From positions 1,426,001 through 1,490,000 of the forward strand of contig WION01000003.1 in the NCBI GenBank assembly GCA_015039365.1: DNA of 64,000 nucleotides, given 5' to 3'. Numbering within the stretch: the stretch's first letter is position 1; each line of letters starts with the position of its first letter. This DNA comes from Amanita rubescens. Its lineage: Eukaryota; Basidiomycota; Agaricomycetes; Agaricales; Amanitaceae. Both the position numbers and the translations under genes were made by a program. Positions 1-64,000 of the stretch are shown here, piece by piece. The notes below the pieces were generated by a model. It made no database searches, was not told the origin of the DNA, and saw only the letters and a program-made list of their open reading frames with translations.

Positions 1-356
1 CCTTCGAAATATTCGTCTCTAATAAAGTACGGTTCTTCTCCTGTTTCCAATTCGGTGGCGTACCAACGTTTACTGCCTTCGTGGAAGACAAGTTTGCGTT
101 CGTTTAGGTATAATCCTCCTTCAAATGGGAAGGACTGATTTGGCGGTCTTCCAAGTTTTTGTTTTACCCAAAACTGGTGACCTGGTACGGGTTTTCCTGA
201 AGTGGTATAACACCAGCTGTTTTCTCGTTTATCCCAATGAATGGAATGTTCGTCGAGATAATAGAGATGGTTAAGGGGGTTTTGTTTGGCGTTATTCGGA
301 GGGGTACTTTTAGATTGTCGTGGAGCAATGGTGAATGATGGGAGGTGAGAGCGTTA
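1..356 (-). CDS. partial retroelement ORF, probably gag-side, of the 430-bp-LTR chromovirus family
   Basis: On the minus strand an open frame runs from just after an in-frame TAA near 357 off the left edge, about 118 codons. It starts Ser/Pro/Asn-rich and becomes Trp/Tyr-rich (residues such as W-C-Y-T-T, F-W-V-K-Q-K). No Met was found near its start, so the start may lie in an upstream exon. It lies directly inside the LTR at 391-820 (read as a 5' LTR on this strand), so by position it is the first internal ORF of that element. I do not recognise a domain; gag is inferred from position only. Confidence 0.4.
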
Positions 357-390
357 AAGCTATCGTGCTCGGAGAGGAGTCTAGTTTTAT

Positions 391-820
391 TGTTACGTTT
401 GTTCGTTCACTGATAAGTCAAGCCTATCAGGTACCGTAGGTTCCTCAAGGGAGTTCCGGCACTTAAGAACGTTCAAAGAATAAGAGTGTTATTGTATAAG
501 TCCTCAAGGGAGCTTAGACGATAATGAGACAGATTTTGACTGTTAAAACTAGACTAAGGTCTAGTTGTATATTTGCGTAGTTTATATAGTACAAGGTATA
601 TACGCAAATATAGTAAGTAGGAATGCATGTGATAACGAAACAGCTACATGTGATAATGGAACGGTTTACATGTGATAATCGACATGCATGTGATAAAATA
701 GAATAGCATATGATAAACGATGAATGTTCCAGAAGGAACGCATATGCAATCAATGACGTAGGAGGGATGACATAGATGATAAGATAAGAAAAAGATAGGC
801 CATGACATACGTTTGTAACA
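391..820 (-). repeat. LTR, 430-bp chromovirus family, probably a 5' LTR
   Basis: Begins TGTTAC and ends GTAACA. It is nearly identical to 10743-11164 (same orientation) and 21547-21976 (opposite). The other two copies are preceded by a purine tract (3' LTRs). This copy has no purine tract on either side and an ORF leading away on its left, so it is best read as the 5' LTR of an element running left. Its right end abuts a foreign gag ORF at base 821. The only TSD visible would be CACGG at 821-825; the other side is outside the window. Confidence 0.85.
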
Positions 821-1250
821 CACGGCGTGTCATGCAGCGCTTTCCGATGAGGTATTGAGCTGTTCCGGAAAATTCCCTGTGATACTCAGCAAGGGCTGTC
901 TCCGATGCAACATTTTGTGCTGAGAAGCGGTCGGAAACAGCGTGTAGTGCTGCAATAGTGTGGCGGCGATCGGGCTGTGCCTTGGGGTAGATCTCGGAAA
1001 TCGCTTTCTTAAACATGTCCCAGGTTTTCGGATCCGATAGGGTGTCCCGAGCAGCTCTCCAGATCTCGGAAGATTTCTCATCTGTATAGTAGACAGCCCA
1101 TTTGATCAGTTCAGCATCTCCAGAGTGTTGTCTATCCTTGCAGATCATCTCAATATCTTCAAGGTATCTCTCAAGACCAGCGGCAGTGCCTCGGAAGCAG
1201 GGTGCCTCCTTGTTCGTTTGGATGGGCATGCGGTGGTTTGGTTCGGTCAT
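821..1250 (-). pseudogene. gag fragment of the 398-bp-LTR family, cut by the LTR at 391-820
   Basis: Frame starts at ATG 1250 and reads about 143 codons of a retrotransposon gag-like N-terminal domain: Phe-Arg-Gly then an aromatic/charged helical region with W-A-V-Y-Y, W-R-A-A-R and W-D-M-F motifs. The frame then crosses into LTR sequence at 820. It lies left of the LTR 1637-2033 with a 386-bp leader between, which is the expected order for a minus-strand element. The rest of gag and all of pol are absent from the window. Truncated and presumably inactive. Confidence 0.65.
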
Positions 1251-1636
1251 GATGTTACTGGCAGGCTGAAGCGAAGCGAGCTGTTCTGATGGAAAGCGAG
1301 GTGGATTAAGCAAGGGGCTTCAGGGATGAAAGCCATTGATCGATCGGAGCTGGATTGGGAGTAGTGGAATGTGTGGGCGTTGTTCAGCTGATGCTGTGTC
1401 AGTGCTGTGGGGCCGAGTGGTGAAGGCTACTGCAGAGTAAAGAGCGGGGAGGGTATAATTGAAGAACGGTCGGCGGGGTATGGTCTCTGAGCTATGGGAG
1501 GGCCGGCAGAGTGCTTGGAGTGGCTCGGAGCAGATTCCAAGTGACACCGGAACTTGTCTGATGCTCTCTGTGCAGCAGTTGGGTGAAAGGAATGACCGAC
1601 GGACTGACCTAAGAGCCCCTCGCGGTGGGCTCCAGT

Positions 1637-2033
1637 TGAAACGATCAGAAGAAGGCTGATGTGGAAGTGCGTTCGGCCAAAGGGGCTACGGAGATCAGTC
1701 CAAAGGGTGTCTTGGGTGCAGAGAGAGTGCCGAAGACGAAGGTGAATGAGTGGAAGGTGTCCAAAGCACCGAGGAACGAAGGGAACGGAAGGAATCGAAC
1801 TCAGAACGAAGCTGGGGTGATAATTCACTAACTACAACTGCATACACAATGGTATATATACTACGGAGGCACGAGGTGGCCATGTGATGAATCCTGCACC
1901 GAGTCCGAGGCCTGTGCATGCATCCGAACTCAAACAATTATCCTCTGGGGTCAAGTATAGGCTCAGAGTGCTTTGGGGAGCTTTGGAAGGTTTCGGAGAT
2001 TGGTTCCAACGTAGCCGGAATCGGCTCATTACA
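1637..2033 (-). repeat. LTR, 398-bp family, probable 5' LTR of the gag fragment
   Basis: Plus-strand ends TGAAACGATCAG and GCTCATTACA (TG...CA). Closely matches the solo LTR at 29144-29541. Orientation is taken from the neighbouring gag. On the minus strand the bases just inside it read ACTGGAGCCCACCGCG, whose TGG start fits a tRNA-type primer binding site (inference). Flanking 4-mers CAGT and CCAT do not form a target duplication, as expected for one LTR of a longer element. Confidence 0.8.
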
Positions 2034-2690
2034 CCATGCACAACACTAACTACAAAAGACAACATAAATATCAATATAATAGTATAAGCCATGCCATCAC
2101 GTGTGAAACCCAGGTTGCTAACCCTCACCCTCTCATATCCTATCACATCCAACTGCACTCCAGGTAAGTCAGGAGAGTGCCAAACATTGCCAAAGAGATC
2201 ACCAAAGAGATCACCAAAGAGAGAATGAAACCCATTGTTGCTGACCCTCACCCTCCCACTGATAAACTATACTCCATTGGACCAACTGCACCCTCTCACA
2301 CTCCCTCTCACACCCACCTGCACTCTAGGGAAGCCACATGAACCATTTTTGACAATACTAGGAGACTGCCAAACATAGCCAAAGAGAGTCCCAAAGAGAG
2401 TCCCAAAGAGAGTCCCAAGATCATACTACCTCAAATGTTAGCCATTTCCTATAGCTGATGGGTCAAAAAATAACTTGGATGTACTAGAACATAGTTGGAT
2501 TAATCATGTTCAGAATTTCTTACTTGGAGTGTTGCAACAACAATATTCACAAATTATATATACATAGCTTCAAACAAAAGTTACCATTGTAAGCTCAGAT
2601 CTCAACCATTTTGGACGTTTGAGTGCTCAAAAAAAAGCTAAAATATGGTAGAATACAACTGTATTGGTCACCCTTTACTATGAGCGGTCT
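2034..2690. other. non-coding stretch with diverged direct repeats
   Basis: No supported gene. Two blocks, about 2160-2250 and 2340-2420, share the phrase CCAAACAT(T/A)GCCAAAGAGA followed by short tandem units: two copies of AGAGATCACCAA, then three of AAAGAGAGTCCC. Two copies of a GAAACCCA...ACCCTCACCCTC phrase start near 2104 and 2227. Possibly the outer part of the hAT element that follows. Confidence 0.5.
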
Positions 2691-2845
2691 AGACCGGTCT
2701 GGACCGGTCTTTTGCAGTTTTTTTGATTTTAAAATTTTAAAAAGACCGGAACCGGACTGCCCTTGGACCTGCCAAGACCTGAGACCGCAGTCCGGTCCAA
2801 ATCGGTCCTGGTCTGGTCCAGTTCCGGTCTTTTTTGGTCCTGCAG
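2691..2845. repeat. cluster of GGTC/GACC palindromic motifs
   Basis: Dense GGTCTAGACC, GACCGGTC (twice) and GGTCC/GGACC motifs flank an AT-rich core. Clustered short subterminal motifs of this kind are typical near transposon ends, and this cluster lies just upstream of the hAT transposase relic. Role as hAT transposase binding sites is inference. Confidence 0.4.
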
Positions 2846-2869
2846 GACTGGAAATAGAAACACTAATCT

Positions 2870-3198
2870 CAGGCGATCACTCTGGTTATAACCTTGCCCG
2901 CTATTTCATTTCAATTTGTAAGCACACTGGGATTATGAGCGAGAAAAGCTCAAAGGTATGTGAGCATATCATCTCACAACAATCAGATCTCACCACTATG
3001 ATTAGCTGGGCCATGTGACTGCTGATAATGCCTCTAACAATCTGACAATGTGCGAGAAAGTCAGTGATATTCATCAGAAGCATGGGATACTTTGGAACCA
3101 CAAGCAAAATCGGCTGCCGTGAGTTATTCTTCAGTTATTTAACAAGTTACAGCCTTATTCCCCCCCAGGTGTCTTGAGCATGTCATCAACTTAGGGAC
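2870..3198 (+). pseudogene. hAT-family transposase fragment with two intact introns
   Basis: Three exons read in phase. 2871-2955 encodes a segment with N-L-A-R-Y-F...I-C-K-H-T-G. The intron 2956-3005 (GTATGT...GATTAG) follows. 3006-3118 encodes G-H-V-T-A-D-N-A-S-N-N-L-T-M and ends at R-L-P. The intron 3119-3168 (GTGAGT...CCCCAG) follows, then C-L-E-H-V-I-N-L-G from 3169. The T-A-D-N-A-S-N-N block and the C-x-x-H-V-I-N-L block are hallmarks of the hAT catalytic region. The sequence stops at 3198 where a copia LTR begins; N- and C-terminal parts are missing. Confidence 0.8.
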
Positions 3199-3605
3199 TG
3201 TTAAATATAGAATTATATTTATAGAATGATTAACTATTGATTGACTACAATCAATGTTACTCATATCGCTCGCATCATCCTTTATGTATGACATAAAGAT
3301 GACATCATAATGACTTCATTATGATATCATAGTGACATCATGATAGACTCATGATCGCACCTTATGGTGTGCTTAGCACGCCATATCTTCTCATCTATAC
3401 TATATGCTTACACATATGTAGATACATATTTGTACTCTCTTAGTATATAAACCTGTCCTCTATCGTACAATAGGACAATCCATTCTCTTCCTCTTACTAT
3501 CACTACTAAGCCGAAGGGTAGTGCTAAGATCATATCGCAATAGGTAAGCTATTGCACCTGCTCATGCTGTGGACACGCTCTCGCGTAGACCTGTCTTCTT
3601 CATCA
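3199..3605 (+). repeat. copia 5' LTR
   Basis: Starts TGTTAAATATAG and ends CTTCATCA, immediately followed by the primer site. Contains a TATA-like GTATATAAACC near 3453, about 150 bases before the end, a plausible promoter. Confidence 0.75.
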
Positions 3606-3619
3606 GGTTATGGGCCCTG
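3606..3619 (+). promoter_or_regulatory. primer binding site, half initiator-tRNA-Met type
   Basis: GGTTATGGGCCCTG directly after the LTR. The same core GGTTATGGGCCC follows another LTR end at 22681. From established knowledge, the Drosophila copia element uses this kind of site, complementary to the anticodon region of initiator tRNA-Met. Confidence 0.75.
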
Positions 3620-4500
3620 CCGTCGATATTGCCAGGACCCACATCGCCGCTCGCTTGCTCGTCATCCGACATGATGTCCCACTGGTATAGTATCGCAGCG
3701 AGCCTGATATGGTCTTATCATCTTGATACCACTGATCCTTGATATGGCATATGCGCTAATGACATGCGCCCGGACCCTAGGGCTTTAGGGGGATCTCCTA
3801 AACACCCAGGGATAAGGGTATCACCTATGTTTCTCGACGCTGGCATGGCAATGTCGGCCCCCACGGAGTTATACTTGCCCTCCATGATGTGACTGGGGTA
3901 TTCATGCACGATATAACATCATAAGCCCCTAGAGGCTTTAAAATACAATATGGCTCGTATATAGAAACTTCTAGTATAAAGGACGTGCTGACACCTCATT
4001 GTGGGTGGTACACGCAGTCTATTAAGGATGCGCCCTTAGGGACTCCTTTAGTTGGAATGATCGATAGGATCATTCTAAGTTTGGGCTCTATGGTGATCCC
4101 ATAATCCCATTTAGAAGTTTCATATTGATTACTGGTCGTGCTTACATAATGGTCTGGGGGGTTTATGGACCAGACATTATTCTTATTCGATTGCAACGGT
4201 TTGCCGTGACTCGCCCAAGAGTGCTTGAGTCTGCAATTCGACCATATGCATGTCATTTACAGCATTCAAGGAACATCAGAGCTTTCAAAACCGAGTGGAC
4301 CTGTGGACCTGAGCTTTATCTAAGCTTGGCTTGTAACTAAGTTACTTAGGGTCGGTTGACTTAACCGAATATAGACTGTACTCGTAACCGAGGAACTCTA
4401 TATAGTCTGACATTCTAGTCTATGGCACCCTGGTAACTGAATAAAGACGAATTAGACTTTTAGCTTTAATTAAGCTTTAAGCTCACTAATTCTCTTTTAG
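3620..4500 (+). other. copia leader, no supported gene
   Basis: About 880 bases between primer site and first ORF. Stops occur in all frames and I see no conserved ORF. It ends with a strong acceptor-like TCTCTTTTAG at 4491-4500, suggesting an intron in the leader; the donor is not resolved. Confidence 0.5.
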
Positions 4501-5052
4501 GAAAGAAAACTGGATTCCGAAACTAGTACTCTGTTACCAGTTTACGAAGCTGAAGGAGAATCATTTCCTCCTACCCGGAGATTACCTCCTTCTTACGACG
4601 CTCCAATCCCACCGTTTCCCTTAATCCTAGGGGACCGGACTTTTATTGATACACCGGCACCAATCCCATCTTCGTCCTATTCTAGGACGACAGTTCGTGT
4701 TGTCAACTCTGATACCAGATTTGGTGTCATGAGACGTGGACCTGTCACAGTTCACGATCGACGAGATCACTTCTTAGCCGCACGACTTCAAAATGGTCGT
4801 ACCTTGCAAGACAAAATAATACATCGTCGTAGACAAGAAGCTATCGAAGAAGGTGTTCCGCCCACCTTAGATCTTTGGATTCCACCCAGGGGCACTTCAG
4901 TAGCCCAACACATAGCAAATAGGCGTACACGCCGTAATCTCAAAAGAGATAACCAAGAGGTCAAAAACCTTGAAAATCAAAGAAACTTCCGTTTCTTTTG
5001 GCGTCTTTTAACCGCCTATATTATAATCATCACCTCCGCCTTCCTCGTCTAA
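4501..5052 (+). CDS. small ORF upstream of copia gag with C-terminal membrane segment
   Basis: An open frame begins right after the acceptor-like AG at 4500 (the in-frame TAG at 4498 would be intronic) and ends TAA at 5050-5052, two bases before the gag ATG. About 183 codons: a Pro/Ser-rich N-terminal half, an Arg-rich middle (R-R-T-R-R-N-L-K-R), then a C-terminal hydrophobic stretch around L-L-T-A-Y-I-I-I-I-T-S-A-F-L-V that ends the protein. That topology is tail-anchor-like. The first ATG in frame is 4729; the frame before it looks coding, so a spliced start is likely. Not a known copia domain. Whether it belongs to the element or is captured host sequence is open. Confidence 0.5.
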   Translation, partial: ERKLDSETSTLLPVYEAEGESFPPTRRLPPSYDAPIPPFPLILGDRTFIDTPAPIPSSSYSRTTVRVVNSDTRFGVMRRGPVTVHDRRDHFLAARLQNGRTLQDKIIHRRRQEAIEEGVPPTLDLWIPPRGTSVAQHIANRRTRRNLKRDNQEVKNLENQRNFRFFWRLLTAYIIIITSAFLV

Positions 5053-5053
5053 T

Positions 5054-7200
5054 ATGTCTAATGACTTGACGATTCCCAGTTCCATTCCCGTTTTGAATGG
5101 AACTAACTATAAAGGATGGGAACGCATGATGTGTTTCCTATTACAAACTAAAGGTTTATATCGGTACCTAAAAACCGATTATGTTCGTCCAAGACGGATA
5201 ACGCCGTTGGAACAATTTTATATTGACACAGGCGTTCAAGCCTTTATTCCAGCTGTTCCAGCAACAGCAGCAGTTCCGGAAACGGAAACTGAAGATGCGA
5301 TACCCGCAATGCCGGCACAACTGGCACAACCCGCCATCACTCAACAAATGATTGATGATGCAGAGGCTATCAAAAAGGCCTTTGATGATTGGGTCGTCGA
5401 GGATGATCGCATCCTCGGATCCATAAACATGAAATGCACTGCTACTATACAGCAGATCAATGAACATGTTGTTTCTGCCCGAGTTCTATGGCAGAACTTA
5501 GCAGAACAATATGGTGTGACTACGTCTGCCGGTATTTACAATGATTTCCAATTAGCAATCAATTGGAAATTCCAAGATAAAAAGGATCCCACACAATCCT
5601 TAAACGACCTCCTCGCCATCATAAACCGCTTATCCTCAAGCGGAATTACATTGCCTGCAAATGTCCAGGCAATGATTGTACTTTCAGCTGTCCCCCGACA
5701 TTGGGACAATTTTGCCGCTGTGGTTCTAGCCACAACAGAACCATCGGATCTTACGATCCAAGGGATACTTCCCTTAATTCAGAATGAGTGGCGCCGAAGG
5801 CACCCTGAATCTGCCGCAACTGCTAATACATCGCAACAACAGCAGCAACCATGGCAACAAGTACGTGGTCGAGGACGAGGATGTGCACGCGGACGTGGCC
5901 GCGGAGCAGGTCGTGGACGTGGGGGGAGGCCTTACTCTAGGCCTCCACAAGGCACTCAGACACCGGCTCCTACTGCTCCTCCGGCAAATCAAAATTGGCC
6001 AGGTAAAGTTGAGGGCCAAACACGTGGTCCTAACTGGGAGAGGAACCGAGAATGCCGAAAGGCAGATGCAGCCGAGAAGAAGGCTGCCAAAGCCGCAGAA
6101 CATACTATGAGTTCTGCGCATACCGTCACCCATATTGGGCCTTATAGCATTACTGAGCCCACCTTTGTCCAGGGCTCTAGTAAAGGCAAAGCAAAGGACG
6201 AACAGGACTTTGAGTCCTATAAATCGAACCGAGGAATGGGGATATCATCAGACGATATCGACTACAAAAACATGGATATAGATCAGGAAGCTGAACTATA
6301 TTATGACGATTATTACTATGAAGATAACGGCGAACAATGGTATGAAACCATTAAGAAGCTGGAAATGGCTAACTTTCTCTTTATAGAGGCAGCAATGAAA
6401 ATGGTGTTCCCTAAATTGGGACATCATCGTCGTACTATAAATTCCTTCTTTGAACAATCTGTACTATATGATAGTATAAATTATAAAGAAAATTTAGACG
6501 AAAACTGCCTCGTAAGAGATAAGTCGTGTGACACAGCCATTTATAATGCAAATATGATCGAACGATCATATAATATTGGTAACATGTTTAAGAAACCTTT
6601 TACATGTTTAGCGGTCAATAAAAGAAAATTTAAAAATAAAGTACATCCGACATGTCCCTGTCCGGAATGTGTTGAGAAGCGTACTGGAGATACACTATGG
6701 ATGTGTGACTCTGGTGCATCAGATCACTTTACCTTTAGTAGGAAAGACTTCTCTGAATACAGAGAATTTCCTGCAAACGAAAACCACAGTGTTAAAACTG
6801 CTAATGGTTTAGACCGTCTTGAGGGACTTGGCACAGTTATTCTTGAACACAAGTTATCCACAGGGGAAACAACACTCATAAAGCTTTTTCCTGTCCTCTA
6901 TATGCCACGGGCAACTGCACGCTTGATTTCAAACGGCAGATTGATCCGACAAGGATTAACTTGTAAACAAGATGAAAAGATGGTAGTTTTTTCCTTTACA
7001 GACTCGGGTAGAACGTGTATCGAAGGACATTATCTTATGCCCGATGATACATTAGTTTACGCTCGAGGTAGGATTATTATAATGAATCCTACACTGGTTT
7101 CCGGTCCTGGCTTAGCCAACAAGAATTCTAAATTAATTCTTGGAAGACCAACAAAGAAACCAAACGCAGAGTCTATAGAAAAACTATTGGACTACAGACC
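5054..7200 (+). CDS. gag: copia gag-protease
   Basis: ATG 5054 follows the upstream ORF with a one-base gap. Residues about 5-230 are a copia gag core (L-N-G-T-N-Y-K-G-W...), followed by an Arg-Gly-rich RNA-binding tract around residues 275-295 instead of a canonical zinc knuckle. A cysteine cluster C-P-C-P-E-C precedes the aspartic protease motif C-D-S-G-A-S-D-H-F near residue 550. The frame stays open to a TGA at 7253-7255, but the homologous reading moves to frame 1 by about 7200, where W-H-K-R-F-S-H-P-S of the pre-integrase region starts. A one-base indel there separates gag-protease from pol. Confidence 0.85.
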
Positions 7201-10200
7201 TGGCATAAACGATTCAGTCATCCATCCAACGAAGTCTTTTCGAAGATACCGTTGAATGTCAATGGATGGAAAGAAGTTACACTTCCAGAAGGAAAATTAC
7301 GTTGTGAAGGTTGTCTAAAAGGCAAAATGAAGGCAAAACCTTATAAATTGTCTTCGAAGAGAGCTACTCGTCCCTTCGAGTTACTCCATATGGATCTTAT
7401 GACCGTACTGGCCATATCTTACCACAAATACAAATATATTGGTGTCATCGTTGATGATTTCACCTCGTATACGTGGATTGGTTTACTAAAAACCAAAGAT
7501 CAAACTCTAGAATATTTTACTGGATGGTATAATGAGTTTGTAGATCCTAAACAACCTATTTCTCACCTCCGTTCTGATCGAGGGGGGGAATTTGTAAATA
7601 AAGCCTTTGAGGAATTCCTTAAATCTAAAGGAATTAAACACCAACAGACAGCTCCTTACACCCCACAACAAAATGGTCGCGTTGAACGCATGAATCAGAC
7701 TTTGTCAGACAAAGCTGAGGCAATGCGATTAGACGCAGGATGTCCGAAATCTTGGTGGGAGTTCTCATTCAGAACGGCTGTGCATGTGTACAACCGCACT
7801 CCCCTTAAACAGACTAAATGGAAGACCCCTCTGGAAAATCTTCTTAACAAAAAACCAGACGTATCATACTTTCAAGTATTTGGATGTGAAGCCTGGGTAT
7901 TTATCCCTGATCAACGGAGACCGGATAAGCTGTCCGAGAAATCCGTTTTATGTACTTTTGTAGGATATGAATCAGGAACCAAAGGCTATAGGTTCATGAC
8001 GTCGACAAACACACTGGTCATATCCTCCCAGGCTACATTCTTTGAAAACAGGTTTCCACGCAAAGGAAAGACTGCAGATATAATTACTGAAGATCTTGGT
8101 CCAATCTGGGAGGCGATTCCTCAAGAGGAACCTAACCGTCCTCCACAAAATTTGGATTTAGATAACTTACTCCCAGAGAACTGTAGACGTTCTCCGAGCC
8201 GTAGACGCTCACCAAGTTTGGATCGAAGGGGTGCATCTCCTGATCGACAGCAGTCAGACCCTTCTGATGATTCAAACGATGACGATGACGGTGATGAATT
8301 TGCCGATTGTCGAAGAGATTTCTTAGATGATAATATCCGAAGGCAAAGAGAAGAAAGAGAACAAGAAAGACGTGACAATTATCGTAGACAACGCGATGAT
8401 TGGAAAAAGAGTCAAGGAATTGATAAACAATCTCGTTTACGAGATCAATTCAAAGGTCAAATGAGTGATATGTTTAAAAAACGTAAAACTCCTGAACCCT
8501 TTAGATGTACTCCCTCTCCACAGATAAAAAAGGAGACCCCTGTTCCTTCTAGGCCTATAACACCGATACCATATGTATCTAGGCCACCTTCGCCTCGTAG
8601 TCCTATGGATGAAGATAATCCCTTCTCTTTGAATCAAAGAGACCGTGATGAAATAGAAAACCCATTTATGACGGATTGAGAATTTGATCAATTTGAACAA
8701 CGTCAAAGAGATCGTTTTAGAGAATTTGCTCAGAGACCTAGACCTCCTCCACCGATCATATCTGATCCTGGTCCACCCTCTGTCCAAATAGGTCCTCGCC
8801 GTTCTGGTCGTTTTCCAGTTCCAAGGGTACAAAGAGACAACGCATATGGAGATAAAACTCCTACACAAATAGAAGCGGAAATTCAGCAAAAGCGAGACGC
8901 TTTACGAGAGCAGTTAAAAGATAAAACTCCGAGTTCTTCGACTCAGGATCCACCGTCAGCAGACAGGAACCCTGATAGAATGAATGAATCTGCCTCTCTA
9001 CTTAAAGAAATCTTTGCTTTAAAGTCTGAATTAAAATCTGCAGAACATGATCATTTAACACGAATGATTAATGAATCTGGAAATGAATTCCTTCATTTCC
9101 TTCTAAAAGCGGCTGTCCCCCTTGTCAATAACATTCCATATGACTATAGAGATATATCTAAAATGCGCTCCAGTAATCCTCAATTGTATAAACAATGGAA
9201 GATTGCAATGGATGATGAATTTAAATCTCTTCAATCTAGAGATATTTGGGAGTTAGTTGATCTTCCAAAAGGACGAAACCTAATCAGATGTCGTTGGGTT
9301 TTCAACTTAAAAACCGATGGACGCAAAAAAGCTTGCGTCGTAGCTAAAGGTTTTAGTCAACGTCCCGGATTAGATTACAACGAAACATTCTCGCCTGTAG
9401 CGAGATATGAAACAATCCGAATACTTCTGGCCACATCAGTGCTTGAAAACTGGGATATACAAGCCCTAGATGTAAAAACTGCCTTCTTATATGGCGATCT
9501 TGATGAAGATATTTACATGGCCCAGCCAGAAGGTTTCGTTGTAAAAGGACAAGAATCTAAAGTATATAGGCTGAGGAAAGCCATATATGGATTGAAACAG
9601 GCATCATATGCCTGGAATAAACAAGCAGATAAATCATTGAAATCGTTACATTTCAAACGATGCTTATCTGATTCTGGCGTTTACATTCATAAAGGCAAGA
9701 ATACCATCACGATATGCATATTGTATGTCAATGATATACTCTTTATGGGAAACGACGATTCCACCATCGTAACCATTAAAAAGAAATTTATGGAGATGTG
9801 GGAATGTCGTGATCTTGGAAAGATCAAAGAGTATCTCCAAATCCAAGTTAATTACAACTGTGATTTAGGATTCTTAGTCATAGATCAAGGCCCTTATGCC
9901 TTGAAGGTTGTTAAGCAATTTGGACTTGAAGATTGCAAGTCTGTACGCACACCGTTACCTGCTGGGTATGCTCCTATAAAAAATGAAGGAGAATGCACAC
10001 CACAGAAACGTTCTTATTATCAACAGATAATAGGATCCCTTCTGTATCTCGCCTTAGGAACTAGGCCTGATATAATCTATGCAGTAATTTTGATGTCCCA
10101 ATTTTCATCAAACCCGTCACAAGAACATATTCAAAAAGCCTTGTATATAGTCAAATACATTGCTCACACCTTAAACGTTAAAATCATTTATAGCGCCAAA

Positions 10201-10220
10201 GGCAATAATAAGTTTAGTGA
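7201..10220 (+). pseudogene. pol: copia integrase-reverse transcriptase-RNase H, disabled
   Basis: One frame throughout, with a single TGA at 8677-8679. Pre-integrase zinc motif (H...H...C-E-G-C), then integrase core: D in H-M-D-L-M, D in S-D-R-G-G-E-F, E in V-E-R-M-N. After an Arg/Ser/Pro-rich linker comes RT, with W-V-F-N-L-K-T-D-G, D-V-K-T-A-F-L-Y-G and A-I-Y-G-L-K-Q. The copia Y-V-D-D box reads Y-V-N-D (L-Y-V-N-D-I-L-F), replacing a catalytic Asp by Asn. RNase H breaks off soon after its start, at the LTR junction near 10220. The nonsense codon, the Asn change and the truncation each suffice to inactivate it. Confidence 0.9.
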
Positions 10221-10742
10221 TGAAAATATATAAAACCATATATTATAATGATAATATATCGTAGATATTTCTTATCTTATCAGATAAGATAGTATGATCT
10301 TATCTATCTCCATTAGTATAGATTAAGTAGATATAAATACGCTTGCATCATAGTTACTAGATATGATTCCTTGTGAATCATATATCGTCATTCTACAGCA
10401 ATCTGTCAAGAATGAACTCTATAATATCTGTCATACAGCAATATGTCAGATATGACAGAACCCTATAATTTCTGTCAATCATTATGACTAGGAATAGATC
10501 ATATGATACGCTATGACTCACATATTGTCATATGATGAGTCAATATGACGATAGCTGTGTAATACAATACACACCTTATCATCCAATAGGATAAGGTCCG
10601 TAGATAGCATAGTTTACACTTATTTGTATCTCAGACAATATATAAGGAGGGACAATTCGTCGTTCCCTCCTAACTTCTTACTCTCATCTCTACATCTTAT
10701 AGTTGAGCCTCAGCTCCTATAAAGTCCCCCATACACTCCTAC
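10221..10742. repeat. LTR-like repeat, about 520 bp, second copy at 25580-26131
   Basis: Plus strand starts TGAAAATATATAAAAC; the reverse complement matches 25580-26131 over nearly its whole length. Contains TATATAAGGAGGGACA (TATA-like) about 100 bases from its right end, Orf-free, AT-rich with GATAAGATA runs. Left flank is copia RNase H; the right end abuts another family's LTR at 10743 and may be truncated by it. It carries no internal coding region. Confidence 0.65.
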
Positions 10743-11164
10743 TGTTACGTTTGTTCGTTCACTGATAAGTCAAGCCTATCAGGTACCGTAGGTTCCTCAA
10801 GGGAGTTCCGGCACTTAAGAACGTTCAAAGAATAAGAGTGTTATCATATAAATCCTCAAGGGAGCTTAGACGATAACGAGACAGATTTTGACTGTTAAAA
10901 CTAGACTAAGGTCTAGTCGTATATTTGCGTAGTTTATATAGTACAAGGTATATACACAAAAGTAGGAATGCATGTGATAACAAAACAGCTACATGTGATA
11001 ATGGAACAGTTTACATGTGATAATCAACATGCATGTGATAAAATAGAATAGCATATGATAAATGATGAATGTTCCAGAAGGAACGCATATGCAATCAATG
11101 ACGTAGGAGGGATGACATAGATGATAAGATAAGAAAAGATAGGCCATGACGTACGTTTGTAACA
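10743..11164 (-). repeat. 3' LTR, 430-bp chromovirus family
   Basis: TGTTAC...GTAACA. Preceded on its own strand by a purine-rich AGGAGAAGGGCTA. Carries a row of CATGTGATAA motifs shared with the other two copies. Confidence 0.85.
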
Positions 11165-11344
11165 TAGCCCTTCTCCTACATACGAAGTCCAATATTCACC
11201 GAATATTGAATTTACTTGTGACTACGTGTCACGATTGTGTTCGGCATCGCTGTCGTAGGTGTAAGAGTCTTCATTCCCTTGCCAGGGATGACGACAGCGG
11301 CAGCGGCTGTCAGTAAGTCGTTCTTGAAGAGTCGGTCGCTCTTC

Positions 11345-13432
11345 TCATGTATTCGAGGCGGTCATAGTGGCGACGGGTCGTGTCGACTGTCCTCGTGTGG
11401 ATTGGCCTCGGTGGTTTCCAAGGTTTCGTCGTGATGATGGAGGTCCAGTAGTAGTAGTAGTGAAGCGGTTGCCTGGAGGACGAGTATTTGTTCCTCGTCG
11501 TCTTCTTTCAATAAGCGGGGAAGGTTCGCCTTGTTCGAGTTGGGCGGAATCGATAGTAGTAGCGGGTGAAGCGGTAGAAATTCGTCTTTCAGGGATTTGT
11601 TCAAACGGCGTGGGCAGCGATGATTGTGTTATAGCGTCTGGATAAGTGGGAGGTGGGGTTTCCTCATGTACCGGTCCTCGGCGTATTTCTCGTCGTTGAT
11701 GGTGCTCGGTAGTGTGATGTGGGGCTCCACACACGTAACAGCCTTGAGTTCCAGGGATATCTTCTCCTTCGAAGGCTAAGTTATTCGGTTCGAATGATAC
11801 CAATCGTTCAGCTGAGGGGTCAGGTCCGTGCAGGTGAAAGATAGTGCGACGTGTCGGATTTTCAGGGATAGGGACATCGCGTCCTTCAATTGTATGTCCT
11901 GTTTGAAGTGCGATGATGGCGGCGTCTTGGTATTCGTTACTGGCATTAGGTCTGTTAGGGTTACGATTGTGCCTCCATACGAGATTGTTAATCGTCGTTT
12001 GTAGTTGTCGTAGTATAGTTACATCCCAACCATCAGGAGTCATCATTGGGTTGAGACGGTCGCTAAGGGTTCGAATACGTTCGAACGTAGCATTAACGGG
12101 AGTGCAGGGAAATACAGGGCGTCCGTGCATCCAGGCCATGCCAGTGTCTAAAGCGGGTTGTCGTGTTGGTTGGATGAAATGGTGACGATGTCCGGCAGTG
12201 GTAAGACGGGTTGCTTCTTCGAGGTATATGTCTCCTCGTAAGTCACAAAACCAATGAATATTGTTCCAGATCATCAGGGTGATCCAGCGGTTGCGTTGCG
12301 GTTCTTGGAACCGGCGGGTGAGATTAATGATGACGTTAACGAGGGCCATCAGATCAGGGCGAACATATCTATTCAAGATGAACAGATAGTTGTTGGCAAA
12401 GGTCCAGGATGTGAATAATGTCCAGATTCGATAAAAGGCTCGTCGAATTATCGGATCGACGAAGGAAGGGATGGCGTAGTGCATCAAGATGACGTCAATA
12501 GCAGGGATATCAGGTGCAGGCACATTAAAATTGTTGTCGTTGACAGAAGCGTGCTGAAATAAGAACCTAGGAATAGGTCCTTCGGCAGGGAGTCTAGGCA
12601 CTGGGCTCATAGATCGAGTATAGGTTTCCCTCATTAAATCTAATGGGGTGTAAAGGGGCCTTGGCGATGGGGTGTTTTCTGGGAAGACAATAGGGATCGA
12701 GATGGGATTGACGAGTCTTTCATTGATCTCGTCATCGGTGATGGCGTTAGCGGTGACAACATCGAGTTCAGCAGCAACAGCATTAGCGGCAGCGGAAATG
12801 GTGGCGGTGGTTGCAGCATTGGTGGCGGCGATGGTCCTTGCTCTTTCAAGGTAGTTGCTAACGAGTTCTTTGTCGATAGGAGGAATTCCCATAGTAAAAG
12901 CGGTGGTATTGAACATGAGTAATCCTTCTCGTATGATCCGGATATCTTCAGGGGTGGTGTCGGGATGTGGTCCGCGTGCGTAGGTGATGACCATTTGGTC
13001 TCTGGTGGCGAATACTTGAGCTACCATTTCCTGCATCTCAGGCGGCACAGGGGCATCAGGGAGAATAGCGTTCCCCATATCTGTGACGTTTCGCATTAGT
13101 TCTTCTATCGTAGAAGCGTTCGATGGTGGGAAGGTATAAGATGAGTCAGAAGATAAAGAATCTTCATCTCGAGGTATGAATTCCTCGTCAGAAGGAATTA
13201 TCGGGAACCATTCTGTACCGATGGATGTATAATGTAACATACAGACGGGAGGAGGAATTGGCAATGGCGTGGGCGATTCCTCTCTAGAAGGGGTCGGAGG
13301 GACGGTTTCCTCGACGACTGTTGAAGCGGCTGGAGTAGCAGCGGCAGACAGGTTGTTAATGGGGGAGGACATGGTTTCAAGAACGGCGTTTTCATGGTTT
13401 ACGAGTAGTGGGGATAATTGCTGTGATTCCAT
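11345..13432 (-). CDS. extra ORF downstream of integrase, zinc-knuckle-like
   Basis: 695 codons from ATG 13432, overlapping the end of pol by 41 bases in another frame. Ser/Pro/Thr-rich N-terminus, a long helical Ala-rich segment (around residue 200), a central Trp/Phe-rich block (W-T-L-F-T-S-W-T-F; W-I-T-L-M-I-W-N-N-I-H-W-F), then C-Y-V-C-G-A-P-H-H-T-T-E-H-H, which fits a CX2CX4HX4H zinc motif, and an Arg/Thr-rich tail. The other copy continues about 40 residues further; here a CGA has become TGA. No signal peptide or clear membrane anchor, so not env-like. Gag-like nucleic-acid binding is inferred from the knuckle and basic tail. I do not recognise the family. Confidence 0.7.
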   Translation of the reverse strand: MESQQLSPLLVNHENAVLETMSSPINNLSAAATPAASTVVEETVPPTPSREESPTPLPIPPPVCMLHYTSIGTEWFPIIPSDEEFIPRDEDSLSSDSSYTFPPSNASTIEELMRNVTDMGNAILPDAPVPPEMQEMVAQVFATRDQMVITYARGPHPDTTPEDIRIIREGLLMFNTTAFTMGIPPIDKELVSNYLERARTIAATNAATTATISAAANAVAAELDVVTANAITDDEINERLVNPISIPIVFPENTPSPRPLYTPLDLMRETYTRSMSPVPRLPAEGPIPRFLFQHASVNDNNFNVPAPDIPAIDVILMHYAIPSFVDPIIRRAFYRIWTLFTSWTFANNYLFILNRYVRPDLMALVNVIINLTRRFQEPQRNRWITLMIWNNIHWFCDLRGDIYLEEATRLTTAGHRHHFIQPTRQPALDTGMAWMHGRPVFPCTPVNATFERIRTLSDRLNPMMTPDGWDVTILRQLQTTINNLVWRHNRNPNRPNASNEYQDAAIIALQTGHTIEGRDVPIPENPTRRTIFHLHGPDPSAERLVSFEPNNLAFEGEDIPGTQGCYVCGAPHHTTEHHQRREIRRGPVHEETPPPTYPDAITQSSLPTPFEQIPERRISTASPATTIDSAQLEQGEPSPLIERRRRGTNTRPPGNRFTTTTTGPPSSRRNLGNHRGQSTRGQSTRPVATMTASNT

Positions 13433-14736
13433 GTTGTTCCTTATATTCGTTTAAGGTCTCCTCGGAGTGTTCCAGGTTTTCCTCGGTTTCCCATGAATTG
13501 TCAGATGTCGGATAGCCTTTCCATTTGACTAAAAATCGCCATTGGTTTCCTTTTCTTTGGTGTGAGACAATTGTCTCGATTTCATATTCTTCTTTGTTAT
13601 CTATAAGGTCTGGGGTTGGTCTAGTAAAGTTTGGACCATGTGTTTCGTTCTCGTGGTAAGGAGTAAGGAGTGAAACATGAAAAACGGGGTGAATCTTCCA
13701 TCTTGGGGGAAGTTCAAGTTTAACGGTGACAGGTCCTAAGATCTTCTCGATCTTGAACGGTCCTTCTCGTCTAGGCGAGAACTTTCTTATTTGTCCTGTT
13801 TTCAGGTTTCGTGAGTCTAGCCATACTAAATCTCCTTCTTTGAATGCGGGAGATTTCCCTTTGACTCGTTGAGTCATTAGCTGTCTAGCTAATTCGTGTG
13901 CGGCGAGAGCTTCGTCTTGTATTTGTGTTAAGACCTTGAAGCAGTCTTCAGCGGCGGGTACATTGATTCGCGGGAATGCTGTGGGGATAGCCACAGGCTC
14001 TATTCCAAACATGATTTCAAACGGCGTCATCTTGGTAGATTGATGTATCCGTTGATTGTGCGCGAATTCTGCTAATGGCAGATGATCTTTCCACTGTTTT
14101 GGATGATCAACGCAGTATAACCGGAGGTAGGTTTCTAGCTCCTGATTGAGTCGTTCCGATTCTCCGTCAGTTTGCGGATGAAAGGCGGTTGACTTTCTAT
14201 GATCAATTCCGAAGATTTTGCAGATTTCTTCAAAAACTTTGGAGGTAAATTGTGGTCCTCTATCGGAGATGAGGGTTGTCAGTAACCCGTAACGTTTGTA
14301 AACGTCGTTAATGTAAGAATTGGCGGTATCCATAGCGGTAAAAGATTTTTTGCATGGTATGAATATTACACCCTTTGTTAAGCCTTGATCGACCACGGTC
14401 AAAACGGAATCAAAACCGTCAATAATTGGCAGATCTGTGATGAAGTCCATCGAAACTTGTTCGAATGGGCGTGTGGCGTGGGATTTAATAGGCATCAAAC
14501 CCGGTGTGATCGGGTGTGTATTAACCTTCATTTGTTGACATAAGGCACAGCCTTCGACCCATTTAGATATGGTCGTTGTCATTCCAGGCCAATAATAGTC
14601 ACAGCGGATAAGCTCTAGTGTCTTTAATCGTCCAGGGTGACCCATAACTACGGGGTCGTGATGTGATTTGATTATTTCGTTTCGTAATTCTTCGTTTTGA
14701 GGAATATAAACGCGTCCTTGATAACGAATGATGTCT
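13392..14736 (-). pseudogene. pol: Ty3/gypsy integrase with C-terminal chromodomain, N-terminally truncated
   Basis: Reading starts at about I-I-R-Y-Q-G-R-V-Y-I-P, just before the integrase zinc domain (H...H...C-A-L-C). The core has D in S-M-D-F-I-T, D in S-D-R-G-P-Q-F, E in G-E-S-E-R-L. The C-terminus is a chromodomain: Y-E-I-E-T-I-V-S-H, F-L-V-K-W-K-G-Y, S-W-E-T-E-E-N-L, which in chromoviruses directs integration to heterochromatin marks. Domain residues look intact, but without RT this copy cannot move by itself. Confidence 0.9.
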
Positions 14737-14737
14737 T

Positions 14738-16264
14738 CTTCGGCGGTTGAGGATCATCCTCTTCGTCCTCCTCGTATTCTTCGGCATCTGGACATCAAGA
14801 TTAGCAAGATGATTAGGGTTATGGACGTCTGAGACCCACCTTCGTCATCTTCAATGTCTTGGTCAACGGTATCCACGGATTTGCGAGAAGACTTGTCGCG
14901 ACGAGACCGAGCGCGTTCTTCGGCGGCCCTAGCGTCTGCGGCATCCCTCTCGTCTTGTTTCCCTCGGCGGTACTCAAGGCGCGCGACTTCTTGCAAGTTA
15001 CGGCGCATTTCCCCGACTTGGGCTTCTACGCGGTTGCGGGTATTGTCGAGATCAGCCTCTACGCGGCTTATAACCGCTTCGGTGTACGCGGCGTACTTGC
15101 CCATACGTTGTTCACGGCTGTAGGTGCGGAGTTTCTCGAAGTTGAGGGTAGGAATATCGATTTTCGGCGGTTGCGGGTCTGGAGATGTACTGCGGGGCGG
15201 TTTGGACTTGGACTTGGAAGCCTTGGACCGAGTCTTGATAGTGAAAGAGTGTTTCGGCTTGACGTCGTCGTCGTCGTCCTCTTCCATGCGTTTGGTCTTT
15301 TTCGCGGAAGGTTTCGGCGTTCTGGAACTACGGCGTTCGCTGAGGATCGACCTAGCCTCGTCATCGTCATCGACTTCTTCTTCTATAGTCTCGGCGCTGC
15401 GCAGTTTTTTCATCGGAGGAAAGGTCGTGACTTCCTCGTCGTACGCGTGGTCTGTGTTGTCACAAGGCACGATTCGATTGCGTTTGCAGCGGAGACATTT
15501 GGTTTTGGGCGATTGGATATCGAGCATGCAGAACGGAATGACACGGCCCTTTTTGCAGGCATGGCACTAGAAAACGTTGATCAGCGGACGAAGAATAGGA
15601 AGAATTCAATACTTACCTTGACGGAATCCGATTGTAAGGTGGCGGCTCTAGTCAAGTGATAGTCGCGGCCGTTGTAGCGTTTAACGAAATCGTGGTAATC
15701 CATGGTAGGCAAGACTTGGGAATCGTCTTCAGCGTCAGGGTCGTCTTGAAGCTCGTCTTCGCCTTCAGGCTCTTCGTTTTCGCCAGCAGGTTCGTTAGCC
15801 TCTGCAGGAGCAGCGTTTGGGTTCGTTGGAGGGAGATCAGGTAGTGTTTGGATGGCAGGTTGAGAAGTTGGTGGAGGAGGAGCAGCAGAAGGAAGGTTGT
15901 CGTCCATGTCCTGGTCATTGGCTGGTTCACCAACAGCGTTTGCGTTATTCTCGAGCGACCTTGGATCTAGGGTTTTGGAAGGAGAAGAAGCCTCGCGTTC
16001 CGTCTCAGGTTGTGCCTGCGGAGAAAACTGGTAGTCCGACGAAGTTAAGAATCAGCGGTCTACGAGCGGTCTGGTTCATGGATCACTTACCTCGCGTTCC
16101 TTGGAGGTCTTGTTACGTTCCCATTCTTCACGCTCAAGGCGAGCATTTACCTCGTATGGTGGTGGAGAACTTTGCGGTGGTTGATAAGGAGAGACCGACG
16201 GACTTGGAGTAGGCGTGTGCATGGGTTGGTCGACGGTGGAAGGATCTTGCGTGTTGTTGGACAT
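14738..16264 (-). pseudogene. Zn2Cys6-like hypothetical gene, 3' end replaced by a retroelement
   Basis: Four exons join in phase: 16264-16091, 16015-15617, 15566-14840 and 14787 to about 14740, with GT-AG introns of about 50-75 bases. ATG 16264. Exons 1-2 encode a Pro/Glu/Asp-rich, disordered N-terminus ending D-Y-H-D-F-V-K-R-Y-N-G-R. Exon 3 opens with six cysteines spaced CX2CX8CX10CX2CX7C with basic residues between them, close to the fungal Zn2Cys6 cluster (CX2CX6 is usual). A basic and acidic region and a predicted coiled coil with many Arg/Glu follow. The frame runs into the truncated chromovirus at about 14740, so the natural C-terminus is lost. DNA or RNA binding is inferred. Confidence 0.6.
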
Positions 16265-16809
16265 GGTGGTTGAAGAAACGAGCGTTGCTTGAGGATCCCT
16301 CTTGATAGAGCGCGGCTATTTGGCGTTGTTGACATCTGGATCATGATTTGTCGGCGATCAGCGTTCTATGTCCCCGGCTAGCCGAATTTGGAAGGAGCTA
16401 TCTTTGGCATCCCCGGATTGTTCGCGCACATTGGCACTGACTGGGGACAGTCAGATTTTAAGTGAGGAGGGGATGATGGACTAGAGGAGCGGCTGGACGG
16501 AGAAAACGCGCATAATAGAAGACCTACCGAAGCGATAGGACGATTGCAGAAGCGGACCGAAGCAGGAAAGGAAGATCGAACTCAAAAGAAGGGCGACAGG
16601 TTCGATTATGTTCAAGCCCTAAGCCTTAGGCGTGTCGGAGCATTTGGATCATGTGGAGTTGCGGACCATGACTCATCCGAGGCAGGATCGGCAAGGAGCA
16701 TCAAAAGGCGCATCAGCGATCATCCTCGGCGACCTCGGAATCACGCGGCATGGAAAAAGAGGACTCGGATTGAATAGCGTCGCTCTTGACGCTTTCCCCT
16801 TCTTCCCAG
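16265..16809. other. 545-bp intergenic region between divergent genes
   Basis: Separates the start of the minus-strand Zn gene from the plus-strand ORF. No ORF is supported. A shared bidirectional promoter is possible, but I see no clear TATA box or other defined element. Confidence 0.4.
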
Positions 16810-17523
16810 ATGAGTTCCCCAGCACTCTCAGCTAACGACGCGATCCAGGAGAACGGCGATAGAGCGCGGCCTCTTATCGAGCGGCTTTCGACGCCTCCGC
16901 CCGAGTACCCCCTTTTCCGAGAAGGAGACGACGCGCCGATACAAAGCTTGCAAGAGCCAGCGTATCCCTATGGGAGCATGTACCCCTCGTTTAACAGAAG
17001 GCGCGGCGACTGGTATCATTCGCTAGGAGCTATATTCGGCCAATCTAGATGGCTTTCGGCGTCCCCGCTAGTAGGAGGAGAGTTCCACACTACAGTCACC
17101 CCAAGTACCGGCGACGAGATAAGGCATAGGAGATGGATGGAAGAGCCGGAGCAGAGCGCGGAGGATCGGCGAAGAAACGGATTCGAGCTCGACCTTATCA
17201 ATCGCGTCGAGTATTTCGGTCTTGAGCAAGGCAACCAGAGTACCATCCACCTAGGGCGCGGACAGCTAGTTCATAGGGTTATCCATAGGCCACATATCGC
17301 AGGACGAGGACTGGAGATCGATCACGGCGGCCCTTATATCATTATCGACCGATGCCACACCCATTACCTCCTCATGACCAGAAAAGGAGACATATTCCCC
17401 CAGCTCGTTCCGGCACCCTGTATCTACCCTTGCCTGACTACCTGGCATGTTGTCGACATCCCGCGCGATTTACTTAATCATCCAGAGGTAGAAAGACTCC
17501 AGAACGAATACATCCGAGCCTAA
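16810..17523 (+). CDS. hypothetical protein, single exon
   Basis: 237 codons from ATG 16810, stop TAA 17521-17523. Pro/Ser-rich N-terminus, then a basic/aromatic middle with G-D-W-Y-H-S-L-G, then D-H-G-G-P-Y-I-I-I-D-R-C-H-T-H-Y-L-L-M and P-C-I-Y-P-C-L-T-T-W-H-V near the C-terminus. No known domain, signal peptide or membrane segment was recognised. High GC like the Zn gene it diverges from, and unlike the surrounding elements. It could be a host gene or cargo of a larger element. Confidence 0.5.
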   Translation: MSSPALSANDAIQENGDRARPLIERLSTPPPEYPLFREGDDAPIQSLQEPAYPYGSMYPSFNRRRGDWYHSLGAIFGQSRWLSASPLVGGEFHTTVTPSTGDEIRHRRWMEEPEQSAEDRRRNGFELDLINRVEYFGLEQGNQSTIHLGRGQLVHRVIHRPHIAGRGLEIDHGGPYIIIDRCHTHYLLMTRKGDIFPQLVPAPCIYPCLTTWHVVDIPRDLLNHPEVERLQNEYIRA

Positions 17524-17940
17524 AAGAAGTTCGGTCACCTTCGCAGAGGTTCATTTCCCCCGTATTTCAGCGTCGTCTCGTTTTCCGCTCAGCGCGCAAG
17601 TATCGTCAAGTGTCCATCGTTATCCTAGGCTATCCTCAAGTCCACTTCTCGGAGCTCAACGTCAGCGCCGCGGTCGTCGCATAGATTTCCTTTTATTTCG
17701 TTTCTTTTCGATTTCTTTTACTTTACACTCACAAAGTCCCTTCCCTATATAGAATATCGGCGCGTGCTCGTCGGCATGACGCTTACTTAGCTACCTATTC
17801 CGTTCCCTTTTACTTTAGCCTAACTAAAAATAACTAACATATATATTCTGTCTTAGATAGACAGAGAAATAGATTTTCCATTCCGCCTTTTCCCTCAGAG
17901 TCGAAATTTGAAGCTAGTATCGAGTTCACTGCGTCCAGAG
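17524..17940. other. non-coding flank of the DNA transposon
   Basis: No gene supported. Pyrimidine-rich around 17690-17720, AT-rich near 17830-17880. Likely the 3' untranslated region of the preceding ORF plus spacer. Confidence 0.4.
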
Positions 17941-17948
17941 TTGCGTCC

Positions 17949-18185
17949 CACCTGTACAGCCGGCTAATTGGTACTAATTAGCACGTTCCTAATTTAGCTA
18001 GTCCCACGCTTTTTTGCATCACATTCTCAATATTCCCGTACTGCTCGATAAACCTACTGTAGCCAGGTTTGACTTTGGGCACAATATCCTCCCTTCCCTT
18101 GCCCGCGCCCCTTCTATATTAGGAACAAGCCACGCCGCCTGTCGTTGGCGACGTCTCCCCGCCACTATTGGCATCGTCGGCATAT
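17949..18185 (+). repeat. left terminal inverted repeat
   Basis: Matches the reverse complement of 19117-19396. In the first 150 bases I find one substitution (CCG versus CCA after the TACAG). The right copy has an extra GCGCCC and a longer GC-rich insert further in. Confidence 0.85.
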
Positions 18186-19116
18186 ATATATAAGCTGAAT
18201 TATGACCCAGGCTTAAAAAAATTGTAATTAGCACATGCCTGCGCCCGCCCAAAAATAGGTCCCCCGCCTTACACGTCGTCGTTATCATCGTCGCCATCCT
18301 TTACATCCCTCTCAACGCTTTCATCACTGTTGTCATCGTTGTTGCTATGAAAAAAAACCGCCATACGCAATTAGTAGCATGTAAACTGCCTCATGACTCG
18401 GAGTCTAAAATAAAGCACGTCGAAATGCGCATCGTCGCTGTCACCGTCCGTAATGAATTAGTAAAAGTACTAGCGGTGTATGACGTGGTGAAAATATCAT
18501 GTATTTGGAGCGAAACATGTACATTAAGAAAGACCACCAGAGGAAAACGGACATTTTACATACTGTACTAGTAACTACCGTAGTATATTCTGTAATTGAA
18601 TGCTTGGTATTTCTCTCTAATTGCATTGAACACGAGTGTAAAATAATGGCATCTACTACTCCGGTCCACCCGCTTAACACCAAGGCCTAATGCATTACTG
18701 AGCATTACCACCCCGCAGTGACCTCAGGCCGTCCTCCGATATTGCATAAGTAATACATCAAGCGCAAGACTGGTGCATGTTGCGCTGTCAGGACCCCGCT
18801 CCCGAATCCTCGCCCTCCACTGCTGATGTATTGCTCATGCATAGCAGTATAACATCCTCATTGCGCGTACGCATCCCGCTCCCAACTTCATTCGCCACTG
18901 ATATATGTATCACTTAGTATGCATAACTCTAGTCTTTCTCATTGTATGCACCTGCCTCCTAGCACCACTCCTGACATTCTCCGCCGTCGCCTGATGCTCC
19001 TGGAGGGTTCCGTTTGATGATCAGACATCTGAGTCAATCATTAATCTCGGCGGCAACAACGCACATATGACCTCACAGTTTCTTTTTTTGCAAAGTGTGT
19101 CGCAATTTCCTATACA

Positions 19117-19396
19117 GATGCCGACGATGCCAATACTAGTGGCGGCCCGGGAGAGACAAGGGGGACATCGCCGACGACGGGGACGACGATGACCGGCGTG
19201 CTCACGTGGCTTGTTCCTTATATAGAAGTGGCGCGGGCGCGGGCAAGGGAAGGGAGGATATTGTGCCCAAAGTCAAACCTGGCTACAGTAGGTTTATCGA
19301 GCAGTACGGGAATATTGAGAATGTGATGCAAAAAAGCGTGGGACTAGCTAAATTAGGAACGTGCTAATTAGTACCAATTAGCTGGCTGTACAGGTG
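19117..19396 (-). repeat. right terminal inverted repeat
   Basis: Partner of 17949-18185. Includes the phrase ATTGGCATCGTCGGCAT shared at the inner end after a gap. Confidence 0.85.
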
Positions 19397-19404
19397 TTGC
19401 GTCC

Positions 19405-19737
19405 TTTGAGTCCTGCGATTGCGTCTTACTGCAGTTTTTAGTCCTTTCTGCGATTCACTGCGTTCTAGAAGTTCGAGTTTCTTCATTTAGCTGCGATTTC
19501 GATTATCTTAGGTTCCCCTCCTTGCCACACTCATCCTCTACTGCTTATTCGATCAAATACTACTTTACGAGGCGTCTGAGAAGTCTCCTGGACTCGCAAA
19601 ACAAAAGCGAACTTCGACCGTCGTTCAATCCTCTTCGATCCCTTCTTTTACCTTCGGTTCCCTGCACTAAGAGGGTGCCACTGCACTTCAGGTGTTTGTT
19701 GGGTTTGGTTTGTGGTTGAGTGCGCTCACTGCGTATC
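19405..19737. other. non-coding spacer before the truncated chromovirus
   Basis: No gene supported. Contains scattered TGCG(A/T)T phrases (19414-19470), resembling the sequence just left of the transposon at about 17930, so the insertion site was in a locally repetitive stretch. Confidence 0.35.
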
Positions 19738-21489
19738 AGCGGACCACGTCCCGACACCACCCCTGAAGACATCCGGATCATGTGAGAAGGATTGCTCATG
19801 TTCAATACCACCGCTTTTACTATGGGAATTCCTCCTATCGACGAAGAACTCGTTAACAACTACCTTGAAAGAGCAAGGACCATCGCCGCCACCAATGCTG
19901 CAACCACCGCCGCCATTTCTGCTGCCGCTAACGCTGTCGCCGCCGAACTCGATGTTGTCACCGCTAACGCCATCACCGATGACGAGATCAATGAAAGACT
20001 CGTCAATCCCATCTCGATTCCTATTGTCTTCCCAGAAAACACCCCATCGCCGAGGCCCCTTTACACCCCATTAGATTTAATGAGGGAAACCTATACTCGA
20101 TCTATGAGCCCAGCGCCTAGACTCCCTGCCGAAGGACCTATTCCTAGGTTCTTATTTCAGCATGCTTCTGTCAACGACGACAATTTTAATGTGCCTGCAC
20201 CTGATATCCCTGCTATTGATGTCATCTTGATGCACTACACCATCCCTTCCTTCATCGATCCGATTATTCGACGAGCCTTTTATCGAATCTGGACGTTGTT
20301 CACGTCCTGGACCTTTGCCAACAACTATCTGTTCATCTTGAATAGATATGTTTGCCCTGATCTGATGGCCCTCGTTAACGTCATTATCAATCTCACTCAC
20401 CGGTTCCGAGAACCGCAACGCAACCGCTGGATCACCTTGATGATCTGGAACAATATTCATTGGTTCTGTGACTTACGAGGAGACGTATACCTCGAGGAAG
20501 CAGTCCGTCTTACCACTGCCGGACATCGTCACCATTTCATCCAACCAACACGACAACCCGCTTTAGACACTGGCATGGCCTGGATGCACGGACGCCCTGT
20601 ATTTCCCCGCACTCCCGTCAATGCTACGTTCGAACGTATTCGAACCCTTAGTGACCGTCTCAACCCAATGATGACTCCTGATGGTTGGGATGTAACTATA
20701 CTACGACAACTACAAACGACAATTAACAATCTCGTATGGAGGCACGATCGTAACCCTAACAGACCTAATACCAGTAACGAATACCAAGACGCCGCCGTCA
20801 TCGCACTTCAAACAGGACATACAATTGAAGGACGCGATGTCCCTATTCCTGAAAATCCGACACGTCGTACTATCTTTCACCTGCACGGACCTGATCCCTC
20901 AGCTGAACGATTAGTATCGTTCGAACCAAATAACCTAGCCTTTGAAGGAGAAGACATCCCTGGAACTCAAGGCTGTTACATGTGCGGAGCCCCGCATCAC
21001 ACTACCGAACACCATCAACGACGAGAAATCCACCGAGGACCGGTACATGAGGAAACCCCTCCCCCCACTTATCCAGACGCTATAACACAATCATCGCTAC
21101 CCACGCCGTTTGAACAAATCCCTGAACGACGAATTTCTACTGCTTCACCCGCTACTACTATTGATTCCGCCCAACTCAAACAAGGTGAACCTTCCCCGCT
21201 TATCGAAAGAAGACGACGAGGAACAAATACTCGCCCACCGGGCAACCGCTTCACCACTACTACCACCGGACCCCCACCGTCACGACGAAACCTTGGAAAT
21301 CGCCGAGGCCAATCGACACGAGGACAGTCACGTCCTGTCGCCACTATGACTGCCTCCAATACACGAGAAGAGCGACCAACTCTTCAAGAACGTCTTACCG
21401 ATAACCGCCACCGCCGCCGTCATCCTTGGCAAGGAAACGAAGACTCTTACACCTATGACAGCGACGCCGAACACAATCGTGACACGTAG
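19738..21489 (+). pseudogene. extra ORF of the chromovirus, N-terminally truncated
   Basis: Closely matches the 11345-13432 ORF from its residue 155 or so. A TGA stands near 19783 where the other copy has CGA. From the first Met at 19798 it is open to 21489. The zinc motif reads C-Y-M-C-G-A-P-H-H-T-T-E-H-H. The C-terminal 40 residues (ending D-A-E-H-N-R-D-T), lost by a nonsense change in the other copy, are present here and show the natural end. Confidence 0.75.
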
Positions 21490-21529
21490 TCACAAATTAT
21501 TTCAATATTCGGTGAATATTGGACTTCGT

Positions 21530-21546
21530 ATGTAGGAGAAGGGCTA
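21530..21546 (+). promoter_or_regulatory. polypurine tract
   Basis: AGGAGAAGGGCTA directly precedes the LTR at 21547, the expected site for plus-strand priming. The same tract sits next to the 10743-11164 LTR. Confidence 0.6.
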
Positions 21547-21976
21547 TGTTACAAACGTACGTCATGGCCTATCTTTTTCTTATCTTATCACTTCCGTTAT
21601 TCCTCCTATGTCATTGTTTGCATATGTGTTCCTTCAGGAACATTCATCGTTTATCATATGCCATTTCATTTTATCACATGCATGTCGATTATCACATGTA
21701 AACTGTTTCATTATCACATGCGACCGTTTTGTTATCACATGCATTCCTACTTACTATATTTGCGTATATACCTTGTACTATATAAGACACGCAAATATAC
21801 AACTAGACTTCAGTCTAGTTTTAACAGTCAAAATCTGTCTCGTTATTGTATAAGCTCCCTTGAGGACTTATCTGATAACACTCTTATTTCTTGAACATTC
21901 TTAAGTGCCAGAACTCCCTTGAGGAACCTACGGTGCCTGATAGGCTTGACTTATCAGTGAACGAACAAACATAACA
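21547..21976 (+). repeat. 3' LTR, 430-bp chromovirus family
   Basis: TGTTACAAACG...AACATAACA. Four TTATCACATG motifs at 21671, 21689, 21711 and 21732, spaced 18-22 bases. TATA-like CTATATAAGA at about 21779. Confidence 0.85.
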
Positions 21977-22399
21977 ACACCATCCCCGCAGCTGGTCATC
22001 CTTGAGATAGTTCACAGCGAGAAGGAGAATGAAAAACAGCAAGAACGCACCTTGCACTCTAGCTGCCCTCACATGGCTATTCCCCTCTCCTCTCCTCTCC
22101 TCTCCTCTTGATCTCCTCAGATCGTGGTTGTGGATTAATGGGATATTGTGGCCTGTAGCCATCACTTTCACAAAGAGCTCTCACAAGTGAGAGCTCTAAT
22201 TGCCTTCGTTATCTCTTGACATAAACGAGGCTTGACATGCTCGTGCATGTCACATGACCACCGGCTACCAGCTCTAGCTCTTGAGCCAATACATTCCTTT
22301 CTCATTTAGATGGATCGCAAACCATCTACAGTCCCTCCTGCTGGGCCGTCTTGAAGACAATTTTCAACATCTATTCAAACAAATCTTGGACGATCATCA
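21977..22399. other. non-coding stretch with CTCTC microsatellite and a hairpin
   Basis: No gene supported. A pure CTCTC run lies at about 22083-22108. A perfect inverted repeat GAGCTCTCA / TGAGAGCTC with a 4-base loop lies near 22175-22196. Confidence 0.45.
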
Positions 22400-22680
22400 T
22401 GTTGGAGTATGTATATGGGATATGGAAGCAATCACAGTGTGTTGTACTCTCATTGTACAAGCATTCAGCACTTTGGCGCATACTTGGGAAAGTTGGATTG
22501 ATCCGACTTTCCATATTTGGTTATGCTTCCCGGTGGAAATTAACTGTATAGTTAATTTCCCGGTACTAGTGGCTTGCCTGTATGGACAGTACACCTCAGT
22601 CGTTTGTCATACACGGCTGAGGTGAGTACATAGTTATTCTATTTATGATTTAGCTTACATTATTGTAGGTTACTTCTACA
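22400..22680 (+). repeat. copia LTR with four successive hairpins
   Basis: Starts TGTTGGAGTATG, ends TTACTTCTACA, followed at once by the half-tRNA primer site. Holds four inverted repeats in a row: TTGTAC/GTACAA (22443-22460), a 12-bp stem with one wobble (22487-22512), GGAAATTAACT/AGTTAATTTCC (22535-22560) and CACCTCAG/CTGAGGTG (22592-22624). Confidence 0.7.
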
Positions 22681-22693
22681 GGTTATGGGCCCC
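22681..22693 (+). promoter_or_regulatory. primer binding site, half initiator-tRNA-Met type
   Basis: GGTTATGGGCCCC, sharing 12 bases with the site at 3606 although the LTRs before them are unrelated. Confidence 0.75.
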
Positions 22694-22758
22694 ACGCCCG
22701 TTGCACGCGGAAGCCGACTCAGTTGCTGAAAAACTCTCGCGAACACTCAAAATTCGTA

Positions 22759-23005
22759 ATGGAAGATTCCTTGGAAGTTTTTGCCTTAACTGCCGAGAAA
22801 CTCAATGCAAATGGCCGGAACTGGATATTGTTCTACAGCCAGTTCATCACCGCAGTGCGCCATATGGGGGTATACGAGCATTTCGTTGGCTCAAACCCTA
22901 GGCCAAGTCTTGCGAACAAAAACATTGCTTCGAGTGCAGAGAAGGGAGCCTATGCAGAGGAGTTAGCAATGTGGGACAGAAATGAAAACCTAGCCAATTA
23001 TATGC
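22759..23005 (+). pseudogene. gag: copia gag N-terminus, truncated
   Basis: ATG 22759 begins M-E-D-S-L-E-V-F, then T-A-E-K-L-N-A-N-G-R-N-W, the usual first block of copia gag, and continues to W-D-R-N-E-N-L-A-N-Y before the chromovirus 5' LTR begins at 23006. The remainder of this element is not found on the far side of that chromovirus (33524 on). Confidence 0.7.
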
Positions 23006-23302
23006 TGTAACGGACCGTTCGGAGGTTACCTACTAGAAGATACCAATGTACGGGAGCTACGTTTAGCTCCCACATCCTTTCCTTGTAGATAGTTTCTTTC
23101 TCTCGTATATAGTTCCCATTTACGGACCGTTACCCTACTTACTATACACGTCAGTCACAGTAGTCACGGCTCATACTCACTTCACCTGTACACACCATAC
23201 GCGCACCTGCACGGTCTCTAAATAGACGCAGATCCAGTGCACGGCGCAAGGTGTGATCAGTAAAGAACCATTCATTGGTTCTTCTCAAGTGAAATCATTA
23301 CA
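23006..23302 (+). repeat. 5' LTR of the chromovirus
   Basis: TGTAACGG...ATCATTACA. Contains the perfect hairpins GGGAGCTA/TAGCTCCC and AAGAACCA/TGGTTCTT, and the phrase ACGGACCGT twice. Just inside, at about 23310, a GCACTT/AAGTGC hairpin occupies the place of a primer site; no tRNA-type TGG start is seen. Confidence 0.9.
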
Positions 23303-23430
23303 CTTTTTTGCACTTCTGCAAGTGCAGAGCAATATTCGAAACAAGAAACATTTCAACACGAAAACTACCAACACAACCCCCTTTTCTCAACCCTCTCATA
23401 AACAAATAACCAACACATTCTATTGATGTG

Positions 23431-25579
23431 ATGGCGTCAGGAGCCAGCAAAAAAAAGCCCAAGCTCCATGCCACCTCGAACTCACCAACGACGTCTGCCG
23501 GGAGCTCGCCCTTAATGATACAACGTTCGGCCAGCATCACGAACTTAGGTAATCCCGCTAGCACGTGGGATACCAGCAAGGTCACTACGAGAGCAGTGAG
23601 CACGTCTCACGCCGCGTCCCATGCCAAAGCCGCGGCGATTCAGTCACAATCGCCCAAAGGGAAAGGACGAGTCGTGGGGACAATTCCTTTGTCCCCTCCA
23701 ACGCATAACGCCCCGGAACCGCCTACAATCAGTCCCAGACAATACGGTTTAAACCTCGAACCCGATAATACCCGAACGACGGCAAACATCAGACAAGCGA
23801 TAAGTCTGAACTCGCCGCCATTCCAAGAAATGGCACAACTATCACCATTAGATATACAGCCCTCAATGGTCACACGTACGGAAGGCTATGAGTCGATAAG
23901 TGAAGAACGGGAAGTAGCAGAACTTGCTTCCCCCGCAAAAGAAGACGCATAAGCCGGCTTGTACAGACGGCGTGATGACTCCCGACTCGAATACGTGTCA
24001 CAAACGCAAAGGCCTGCCGGACTCGGGTTCCCACAAACCGGTCGTCGACTGGGGGAACCCTCACCCTACAGTACTCAATTCTACCCTTACTCGCGACCAG
24101 GAGATGCTACCAACAAGAGACTTGAGGAAACTCAAGTTTCCATATTGGAGGAACAGAAAGCGAATAGGGAACAGCTCTCACAAATTACTCACGGAATAAA
24201 TCAAAGCAACGCCTTGCTAGCGGATTTGGTCGCCGAATTCAAACGCGACAGGAGATCACAATCATCGGGATCTTACAGAGGAAGATCCCCCAACCCGAGA
24301 CGAGTCTCTCTGTCCCCGTTAAACGAAGCTGAGGGACAAGATGATGAGAACGAGAGCCAACCGGCCACCGCTCATCAACAAAACGAGGAGGAGAACGAAG
24401 CGAACGAATTTCCCCACCTAATCAGATCCGGGGAAATGGACGCCCTCATTCAGTTGAAAGTATTGGAATACAAAAGAGACGCAAGCAACGGGTCCCGACT
24501 TATCGCACACAGGAGAGGCAATCGAGAAACCTCTCCAGACTACAAAACCCGGCTATATATCTCAGCCAGAAACTACATTCTGACGGAATTACGTTCAGGC
24601 GCCAACACGAGCGCGCTATTCGAAAAATTGTCTCCGCTACGGAGACAAGCCAGGTTCGAAGACACACGCTACAATGCAAGAGCTACGGGCTCTAACGCTA
24701 TACCCATACGCTCTGAAAGGAGAGTAAACGAACCCTCCGAGAATACCCCGAGACAAGAACAAGTGTCACACCACACTGTTCCATCGCCTTCAAGCTCAGG
24801 ACACAGAAGCTCGAACGCATCCCATCAGAACTCGCCAATACGAAGGGAACCGCCGCTCAGCTACGTCTCCAAGAGGCTGAGGCCCAGCATGTCTATCAGT
24901 CACGTCGGAGGGCTTTCTGAATCAAGCCCTCCTACAACATTAAACAAGTCATCGGAAAGGACCGACAGTATTGTTCGACAGGAAATACAAGATGCATACA
25001 TGGCAAGCCAATACAGATCGGACAAAATCAATATAGGGAAGATGATGAAAATACCCCTTCCCGAGTATTCCGGAGGAGAATCTATCGACTCATTCTTGCG
25101 ATTCCTCCGCAAAATACTCCTATATCTCGTGAACTACAACGTCATGGGGCCGGATGATGACGCATCTAGAGTCGGCATCCTAGGATCTACGCTGAAAGAC
25201 AGAGCGCTAAAATGGTACCAACATACCATCCATCTTAATGCGGATGGATCCTGGACGTTTGAGACGGCCATGATTGAGCTCAAAAGATACTTCGTCAAGG
25301 AGGCTTCATCCCGTGACGCGGCCTCCAAATTCGACCGCTTAGAACAAGGCAGTAAAACCGTTATGGAATTACGCAAGGACCTGGAGAGATTGAGCCAGCA
25401 GATGGTTCAGACTCCAACAGAATATGATATGTCAAGACGATTTGTTGACGCGCTCAACGACGATATAGCAGGGGCTGTCGTGAAAGATGGTATCAACCCT
25501 GTGACGAAGTTGGGTTCTCCTCATCATGGAGTCCAACGCAGCAGCGCAGCGCATGGTACTGAGTAAGGAACCGACTTAC
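23431..25579 (+). pseudogene. gag: chromovirus gag, N-terminal part
   Basis: ATG 23431. Basic Ser/Thr/Pro-rich N-terminus, then an in-frame TAA at 23950-23952, after which the same frame continues. Further on: a charged region, and the gag/capsid-like core (around 24990-25500: F-L-R-F-L-R-K-I-L, L-K-D-R-A-L-K-W-Y-Q, L-K-R-Y-F-V-K). Near 25510 the homologous reading changes frame (V-L-L-I-M-E-S-N-A-A-A-Q-R-M-V). It breaks at 25579 where a foreign LTR is inserted and resumes at 26135. Confidence 0.8.
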
Positions 25580-26131
25580 TGTGAAGGTAGGAGTGTGTGG
25601 GGGACTTTATAGGAGCTAAAGGCTCAACTATAAGATGTGGAGATGAGAGTAAGAAGTTAGGAGGATACGACGAATTGTCCCTCCTTATATATTGTCTGAG
25701 ATACAAATAAGTGTAAACTATGCTATCTACGGACCTTATCCTATTGGATGATAAGGTGTGTATTGTATTACACAGCTATCGTCATATTGACTCATCATAT
25801 GACAATATGTGAGTCATAACGTATCATATGATCTATTCCTAGTCATAATGATTGACAGAAATTATAGGGTTCTGTCATATCTGACATATTGCTGTATGAC
25901 AGATATTATAGAGTTCATTCTTGACAGATTGCTGTAGAATGACGATATATGATTCACAAGGAATCATATCTAGTAACTATGACGCAAGCGTATTCATATC
26001 TACTTAATCTATACTAATGGAGATAGATAAGATCATACTATCTTATCTTCTGATAAGATAAGATAATCTGATAAGATAAGATAATATCTACGATATATTA
26101 TCATTATAATATATAGTTTTATATATTTTCA
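25580..26131. repeat. solo LTR-like insertion in gag
   Basis: Reverse-complement copy of 10221-10742. Bounded by TGTGAAGG and ATTTTCA. Flanks TTAC and TCAC differ at one base; collapsing them rejoins gag in frame, supporting a 4-bp target duplication. Contains one extra GATAAGATAAGATAA unit relative to the other copy (26055-26090). Confidence 0.65.
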
Positions 26132-27536
26132 TCACCCTGAAAAGAGCCCTTTCGAAACGATCTTTGAAAAGGCCAACGAAGTAGAACAGGGCCTGTTCTA
26201 CGAAGGTCGACAAATTCGCCATAAAAGACCAAAACAGCCGGACAGGAGCTCTGTAAAGACGAGCTCCAAGCATACTATAAAGAAGGCCGGCACCAGTTCT
26301 AGGCCGAACGCGTACAAGACCCCACAGACGGGGAAAAAGGATTATAAGCCACCCGGAAGCACGTCTAAACAGATTGAGTGCTTCCATTGTAAACAAAAGG
26401 GACACTACAGCAACGCATGCCCGAAAAAGGACAATCGCTTCAAACGAGCAGCAAATGTCGAAACAATTGAGGAAGATAACGACGAAGTTACTGCGAACGC
26501 TGCTGAAGGGACACTCTCCGACCCCCAGCACGAGGATGCTACCTCGGGAGACGAAGAGGAAGAAGAACGGTCAGAGGAATCGTCCCATGAACAGTACGAA
26601 GACGATGAAGATCCCTCATTGAACGATTGGGCGGCAGAAGCGTTCGCATCTGTATTAGTCTCCACTCATACTGAAAGTAACGGAGACTATTTAAACCCGA
26701 AGAATTCACGAAGAATAGACGGGACCAAATTGACAGATTGGTCCCAAGCGGAGAACACGGTTGAAACCGAGCAGGAGAGTGACACGCTCTCCGAGATACA
26801 TTATGATTCCAACGTCATAGACACAGCATGTGTCATACGATGCGTGGACGACAACGAAGACGAAGTTGCCAAATGTATGAAAGCGTCTGGGATAAATGAC
26901 GAGCCAGTCGCGTACAGACAACGGGGAACGAAAGACCTCGGACCAGTCAAAGTTGAAGACGGTCCAAAAAGGGATTTCAAATGCCTCGGCGTCATCGAAG
27001 GCTTTATTCGTATCAACGGACATAAAGCCCACGTTCTACTGGATGGCGGAAGCACGATCGACATGATCTCCGCCAACTTCGCCAAAGTCCATCAGCTGGA
27101 CGTATTCCAGCTAAAAAAGCCCATCAAATTACAAATGGCAACATCGGGTTCGCGCTCCTCTATACAATACGGAGCGCGTGCAAACCTGAAGTTAGGCGAC
27201 CTCAGCCAAAGCAGGTACTTCGACATCATCAACCTGGATCGATACCACGCCATACTTGGTACCCCGTTCTTGAAGGAACATGAAGTCTTGCTCAATTACG
27301 CCGGAGACGGATCCTTCAAATTAAAAGACAGATGGTTCCCCGTCAAAGACGGCGACTTCGGGAACCCTCTTTCTTTAGAAGGGGAGAAAGCGGAGAAAAC
27401 TGCTTATAAGAAAAAAGACATAACATACAAGAAGAAGGAGTCGTCAGACACTAAGACTCCGAGCAGGAAGCCAACGGTCAACAAAGTTTCGGCCTCAAAT
27501 GACAAGGCGTCAAAGCGCGGTAAACGCACTGAATGA
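26132..27536 (+). CDS. gag: chromovirus gag C-terminus and protease
   Basis: Open in frame from 26135 to TGA 27534-27536. Zinc knuckle C-F-H-C-K-Q-K-G-H-Y-S-N-A-C (CX2CX4HX4C) at about 26380, then a long acidic spacer. The retroviral-type protease follows, with V-L-L-D-G-G-S-T-I-D-M (D-G-G-S in place of D-S/T-G-A) near 27033-27066 and a downstream I-L-G-T-P-F. The TGA separates it from pol, but the frame continues unchanged beyond it. Confidence 0.85.
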
Positions 27537-29143
27537 CGCCAAAACGCCGAAGACGAAAAAAAGCCCTCCCCTGAAGCAGGCGCTAAGGGAGGGAAAACCT
27601 TCCATATATCCATGGAAGAACGTCTGAGGCTGCGCCAAAAATGGGTCGACAAGATCCAAGATTTATATACCCCTCGGGAGCCAGCTTTGCCTCCCTTACG
27701 ACCAATTAACCACGAGATCCCGTTAATCAACCCGAATCTCAGAATCATACATAGGGCACCCAAATGTCCTGAAGCCCTCAGAGAAGAGCTTAGAGCGAAA
27801 GTCGACAAATATATAAAGGCGGGTTGGTGGGTCCCCACAACCCTTCCCTCGTCAGCGCCGCTCTTAGTCGTCTTTAAAAAAGACGGGAAGATACGAACGG
27901 TAGTGGATGCCCAACAGCGCAACGACAACACGCTGGCAGATATTACCACATTACCGGACCAAGAAACGGTTCGAAGTGATATCGCAAAAGCCCGTTTCAG
28001 AACGAAGATAGATCTATCGGACGCGTTTGAACAAATACGCGTCCTCCCGGATCATGTGGATCGTACCGTATTCGCGACAATATATGGTAACATGAAAAGC
28101 CTAGTAATGCAACAGGGAGACAAGAATGCACCTCCCACCTTCCAAAAGTTAATGAACCACTCTTTCTCGGACATGATAGCAGTATTCGTACACTGCTATC
28201 AAGACGACATCTTCATATTCTCAGATACTCTGGAGGAACACGAAGAACACCTCCAAAGAGTATTCGATCGATTAAGAGAACTCAAGCTATATCTCAGCAG
28301 TAATGCCAAGAAATTGGATCTCTTCTCGACGTGGATGGACTGCTTAGGATTCTATGTAAGCGACAACGGAATCCATATAGATCCGGCAAAGATAGACAAG
28401 ATACGGGAGTGGAGAACTCCCAGAAACTATCACGACGTTCAGAGATTTAACGGCGTTATCCAGTATCTCGCCCAATTCCTACCCAACGTCACAGATTACA
28501 CGTCCCCCATGTCTGGGATGTGTAGTAACAACAGGGAATTCGTTTGGACGGACTTCCAGGACGAATGCTTTCAAACACTCAAGAATCTTGTTTGCAAAAA
28601 CCCCGTATGCAAACCCATCAATGGCAGAATCGACACGCCTATCTTCGTGATCACCGACGCATCTGCTACAGGCATAGGCGGTATGTACGGCCAAGGACCA
28701 ACTTGGGACACAGTCAGACCAGCTGGTTTTGTGTCCCGTAAATTTACATCTGCGCAGATGAACTACTGCACCTGGGAACAAGAACTACTCGCTGTTCTTG
28801 AAGCGCTTATGCGCTGGGAAGACAAATTGCTCGGTCTTCCCTTCACGATCGTGACAGATCATCAAGCACTCACGTTCTTCCAAGAAGTGCCGACAAAATC
28901 ACACAGAAGAATAAGATGGTGGGAATACCTTTCCCGGTTTAATTTCACAATGAAATATCTAAAGGGAGAAGACAATAAAATTGCAGATGCTCTCTCCCGC
29001 TACTACTCATCAGACGAGCCCGGAGAGATCCACAATATAGCAACATACGTTAATGCAGACGCCAGATTAGATCCGGAAGGCGACGATTTGACGATGGCTC
29101 GCAACGCCGAGCTTAGCGCCTTCCAAGTCAATGTTCTTCCCGG
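27537..29143 (+). CDS. pol: chromovirus reverse transcriptase and RNase H
   Basis: Same frame as gag-protease, first Met 27612. RT motifs in order: L-V-V-F-K-K-D-G-K-I-R-T-V-V-D, K-I-D-L-S-D-A-F-E-Q-I-R-V, Q-Q-G-D-K-N-A-P-P-T-F-Q, the catalytic C-Y-Q-D-D-I-F-I-F (about 28195), and G-F-Y-V-S-D-N-G-I. RNase H follows with F-V-I-T-D-A-S-A-T-G-I-G-G, E-Q-E-L-L-A-V-L-E-A and I-V-T-D-H-Q-A-L. Active-site residues look intact. The coding run is split at 29143 by a solo LTR. Confidence 0.9.
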
Positions 29144-29541
29144 TGAAACGATCAGAAGAAGGCCGATGCGGAAGTGCGTTCGGCCAAAGGGGCTTCGGAG
29201 GTCAGTCCTGGGGGTGCCTTGGAGGCAGAGAGGGTGCCGAATGCGAAGGTGAACAAGTGGAAGGTGTCCGAAGCACCGAGGAACAAAGGGAACGAAAGGA
29301 ATCGAACTCAGAGCAGTAATGGGGTGATAATTCGCTAACTACAACTATGTACACAATGGTATATATACTACGGAGGCACGAGGTGACCATGTGATGAATC
29401 CTGCACCGAGTCCGAGGGTCTGTGCATGCATCCGAACTCAAACGATCATCCTCCGGGGTCGAGTATAGGCTCGGAGTGCTTCGGGGAGCTTCGGAAGGTT
29501 TCGGAGATCGGTTCCAACGTAGCCGGAATCGGCTCGTTACA
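29144..29541. repeat. solo LTR (398-bp family) inserted in pol, 4-bp target duplication
   Basis: TGAAACGATC...CTCGTTACA, matching 1637-2033. Flanked by CCGG on both sides (29140-29143 and 29542-29545). Removing the LTR plus one CCGG (402 bases) rejoins the pol frame at a V-L-P-G-E reading. Confidence 0.9.
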
Positions 29542-31151
29542 CCGGGGAGGAAAGGGAAGAAGCTATCAGAGATCACGTCGAACAGAGAATCAACGACTCT
29601 CATCAGTTGTCTCTACATAAAGAATTGGAGACCGTACAGTCTCCTGACCTGAATCTCAAGGACGACAACGTTCAAACCGTCCTTCAAAATATCCCAAAAA
29701 TGTACGAATACGACAAATTCTTCTCGAACATCTGGAAACACTCGGACCGACATGAAAGGTTCAAGATACATAAAGAACTTCTCTGGACAGTCAACCGAGC
29801 GGGATACAAAGTAGTATGCATCCCAGGAGGGCTGATAAAGGGAAAGTCAACACGAGGTCTAATCGTAGATGCCTGTCATCAAACGATAGGTCACCTAGGT
29901 CTGAGCAAAACCCTCGAATACGTCCGACGCTGGTTCTGGTGGCCGAATATCAAAGAAGATGTAGAAGGATTCTGCAGTTCATGCGGAAAATGTCAAGTCA
30001 CCAAAGTATCACGATTGAAATCACCAGGATGGGTACATACGATGCCAATCCCTACAAGACCTTGGGAAAGCATCGGAATGGACTTCACTGGCCCTTTTGT
30101 CGAGATCGGAGGATACGACTATATCCTCCTAGTAATCTGCCGAATGACAGGAATGGTCCACCTCATCCCTACCCGAACCAACACGTCGGCAAAAGACATC
30201 GCCAGACTATTCATAAAAGAAGTCGTCAGGCTCCACAGTATACCGGAGTCTGTCGTCTCTGATCGCGACACGAAATTCACCTCACAGTTCTGGAGTGAAC
30301 TCAGCAAAACGTTAGGACAGAGACTATTGATGTCGATGTCTTATCATCCTCAGACGGACGGCTCTTCGGAACGAGCTATCCAAACTATGTCCCAAATCCT
30401 CCGTGCTGTCGTAAACGACTATCAAACCAATTGGGTTGAACAACTCCCATTGGTTGAATTCGCCATGAACTCGGCTACAAGCGCTTCTACAGGACAAGCT
30501 CCTTTCGAATCCAATTACGGATGGATGCCCCGTATGATCAAGGGGGTCAATTATGACTCCCCACGCGAAGGCGTCCGACAATTCGCAGATAACATACGAG
30601 ACGTTCTGGACAAGACGTTCGACAAGCTAGTCGTTCAACGTACACGACAAGCGATTAAGGCTAATAAAAAACGACGCGAGGGACAACACTTCGAGACAGA
30701 TGACCTGGTCCTCCTATCCACGGAGAACCTAAACTTGCCCAAAGGCCGCACGAGAAAGCTCTGCCCCAAATTTATAGGGCCTTACAAAATCCTCAAGGCT
30801 TTCCCGGAGAGCTCAACTTACAAGCTAGAGCTTTCCCCAGATCTCAAAGCTCGACGCATTCACAATACTTTCCACGAGAAAGTATTAAAGCCTTACATCG
30901 GGAACGATCAGAATAAGTTCCCTAAACGCGAAACACGCGTTCAATACGATATTGGAGACGACCCAGACCGAGAATGGGTCGTCGAAGCGATAGAAGACCA
31001 CAAATGGTCTCCTCGTCTTACGTTCAAAGTGCGTTGGGCGTTGGGAGATTTCACGTGGGAGCCTCTACATGTCGTCAATGAGCTCGAAGCTCTAGATCAA
31101 TATCTAGAGCTCGAAGGGGTTACTACGCCCTCCGAGCTCAGAAAAGATTGA
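29542..31151 (+). CDS. pol: chromovirus integrase and chromodomain
   Basis: Continues the pol frame after the solo LTR. Zinc domain H...H-L-G-L-S...C-S-S-C-G-K-C, core with D in G-M-D-F-T-G, D in V-S-D-R-D-T-K-F and E in G-S-S-E-R-A-I. C-terminal GPY/F-type region (F-I-G-P-Y-K-I) and a chromodomain near the end: E-W-V-V-E-A-I-E-D-H, F-K-V-R-W-A-L-G, F-T-W-E-P-L-H-V. Catalytic residues are present. Ends TGA at 31149-31151. Confidence 0.9.
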
Positions 31152-31241
31152 CATCTACAGGGGTGGCTGTGTACTTTAGGACTGGCCTTTCAGTCACCCC
31201 ACAAATTCCCACGAGCCAGATTTTCATTGCCAACCATCATC

Positions 31242-32789
31242 ATGTCTGAACAACACGAACAACGCACGAACTACGAATCGGGGAAAGAAGAATCCAGCCA
31301 CAAGCGGATTCGCTCTCCCCAGCCACAATATCATGACACCGGGAGAGACGAACGCCGTCTGCGTATGAGTCACTCTCCCTCATCCTCATCCAATCAAGCG
31401 TCAGCTGCTATATCATCCGGAAGATCCACATCTTCCCAATTCCTCTTAAACGCGGCCGACATCTTCTCTGAAATGCGCCCGGAATGGCAGATCGAGCCCA
31501 AGTCCCACCTCCCTCTGCATCTCTCGAATTGCAGTGACTGTGCCCACTTTGCACATCACGTTAGAAACGAGACATCGGGAGGCGCACTAGAAATTTTCAA
31601 TCAAAAGCAACGACATCACTGGCGCGAAGTCTTAGACAAAGAAATAGAGGATCGCTGCCTCGAGGCGTACCGACGTGGTCTGAAGGACAACGACGACGAA
31701 ATATCGAAGCTAAAAAGCGAGCTCAACAAATATCGCAAACAGCTCGAAGACTTGGAAAAAGGGATGAACGACCAGGAGCGCCGAAACAACACGCTCCAAG
31801 CCCCGTATCGACATGGAGGGTCCCAGAGGCCCTCCGCCTCTTTTGAAAGGGGAGGATCCCGCTCGTTGCCAGCGGAAAGAACAAGATCCCCTTCACCAAA
31901 ACGCCATCAACTACCTGCGCCAATCGCATTGTCATCAAAAAGACAGCTCACTCCGCCGCCACAAGATATGGCCATCGACGTAAAGCCAAACCCAATTGCA
32001 GCCGCTACCAAAGGAAAGGAGCGCACCAGGCCTCTTCGTCGCATGTACATGTCGGATGAAGAGGATGACGACGACGTATCGATCCACAGCGGTAGTATGG
32101 ATCATATCGGAGGCGATAAATACTCGCCTCCCCATTCAGATGCCGAAGAAGAGGAAGAGCTAGGCCTGTCAAGTATATACATCGAGGACCCGGCTCCGTT
32201 CCGTCTCCATATAAAATCGGAAAGCTACCAGAGCAGACACGGACACGCATGCGTAGAGCTGCGAGGCACCCATTGGAACACAACCAGCCATAAGTTGTTT
32301 AGAAAACGAGAGGCAAACAAAGGCTACCGATGGATGTGGAATAGCGGCTTCCCTATGCAGATGGCCTGGGAAGCCTCGCTAGTCCCCTTTGATCAACGAT
32401 CACTCGCGCAACGATGGACAGTCCAAGAAGCTACCCGAGATGGATTCCTACCGATAGGCGACGCCAGCGAAGAACCGGACATCGAGCGCCTAGCAAAGAA
32501 CGGGCTCTTGCCAGTTTATATACGACAAGGAAACGGCAATCGCCTCAATGTCAAGGACGTCACCGCCTGGCTCCTTTTCAAAATGACGGAGCCAGAAGAG
32601 ACAGACATAACCGAATGGTTCTGGTGGATGTCGTGCAAGATATTCAGTGAATTCGGGCAGTACGCAAGTGAACTGACCACGCTTGGTCTTAGGGACGACA
32701 ATCACGCACTAATCCCCAAACGTCTCGTTCAGAACGGAGAGCCAACGCAGGAAGACCTCATCAGACACTTCAAGTTATGCGGTGTCTGA
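31242..32789 (+). CDS. extra ORF between chromodomain and 3' LTR
   Basis: 515 codons from ATG 31242, stop TGA. Ser/Arg-rich N-terminus, then N-C-S-D-C-A-H-F-A-H-H (possible metal site), a coiled coil around residues 130-175 (L-K-S-E-L-N-K-Y-R-K-Q-L-E-D-L-E-K), Ser/Pro/Arg-rich and acidic stretches, and a more globular Trp-rich C-terminal 170 residues (W-M-W-N-S-G-F, T-E-W-F-W-W-M-S-C-K). No signal peptide or membrane segment. Sits where env would be in a retrovirus but has no env features. Unrelated by eye to the extra ORF of the other family. Function unknown. Confidence 0.65.
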   Translation: MSEQHEQRTNYESGKEESSHKRIRSPQPQYHDTGRDERRLRMSHSPSSSSNQASAAISSGRSTSSQFLLNAADIFSEMRPEWQIEPKSHLPLHLSNCSDCAHFAHHVRNETSGGALEIFNQKQRHHWREVLDKEIEDRCLEAYRRGLKDNDDEISKLKSELNKYRKQLEDLEKGMNDQERRNNTLQAPYRHGGSQRPSASFERGGSRSLPAERTRSPSPKRHQLPAPIALSSKRQLTPPPQDMAIDVKPNPIAAATKGKERTRPLRRMYMSDEEDDDDVSIHSGSMDHIGGDKYSPPHSDAEEEEELGLSSIYIEDPAPFRLHIKSESYQSRHGHACVELRGTHWNTTSHKLFRKREANKGYRWMWNSGFPMQMAWEASLVPFDQRSLAQRWTVQEATRDGFLPIGDASEEPDIERLAKNGLLPVYIRQGNGNRLNVKDVTAWLLFKMTEPEETDITEWFWWMSCKIFSEFGQYASELTTLGLRDDNHALIPKRLVQNGEPTQEDLIRHFKLCGV

Positions 32790-33210
32790 GCTCAAGATGC
32801 CAACGAACATTTATGGGACTTTAGCAAGATATATCTCGCCAAAGTCAAGCTGCCGACGGCTTTAGACTGGTCCCAGACACCCCCATCCAGAACTAGGGTA
32901 TCCTGACCATCTATCAACCAATGTCGCAAACGAGGCAACAAAGCATTCTCCGATCGGGACTTGCCTGTTCCAGGCCGCGATCCGAAGCGACTCGTCGACC
33001 GACTTGGCGATAGGCCTTATGCCAGTCACCACTCATCGTTACCGCCAGTTTACGCCGAAAGACCACACTCGAACCCAACTTCCGAATTCCCTTATCAATC
33101 GCAGACCGGGATTCATCACAACCTCCTACAAACGACAACCATATGCACGTCGAGTGATACTGAGACGCAACCTCAAGTATCAGATCTCCCTCATCACCCT
33201 TAGGTCGATC

Positions 33211-33223
33211 TTGTGGGGGAGGA
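33211..33223 (+). promoter_or_regulatory. polypurine tract of the chromovirus
   Basis: TTGTGGGGGAGGA immediately before the 3' LTR. Confidence 0.65.
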
Positions 33224-33523
33224 TGTAACGGACCGTTCGGAGGTTACCTACTAGAAGATACCAATGTACGGGAGCTACGTTTAGCTCCCACATCCTTTCC
33301 TTGTAGATAGTTTCTTTCTCTCGTATATAGTTCCCATTTACGGACCGTTACGCTACTTACTATACACGTCAGTCACAGTAGTCACAGGCTCATACTCACT
33401 TCACCTGTACACACCATACGCGCACCCTGCACGGTCTCTAAATAGACGCAGATCCAGTGCACAGCTGCAAGGTGTGATCAGTAAAGAACCATTCATTGGT
33501 TCTTCTCAAGTGAAATCGTTACA
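33224..33523 (+). repeat. 3' LTR of the chromovirus
   Basis: TGTAACGG...ATCGTTACA, 300 bp against 297 bp for the 5' LTR; three substitutions and three single-base indels by direct comparison. Confidence 0.9.
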
Positions 33524-33756
33524 GTTATGGTCAGTGGCATATTTTGTGATTGTTTTATCACAAAAGGTTTAGCCACAAGTCTCTACATGGAAGTCAAGGG
33601 TTTTACTCATATTGTCAAACTTTCAAATACAAATGAAAAACTCAGTCTCTAATCATACAGTAGAAGTAAATTACAAAAATAAATGGAATGAAAGAAAAGG
33701 CATGCTAGGAGTTGTGGGGAATGTCAGAATGGACCAAAAATCAAGGGAATGTGCAT

Positions 33757-36700
33757 ACTATATCTGCTGAATTGACACATGCAGTCTTTTAGGTGAGAGG
33801 GGGAGTGCAATCCAACTTGGAATGTTGCACAAAATTGTCTGTAGAATATTTTAATGACAACAGGAAACAGATAGAAGAATTAAAAACAGCACCAAAGTAC
33901 TTCAAAGACAAGTAATTGGTAAATGTTAGTATGCTATGTATAGAACAAAGAGGATACATACATGCTAGCAAATTCCCAATTTGAATTTTGCATCAATAAA
34001 AATTGAAATGAGGAGTAACAAACTGACATCCTAAAGGAAAAAAGATGAGAAAGTTCTGCACTGCACTGCAGATGAAGAACCATACAATCTGAAAATGAAG
34101 TCAAAAAATAACATTAATTCAGTTATTAAGCATAAAAGAGTAAAGAAACATACCAACTAAGTTTAGTAGACAATAGTAGAGTTAGCATACAAATCAGAGA
34201 TAGAAAAGATGTATTACATATACCTCCTGACAAAAGAAAGAGTAAAGATTTGAATTTAAATTAGTTAAAAAATCCACTAACCTTCTGATAACATTAATAA
34301 ACAATGTTAGCATAATTTGAATGTAAATGTAAAAAAGTAACATGCCCACTACAAATTTTGAGTGCTGAAGCACAGGTGTAAAGGAATGAACAAAAGTACA
34401 TACATTCTGATTTATGAGAAGAGGGACATTAGCAAATGTCCCAACAAATAAAAAGTGACATACATTCTATATACAAATATGTATGATTAAAATTTTTTTT
34501 TTTGAGTCTAAGAAAACAACTTACAAACTAAGTACCAGCAAAGGGTCACAAAATTATCACTTTTGAAGAGATTCTGCACATATCAAGCTGAATGACTTAC
34601 TGTCTGAACACAGCCACAAAATCATCACCAAGAGGTTCTGCACAATGTCAAGCTAATTGACTTACTGTCTGAACACAGCCAGATGCCACAAAATCATCAC
34701 CAAGAGGTTCTGCACAATGTCAAGCTAATTGACTTACTCTCTGAACACAGCCAGATGCCACAAAATCATCACCAAGAGGTTCTGCACATGTCAACCTGAA
34801 TCACTTACTCTCTGAACACAGCCAGATGCCACAAAATCATCACCAAGAGGTTCTGCACATGTCAACCTGAATCACTTACATCCTGAACACAGCCAGATGC
34901 CAAAAAATCATCACCAAGAGGTTCTGCACATGTCAACCTGAATCACTTACATACTGAACACAGCCAGATGCCACAAAATCATCACCAAGAGGTTCTGCAC
35001 ATGTCAACCTGAATCACTTACACCCTGAACACAGCCAGATGCCACAAAATCATCACCAAGAGGTTCTGCACATGTCAACCTGAATCACTTACATACTGAA
35101 CACAGCCAGATGCCACAAAATCATCACCAAGAGGTTCTGCACATGTCAACCTGAATCACTTACTCTCTGAATACAGCCAGATGCCACAAAATCATCACCA
35201 AGAGGTTCTGCACATGTCAACCTGAATCACTTACATACTGAACACAGCCAGATGCCACAAAATCATCACCAAGAGGTTCTGCACATGTCAACCTGAATCA
35301 CTTACTCTCTGAACACAGCCAGATGCCAAAAAATCATCACCAAGAGTTCTTTCATCACCAAGAGGTTCTGCACATGTCAACCTGAATGACTTACTCTCTG
35401 AACACAGCCAGATGCCACAAAATCATCACCAAGAGGTTCTGCACATGTCAACCTGAATCACTTACATACTGAACACAGCCAGATGCCACAAAATCATCAC
35501 CAAGAGGTTCTGCACATGTCAACCTGAATCACTTACATACTGAACACAGCCAGATGCCACAAAACCATCACCAAGAGGTTCTGCACATGTCAACCTGAAT
35601 CACTTACAAGCTGAACACAGCCAGATGCCACAAAATCATCACCAAGAGGTTCTGCACATGTCAACCTGAATCACTTACTTCCTGAACACAGCCAGATGCC
35701 ACAAAATCATCACCAAGAGGTTCTGCACATGTCAACCTGAATCACTTACTTCCTGAACACAGCCAGATGCCACAAAATCATCACCAAGAGGTTCTGCACA
35801 TGTCAACCTGAATCACTTACATACTGAACACAGCCAGATGCCACAAAATCATCACCAAGAGGTTCTGCACATGTCAACCTGAATCACTTGCATACTGAAC
35901 ACAGCCAGATGCCACAAAATCATCACCAAGAGGTTCTGCACATGTCAACCTGAATCACTTACATACTGAACACAGCCAGATGCCACAAAATCATCACCAA
36001 GAGGTTCTGCACATGTCAACCTGAATCACTTACTTCCTGAACACAGCCAGATGCCACAAAATCATCACCAAGAGGTTCTGCACATGTCAACCTGAATCAC
36101 TTACTTCCTGAACACAGCCAGATGCCACAAAATCATCACCAAGAGGTTCTGCACATGTCAACCTGAATCACTTACATACTGAACACAGCCAGATGCCACA
36201 AAATCATCACCAAGAGGTTCTGCACATGTCAACCTGAATCACTTACTCTCTGAACACAGCCAGATGCCATAAAATCATCACCAAGAGGTTCTGCACATGT
36301 CAACCTGAATGACTTACTGTCTGAACACAGCCACAAAATCATCACCAAGAGGTTCTGCACATGTCAACCTGAATCACTTACTTCCTGAACACAGCCAGAT
36401 GCCACAAAATCATCACCAAGAGGTTCTGCACATGTCAACCTGAATCACTTACATACTGAACACAGCCAGATGCCACAAAATCATCACCAAGAGGTTCTGC
36501 ACATGTCAACCTGAATCACTTACTCTCTGAACACAGCCAGATGCCACAAAATCATCACCAAGAGGTTCTGCACATGTCAACCTGAATGACTTACTGTCTG
36601 AACACAGCCACAAAATCATCACCAAGAGGTTCTGCACATGTCAACCTGAATCACTTACTTCCTGAACACAGCCAGATGCCACAAAATCATCACCAAGAGG

Positions 36701-39327
36701 TTCTGCACATGTCAACCTGAATCACTTACATACTGAACACAGCCAGATGCCACAAAATCATCACCAAGAGGTTCTGCACATGTCAACTTGAATCACTTAC
36801 ATACTGAACACAGCCAGATGCCACAAAATCATCACCAAGAGGTTCTGCACATGTCAACTTGAATCACTTACATACTGAACACAGCCAGATGCCACAAAAT
36901 CATCACCAAGAGGTTCTGCACATGTCAACTTGAATCACTTACATCCTGAACACAGCCAGATGCCAAAAAATCATCACCAAGAGGTTCTGCACATGTCAAC
37001 CTGAATCACTTACTCTCTGAACACAGCCAGATGTCACAAAACCGTTACCAAGAGGTTCTGCACATGTCAACCTGAATCACTTACAAGTTGCTGTACACAG
37101 ATTGTTGCCACAAAGTGATAATCAGAATATTATGTTCATGTTTGAAAGTACCACTTACCAACTAAGACATTTTGTGATCAATACCACCATCTACTAGTTA
37201 TCAAACATGTAAAACAAAGCAACTTACTTTCTAATGATACAGTAATGAAATACAAAATATCAGTTAGCAATATATTTGGTTTTTGATTTTGCACAAATAT
37301 TACATTCTAGAACAGCAATTATTAATAGATTTTGACAATTATATGAACAAATTCAACTTGCTTACATTCTAGAGATAATTGCTTGAGAAATGCTGCTTTG
37401 CTATAGAAAGATTGACAAAATACACACCAGCTGATATTTATTCAGGCACAAGATAGTCAACTTGAGCCACAATGTTATATCGAGCTACATACATTCTAAG
37501 CAGAGTAACACAGTTATTTTCCTTCTATTATGTTTCATAAGGGATTATTCACCTTAGAAATCTCCAATATTTGATTCATACTCTCTGTAACAACTTTCCA
37601 CTCTCTTTGCAGTGGCTTGATTGACAAGCTTGAGCACATATTCCAATAGTGGTTTAAATACAACTTGCCTGTAACTGTTTAAGAACAGAATCACAACCTT
37701 GACAAAAAGTCTTTAATCCATCTTCCAGCCCATACATCCAAGTTTTTAACCACTCTCTGCTCAACTTCACCATTAACACCTCTATGTTTGCACAGTTCTT
37801 CATCAAATCAATTGTTGCCTGATGTGAAAGTGCCAAAGAGAAGTGATAATACCATTGTTGACATGCATATTTCAGAGGCTGAACACCATGGTTTGAGTCA
37901 TGCACCTGCCCAATCAACTGCAAGCAGTTGGCCAGAATGGTAACATGGTACATCTTGGGGTCAAGAAAATGAACCTTTGCTCTGTTCATATCACTAAGAA
38001 AATCTTTCAATGATGCATGATATGGGCAAACTGATTCCTCTTCAGTGTTGGGAAGGACAAAAATAGATTGGCAACCCTGTAATGCTTGTCGAATATGGTC
38101 AGATGATAGCTGTAGAAGTTGCTCCAGGTCATGTATGGCAAGAGGGTGGTGGAGATATATGATGGTACCCACTACACTGGAAAAGTGAGCAGACTCAGCT
38201 TGAGCTTTTGATAAAACCTGCTCATATAGAGGATCAACACCATGATGTGCTGTTATAGCTAACTCAAGCTTCTCCTGGGGAAGCCCTTGCCTATCACCCA
38301 CAAATTTGACCAGGGTTGACACATAGATGAATAAACCCTCTGATTTCTGGACAAGAGCAACAAGCTGTTCTGCTGATGGCCAAGGATGGGGTACTTTTTG
38401 CATGATGTTGTAATTTTGCCTGTGTATTTCTGTAAGATGCTGCTTCAAGTAGTTGCTGACATCATGATGAGCCTGAAAGTCTCGAAGTGAGAGGAAGTCT
38501 GCCTTTGGTTTGATCAAAGGGGATTCAAATGTTTGTCGGATATAAGATTCAGGCCGACTTGCAAAGAGAAATCGGAATGGAAGGTAATAGGTCGCATCAA
38601 CAAGTGCATGAATGAGCTGCGGTAGGAGATTCTCGTCACTACATTCATCAAGGCCATCAATAATGACAACCATGGGCAGGGTGGCCTGCTGAATGCTAAG
38701 AGTGGGATTGATGATGAGATTTTCGAGCTGATCGTGCAAGCGGAGAAAAGGAGCGAATGGATTACTCTTTGTGAGCACATGCAGCAAAGGTGATTGAATT
38801 GCGGGAAGGGATCGAGCAAGCTGATACGCAAATGTGGGGATGACTTTAGCCGTATCGCTGCGATCAGCTTTGCCTCTTGAAAAGAAAAAGCTGAATGCGA
38901 GCCGCCCCTCATCGTCACATTGCTTCGCGATGGTATGCAAGATTGTCGACTTCCCTGAGCCGGCAGGTCCCTCGAGCCAACACACTGGGTATCCATCACT
39001 AGCTTTGGACCACCACATGAGCTTCGACAAAACCATTTCGCGAGTACCCTCTTGACAGGTTGATGCATGTTCTGACTCGCGTTCTGCAGAATTATAGGCG
39101 GCGTGAATAGCAATTTGATTCGAGTCCTTCAAGATATCAAAGACAGTCCCTGTATCTATGTGGTCACGACCCGGTAGCTACGAGTAGGAAGCAAACAGCG
39201 CACGAGTGCTCCCATAATGCACTGGCATGTTCAAGTTGCCAGTAATAAGGCCGTAATTATTGATCTGATTACCCCCAACATCGGTGAACTGGCTGCCGGA
39301 GATATTGATGTTTCCGGCGCTAGACAT
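33757..39327 (-). CDS. NACHT NLR-like gene with a three-base microexon array
   Basis: STAND-type P-loop NTPase gene. The first exon begins at ATG 39327: M-S-S-A-G-N-I-N-I-S-G-S-Q-F-T-D-V, a start typical of Agaricomycete NACHT proteins. It joins the main exon through an intron whose ends I cannot fix; a donor at G|GTAATC with an acceptor CACATAG near 39161 keeps phase. The main exon (about 39160-37666) carries the NACHT domain. It would leave at CAG|GCAAGT (GC donor) near 37667, just before an in-frame TAA. A short exon ending AAG|GTGAAT at 37553 follows, then the array 37495-33962. A phase-0 terminal exon from about 33838 to a TAG near 33757 is plausible. Fungal NLRs act in non-self recognition and cell death. 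Confidence 0.65.
33962..37495 (-). repeat. array of 52 candidate microexons (51 of three bases) between GT/GC-AG introns
   Basis: On the minus strand every unit reads acceptor AG, three bases, donor GT(A/G/C/T)NGT. Starts of the three bases by codon. TAT: 34951, 35093, 35235, 35466, 35537, 35821, 35892, 35963, 36176, 36453, 36730, 36801, 36872. AGA: 34738, 34809, 35164, 35306, 35395, 36247, 36524, 37014. GAA: 35679, 35750, 36034, 36105, 36382, 36659. ACA: 34601, 34666, 36318, 36595. GAT: 34028, 34880, 36943. GGT 35022, CTT 35608. Flanks: AAT 37493, 37366, 37304, 34464, 34404; CTG 37428; AAA 37228; TTG 37159, 34154; TTT 34525; TGG 34346; AAG 34282; GAG 34224; ATT 34086; CAT 33962; a six-base CAACTT at 37085. 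The core from 34.6 to 37.09 kb is a 71-bp tandem repeat; the flanking introns are unrelated. Splicing is inferred. Confidence 0.8.
37654..39132 (-). CDS. NACHT domain exon
   Basis: Open frame of about 490 codons. Conserved segment A-Y-N-S-A-E-R-E-S-E-H-A-S-T-C-Q-E-G-T-R before the domain, Walker A G-P-A-G-S-G-K-S (38955-38980 region), Walker B V-V-I-I-D-G-L-D-E-C, sensor-like F-A-S-R-P-E, then a helical winged-helix-like region ending Q-L-Q. The order is the usual one for fungal NACHT proteins. No effector domain was seen upstream and no ANK, WD40 or TPR repeats follow; the microexon array takes that place. Confidence 0.85.
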   Translation of the reverse strand: MKDSNQIAIHAAYNSAERESEHASTCQEGTREMVLSKLMWWSKASDGYPVCWLEGPAGSGKSTILHTIAKQCDDEGRLAFSFFFSRGKADRSDTAKVIPTFAYQLARSLPAIQSPLLHVLTKSNPFAPFLRLHDQLENLIINPTLSIQQATLPMVVIIDGLDECSDENLLPQLIHALVDATYYLPFRFLFASRPESYIRQTFESPLIKPKADFLSLRDFQAHHDVSNYLKQHLTEIHRQNYNIMQKVPHPWPSAEQLVALVQKSEGLFIYVSTLVKFVGDRQGLPQEKLELAITAHHGVDPLYEQVLSKAQAESAHFSSVVGTIIYLHHPLAIHDLEQLLQLSSDHIRQALQGCQSIFVLPNTEEESVCPYHASLKDFLSDMNRAKVHFLDPKMYHVTILANCLQLIGQVHDSNHGVQPLKYACQQWYYHFSLALSHQATIDLMKNCANIEVLMVKLSREWLKTWMYGLEDGLKTFCQGCDSVLKQLQASCI

Positions 39328-39338
39328 TCTAGACGAAA

Positions 39339-39873
39339 GAGTATGGTTGTTTCAAGCGTGGTGGAGGTTTAAGGCAAGTCTTATCGATTAGATTTGCATG
39401 ATTCAGCCAAACACTACCAAACATTGCGTGCCGCAATGACCGCAGGACCCGTCTTGTTTGCCTAATCTCAATGCCATGAGTCGTAAGGTCTTCCGTGCAC
39501 AGAAGACACTAACATGCGCTCTCAGACTCTTCCTGCCCCACTTAACCTCTTCACCCTCTCGTAAAAGGCACATTATTTCCCATTCCTCCTCATCATCATC
39601 ATCCGGAGTCGTTCCCAAGGATTGGGGTGGTCCTGACGCGATGGGCGAACGGAGCGGGCGACAAACATCGTGGGCGAGGATCTGGAAAACACAATACGTC
39701 AGCCCATACCGTGGATAAAGGAATAGAAAAAAATCAAACGAAATTCGCGCCTCCTACCTCCCTTTACAGGGCTGGGTTACTTCCGCAGCTCCTCCCGGAT
39801 TTTCCCCGAGATTTCGTCTTCCCAAGCCTTGCTGATATAGTGAAGATGTGGAGGAAACATCGCGTCAAATTAC
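39339..39873. other. upstream flank of the NACHT gene
   Basis: No gene firmly supported. On the minus strand 39790-39850 a short open piece (S-K-A-W-E-D-E-I-S-G-K-I-R-E-E-L) looks coding and could be the last exon of the hypothetical gene starting at 40224. Confidence 0.35.
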
Positions 39874-40224
39874 TCAGAGGTGCAGAAAACCGCCGTCGAC
39901 GTTTTCAACTTCTGACCCGCCTTGATAGCGACGAGGAAAGCCGCATGGTGCAAAATCCTCCGCGTCAGCATTAGGAAGAAGGGAGCGCTTATCTTTTGTG
40001 ATTTTCCTGGCAATTTGCGTTTTCCACTTTTTGAACACGGCGGCAGTGGCAAGCCAGCCATCCTTGAATGTCAAAGGATGATGACAGGTTTTTTCCTCAT
40101 CCTTGGTAACTTGGACGTGAAGAACACCGGCAATCGCGTCGGTGGCATCGATTTTGAACGATGAAGTGTGTTTGGATTGACGACCAGCGCCCATGGCAGA
40201 GATGAAGGATGTGATGGCGAGCAT
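39874..40224 (-). CDS. hypothetical protein fragment
   Basis: ATG 40224 opens 116 codons, with H-T-S-S-F-K-I-D-A-T-D-A-I-A-G-V-L-H-V-Q-V and W-L-A-T-A-A-V-F-K-K-W-K-T-Q-I-A-R-K. The first 90 residues look coding; beyond them an intron is possible and the true end is unsure. No domain recognised. Its first codons and upstream sequence recur, diverged, at about 40905-41065. Confidence 0.35.
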   Translation of the reverse strand: MLAITSFISAMGAGRQSKHTSSFKIDATDAIAGVLHVQVTKDEEKTCHHPLTFKDGWLATAAVFKKWKTQIARKITKDKRSLLPNADAEDFAPCGFPRRYQGGSEVENVDGGFLHL

Positions 40225-41920
40225 GGTAAATGTGTGTAAATGTGGATTCTAAGGAAGAGGAGCTAATGTTTGCAGACAGGTTTAGATAGGCGTTTCAATT
40301 TCAAAATTCAACCACACGGTCGGTCAGCCATTTCCTGCTTGGACAAACAAGTAGAGCGCTGATAGTTGAGAAGTTGACGTTTTTTTTTGGGGGGGGGGCA
40401 ATGCAATTGAGGTGCTGGAGGTGTTGACGGTTGTCTAAAAGGATGACATGGACCAACTGGTACTGTGCTCAGCATCGACGCTACCAGAGCGAACACAATT
40501 AGGCATCAGTGAGCGAGACGCGCTCAGGGTCAGCCTATTTGCACCGATGAGTAATATGGCGGGATGGAGAAGCTGAAGACCAGGACCTTCGTAATTTCGT
40601 TATGCATCAATTGGCAATCGGTCGTTCATACCAATGCACTAGAGGAACTATCTCCTCGTATCCCGAACACAACTATCTGGGCTCATCACCTGATACACGC
40701 TCTGTTCCTCCATCACTGTCTATCATTATCAGTCAAACCGGGGGAAAACTTGCCCTTGACGCAGATCCAATATCTCCGACACAAAAAAACTCATTATTCA
40801 TCCTATCTCTCGTGCTACTTCATGCACGTATACCTATGTAAATGATAGGCTCGACGCTCGAGCGAGAAGGCCCGTCATCGCCTCCATGATATCGATGTTC
40901 AAGGATGGAGTATGTTTGGATCGACGACCAGCGCCAATGGTACCGGTAAACGATGTAAGTACATGCGCGCACATGTGGATTCTAAAGAAGAGAAGCTAAC
41001 ATAAGCGGACAGATTTATGTATGTAGGGGTTTTAATGTCAACACGAAGCTCCAAAGGATGAATGATGCACGAGGATGACAATTTAAGGATGAATATACAC
41101 CCCTGTATTGTAGATAATAGAATAATAGAATAATAGATACTATCGTAAATTGCGTTCGTCTTGTAGAGTGGACGCGAAAGAGAAGAAACTCCACCCAATT
41201 TCAACAACCTCCCCCGACCCATCGATCCGTCTTACATGTCACGGTACTTGGTATAGATCGCACCAGGCTTGGACTCCAGAGGCAACGGTTTTCTCAATCC
41301 CCTTGTCGCCTCAAGCCTCGACCAATCTGCGGCGTCATCACAGATCAGCGGGCTTCGTATCCTCAACACAGATGGCGACAAAGAAGTGTACATCGGTGAC
41401 CGCGTCGAGGACCTCCACTCATCTTCTTGGGGCTAGCGGTAGGACTCGAGTCAGCGCGAGACAAACCCCGGCTCCTGCTCCCGCTCCTCATCCGCCTCAA
41501 TACACGTGTATACGGATCCTCTCCCCGAATTGTGTTGTCCTCTTCTTGCTAGGTACTGCTCGAGAGGAGGCCAAAAACCAAGGGACCCCGCTACTGGCAT
41601 TTCCAGGCGTCGAAAGTTGCGGCGGAAAAGGCTCGACGATCTTGACCCCTCTTCCTATTTCTACCTGTCGTTGGCGTTGACTACGATCCATCCTTCTGAG
41701 CCGCAGTAGCCCCTATGATACACACCCCCCGCTTGTCCACGCTCGTCCCTCCGGATCTGGCAGTCGATGACAACGTTGGCCCTGGCACGAAGACCTCCAT
41801 CGAATCTGCCATCCACCTCTCCTCGCCCACTCTTGCGAGAATGAGCTCGTGTGCCGCAACTTTTTCCGAGGAACCTGGTAACCGACTCTTGCCAGGTTCC
41901 CCGTCGGAATAGTTGTCTTC
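40225..41920. other. intergenic, with a diverged copy of a gene start and a short coding-like piece
   Basis: 40905-41065 resembles 40160-40320 (shared phrases GACGACCAGCGCC, CATGTGGATTCTAA, CGGACAG). 41244-41420 plus strand holds about 58 open codons (L-R-I-L-N-T-D-G-D-K-E-V-Y-I-G-D-R-V) closed by TAG on both sides, a likely gene remnant I cannot name. A T10-G9 run lies at about 40380-40398. Confidence 0.4.
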
Positions 41921-42496
41921 CTAGTCGCTACCGTCATCATCGTCCCCAAATTGAGATGAATCCGGAAGAAGACATGTTGGCGATGATAATGGTGGGCAGG
42001 ATGTCGGACTACCTGAGTTTCGGACAGATTCAGGCCTGACATCGTTTCTTATCGGGCTAGATAGGGAATGAATGGGTCCTGATCGATGTATTCCTCGATT
42101 CCCGAGAGAATATCCCCATTCTTCATCCGAACCGAGTCCCGGAGGTCCAACTCGTCCTTCTCTGCTTCTACCATATCCAGGCCGGGCACCTTGAGCGAAT
42201 AGTCTTCCCCACCGCGATCTCTTCTCCAATCGAACGTGCATATCATCCTTGTGAAGGCAGCAGCACCGTTCGCATATGAACCAAAGGATGACAGGTAAGA
42301 CGAGGGCGCCTGGGACAGAAGCTAACAGGATACGATAATTGGAGATAAGACCTCGGAAGTTTTGAAAAGCGAGCTTTGGGACGCAGTCGTAGAGACGGGA
42401 GATGGAAACGACGTTGAAGATGACGGGGAAACTAACGAGATTGGCGAGGTGGATGTATCCGAGGTGACGAAGGGATCGCGCTAGAGTGAGAATCAA
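41921..42496 (-). CDS. possible membrane protein fragment
   Basis: 190 open codons without a confident ATG. The first 90 residues hold hydrophobic segments (H-L-A-N-L-V-S-F-P-V-I-F-N-V-V; L-L-A-S-V-P-G-A-L-V-L-P-V-I-L-W-F-I-C-E-R) followed by a Cys/basic stop-transfer-like end and a Ser/Gly/Pro-rich tail. Immediately upstream, in another frame, A-D-N-F-T-S-L-I-V-S-G-F-R-R-F looks coding, so a frameshift or intron near 42515 is likely. Not recognised; may be a remnant. Confidence 0.3.
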   Translation of the reverse strand: MILTLARSLRHLGYIHLANLVSFPVIFNVVSISRLYDCVPKLAFQNFRGLISNYRILLASVPGALVLPVILWFICERCCCLHKDDMHVRLEKRSRWGRLFAQGARPGYGRSREGRVGPPGLGSDEEWGYSLGNRGIHRSGPIHSLSSPIRNDVRPESVRNSGSPTSCPPLSSPTCLLPDSSQFGDDDDGSD

Positions 42497-43704
42497 GAAG
42501 AGAGCTGGATGTTGTCACAGAAACGGCGGAAACCGGAGACAATAAGACTGGTGAAGTTGTCCGCGGTCAACCAGCAGTCGAACGTCGACGTCGTTGAAAG
42601 CAAGCAGACGATCGAAGCAACCTTTTCGCCCAATTGGCGAGGTTCCCGCATATAACGTGCATGTTGGTATAGCTTGACCGCGGGCGATTGTCTATCACGG
42701 CGACATGTCGAAGGATGAGATGACAGTTTTGCAATCCTCTAAAGTTTCATGCATTTCAAATGTCGTTTGATGATAGATTGCTATGAATTCGGAAGTTGGT
42801 ATAGATATGGGTATGGTTGGGCTATAGCGATCACGAGAAGCTCAGATGCGGGAGACGCAAACTATATTTAGTATATACCTATAGCGATCACGAGAAGCTA
42901 GTAGGTAATATAAGTATAAAGTATAATAAGAGTGAAATAAAGATCCTACTCACCTCAGATGCGGGAGACGCAAACTGAGGTGGGATGTACGAATGTGCGC
43001 AGCACATAGAATAAACTGTATAGTACCAAGCCACAGACGGGCGGAAGCAAATGGGAAGAATAGGAACGTACGACGGTAGAACTGAAAGGCAAGACTGCCT
43101 ACCGTATAAGGAAACTGTCCATATAAGGAAGGTCCGTGGCGCGTGGGCGCATCAAGCGCCACCGCCGCATTGCGAGATTGCTCAACTTCCACATGGGCAT
43201 GGTCGGTAGTGCTATTCGTTGCCAGAAGTTAACGAGCGCGAAGAGTGGTGGTGCCACTTCTTGTCTATTGAAGGGTATTATCTGGTGGGATCATGAAATC
43301 CCACTCAATTCTCTAAAAGCGCTGAGGTCGTGAGCAGGCGAGTCAAAGGCGAGAGTCCTGCAGTAGTAAAGCGGCGGATGACGTGATAAAATTGGGGGTA
43401 TGAATCGCCCGTCACTTCCGAGCGTTGGGCTTAGGGCCAGCCGCCAGAAAGTTGTTGAACGGCCTGAGCCGACTAGATAAAAACCGTGAATGAGCAAACG
43501 GGTAACTTGAAGTATGAGAAAACGACAGAGAAGAACTTACGAAGCTGAGGTGGTGGCGAGTTGCCGGAGTCTGCACTCCTGGTGGGAGGCAGAAAACTCT
43601 GGACGTGGAAGTACTGTAGCACATCAAGTAGCTACTACTAGGGTCAGGCGTGCCGCGTGCCTGACTCCAGGACCTTGGCGCCGTGCCTCTTCCGTCTGCT
43701 TCAG
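42497..43704. other. intergenic with a short interleaved duplication
   Basis: The phrases CTATAGCGATCACGAGAAGCT and CTCAGATGCGGGAGACGCAAACT each occur twice between 42822 and 42977. No gene supported. Confidence 0.4.
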
Positions 43705-44639
<935 letters not shown>

Positions 44640-44837
44640 CGTATGTTGACATTGTATTGCCAGTGTATAACCATTTGTTTCGCATAATCGTCATGTCTCT
44701 CAGGCTGGCAGCAGTAGAGTTGTGAATGTTCATGGGTACAATTTCCGAAATATGAGAATAACTAAGACGGGTTCAGAACACTATATGACGTTGTTATAAG
44801 GAGAGAAATCCAACATGTCCTTATCCTATTCCCGCAA

Positions 44838-47800
44838 TTACTTAACAGGCTTCGCATTCAAAAGATCTGTTACAAGTCTTATCAGTCAACGTTAACAAAC
44901 AAGACATTCAAAATAACGTACCACTCGCAACCCGCTTATCTTCCTCAGTTAACCCCGAATCATGCGCTTCGAGGAAAGCATCAACTTCATCCATCACTTG
45001 ATCGTTATCTTCTTCAAACGGATCATCGTCAGAGTCCTCATCATCCTCTATAGCATCATCAATCGCAAACGGCGTCCGCTCCATCAAAGCCGCATTGACA
45101 GCATTGACGGCTTTCGCCATCGGCATAGCGGAAAGACCGCCAGTCTCAAGAACAGGAGGGAGGTTCTTTGAAGAAGCAGCTACCACGTCGATGGTAAGCC
45201 CTGTCATTGATGTTGAAGGTGTTGCAACTGACGAGCTTGAGTCTGTCTTGGTTGTCGATTCGGTACTGAGGCTTGATTTGGACGCGGAGGAACGCATGGA
45301 AGGTGTAAGAAGCGATTCCCGCGCTTTGGGTTCTTGGAGCGTCGTAATCCGACCAATAGACGGACGGTGAATGACCTAATAAAGGTAATCAGTCTTATGG
45401 TCGTCTGTTGTAGACGTAAAAAGCAGGACTTACGTGGTGTTTCCCGATTGTCTTGCCGATCTCGTCAGTGAACATGTTAAATATCTTCTTGTTGCTATCA
45501 GTGGCGATGCTTGACCAAATGTCGCCAAGGATGCCTGCACTAGCCACGGGGAGTTCGAGCTCAGGAAGCGGTTGCAACCTAAACGAGGCGGGGAGGTCTG
45601 TTTCGAAGAATGATTCAAGGATTTCATCAGCAAGAACGACCATGCGGAACCTGTATTGGACAAAGTCAGCGTTCGTAAGCTCTAGCGAGACTATTGATAA
45701 TCGGCCTACGTTGCAAGATTGATGTAAGGTTGATTTGTCTCAACGGACGTTTCCTCGTCCGACCTACCCTCATTTTGCGGAAGGAGTGTGTCACCATATT
45801 CAAATGCGTTGCTCATGAATCTGCTAACGGCGCCCAAGTAAGCATCGCCAACTTCGAATCGGAAAATGAACTGAAAAATTTGTTTATAAATGAATTAGCA
45901 GGAAACGAAAAACGTCCACGCACCAGCAGCGACTCGGACAATGTCAGCACTTCATCTTTGGTAAGATACCCGTCCTTGTTCTTGTCATGGAGGTTGAGGA
46001 ACCATTCAATGTTCTCCATCAAGTCATTGAACATGACACCATCCAAGCCCGATACAAGATCCTGCAATCATCAGGCAACAAATCAGAAAGAAGAACCACA
46101 ACGAGTAAAACTTCCGCCTACCTGGAACGACAACGCACCCCGACATGACGTATCCCAAAAGTAGAACAACCTATCGATAAACTCATGTTCGGCGACCTCA
46201 CGATCCACACGCCGCTATCAAACAAGCAAAACGTCAGAAAAGATTCTTCATGACAGAACGGGAACTCACCGTCAAACCATTCATAACGATCTTCTCATCT
46301 CGAGCCCACGTCGCGATCTCGCTCAAAAAGTGGCGGAACGTCCGCAATCCGATCCTCGTCTCAGGCTTCTCCTCATGACCATCGTTGGTCGTGAACAACG
46401 ACGGCGGTGGCGCAGTCGCAGGTGGCGCCGGCTCAATACACATCGCCTTATACAAGGCATCGTAAATGAGCCCCGCTTGTTCCTTGCTGAATCTACCGAG
46501 AGTCTTGAGGTTCCGAACCGCAGCACGCTTAGAGAAGGCTTCGATATTGTGGATGATCTCGTTTCGGAAACGTTTCCGTTCCGAGAGAATCATTTCCTCT
46601 GTAATAACGGAAAACTCTCGGAAGGATATGAGAAGGAGTTCTTGGAAGCGCGTGATGGCGCGCGATCGGGGGTCACTTGAGCTTGGATGGGCTGATTGGT
46701 CAAGGGAGGCGAAGTATTCCCTCATCACGCTGAACGGCAACGTGAGTGGTATGATCATCGAAAGGGTTTTAGTACGTACTTGAGGAAACCGCCGTCATCC
46801 TGAACTTGTAGTAGCTTCTCCCCATTGATCTTGAGAATAGCTATAATATGTTCCATCGTAAGTCACGGTATCATCGTCGAAGCTGGAAGTCAGACCTAAT
46901 CTATCAAAAAGTCATTAATACGAAGAATTCAACATAAAAAAGGTTTACATACCCTACTTGGAACAAAACCTTTGGCCCCATACAGAAGAAACAGTCCACT
47001 ATCCGGAACGCGAAGACCATAGGCATACTGTTGATATATCTGAGACCTCTGTCAGCTCCTGATTGCAAAATGAGTGAAATTTCACGTACAAACTGAGGAA
47101 CCAGGGAAGCGATGCGACCGATAGTTGCACGTCAACCGTTTCGAAATGAGTGTGGATCATAGGAAGACATCTGGCTACCAGAGCTTCGAAGACGCGTTGA
47201 TCGAGGAGCGTCCCATGCATCGATGGCCTGTAGAGCATGTATCATTAGTAATGAAGAAAATGGAGAGAAGGTAACGTACGAGTAGTATCCTGGTAGTAAT
47301 CTATCGCATAGCACTTCCAAAAGCCAAAATGCCTGCTCTTCCGACATATAACTGCCAATCGCGTTTGATAAACGAATCAAGGGGGACAAAGGGGGAAGAC
47401 CCTACATTAGGATCGCTGCTGCAAGTATGTTCATCGCCTATATATCAAGTTAGTTCATGGTTTCGCAAAAAGGGGAGGAACCGACCTGACAATACCCAAG
47501 TTCCGGGTTCTTGAACGAATACGCTTGTAGCACCCGGCGGAGCGCGCCTATGCCTTCCTCAGATTGGTAGCCGGCATATTCGGGTAGACTTCTGTGTAAA
47601 TCCTTCTCGATATCTTCTGTGCTTGTACTAGTTTTGCCCTTGTGTTCCTCTAGTAACCGTTCGTAGTAGCCAGGGTTCGTGAAACGAAGGAAAATGGATC
47701 CGGAAAGCGTTTCCCATATTTCTCCACGTAGTCTGTTTGGAAGTCCGACTTGAACTAGCCTTGTACATTGAGGATAACGCAACAAAGCCAGGTTCCGGCC

Positions 47801-48745
47801 GTGAGCTAAAAAAACTCGTGAAATAGCAGAATTTAATGATAAACGAGACTGTACTTCTCAAATATGTAGTCCATAGCTTGATCTTTGATGCTTCCCTCAG
47901 TCTAGTTCGAGGTTAGTGAAAAAAATCTCTTGTTGAGATAGTCTACAGACTTTTTAGGATCACCAGGAAACTTGAAGCGAAGACCCAGTCCGCCGTGGTA
48001 TAGATGCTCTCTAGCAGGTGCACCATCTGTCTCTTCGCTAATTAGACTACCATCTTCTCGTTCATTATCAGCAACGTTGGACGAGGTGGATATAAGAGCC
48101 TCTGAATAACACGTCTTGACAAACGTCTTGACGGCCTTCATCTGACCCTTTTGCAGCTCGATTTTCAGCGCATCCCGAAGTATGGTGCAAAACGCGTCCG
48201 CAGTTGGGCGTAAAGACGTCAGTTGAACGACCTTGAAAGTTCGGTTCAAGTTATAATGTAGTTCCGTGATGGATGGGCTACGTACGAGTCGTGGACCGTG
48301 CCAGGTTGATACGCTGAGCGCATATATGCCCGCTCTGGCGTTCAACCGTTCAACGCGACGAACGGTTGCGAGGGGTATTGTGAACCGGACGGATTTGCGA
48401 TCCAACGATGCAAACGAGAGGTAGGGCGGCATGAGGTAAAGCTTCCCCGCCTATTCGAATCGTACGGTGAGCAAAAGCCGTTATCGAAGCGCTGATAACT
48501 CACGTATGATTCTTCCTCTGCGTCTCCCAACGTCAAGACCGCGTTGATGTCCATCTTGTCGATATCATTGGAAGTAGAATCCGCGATTGTTGATGGAGGT
48601 ATAGAGAAGTAAATGTGGGTAAGTTCATCCTTTGTGGGCTCTTTAAAGTTGCGGAGAGCGGTTGAGATCATCGCGATCTCATGCGTGTCGCTTGCGGTGA
48701 ATGCGCGTGATGAACTGTTGCCTTTTTTGGAATGGGCGCGTCTCT
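44838..48745 (-). CDS. GRAM-TBC-EF-hand Rab GTPase-activating protein
   Basis: Multi-exon gene with short GT-AG introns. Exons near 48.7-47.9 kb carry a GRAM domain (L-Y-L-M-P-P-Y-L-S-F-A-S-L and R-R-V-E-R-L). 47.8-47.0 kb is the TBC domain with G-L-P-N-R-L-R-G-E-I-W-E and Y-C-Q, followed by W-L-L-E-V-L-C-D-R-L-L-P-G-Y-Y, P-W-F-L-S-L-Y and F-R-I-V-D-C-F-F. 46.07-45.81 kb has an EF-hand (D-K-N-K-D-G-Y-L-T-K-D-E). The last exon ends D-L-L-N-A-K-P-V-K, stop 44840-44838. The order matches the yeast GYP2 / animal TBC1D9 family, which stimulates Rab GTP hydrolysis in membrane traffic. The 5' end is unresolved: an acceptor at about 48746 implies an earlier exon not identified. Confidence 0.85.
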
Positions 48746-51700
48746 ACGATCTATTATTGACGTCGTGTCCGCCCCGACTTCATGAATCATAAGAGGAAGA
48801 ATCCCCAGGATACCTAGATCTCAAATATGTTGATCCAAGCGCGTCCCCGCTGCCTTTAAAAACTAAACACGAATTTTGTTTTTACTTTCATATGAGTCGC
48901 TGTACACGAGTCAACGACTGACAAAGAATGGAAAGAGAACTGAAATTATATGTCCCTACGGTATTTGATCCACCTTTCCTCCTCTGCAAAGTTACACGTT
49001 TCAACACAGGTGAGGGCAATGCTATGTGCTCGGCTTGGCGCGCCGAAGCCAACGACTCGAAGTCATTTTCCCATCTCACAGAAATCTATGTAGTACGTCG
49101 TCTAGTGGCACCTATACCGCCTCGTCTAACATTCCTTTTCCATCAGTGGGAATCCTTATTTTAAAAACTTTCTGACCCCAGCATCCACGTACAGATGCAA
49201 CAAATGCTAGTAATATGTACTACTCCAAGTTTCTGAATGTAAGCACATCAATAAGTTTGATCGCGTCGCTACACGAGCCGCATTTCTCGCTTGACCTGGT
49301 CCTCTCGAGAGCAGGGGTGCTGATGGGAGCCATCAGCTTGTCAAACGAGAAAGGACAATAGAATCGCTCGCGTGGTTCTGCGAGGATCACTGTTAGTGGA
49401 GTGGTCAGATTGGACACGAGAGAGCGAAAAGATCGGCATACCATCGGGTTCCTGACTCGCGACTTGGAGCGATCGGAAGACGGAGGTTGAATTGTGATGT
49501 ACGGATGGTTCCCATGCTACCTCAAGACTCGGCAAAGCTGGGTTTTCGTCGCGAATCTCTTGTGATCACGCGAAAAGATCCAATAATAGCGCTGGGTGTG
49601 GATAAAGGGTGCCGGAAGCCTGAATGAGCCTGCAGAACAGGGTGAGACAAGGTATATACAGAAAGGGATGAAGGTACCTTCGTAAGTGCTGGACCCTTCT
49701 GTCCGTCTCCGTCGTTTTCCGCCCTTGCGCCGTATAGCCTGAACAGCCCGCATATCGCACATTCGTCGACGACAACGAGAGGGGGCGTTCAGAGCCGAGA
49801 TCACGGCGCTAAGCGAGATGACTTCTCGCTTAGCTGTAGCCCTATCCTCTGCAAATCGCCAGGCCGTGGTTCAGGAGCTCAGGATCACTTATAACAGAAT
49901 TAAGGAATGCAGCGGATAATGACAAATCCGAAGTAGACAGAAGGGTTATTGTTACTAGGCCGGACTGATTGGATAGGAGGAAGACGGGCGATACCGCTGC
50001 GTTTTGTGCTCCGTTAGGTTAAGGTAACATTTTACATTCACAGAGTTCGTCGGTGAGGGTTCGAATGGATGAGCAGCATCAATACGCAGCGTGGATCGAT
50101 GGTTTGTGGCCTGTAAAAGAGGGTCAGTCCGCTGCGTATACGGGAAAGATGGCAGCACCTTCATGAGCGTAGTACCCACCGATATATATCTCTCTTTCAC
50201 GCCATAAAGTCTGCAACCTTTGCCTTGATAACCGGCGTGGAGTGCTGGCGACGAACGAGCCAGATTCTGGAAGAGCTAAACCTTGAGGACAAGAGGGCCG
50301 AAGTCACGATTTGGGTGGTGGTCGGATGCAGAGTGTGGATAAAGCATTTTGGAAGCATACATGAAGGGTGTGAGGCCTACGAAAGGGGGTCAGTCCACGC
50401 GTATATAGGAATAGACGAGCACACCTTCACCCTTGTTATTCCTCTTTTTGCAATCCAATCCACTCCTGCGCTGTGCAGCCGGCACGGCTGGCAGTTATTC
50501 TGTAGAGGGGCAATGTCAACGAGAAAAGAACATGTCTTTCCTTGTTAACACATTCACCAAGCATAGCGAAGGGAGCGTTCAAGTGAAACCGATTCTCGTT
50601 TAACCTTACCCTTCGCATCGCGCCATGGTTGTACGTCCAAATCTCACCGCGCCATTGAACTGTCGGAGATCATTAGGTTGAGCGAGAAGGTGTAGTAAGG
50701 ATTTGTGGGCGCACCCTTGGGTTCTTGTAAAGTTGTACAGAGGCCTCGTCGATCGTGGTGGGATTCAACTAAAGGATAGCGGGTGACGATGAATACGTAG
50801 TTACAGTCACCGTTACGCTCAGTAGAGACTGGACATATAAGGGTGATGAGGATATGAACCGTCGAGTTTTGCGCCTTGTGTGAGTCATGACTGGTGCACC
50901 AGGCAGCTATTCCGACTCATGAGGTGACGGCGGGAAGACACGGGTGCTGCCTCAATAGACAATACATCAGTCTTATACCCTCGTCTTTCAAGTTGGCTCG
51001 ATTATAAGATTGGTTAGGTTGCGATGGACGGGCGGAGCCGCGAATAGAAGATGGTGGTTGGACAGCGTGTGTTGAAGCGGGGAGTAAGCGTAGCGTCCGT
51101 CTATATCATTCCGTCACCGTTGAACGTTGACCTGCACGTTGCCGAATGGAGGAGTTATGTATTCAAATATGTAACACTGAGCCTGAGAGCAACCCAGGGT
51201 CAGTGCCTCCTGAACTTTTAGTCCTGCGCGCTCTCAACCCTTTGGCTAGACGCACCATTCGATTTCACCCGATACACTCGCATCGCGTCTCGCGTCTCTT
51301 ACCACCACCATCCCCCCGTGGGAATTTTATTATTCTACCGAACACCTCCTCATTAATCGACATCGTCCTTCATCGAGCCTCTCTCGCGGCTCGAGCTCTT
51401 ATCCTACTCCCCGGGGGACCTTGGAGGGCCTTCCTTTTTTTCAGATCGGCCTGATCGATGACCTCGATGGCATCGTGAGGGTTTTCACTTGCAGCTGGCG
51501 ACTCGCGGTACTTCGACAGTACCGTAACTTGGAGGATTGGTACGGATAGGTTTGTAGCTTCGGCTCACCAGGCTGGGGGGGGGGGAATAGGCGATTGGAA
51601 GGCCTTAGGCCGCCCAATCGTTCAGGATGTCTGTAGACGAACACCACTCGCCCATTCAAAACTCACTACACCTGGCTTTTTCACATCTCGCGGAAGCGTA

Positions 51701-51999
51701 AGGGCTATTGCAGCCCAAGTACTCAATTCAGTCCCAGGAGGACATCGTCCCGAGGCTTTGGGGCCGGTAAACGGCGGCCCTGTCGGAGGAAGCAAAACGG
51801 AGGTAATGCAGGAGGGACCTGCTGCAATGCACTGGTGCGGTTTTTTATCCAACTCAATCCACTCGTTTCGTAGGTAGTAGTAGATAGTTTGTCACACTTT
51901 AGGTACTTAGCGTACCTACGATTCATACGGGTACCATTGGCTTCGGCTAGCTACACTATGTAGTTTGGGACTCGTCATCTAATACATCCGTTCTTGCTT
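48746..51999. other. intergenic, no supported gene
   Basis: Several short ORFs, none convincing. Three diverged repeats share the theme GTGTGGATAAAG or GGATCGATGG, then GGGTCAGTCC, then CGTATA(C/T)(A/G)GG (about 49595-49670, 50090-50145, 50333-50415). A G11 run lies near 51570. Confidence 0.45.
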
Positions 52000-52025
52000 A
52001 AAAAAAAAAAAAAAAAAAAAAAAAA
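52000..52025 (+). repeat. homopolymer run of 26 A
   Basis: Lies about 365 bases upstream of the GTPase gene start. Could be a nucleosome-excluding promoter tract or the tail of a retroposed RNA; no target duplication was seen. Confidence 0.7.
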
Positions 52026-52390
52026 GATACACTCGCATCTCAAGCCTATCGTTTCTAGCTGAAGCCTTTCCCACAGTCATCTGACGCACTGTTATCCCTT
52101 ATCTTGAGCGCTTGCACTACTACTTCTGTGCCTCGCGTACTACGAGTAGGTATCCACCATCTAATTCACTGTTCCCTCCGATCTCATAATCAGAATCCAA
52201 ACTTTAGAAACATCATACCTCTGTTGCAGTCCAAGTCCATACACTTCCTGATTCTCGCGAGTCACACCCAGCTATCATTGCTTGTTTCCATTATCTCTGG
52301 TGTGCATTTCCTTTTCACCACCACCCTATCAAACAATCTAATCTTGATGGGAGAGCTTGCTGCAACCTTGTTGTCTAGCTGGTCCCAAAA

Positions 52391-55300
52391 ATGTCTGGGA
52401 AAAAAAATGTTATTGGCTCAATGCTGGGAAAGTTAGCCCAGAAATTTAAGCAGGATTCAGCAAGTGAGGCAGCTCACACACAAACTCATGCTCCTGGCAC
52501 AACACCAGTCATGGCAGCTACAGCTGCTGCACCTTCTTTGAGTAGATTAATTTATGTGTTCAGGATTGCTAATCATTGACTGACACATATCAGATCCAGA
52601 TGACTCGGAGACACATGTTCAAATGCTCAGGGAACGCTATCTATGCTCACACTTTCGCATCCTTGTCATTGGGAGGGCTAATGCAGGCAAGACAACCATC
52701 CTTGAGAAGGTTTGTGGCATAGCAAAGGGGACAAAGCCCATCATATATGATAAAGATGGTAAATCACTCTGAGTTTTGTGCTTCCTTTGACTGTGAGTTT
52801 CTTGCAGGGAATCAGCTTGAACAGTCTGTGATTCATTTGATGCCATCACTTGGGGTGAGTCAGATAATGGTGCAGGGATGTACCCATTCACATGCAATAA
52901 TAACAGAGAGGCCTGCATGATATTTGGCATCAAATTACATACCCTGGAAGTAACTTTGTCTTCCATGATTCACAGGGTTTTGAATCTGGTTCAACTGAGG
53001 AATTGGAGATTGCCTGGAAGTTCATTGAAAAGAAGTCTGCAGAAACTGAGCTGAAGAATCAGTTGCATGCAATTTGGTATCTGGCTTTATCTCTTTACAG
53101 TACTGTCTGACCTAGCATCCTGTAGGTACTGTATACCCATGGACAGCCCTCGTCCCATTCTACCTGCAGAACTTGAATTCTTCAATAAAGGGACAGGCAG
53201 AGGTAAGTCCTAATGAATTCATATCTCATCTTGTAACTTGTTGGTTTTGGAGAGATTGTTTACCCTTAACTACTGTTACCTCCTTTCCATTGGCCAACTT
53301 GCCACAAAATCTACTTGTACTGACTAGTAAATATTTCCTTTACAGTTGCTTTGGTGGTTATATTCACTAAATTTGATGGCCAAATAGCCACTGAATTTGT
53401 CAACTTGCCTGATGCAAAGGATGAAGATAAGTGGGAGAGAGCCAGTGAAATTGCTGAAATCACTTTTCAAAAAGTTTATCTTCCTAAAGTTTTGGATACC
53501 AAATATCCTCCCAAGGCATATGTGCGATTGGAAGGTGAGAGCGATGAGGGTTTATTTCCTCATGAAAATTGGTGTAATATTGTTCCATAGACATGGATTT
53601 ACCAGAAACAAATTGTGCTGAATTAACTCAGCAAACTGCTGATGCAATAGATGATGATAGCATACATCAGCTGTTTGTTTCAACACAGATGAATAATCTT
53701 GACCTTTGTGTTAAATCTGCACTTCAGTGAGGGTTAATTCAACATGTCACTGACTTACTAACATCAACATTGTTCAGACATGTTCTGAAACATAAACATT
53801 GGACATGGGATGATGTCATTCTCATAGTTTTTTCAAAATTTCCACATCTCTGGGTATGCATTTTCTTCAAACTGCACATTAGCATTGGAAAGGTTAAATA
53901 GCAATAGGTGGACAGGGAGGTAGGTGGCCTTATATGGAATGATAAATACTTGTAACAATTTATCAGGAGGTAAGTAATGCTCAAATGCCCTCACATGAGA
54001 ACAAGATTAATCATATTTCAGATGAACAATGAACAACTGAGTGAAACACAGGTGAGTTTTCGCCCTCTTCTTGCTGGCAGGATCTGAAGACATTAATATC
54101 AGTGGGTAAGTGACATTGAACTAGCATAGATCTCACATATCATTTCATGACAACAGTTTGTGAGAAATGCTTCCTTTTGTGATCAGGAATCTTGTCCCTA
54201 CTTGTCCCATGATCTACAGGAAGTGAGTGACATGGTGACTCAATTTTGATTTTTGGTAAATGATCTCATTGTGCATCATATGACAAATAGCAAGTGAGTT
54301 AATTTATCATTGCAAGCAAACTTGTCAATCCAACTTTTCATGGACAGGGAGTGAGTAATATAACACTGCCTCACACCACACTTGACCTGCTTAAAGAAAG
54401 TAAGCAACATTGATGTTTGTGCAGCTTATCAAACATAACTCAATGAACAACAGAAAGTTGGTGACATACTATTATCTGAAAGACAGTCTCAACAAAGTTC
54501 TTTGCATTAATAACAGGAAGTAAGCAACATTTCCTTTCTGTCTGCTTATAATCATTACATCTTGTCTCAAAACAACAGACAGTAAATATTTCTTCTTTTC
54601 AAAGCTTCTTGACAACTTAGTCACAAACTATGGCAAAACAAACAGGATGTATGTGATCCTTTTGTGAGATGTAAATTCATCATATGAAATACTATGTCAA
54701 AAGAGAGTCAGTCACATTGTTTCCTTTGTCCCAACTCAAGAAGCTAATTCCTTTCCAAAAGGAAGTGAGTGATGCCAGCCACTCTGCTACAGGACAAGTT
54801 GGACACATTTGTTGTTCTACAGATTGTGAGTGGTGTTGAAAGTATTGTGAAAAGCAGTGTAAATCACATGTTTTCTGATAATATAGCAGGTTAGCAGCAT
54901 GTCATGCTAGTTTAGTGGTTCAGAAGATGACCTTATCAAAATTTGCCTCTGGCCAACAGTATGTGAGTAACATTGCAAATATTTCTGAGCAACTGTTCTA
55001 TGTATTTCCCTTATCACTGACAGGATGTGAGCTTGAAGATTTTTGTGGAAGGCAGTCACATCACATCTTTTGCTGTTACCAACAGGATGTAGGTGACATT
55101 ACACATTTTGTGACAGGCAGTCTTATCACATCTCTTCATATGACCAACAGTTTGTCAGTGACATTGCACATTTTGTGAAACACAGTCTCATCACATCTTT
55201 TCCTATCACCAACAGTATGTGAGTGACATTGCACATTTTGTGAAATGCAGTCTCATCACACTTTTCCCTATTACCAACAGGAAGTGAGTGACATTGCACA

Positions 55301-57698
55301 TTTTGTGAAATGCAGTATCATCACATCTTTTCCTATTTCCAACAGCGAGTGAGTGACATTACATTTTGTCAAAGACAGTCTCATCACATCTTTTCCTGTC
55401 ACAAACAGAAAGTGAGTGATAATCCACATTTTGTGAAAGGCAGTGTCATCACATTTTTTCTTATCACTAACAGGATGTGAGTGACATTGCACATTTTGTG
55501 AAAGGCTGTCTTATATGACCAACAGGATGTGTGTGACACTGCACATTTTGTGAAAGGCTGTCTCATCACAACTTTCTTATGATCAACAGAAAGTGAGTGA
55601 CATTCAAGTTAGACATTTTGTGAAAGACAGTCTCATCACATCTCTTTGTAACCAACAGGTTGTAAGTGACAATCCACATTTTGTGAAAGGCAGTCTTGTC
55701 ACATCTTTCCAATTACCAACAGTTTGTGAGTGACTTGCACACCCATGAAAGGCAATCTCATCACATCTTTTCCCTATGGCCAACAGGAAGTGCGCAACAT
55801 TGCATATTTTGTGATAGGCAGTCTCATCACATCATTTCTATGACCAACAGCAAGTGAGTGACATTGAACATTTTGTGAAAGGCAGTTTCATCACATCTTT
55901 CCTATTACCAACAGCGAGTAAGTGACATTGCACATTCCATGAAAGGCCCCAGTCTCATCACATATTTTCCCATCATCAACAGCAAGTAAGTGACACTGCA
56001 CATTTTGTGAAAAGCAGTCTCATCACATCTTTTCCTATCACCAACAGCAAGTGAGTGACATTCCACATTTTGTGAATGGCAGTCTCATTGCCTCTTTTCC
56101 TATTACCAACAGCTGGTGAATGACATTGCACATTTTGTGAACTGTAGTCTCATCACATCTTTTCCTTTGACCAACAGCCAGTGAGTGACATTGAACATTT
56201 TGTGAATGGCAGTCTCATCACATCTTTTACTATGACCAACAGCTTGTGAGTGACAATCCACATTTTTTTTAAAGGCAGTCTCATCACATCCCTATCACCA
56301 ACAGATTGTGAGCAACATTGCACATTTTGTGAAAGGCCCCAGTCTCATCACATCTTTTCCTATTACTAACAGAATGTGAGTGACATTGCATGTTTTGTGA
56401 AAGGCAGTCTCATTACATCTTTCCCTACCATCAAAAGAGAGTGAGTGATATTGCACATTTTGTGAAAAGCAATCCCATCACATCTTTTTCCTTTCACCAA
56501 CAGCAAGTGAGTGACATTGCAAATTTTCTGACCTGCACTCTCAGTATACTTCAATTCATGATTGTCTTATGTATACCAGAAAGTAAGCATGTTGCCATAT
56601 CTTTTCCATATCTTCCTTATAAGTTATACACCATTATCATAGATTGTAAGATTTCATTTCAGCTGACCCAGTCCCACCTCATGTAATCACTCCTTTCACT
56701 TATATCACTTTCCTCAATTTTCAGGTGAGTAATGCTTGTTCATGAGGCATTGATGTTCATATCAGTTTGCATGGTAGTGTGTAGGTCTGATGATATGTTG
56801 TTTTACTCTATCTCATAAACCAGTATGAACTTTTCTCCATGTTCGGAGACATCCAAAGCAACTTTCATGTCAAGGTACTTTGTACTTTCCTTTGGGTAGT
56901 ACACGACTGATGGTGTTACAATAAGCCAAGTGATTGTCAGGCCTTAGTTGGTAAACTGTTCCTTTTCATTTACTGTATGTTTGCTTAAAGTTTCAAGCAA
57001 TTATTATCATTGCCAAGCTATCCTTTTGGATCAATAAACCATTTTTGCAATCAGTCACAGAAGCCTTTGATCAATTCAAGCAAAAAGGCTATGTTCAGAA
57101 GCTGAAGACTGATGTTACTCCTGACTTTATGCACTCTGATCATCAAGATTTGATCACATTACTCTACTGGCAGGTGACTCACATTGATGGTAGGTACTTT
57201 GTCTAGTCATGGACTACTTGTGAATCATTTATTTGAAACACCCAGCATGATATTCAGGTGATCTATTGGCTGTATAGCCTTTGCATTGAGCTCAGATCTA
57301 TTTATACATAGATCACTTCTCATATGCCTTCCTTTGGTTATTCACTCAAATTTTCTTTCTAATCTAGACACATAGTATGTGTATGTTGTTGGCAATACAT
57401 GCAGGGACAGGTTGAAGGGCATGAAACAGAGCAAATAAATTTTGTAAATTCTAGCAGGCTATTGGCATTATCACATGGGCTACCTAAGTCAAAGTGTGAC
57501 AGGGATGTGGTGAATGGAAGAAAAGGGAAGCTTGAATCAGACCACCCAGACACTTTCACAAGCATGGCCAATTTGGCATTGACATACAGGAATCAGGGAA
57601 GGTGGGATGAGGCACAGAAGCTTGATGTAACAAATGCAACAGAAACAACAGACCACCCAGATGATCTTACCAGTATGACCAATTTAGCATCAAGGTGA
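52391..57698 (+). CDS. P-loop GTPase gene with a three-base microexon array and TPR-like tail
   Basis: Exons in phase: 52391-52541, 52594-52758, 52808-52854, 52907-53076, 53126-53202, 53346-53534, 53591-53726, 53778-53853. Then comes the microexon array 53967-56645, followed by 56824-56874, 56991-57173 and about 57405-57690. G1 is G-R-A-N-A-G-K-T-T, with D-S-Q-G-F-E-S-G for G3 and T-K-F-D for G4. The segment H-A-I-W-Y-C-I-P-M-D-S-P-R-P is typical of the large Agaricomycete GTPase family. After the array come a hydrophobic segment (F-Q-A-I-I-I-I-A-K-L-S-F-W) and a TPR-like unit (H-P-D-T-F-T-S-M-A-N-L-A-L-T-Y-R-N-Q-G-R-W-D-E-A). The last exon probably continues at AAG|GTGAGA near 57696, so the C-terminus is open. 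Function unknown; STAND/NLR-like layout inferred. Confidence 0.75.
53967..56645 (+). repeat. array of 42 candidate three-base microexons plus one 30-base exon
   Basis: Each unit reads acceptor AG (mostly CAACAG), three bases, donor GTNNGN. Starts by codon. GAG 53967; TGG 54103; TTT 54157, 55151, 55723; GAA 54220, 54517, 54762, 55281, 55787; CAA 54291, 55851, 55983, 56048, 56504; GGA 54348; AAA 54397, 54454, 55409, 55590, 56580; ACA 54579; GAT 54646, 55024, 55086, 55474, 55526; AGA 54704, 56438; ATT 54823, 56305, 56643; CAG 54887; TAT 54960, 55216; CGA 55346, 55915; GTT 55659; CTG 56113; CCA 56178; CTT 56243; AAT 56373. A 30-base exon lies at 54022-54051. From about 54963 the introns belong to one family (GTGAGTGACATTGCACATTT...CAACAG, about 55-70 bases). 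Before that they are unrelated. The exon before the array ends in phase 0. Confidence 0.8.
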
Positions 57699-58803
57699 GA
57701 TGAGACAGAGTACATATTTGGAAATACTACATGTGAAATAGCAGGGGTATGTACTATAATGCATACACACTTCAAAAAAACAAGGTTACAGTACCAAGTC
57801 CAAACATACATAGTTCTTGTGCTGATCTTGCCCAAGGTCTTGAGGATAATATAAAATTTCAAAAAATGTGTGAAGTTCATTTTGGACAAACCCTTGAGAA
57901 TCATGGAAGACAAAGGTTCATCTGGTCATGATATTGTATGAATACCTCTCTGAGGATTCACTGCATTGAATGGAGACATTTATATTTGAAATTCACCATT
58001 TAACTCACCTAAAGTACCAGCTCTTCACCTAAAGCCACTGAATACTTACAAAAGAGGCTTCGACCTGGCTTACCACTCTGGTTGTAAATGATGATCAATG
58101 GATTTTGTTCCCTGCCTTACACTACAGACTTTCCCAAGATTCCAAGAATGTTGTAAAAGCTTGTCTTACTACCTGCATAAGCTGCATTTGTCCTTTGTAT
58201 GATCAGGATCCAAAAATGAGGGCATCAATATTGTTCTTTGATCTCTGTAGCATAATCAATTGTGGTGGACAGTCAGACATTCATTGTGACTTACTTGGGT
58301 CTTTGTGCATCAGTAGTCTCTGCCATATTTTCCAATCCATATAACAGCAGGATAGGAGTACACAGAAACAATAGGGGAAGCAGATGTATTGATAGTGAAT
58401 GGTATAAATCTGAGGGAGGCTGCTGAGGCAAGAAGGGTGCATTGGGTACAAGATTGAGGGCGAGGGGTAACAGACACTTTGCCAAGGTCGAGATTTGAGT
58501 GCACAGGCCAAGGCTTGGGCAGAGTTTTAGGACCACCTGCATTACATCCGAGACTCCAGGGCCCACATTTGGAAGCTGATCAAGATCTCCCACTGAGTCA
58601 AATAACATGTGCAGCTCATGATCACACTGTTCATGTCTTCTCTTTGATCACTGATGATAAAATCAACTATTTCTTGCTAGTAGCTACTTATAAATGCAAT
58701 GAGACGCATGTACTCTGGATACTGGGCATACAATTTGACTATCACAAATCTCATCATATTTCTGCTTTGTCTCTCAGGTTTTATCCAAGTCAAATCAGAT
58801 TCT
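57699..58803. other. intergenic or unresolved 3' part of the GTPase gene
   Basis: No convincing exon. A donor-like GTGAGA follows the last TPR-like codons near 57696, so further plus-strand exons may exist here, but no TPR motif could be read. Confidence 0.4.
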
Positions 58804-61098
58804 TTAATGGCCAACTCCAAGCCTTGTTGTTCTTCCCACCAATGCTTGTAGTTGCTCTGCCTCCTTCAACTTGCCTTGGCTACCATAAATCACTGCTAAA
58901 TCATTCATAATGACAAGAGTATCTGGATGATTTGCTCCCTGCTTTGCTTTCATTCCTTCTAATACTTGCAAGTATAATTCCTCTGACTTTGTCAGTCTGC
59001 CTTGACTATAATATATTGCTGCTAAACCATGCATGATATGATAGGTATCTGGATTATCTGCTCCAAGTTCAAGTTCTTTCCTTTTATCCAAAACTTGTAA
59101 TTCCAGTTTCTCTGCCTCTTCCAGTCTACCTTGCTTCCAGTATATCAATGCCAAGTGATGCATTGTATCAAGAGTTTGTTGGTGGTCAATTTCTCCAAGC
59201 CTTGCCTTCCTTCCTTCCAAGATCTGCAATTGTATCTGCTCCGCTGCTTTCAAACAGCCTTGGGCTGTATAAGCCATTGCTAAATCATTCATAATGGCAA
59301 GTGTATCTGGATGATTCACTCCCAGCCCTGCCTTTATTCCTTCTAGTGCTTGCAGGTACAATTGCTCTGCCTCTATCAACCTGCCTTGATCCTGATATAC
59401 TAGTGCTAATCCATGGATGATATGACAGGTATCTGGATTACTTGCTCCAAGTTGTTTTTTCTTTTTTTCCAATACTTGCAATTCTAGTTTCTCTGCCTCT
59501 TCCAGTCTACCTTGCTTCCAGTATGTCAATGCCAAATGATGCATGATATCAAGAGTATGTGGATGGTCAAGTCCAAGTCTTGCCTTCTTTCCTTCCAAGG
59601 TCTGGAATTGCATCTGCTCTGCCTCTTTCAACCTGCCTTGGGTACTATAAGCCAGTGCTAAATCATTCATAATGGCAAGAGTATCTGGATGATTTGCTCC
59701 CAGCCCTGCCTTCATTCCTTCTAGTGCTTGCAAGTACAATTTCTCTGCCTCTACCAACCTGCCTTGATCCTGATATATGACAGCTAAGCCATGTATGATA
59801 CAACAGGTATCTGGATTACATGCTCCAAGCTGTTCTTTCTTTCTATCCAAAACTTGCAATTCCAGTTTCTCTGCCTCTTCCAGTCTGCCTTGCTTCCAGA
59901 ATGTCAATGCCAGGTGATGCATGGTTTCAAGAGTTTGTGGATGGTCAACTCCAAGCTTTGCCTTCCTTCCTTCCAAGATCTGAAATTGCATCTTCTCAGC
60001 CTCTTTCAACCTGCCTTGGGCCCTATAAGCCACTGCTAAATCATTCATAATGGCAAGGGTATCTGGATGACTTGCTCCCAGCCCAGCCCTCATTCCTTCT
60101 AGTGCTTGCAAGTACAATTTCTCTGCCTCTATTGACCTGCCTTGATCCTGATAAATGACTGCTAAACCCTGCATGATACGACAGGTATTTGGATTACCTG
60201 GCCCTAGTTGTTCTTTCCTTTTATCCAAAACTTGCAATTCCAGTTTCTCTGCCTCTTCCAGTCTACCTTGCTTCTGGTATGTCAATGCCAAGTGATGTAT
60301 GACATCAAGAGTACTTGGATGGTCAACTCCAAGCCTTGCCTTCCTTCCTTCCAAGATCTGGAATTGCATTTGCTCTGCCTCTTTCAACCTGCCTTGGTCT
60401 GTATAAGCCACTGCTAAATCATTCATAATGGCAAGGGTATGTGGATGATTCACCCCCAGCCCTGCCTTCATTCCTTCTAGTGCTTGCAAGTGCAATTTCT
60501 CTGCCTCTATCAACCTGCCTTGGTCATGATATACTAGTGCTAATCCATGGATGATACAACAGGTATTTGGATTACTTGCTCCAAGTAGCTCTTGTGTTTT
60601 ATCCAAAACTTGCAATTCCAGGTTCTCTGCCTCTTCCAGTCTACCTTGCTTCCAATATACTAATGCCAAACCATGCATTATATCAAAGGCCTTTATATCC
60701 CCAGATCCAAAGCTGGACTTCCATCCATCCAATGCTTGCAACTGCAGCTTCTCTGCCTTTTCCAATGACTCTTGTCTCCTGTAAACTTCTGCCAAATACA
60801 GCAAACTGGAAAAAGTTTCTGGATGTTGTGCTCCTAGCTTTGTAGTCCTTACTTCCATGCTATATTGGTACCACTGCTGGGCCTCAGTCAAATTTCCTGT
60901 TCTGTGAAATGCAGATCCAAAATTTTGACATTCATCATCAAAGTTTATTACCTCAAGCTTCAGATCAGATGCATATTTTTGACTTGCTCTGATATGTGGA
61001 ACAATTTCCATGCAAAAAAGATAGTCGTCATCTTTGCTCCGTGAAACTGGACAAAACGGAGTGAACATTGATAATCTTGTATGATCATTCGCATTCAT
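58804..61098 (-). CDS. TPR-repeat protein (kinesin-light-chain type), single exon
   Basis: 764 codons from ATG 61098, stop 58806-58804. The short N-terminus contains F-C-M-E-I-V-P-H-I-R-A-S, like the joint between an NB-ARC domain and TPRs in fungal NLRs. Then 17 TPR-like units of about 42 residues run to the C-terminus. From the third unit they fall into three types repeated in fixed order five times: M-H-H-L-A-L-x-Y-W-K-Q-G, I-I-H-G-L-A-x-x-Y-Q-D-Q-G and I-M-N-D-L-A-x-A-Y. TPR arrays bind protein partners. No NTPase domain is found upstream, so it is a stand-alone TPR protein or the 3' part of a decayed NLR. Confidence 0.85.
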   Translation of the reverse strand: MNANDHTRLSMFTPFCPVSRSKDDDYLFCMEIVPHIRASQKYASDLKLEVINFDDECQNFGSAFHRTGNLTEAQQWYQYSMEVRTTKLGAQHPETFSSLLYLAEVYRRQESLEKAEKLQLQALDGWKSSFGSGDIKAFDIMHGLALVYWKQGRLEEAENLELQVLDKTQELLGASNPNTCCIIHGLALVYHDQGRLIEAEKLHLQALEGMKAGLGVNHPHTLAIMNDLAVAYTDQGRLKEAEQMQFQILEGRKARLGVDHPSTLDVIHHLALTYQKQGRLEEAEKLELQVLDKRKEQLGPGNPNTCRIMQGLAVIYQDQGRSIEAEKLYLQALEGMRAGLGASHPDTLAIMNDLAVAYRAQGRLKEAEKMQFQILEGRKAKLGVDHPQTLETMHHLALTFWKQGRLEEAEKLELQVLDRKKEQLGACNPDTCCIIHGLAVIYQDQGRLVEAEKLYLQALEGMKAGLGANHPDTLAIMNDLALAYSTQGRLKEAEQMQFQTLEGKKARLGLDHPHTLDIMHHLALTYWKQGRLEEAEKLELQVLEKKKKQLGASNPDTCHIIHGLALVYQDQGRLIEAEQLYLQALEGIKAGLGVNHPDTLAIMNDLAMAYTAQGCLKAAEQIQLQILEGRKARLGEIDHQQTLDTMHHLALIYWKQGRLEEAEKLELQVLDKRKELELGADNPDTYHIMHGLAAIYYSQGRLTKSEELYLQVLEGMKAKQGANHPDTLVIMNDLAVIYGSQGKLKEAEQLQALVGRTTRLGVGH

Positions 61099-61497
61099 CA
61101 CAATTCATCAGGAGCGAACGTGATCACCGGTGATCACTGGTGATCATTGATGATCACCGATTATTGTTGATGATCCATCGTGAGGCGGGGTGAGCGAACG
61201 TGAGCCAACCGTTAACAGATTTTACCTTCTGAAGCCATTTCATCGTGACCGGCCATTGACAATGATGAACGAACGTGACTTAGTGTTAGCAAGCAGCCCG
61301 ACAGTCTGTAGCACAACAGTGGATGCTCGTGAAGGGTTTGTGAACATGTTTGATCATCGGCAACCAATAGTGATTCCTTCATGATTTGTAGACGGCAGAA
61401 CTTATGAGCAAAATTATTGTCTGAGTTATATACAAGTTTGCATACTTAAAAAGTTTACTTTTTTGATTTAATGAGCAAATCTCTACAACTTCAAGAT
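61099..61497. other. intergenic with TGATCACC palindromes
   Basis: GTGATCACCGGTGATCAC and nearby TGGTGATCA / GATGATCACC units at about 61118-61160. CGAACGTGA recurs near 61115, 61195 and 61272. No gene supported. Confidence 0.45.
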
Positions 61498-62834
61498 CTA
61501 GATGTCCTCTTCGTCTGCGTCGTAACCATCATCTTGCTCAACGCTGGTGACTTCGAGGCTGTACTGACGGATAAAGCACAACGTGTCGGTGTCATTGTCC
61601 TCGTTGTTGGCATCATAACCATCGGCGCTAACGTCAGCCTGGGTACTGTTGTCCTCTGGGTCAGCGTCATAGCCGTCGCTCTCGATGCCGGTGATGTTTT
61701 GGCTATTGAGATGGTTTGCAGATTCAATGGGACCCGGATCTAATAAATCCGTGCATCGAGTGAATACAGTGAGCTAAGGGACCTGTTAGAACGACGAAGA
61801 AATAAGAGTTCTAGCACGCACTGAGGAACCGTCATCACTCTCACTATTCCTCCCTCCTCTCCCTCCTTCCGACGCAGGCGCTTTGGATCGCACTGAGGAA
61901 CCGTCATCACTCTCACTATTCCTCCCTCCTCTCCCTCCTTCCGACGCAGGCGCTTTGGATCTGCTATAAGAATACCAGTGATCGAGGAATTTAGTCGTGT
62001 GCTCACCTTTCGGCGTTGGACGGCATCGCGGATCTTTTTGGGCCGATTTTGTTGTTGTGGTTGTACTCGACGACTAGTGGTGGTGAGTTCTCGCGGTCAA
62101 TTGAGCAAATAATGTCGTACTTACGTTAGAACGCGGTGACTGCGAACGTTTATGGTTGGTTGTGGAACAAAGCGCTAAGGGAAGGTTAGTTCTCGCAGTC
62201 AGCAGTTAAGAGAAAACCGTACTAAACGTTAGAACGCGGTACTTACGAACGTTGTGGTGGTTATACTCGACGACTAATGGTGGTGAGTTCTCGCGGTCAA
62301 TTGAGCAAATAATGTCGTACTTACGTTAGAACGCGGTGACTGCGAACGTTTATTGTTGGTTGTGGAACAAAGTGCTAAAGGGAAGGTTAGTTCTCGCAGT
62401 CAGCAGTTAAGAGAAAACCGTACTAACGTTAGAACGCGGTACTTACGAATGTTGGTTGTGGTATAAGCACTGAAGTAAGCAGTAAACGTCAGTTCTCGAA
62501 ATCAGTGGAAGTGAATGGTATTGTACTCACGTTTTGTGGTTGTAGTGGAGGTGAGATGCTGAGCGATGGTTAGAGCTCTTGCAGTAAATGGAGTAAATAG
62601 AGTCGTACTCACGTTTGAATGGGGCGCAACGGGCGCGCGGCCCGTTAGGTAACAGATACTGGAGTGACGGGGTTGCGGGTTCACGTGCATAATGCGTCGT
62701 CTCATCAAACTCGCCTTCGTTGTCACTGCCGCTCTCGGTTTCCTCTTCATCCCCAATTTGGTCTCCCTATCTTCAAGATTGTTGTTCGATTGATCGGTTA
62801 TACCGACGCCGATCAAATATGCCCGTGACGTCAA
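61498..62834 (-). CDS. intron-rich hypothetical gene with duplicated exon-intron units and acidic repeats
   Basis: The minus-strand frame ends with a Tyr/Asp-rich tail in which D-G-Y-D-A-D/N-x-E-D occurs three times, stop TAG at 61500-61498. Upstream is a 72-bp perfect tandem duplication (about 61820-61963) reading as a Ser/Gly/Glu/Asp-rich 24-residue repeat. Before that, small exons of about 23-50 bases rich in His/Asn/Gln/Thr codons alternate with GTAAGT/GTGAGT introns, and a two-exon unit of about 206 bp is tandemly duplicated (62080-62460). An N-terminal exon from about 62750 (M-K-R-K-P-R-A-A-V) is likely. Exon joins are not fixed; no domain recognised. Confidence 0.4.
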
Positions 62835-63192
62835 TGATCATCACTACTAATACCTAATTAGGAAAAGAGTGATCGCCAGCGCATTTCAGTTAAAATGTAA
62901 GGATCTCACTCGTGGTCAATCTTAGTGTGAGTGTTTGACTATAATACCGTATATTCCCGAGTAACTAGATAAAATCGTAAGCATGACAAATCGACATTAC
63001 GAATAAGACACTAACCTCGTAGTTTCGGCAGTTTGGAGTGTATATATAAACCAGAGCTTCTGGCTTGTCCTACAATCGTAAGTGTAAATTTTGTGTTCTG
63101 CGCGCATCGCGATTGCAAGCATCATAAGATTCCACTCAAAAAAAGTTATTAACCCGATAATATAATAAATTTACAGAAACTATTCTCATTGA
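62835..63192. other. intergenic, no supported gene
   Basis: AT-rich; a TATA-like GTATATATAAACC at about 63040. I see nothing else. Confidence 0.4.
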
Positions 63193-64000
63193 CTACTTCG
63201 GATCGCATCTCGCCAATCTGCTCTGCTCAATGGTACATATTGGTAACCCTTTGTGACCGCGACGACCCAGAGGAAAAGTGCCGTCATGGTTGGGCTTGCG
63301 GGTGAGGTATACCTCCCCGGCCTTGTCGCCATCGATAACCACCACATCTTGTCCCCTTGTTGTGGGGATGTCAGGGAACAGGAAACGCGACGGAATTATT
63401 ATCGTCTGCTGTTTCAAGTTGACCTCAATTTTATCCTCCCCTTCACAAGATAGTATCAGTGCTCTTTCTCCTTCATAATAGCCCCTCGCATATCCCCCGC
63501 CCTGTTCGAATGGATTGAACCCGGTGTTACGCACATAGACCCAAATACGCTTGTTCACCAATCCGTTTTTCATTAGCCAGTCAGCAGAAAGCACTTCGGA
63601 GACGAAATGAACATTGACGTGTACAATTAGACCTTGAATGCTCACCTTGATCTCCGTACGAGATCATAGACACTTCTTTCTCAAGTTGAGGAAGTCCTGT
63701 AACAGTTGCTGGTTGTTCCCCCACCGTTTCGCTCTCCCCGGACGTCGTTGTTCGTTCAGCCCGCTCCTCTTGAGTCAAATCGAACGCGTTAGGATCATCA
63801 TCTGCCCCTGGCATCGTTGATCTCCCTGGCGTCGTTGATTTCTCTGGCTCGCTTCTACCGGGGAATTGAATTTGACATCCCTTTGTAGCAGGTGTTTCGT
63901 ATAGCCCAACGTGATACAGGCGCAGATCGTGGCCACCTTCCTCTCTGTACCAAAAGATTTGTGTCCCTCGCTGAGCGCACGAGAGTTTGATTACTTACCC
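63193..64000 (-). CDS. 3' end of a gene with a KOW-like motif, running off the right edge
   Basis: Exon about 63880-63646 joins 63593-63193 in phase across a 52-base GT-AG intron (63645-63594). A further donor at 63998-63993 shows that an upstream exon lies outside the window. The first exon piece is acidic/Ser-Thr-rich; the last exon encodes E-V-L-S-A-D-W-L-M-K-N, W-V-Y-V-R-N-T-G-F and then R-G-Q-D-V-V-V-I-D-G-D-K-A-G-E-V-Y, a KOW-like loop as in Spt5-type proteins, ending R-L-A-R-C-D-P-K. KOW motifs bind RNA or protein in transcription elongation factors. The assignment is tentative. Confidence 0.5.

Follow-up and report, generated by a model that had tools for sequence, protein, structure and literature searches.

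Arrays of candidate one-codon exons in a NACHT gene and a GTPase gene family of Amanita rubescens

The window analysed here, a stretch of 64,000 nucleotides from Amanita rubescens, carries two genes in which units of three bases recur between an acceptor AG and a splice donor. The first gene lies on the minus strand and encodes a NACHT domain. Its parts are given below in the order of the gene.

37669..39327, minus strand: NACHT-encoding main exon (list of open reading frames, Pfam, tblastn)
37553..37615, minus strand: 21-codon exon PLQREWKVVTESMNQILEISK, placed after the NACHT exon and before the array (sequence)
37085..37495, minus strand: seven proximal units whose introns are not repeated, reading N L N N K L, with a six-base unit QL (unit list)
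34601..37016, minus strand: 35 tandem units of 71-base period with the hypervariable codons RDYYYETRYETRYEEYYYEELYYRRYRYGYDRRTT (TRF, codon list, per-site diversity)
33962..34527, minus strand: nine distal units whose introns are not repeated, reading F N N K E L I D H (unit list)
33758..33838, minus strand: putative last exon TILCNIPSWIALPLSPKRLHVSIQQI and stop, the weakest part of the gene model (from the sequence)

The open frame of the main exon (37654-39177), which overruns slightly into the next intron, matched the Pfam families NACHT (PF05729, 50.2 bits against a cut-off of 26.7) and NPHP3_N, and tblastn with P0001 matched the gene at 37657-39327. The Pfam scan covered this 507-residue NACHT frame, in which no ankyrin family and no WD, ANK or TPR repeats were found; the array tail occupies that place. 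According to our reading, the intron preceding the 21-codon exon has a GC donor. The residues of PLQREWKVVTESMNQILEISK are also present in the public models P0241-P0243, where the upstream side is joined differently. An open frame with a stop at the place of the putative last exon is also found in L040, a region of contig C321, with about 700 bases inserted in the intron before it.

The array was counted at 51 units, in agreement with the figure of about 51 in an earlier note on this DNA. Fifty are of three bases and one is of six, which gives 52 codons with no stop codon among them. The proximal units read, in order, AAT CTG AAT AAT AAA TTG and the six-base CAACTT (37495-37085), and the distal units TTT AAT AAT AAG GAG TTG ATT GAT CAT (34527-33962). 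One donor is GC and the remainder are GT, and some of the flanking donors match the consensus weakly. The array is periodic as described earlier, but not everywhere within the proposed 55-75 bases: the steps of the tandem part are 64-89 bases, and one distal intron has 119 bases. The 16 flanking units (seven proximal and nine distal) keep the AG-NNN-GT rule without repeated introns. The units look like phase-0 one-codon exons, the gain or skipping of which keeps the frame, as had been suggested. An Rfam search of 33500-39600 gave no match, nor did a genome search with the array peptide as a single piece, which had no positive control. Large retrotransposon-like open frames (integrase- or reverse-transcriptase-like by eye) are located at 5027-10233, 11345-21489 and 23410-32789, and one such element lies directly downstream of the NACHT gene.

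The second gene is on the plus strand and consists of the following parts.

52393..53850, plus strand: GTPase domain exons (sequence; start codon and exon borders by reading)
53908..56645, plus strand: second one-codon array (unit list, TRF at 55041-56531, splice model)
56979..57188, plus strand: C-terminal domain exon, downstream of the second array (tblastn with the C-terminal parts of P0166, P0167 and P0184, E 4.7e-17)

The GTPase domain was matched by tblastn at 52611-53853. Of 39 aligned relatives, 35 matched Pfam MMR_HSR1 at E<=0.01, with P0166 itself below the curated cut-off, and a PDB sequence search with P0166 gave no match. The array opens with a short exon, VDRE, followed by E and by a probable 30-base exon, MNNEQLSETQ, after which the one-codon exons read W F E Q G K K E T D R E I Q Y D D F Y E R K D D K V F E Q R Q Q L P L I N R Q K I. 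The introns are unlike those of the NACHT array; the three-base spacing rule still holds. Beyond the GTPase gene, some 20 kb from the NACHT gene, there is a long open frame of tetratricopeptide repeats at 58804-61104 on the minus strand, for which TPR_10 is the best match and which is built of a strong 378-base tandem repeat (TRF).

The pattern YAGNNNGTRNGT occurs 74 times in the window, counting both arrays, where 100 shuffles gave 5.67 on average and 13 at most. When the spacing was scanned from 0 to 30, the window gave 74 matches at 3 bases and 1-10 at each other spacing, and in 30 loci, selected through one pattern, a spacing of 3 was seen 714 times and each other spacing 2-33 times. In the genome of 75.7 Mb, 4428 adjacent AG-NNN-GT pairs were found, and none with the reversed-pattern control; a spacer of 4 gave six pairs, a spacer of 5 none, and a spacer of 6 ten, with eight in its control. 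By shuffles, spacing scan and genome-wide count, the recurrence of AG, three bases and GT (or, once, GC) reported in the earlier note is beyond chance.

The NACHT array of that note is real, but the feature is not confined to one NACHT gene: thousands of units are present genome-wide, and the arrays that were placed on genes are mostly in a GTPase family. Twenty regions were compared, consisting of 19 fetched GTPase-class regions and the window; they derive from the hits of one pattern and are not a random sample, and one of them, L039, is a copy of the window GTPase gene. In 13 of these, the array is preceded by a GTPase domain and followed by a C-terminal domain, all on one strand; six have one of the two flanking domains (several are cut by the region end), and one (L053) has neither rightly placed. 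The family gave at least 285 exon-level matches from 107 scored candidates, a count that includes doubled regions, and many regions of the genome are seemingly present twice.

Both genes of the window occur a second time on contig C321, as an allele or a duplicate. Between the window GTPase array and this copy, the introns differ at 106 of 2420 sites, the codons at 2 of 116, and the GT and AG dinucleotides at 0 of 155. In the NACHT copy, the proximal and distal codons are identical to those of the window, and the residue order of the array is different (YYDDDDDDDYYYFYGRRRFFRRYYDTTTTTT); its per-site diversity is 0.003 for introns versus 0.66, 0.65 and 0.46 for the three codon bases. The residue list leaves out three consecutive four-base units, TAAT AGAT ATAT (L040:3806-4092, corresponding to C321:99806-100092). 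Together the three make twelve bases and the frame is kept; the first reads TAA in frame, and the copy may end early if all three are used. They are a real exception, a compensated insertion or an assembly error. AG-to-GT lengths other than multiples of three, which the earlier note named as counting against its reading when seen in related strains, thus occur at three units of one copy. They are a rare exception: the whole genome has six four-base pairs, those of this copy included, versus 4428 three-base pairs.

The contrast between codons and introns was measured within each array. In the NACHT array, 29 introns are 68 bases long and comprise 8 distinct sequences; their per-site diversity averages 0.010, while the codon bases reach 0.68, 0.56 and 0.50. 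In an all-pairs comparison of the 23 distal units of the window GTPase array, the mismatch was 14.6% in introns and 64.7% in codons. Beyond the proximal motif, the introns of the repeat units are 85-99% alike and the codon bases differ about as random. Outside the linker, the proteins P0166 and P0169 hardly differ, but the middle parts of their linkers (79 and 62 residues) have little in common. The idea that distal introns are orthologous in register between paralogues was rejected, since a shifted control was equal (window against C13, 0.789 in register and as much as 0.797 out of it); the distal units form a single repeat family, and the comparison was recast as all-pairs divergence.

Divergence of this kind could also come from a targeted process acting on the three bases that separate AG from GT and rewriting them, instead of selection on rare ordinary mutations; this concerns the motor only and leaves the anatomy of the arrays as it is. 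The random-like codons of the distal units, compared with their introns, fit such a process, and multi-base codon changes are common. The proximal codons, however, are conserved in the same splice context, and selection is the simpler explanation; we regard the targeted process as unlikely. In our reading, the NACHT and GTPase arrays are hypervariable tails or linkers of NTPases, which change one residue at a time.

Whether the codons behave as coding sequence was judged from 997 predicted one-codon units. The splice model favours three-base exons (997 of 1044), and some of its loci are close copies of one another; it missed the window NACHT array, and the L039 copy was left out. Among the 997 units there are 3 stop codons, against 60.9 expected from position-wise base composition. 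TAA and TGA codons would create a donor overlapping the acceptor, and NGT codons are scarce (19 against 76.9 expected), as splicing would favour. The view that stops are avoided purely as a by-product of splicing was nevertheless not accepted: TAT also makes an acceptor-overlapping donor, yet it is common.

The CpG test is independent of this argument. The array introns contain 69 CpG in 64,148. The observed/expected ratio is 0.026 in array introns (for a slightly different intron set), 0.10 in 52401-53850 and 0.87 in the whole window, and the depletion in the first two looks like the result of long-standing methylation and deamination. Where the loss of CpG is silent, it has gone nearly to completion: NCG codons number 0 of 997 against 13.4 expected, and a C in third position is very rare (4 of 997 units) because it always makes a CpG with the G of the donor. 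Four ordinary exons of the window GTPase follow the same rule, with a third-base C in 0 of 72 codons before G and in 32 elsewhere. On the other hand, arginine CGN codons were kept, in 26 of 997 units against 42.3 expected (compared with introns, p=2.5e-25).

The residues themselves recur as well. The proximal motif of the window, EWFEQGKKETDREIQYD (counting two weak-donor units), is found at unlinked loci, and in a relaxed scan the array starts read EWFEQGKETDREIYD in the window, EWFEKGKLTDREIYD in C13, EWFEQGKKTDREIYD in C46 and EWFEQGKKTDREIYE in C56. Comparison of the 13 window motif introns with the latter three arrays gave 39 comparisons, in 26 of which the best match was at the corresponding unit, including three where the aligned place has another residue or a misread exon. 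Of the other 13, seven matched best elsewhere (five of them in C13) and six were unscorable from intron length. Taken together, the array codons behave as translated residues.

Protein search found GTPase relatives that continue without a break across the array position. P0121, from a contig of 1446 bases, reads KWFEKGKKESDREIEYD there, where the window array has E W F E Q G K K E T D R E I Q Y D; 17 positions align without a gap and 13 are identical (score 81, shuffle maximum 53). The unit list of the window, including both weak units, was fixed before this comparison. P0129 scored 87 against the C46 array (shuffle maximum 56), and P0167 and P0169 exceeded their shuffles narrowly (63 versus 61, and 52 versus 51). 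In total, 4 of 13 linkers beat all 200 shuffles and nine did not: the score of P0135 was reached by 1 of 200, and P0131, P0166, P0182, P0184, P0208, P0227, P0233 and P0239 did not stand out. In P0166, P0167 and P0169 the uninterrupted linker is located between the same two protein domains that flank the arrays. P0121 and the other uninterrupted relatives are probably spliced transcripts of other fungi, because in our reading they also cross the ordinary-intron places of the window gene in an uninterrupted frame. For the NACHT array, a search with residues 430-600 found no such transcript-like protein and returned four A. rubescens models only, three of which handle the repeat inconsistently. 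One, P0241, reads QL, then YYDDDDDDD as single residues, then longer repeat pieces.

From the unit structure, the coding constraint, the transcript-like GTPase homologues and the hypervariability, we infer that in A. rubescens the arrays are phase-0 one-codon exons that are spliced in and translated, with a probability of roughly 0.86. The short introns would be removed between the codons, giving a transcript with about 52 codons after the NACHT exons. Removal is probably stepwise, as each intron excised would leave the next donor three bases past the junction. The predicted spliced products are NLNNKLQL-RDYYY... for the NACHT gene and WFEQGKKETDREIQYD for the GTPase gene, that is, a hypervariable tail in NACHT genes and a linker between the GTPase and C-terminal domains in the GTPase family.

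Three other accounts of the arrays were considered. The rhythm might be a duplication by-product of a minisatellite within one long intron or 3' region, where nothing is spliced. The 71-base array is indeed a strong tandem repeat (TRF), and the public model P0206 predicts array-free joins for a GTPase paralogue; but the 16 flanking units and the second array hold the spacing without a common repeat, thousands of units exist elsewhere in the genome, and neither the coding constraint on stops and CpG nor a homologous protein passing through the array place would be expected, so that we consider this account very improbable. Recursive splicing is known from animals, and the units could likewise be stepping points for the removal of a long intron, their three bases being mostly skipped or irrelevant. 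Eleven zero-length units in the splice model, which may be model errors, agree with this. Irrelevant bases, however, would not preserve a residue motif between loci, retain the CpGs of arginine codons, be poor in stops or agree with homologous proteins at one residue after another, and there is little chance that the units are such stepping points. The least probable account has exons begin at an inner AG (AACCTCTTGGTGATG...), as in P0241-P0243, which translate such pieces (NLLVMILWHLAVF, PLGDDFVASGCVQ): by our reading it needs 27-base introns and 44-base exons with a frame shift at every step and a third-frame stop, it is inapplicable to the second array and the flanking units, whose sole common feature is AG-NNN-GT, and P0241 itself, after QL, gives YYDDDDDDD as single residues.

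If the arrays are one-codon exons, the unit of change would be one intron plus one codon, the introns providing homology before splicing discards them. Unequal crossing-over or conversion between units would add, drop or reorder single residues, and the frame would stay intact because each DNA unit consists of one intron and one codon.

Codon-sized microexon arrays in fungal NACHT genes are already known, and the opinion of the earlier note that no gene of such architecture had been described is not supported. Alternative splicing of tens of codon-sized microexons in the NACHT-ankyrin (nank) family of Tuber melanosporum is attributed to Iotti et al. 2012 in passages of later articles (PMC4986451, PMC10197012, PMC3689799). 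As far as those passages describe them, these too are fungal NACHT genes with tens of 3-bp microexons, for which a role in diversification was proposed. The window NACHT gene shares with them the NACHT domain and, at the DNA level, the tens of codon-sized exons; the GTPase gene does not have the NACHT domain. The Tuber host is an ascomycete, whereas A. rubescens is a basidiomycete; ankyrin is named there, and none was found in the NACHT open frame here. The present arrays are mostly in a GTPase family, with thousands of units genome-wide, and their introns are nearly identical while the codons vary. Alternative splicing of the microexons was shown in Tuber according to the same passages, whereas the units here are known at the DNA level.

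Micro-exon genes of schistosomes also contain runs of very small exons, in multiples of three, which can be skipped without loss of frame. These exons are mostly longer than one codon, and the products are secreted, with a signal peptide. The likeness lies in small exons in multiples of three, seen here in DNA; the difference is that there is one codon per exon here and that the genes encode NTPases. Fungal NLR proteins carry hypervariable positions inside their repeats. Fungal NLR genes with internally conserved WD, ANK or TPR repeats were described by Dyrka et al. 2014 (PMC4986451). The window NACHT gene resembles that description in its central NACHT NTPase, followed by a C-terminal part that near-identical repeats would encode; but the conserved part of the repeat is protein there and intron here, where the variable position alone would reach the protein. 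Little work has characterised fungal microexons, and a functional small exon is known from Xlr2 of Trichoderma virens (PMC11121469); it is a single regulated microexon and not an array. In the open-licence literature, no report was found of one-codon arrays in Amanita or in any GTPase family. Within that literature, the basidiomycete host, the GTPase family, the scale and the measured contrast between codons and introns appear to be new.

Non-self recognition is a natural guess for the function of fungal NACHT proteins, and we give about even chances to the idea that the repeated units make up a rapidly evolving surface used for recognition by immune-type NTPases. A broader proposal, which we hold tentatively and at slightly less than even odds, is that parts of a large GTPase family and of several NACHT genes have been turned into residue-by-residue cassettes, where the introns serve as homology for reshuffling and either selection or a targeted process drives the codon to saturation, making a genome-wide generator of single-residue diversity. 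If true, the arrays would stand at an extreme of gene fragmentation and would offer a natural test of the smallest exon that the spliceosome can join repeatedly. The introns would be a built-in yardstick beside each variable codon, from which selection on the presumed recognition surface could be read directly.

The divergent GTPase-NACHT neighbourhood recurs on C321 (near 84 kb and 96 kb) and on C557 (near 180 kb and 192 kb), as if it had been duplicated as a block. Many Amanita models of the GTPase family stop at or shortly before the array start, which suggests that the public models of the NACHT and GTPase families are cut short. Among the public models of this family from other genera (P0220-P0240; Jaapia, Hebeloma, Mycena and others), several likewise end close to where the Amanita array starts, and one-codon arrays may be present in those genera as well.
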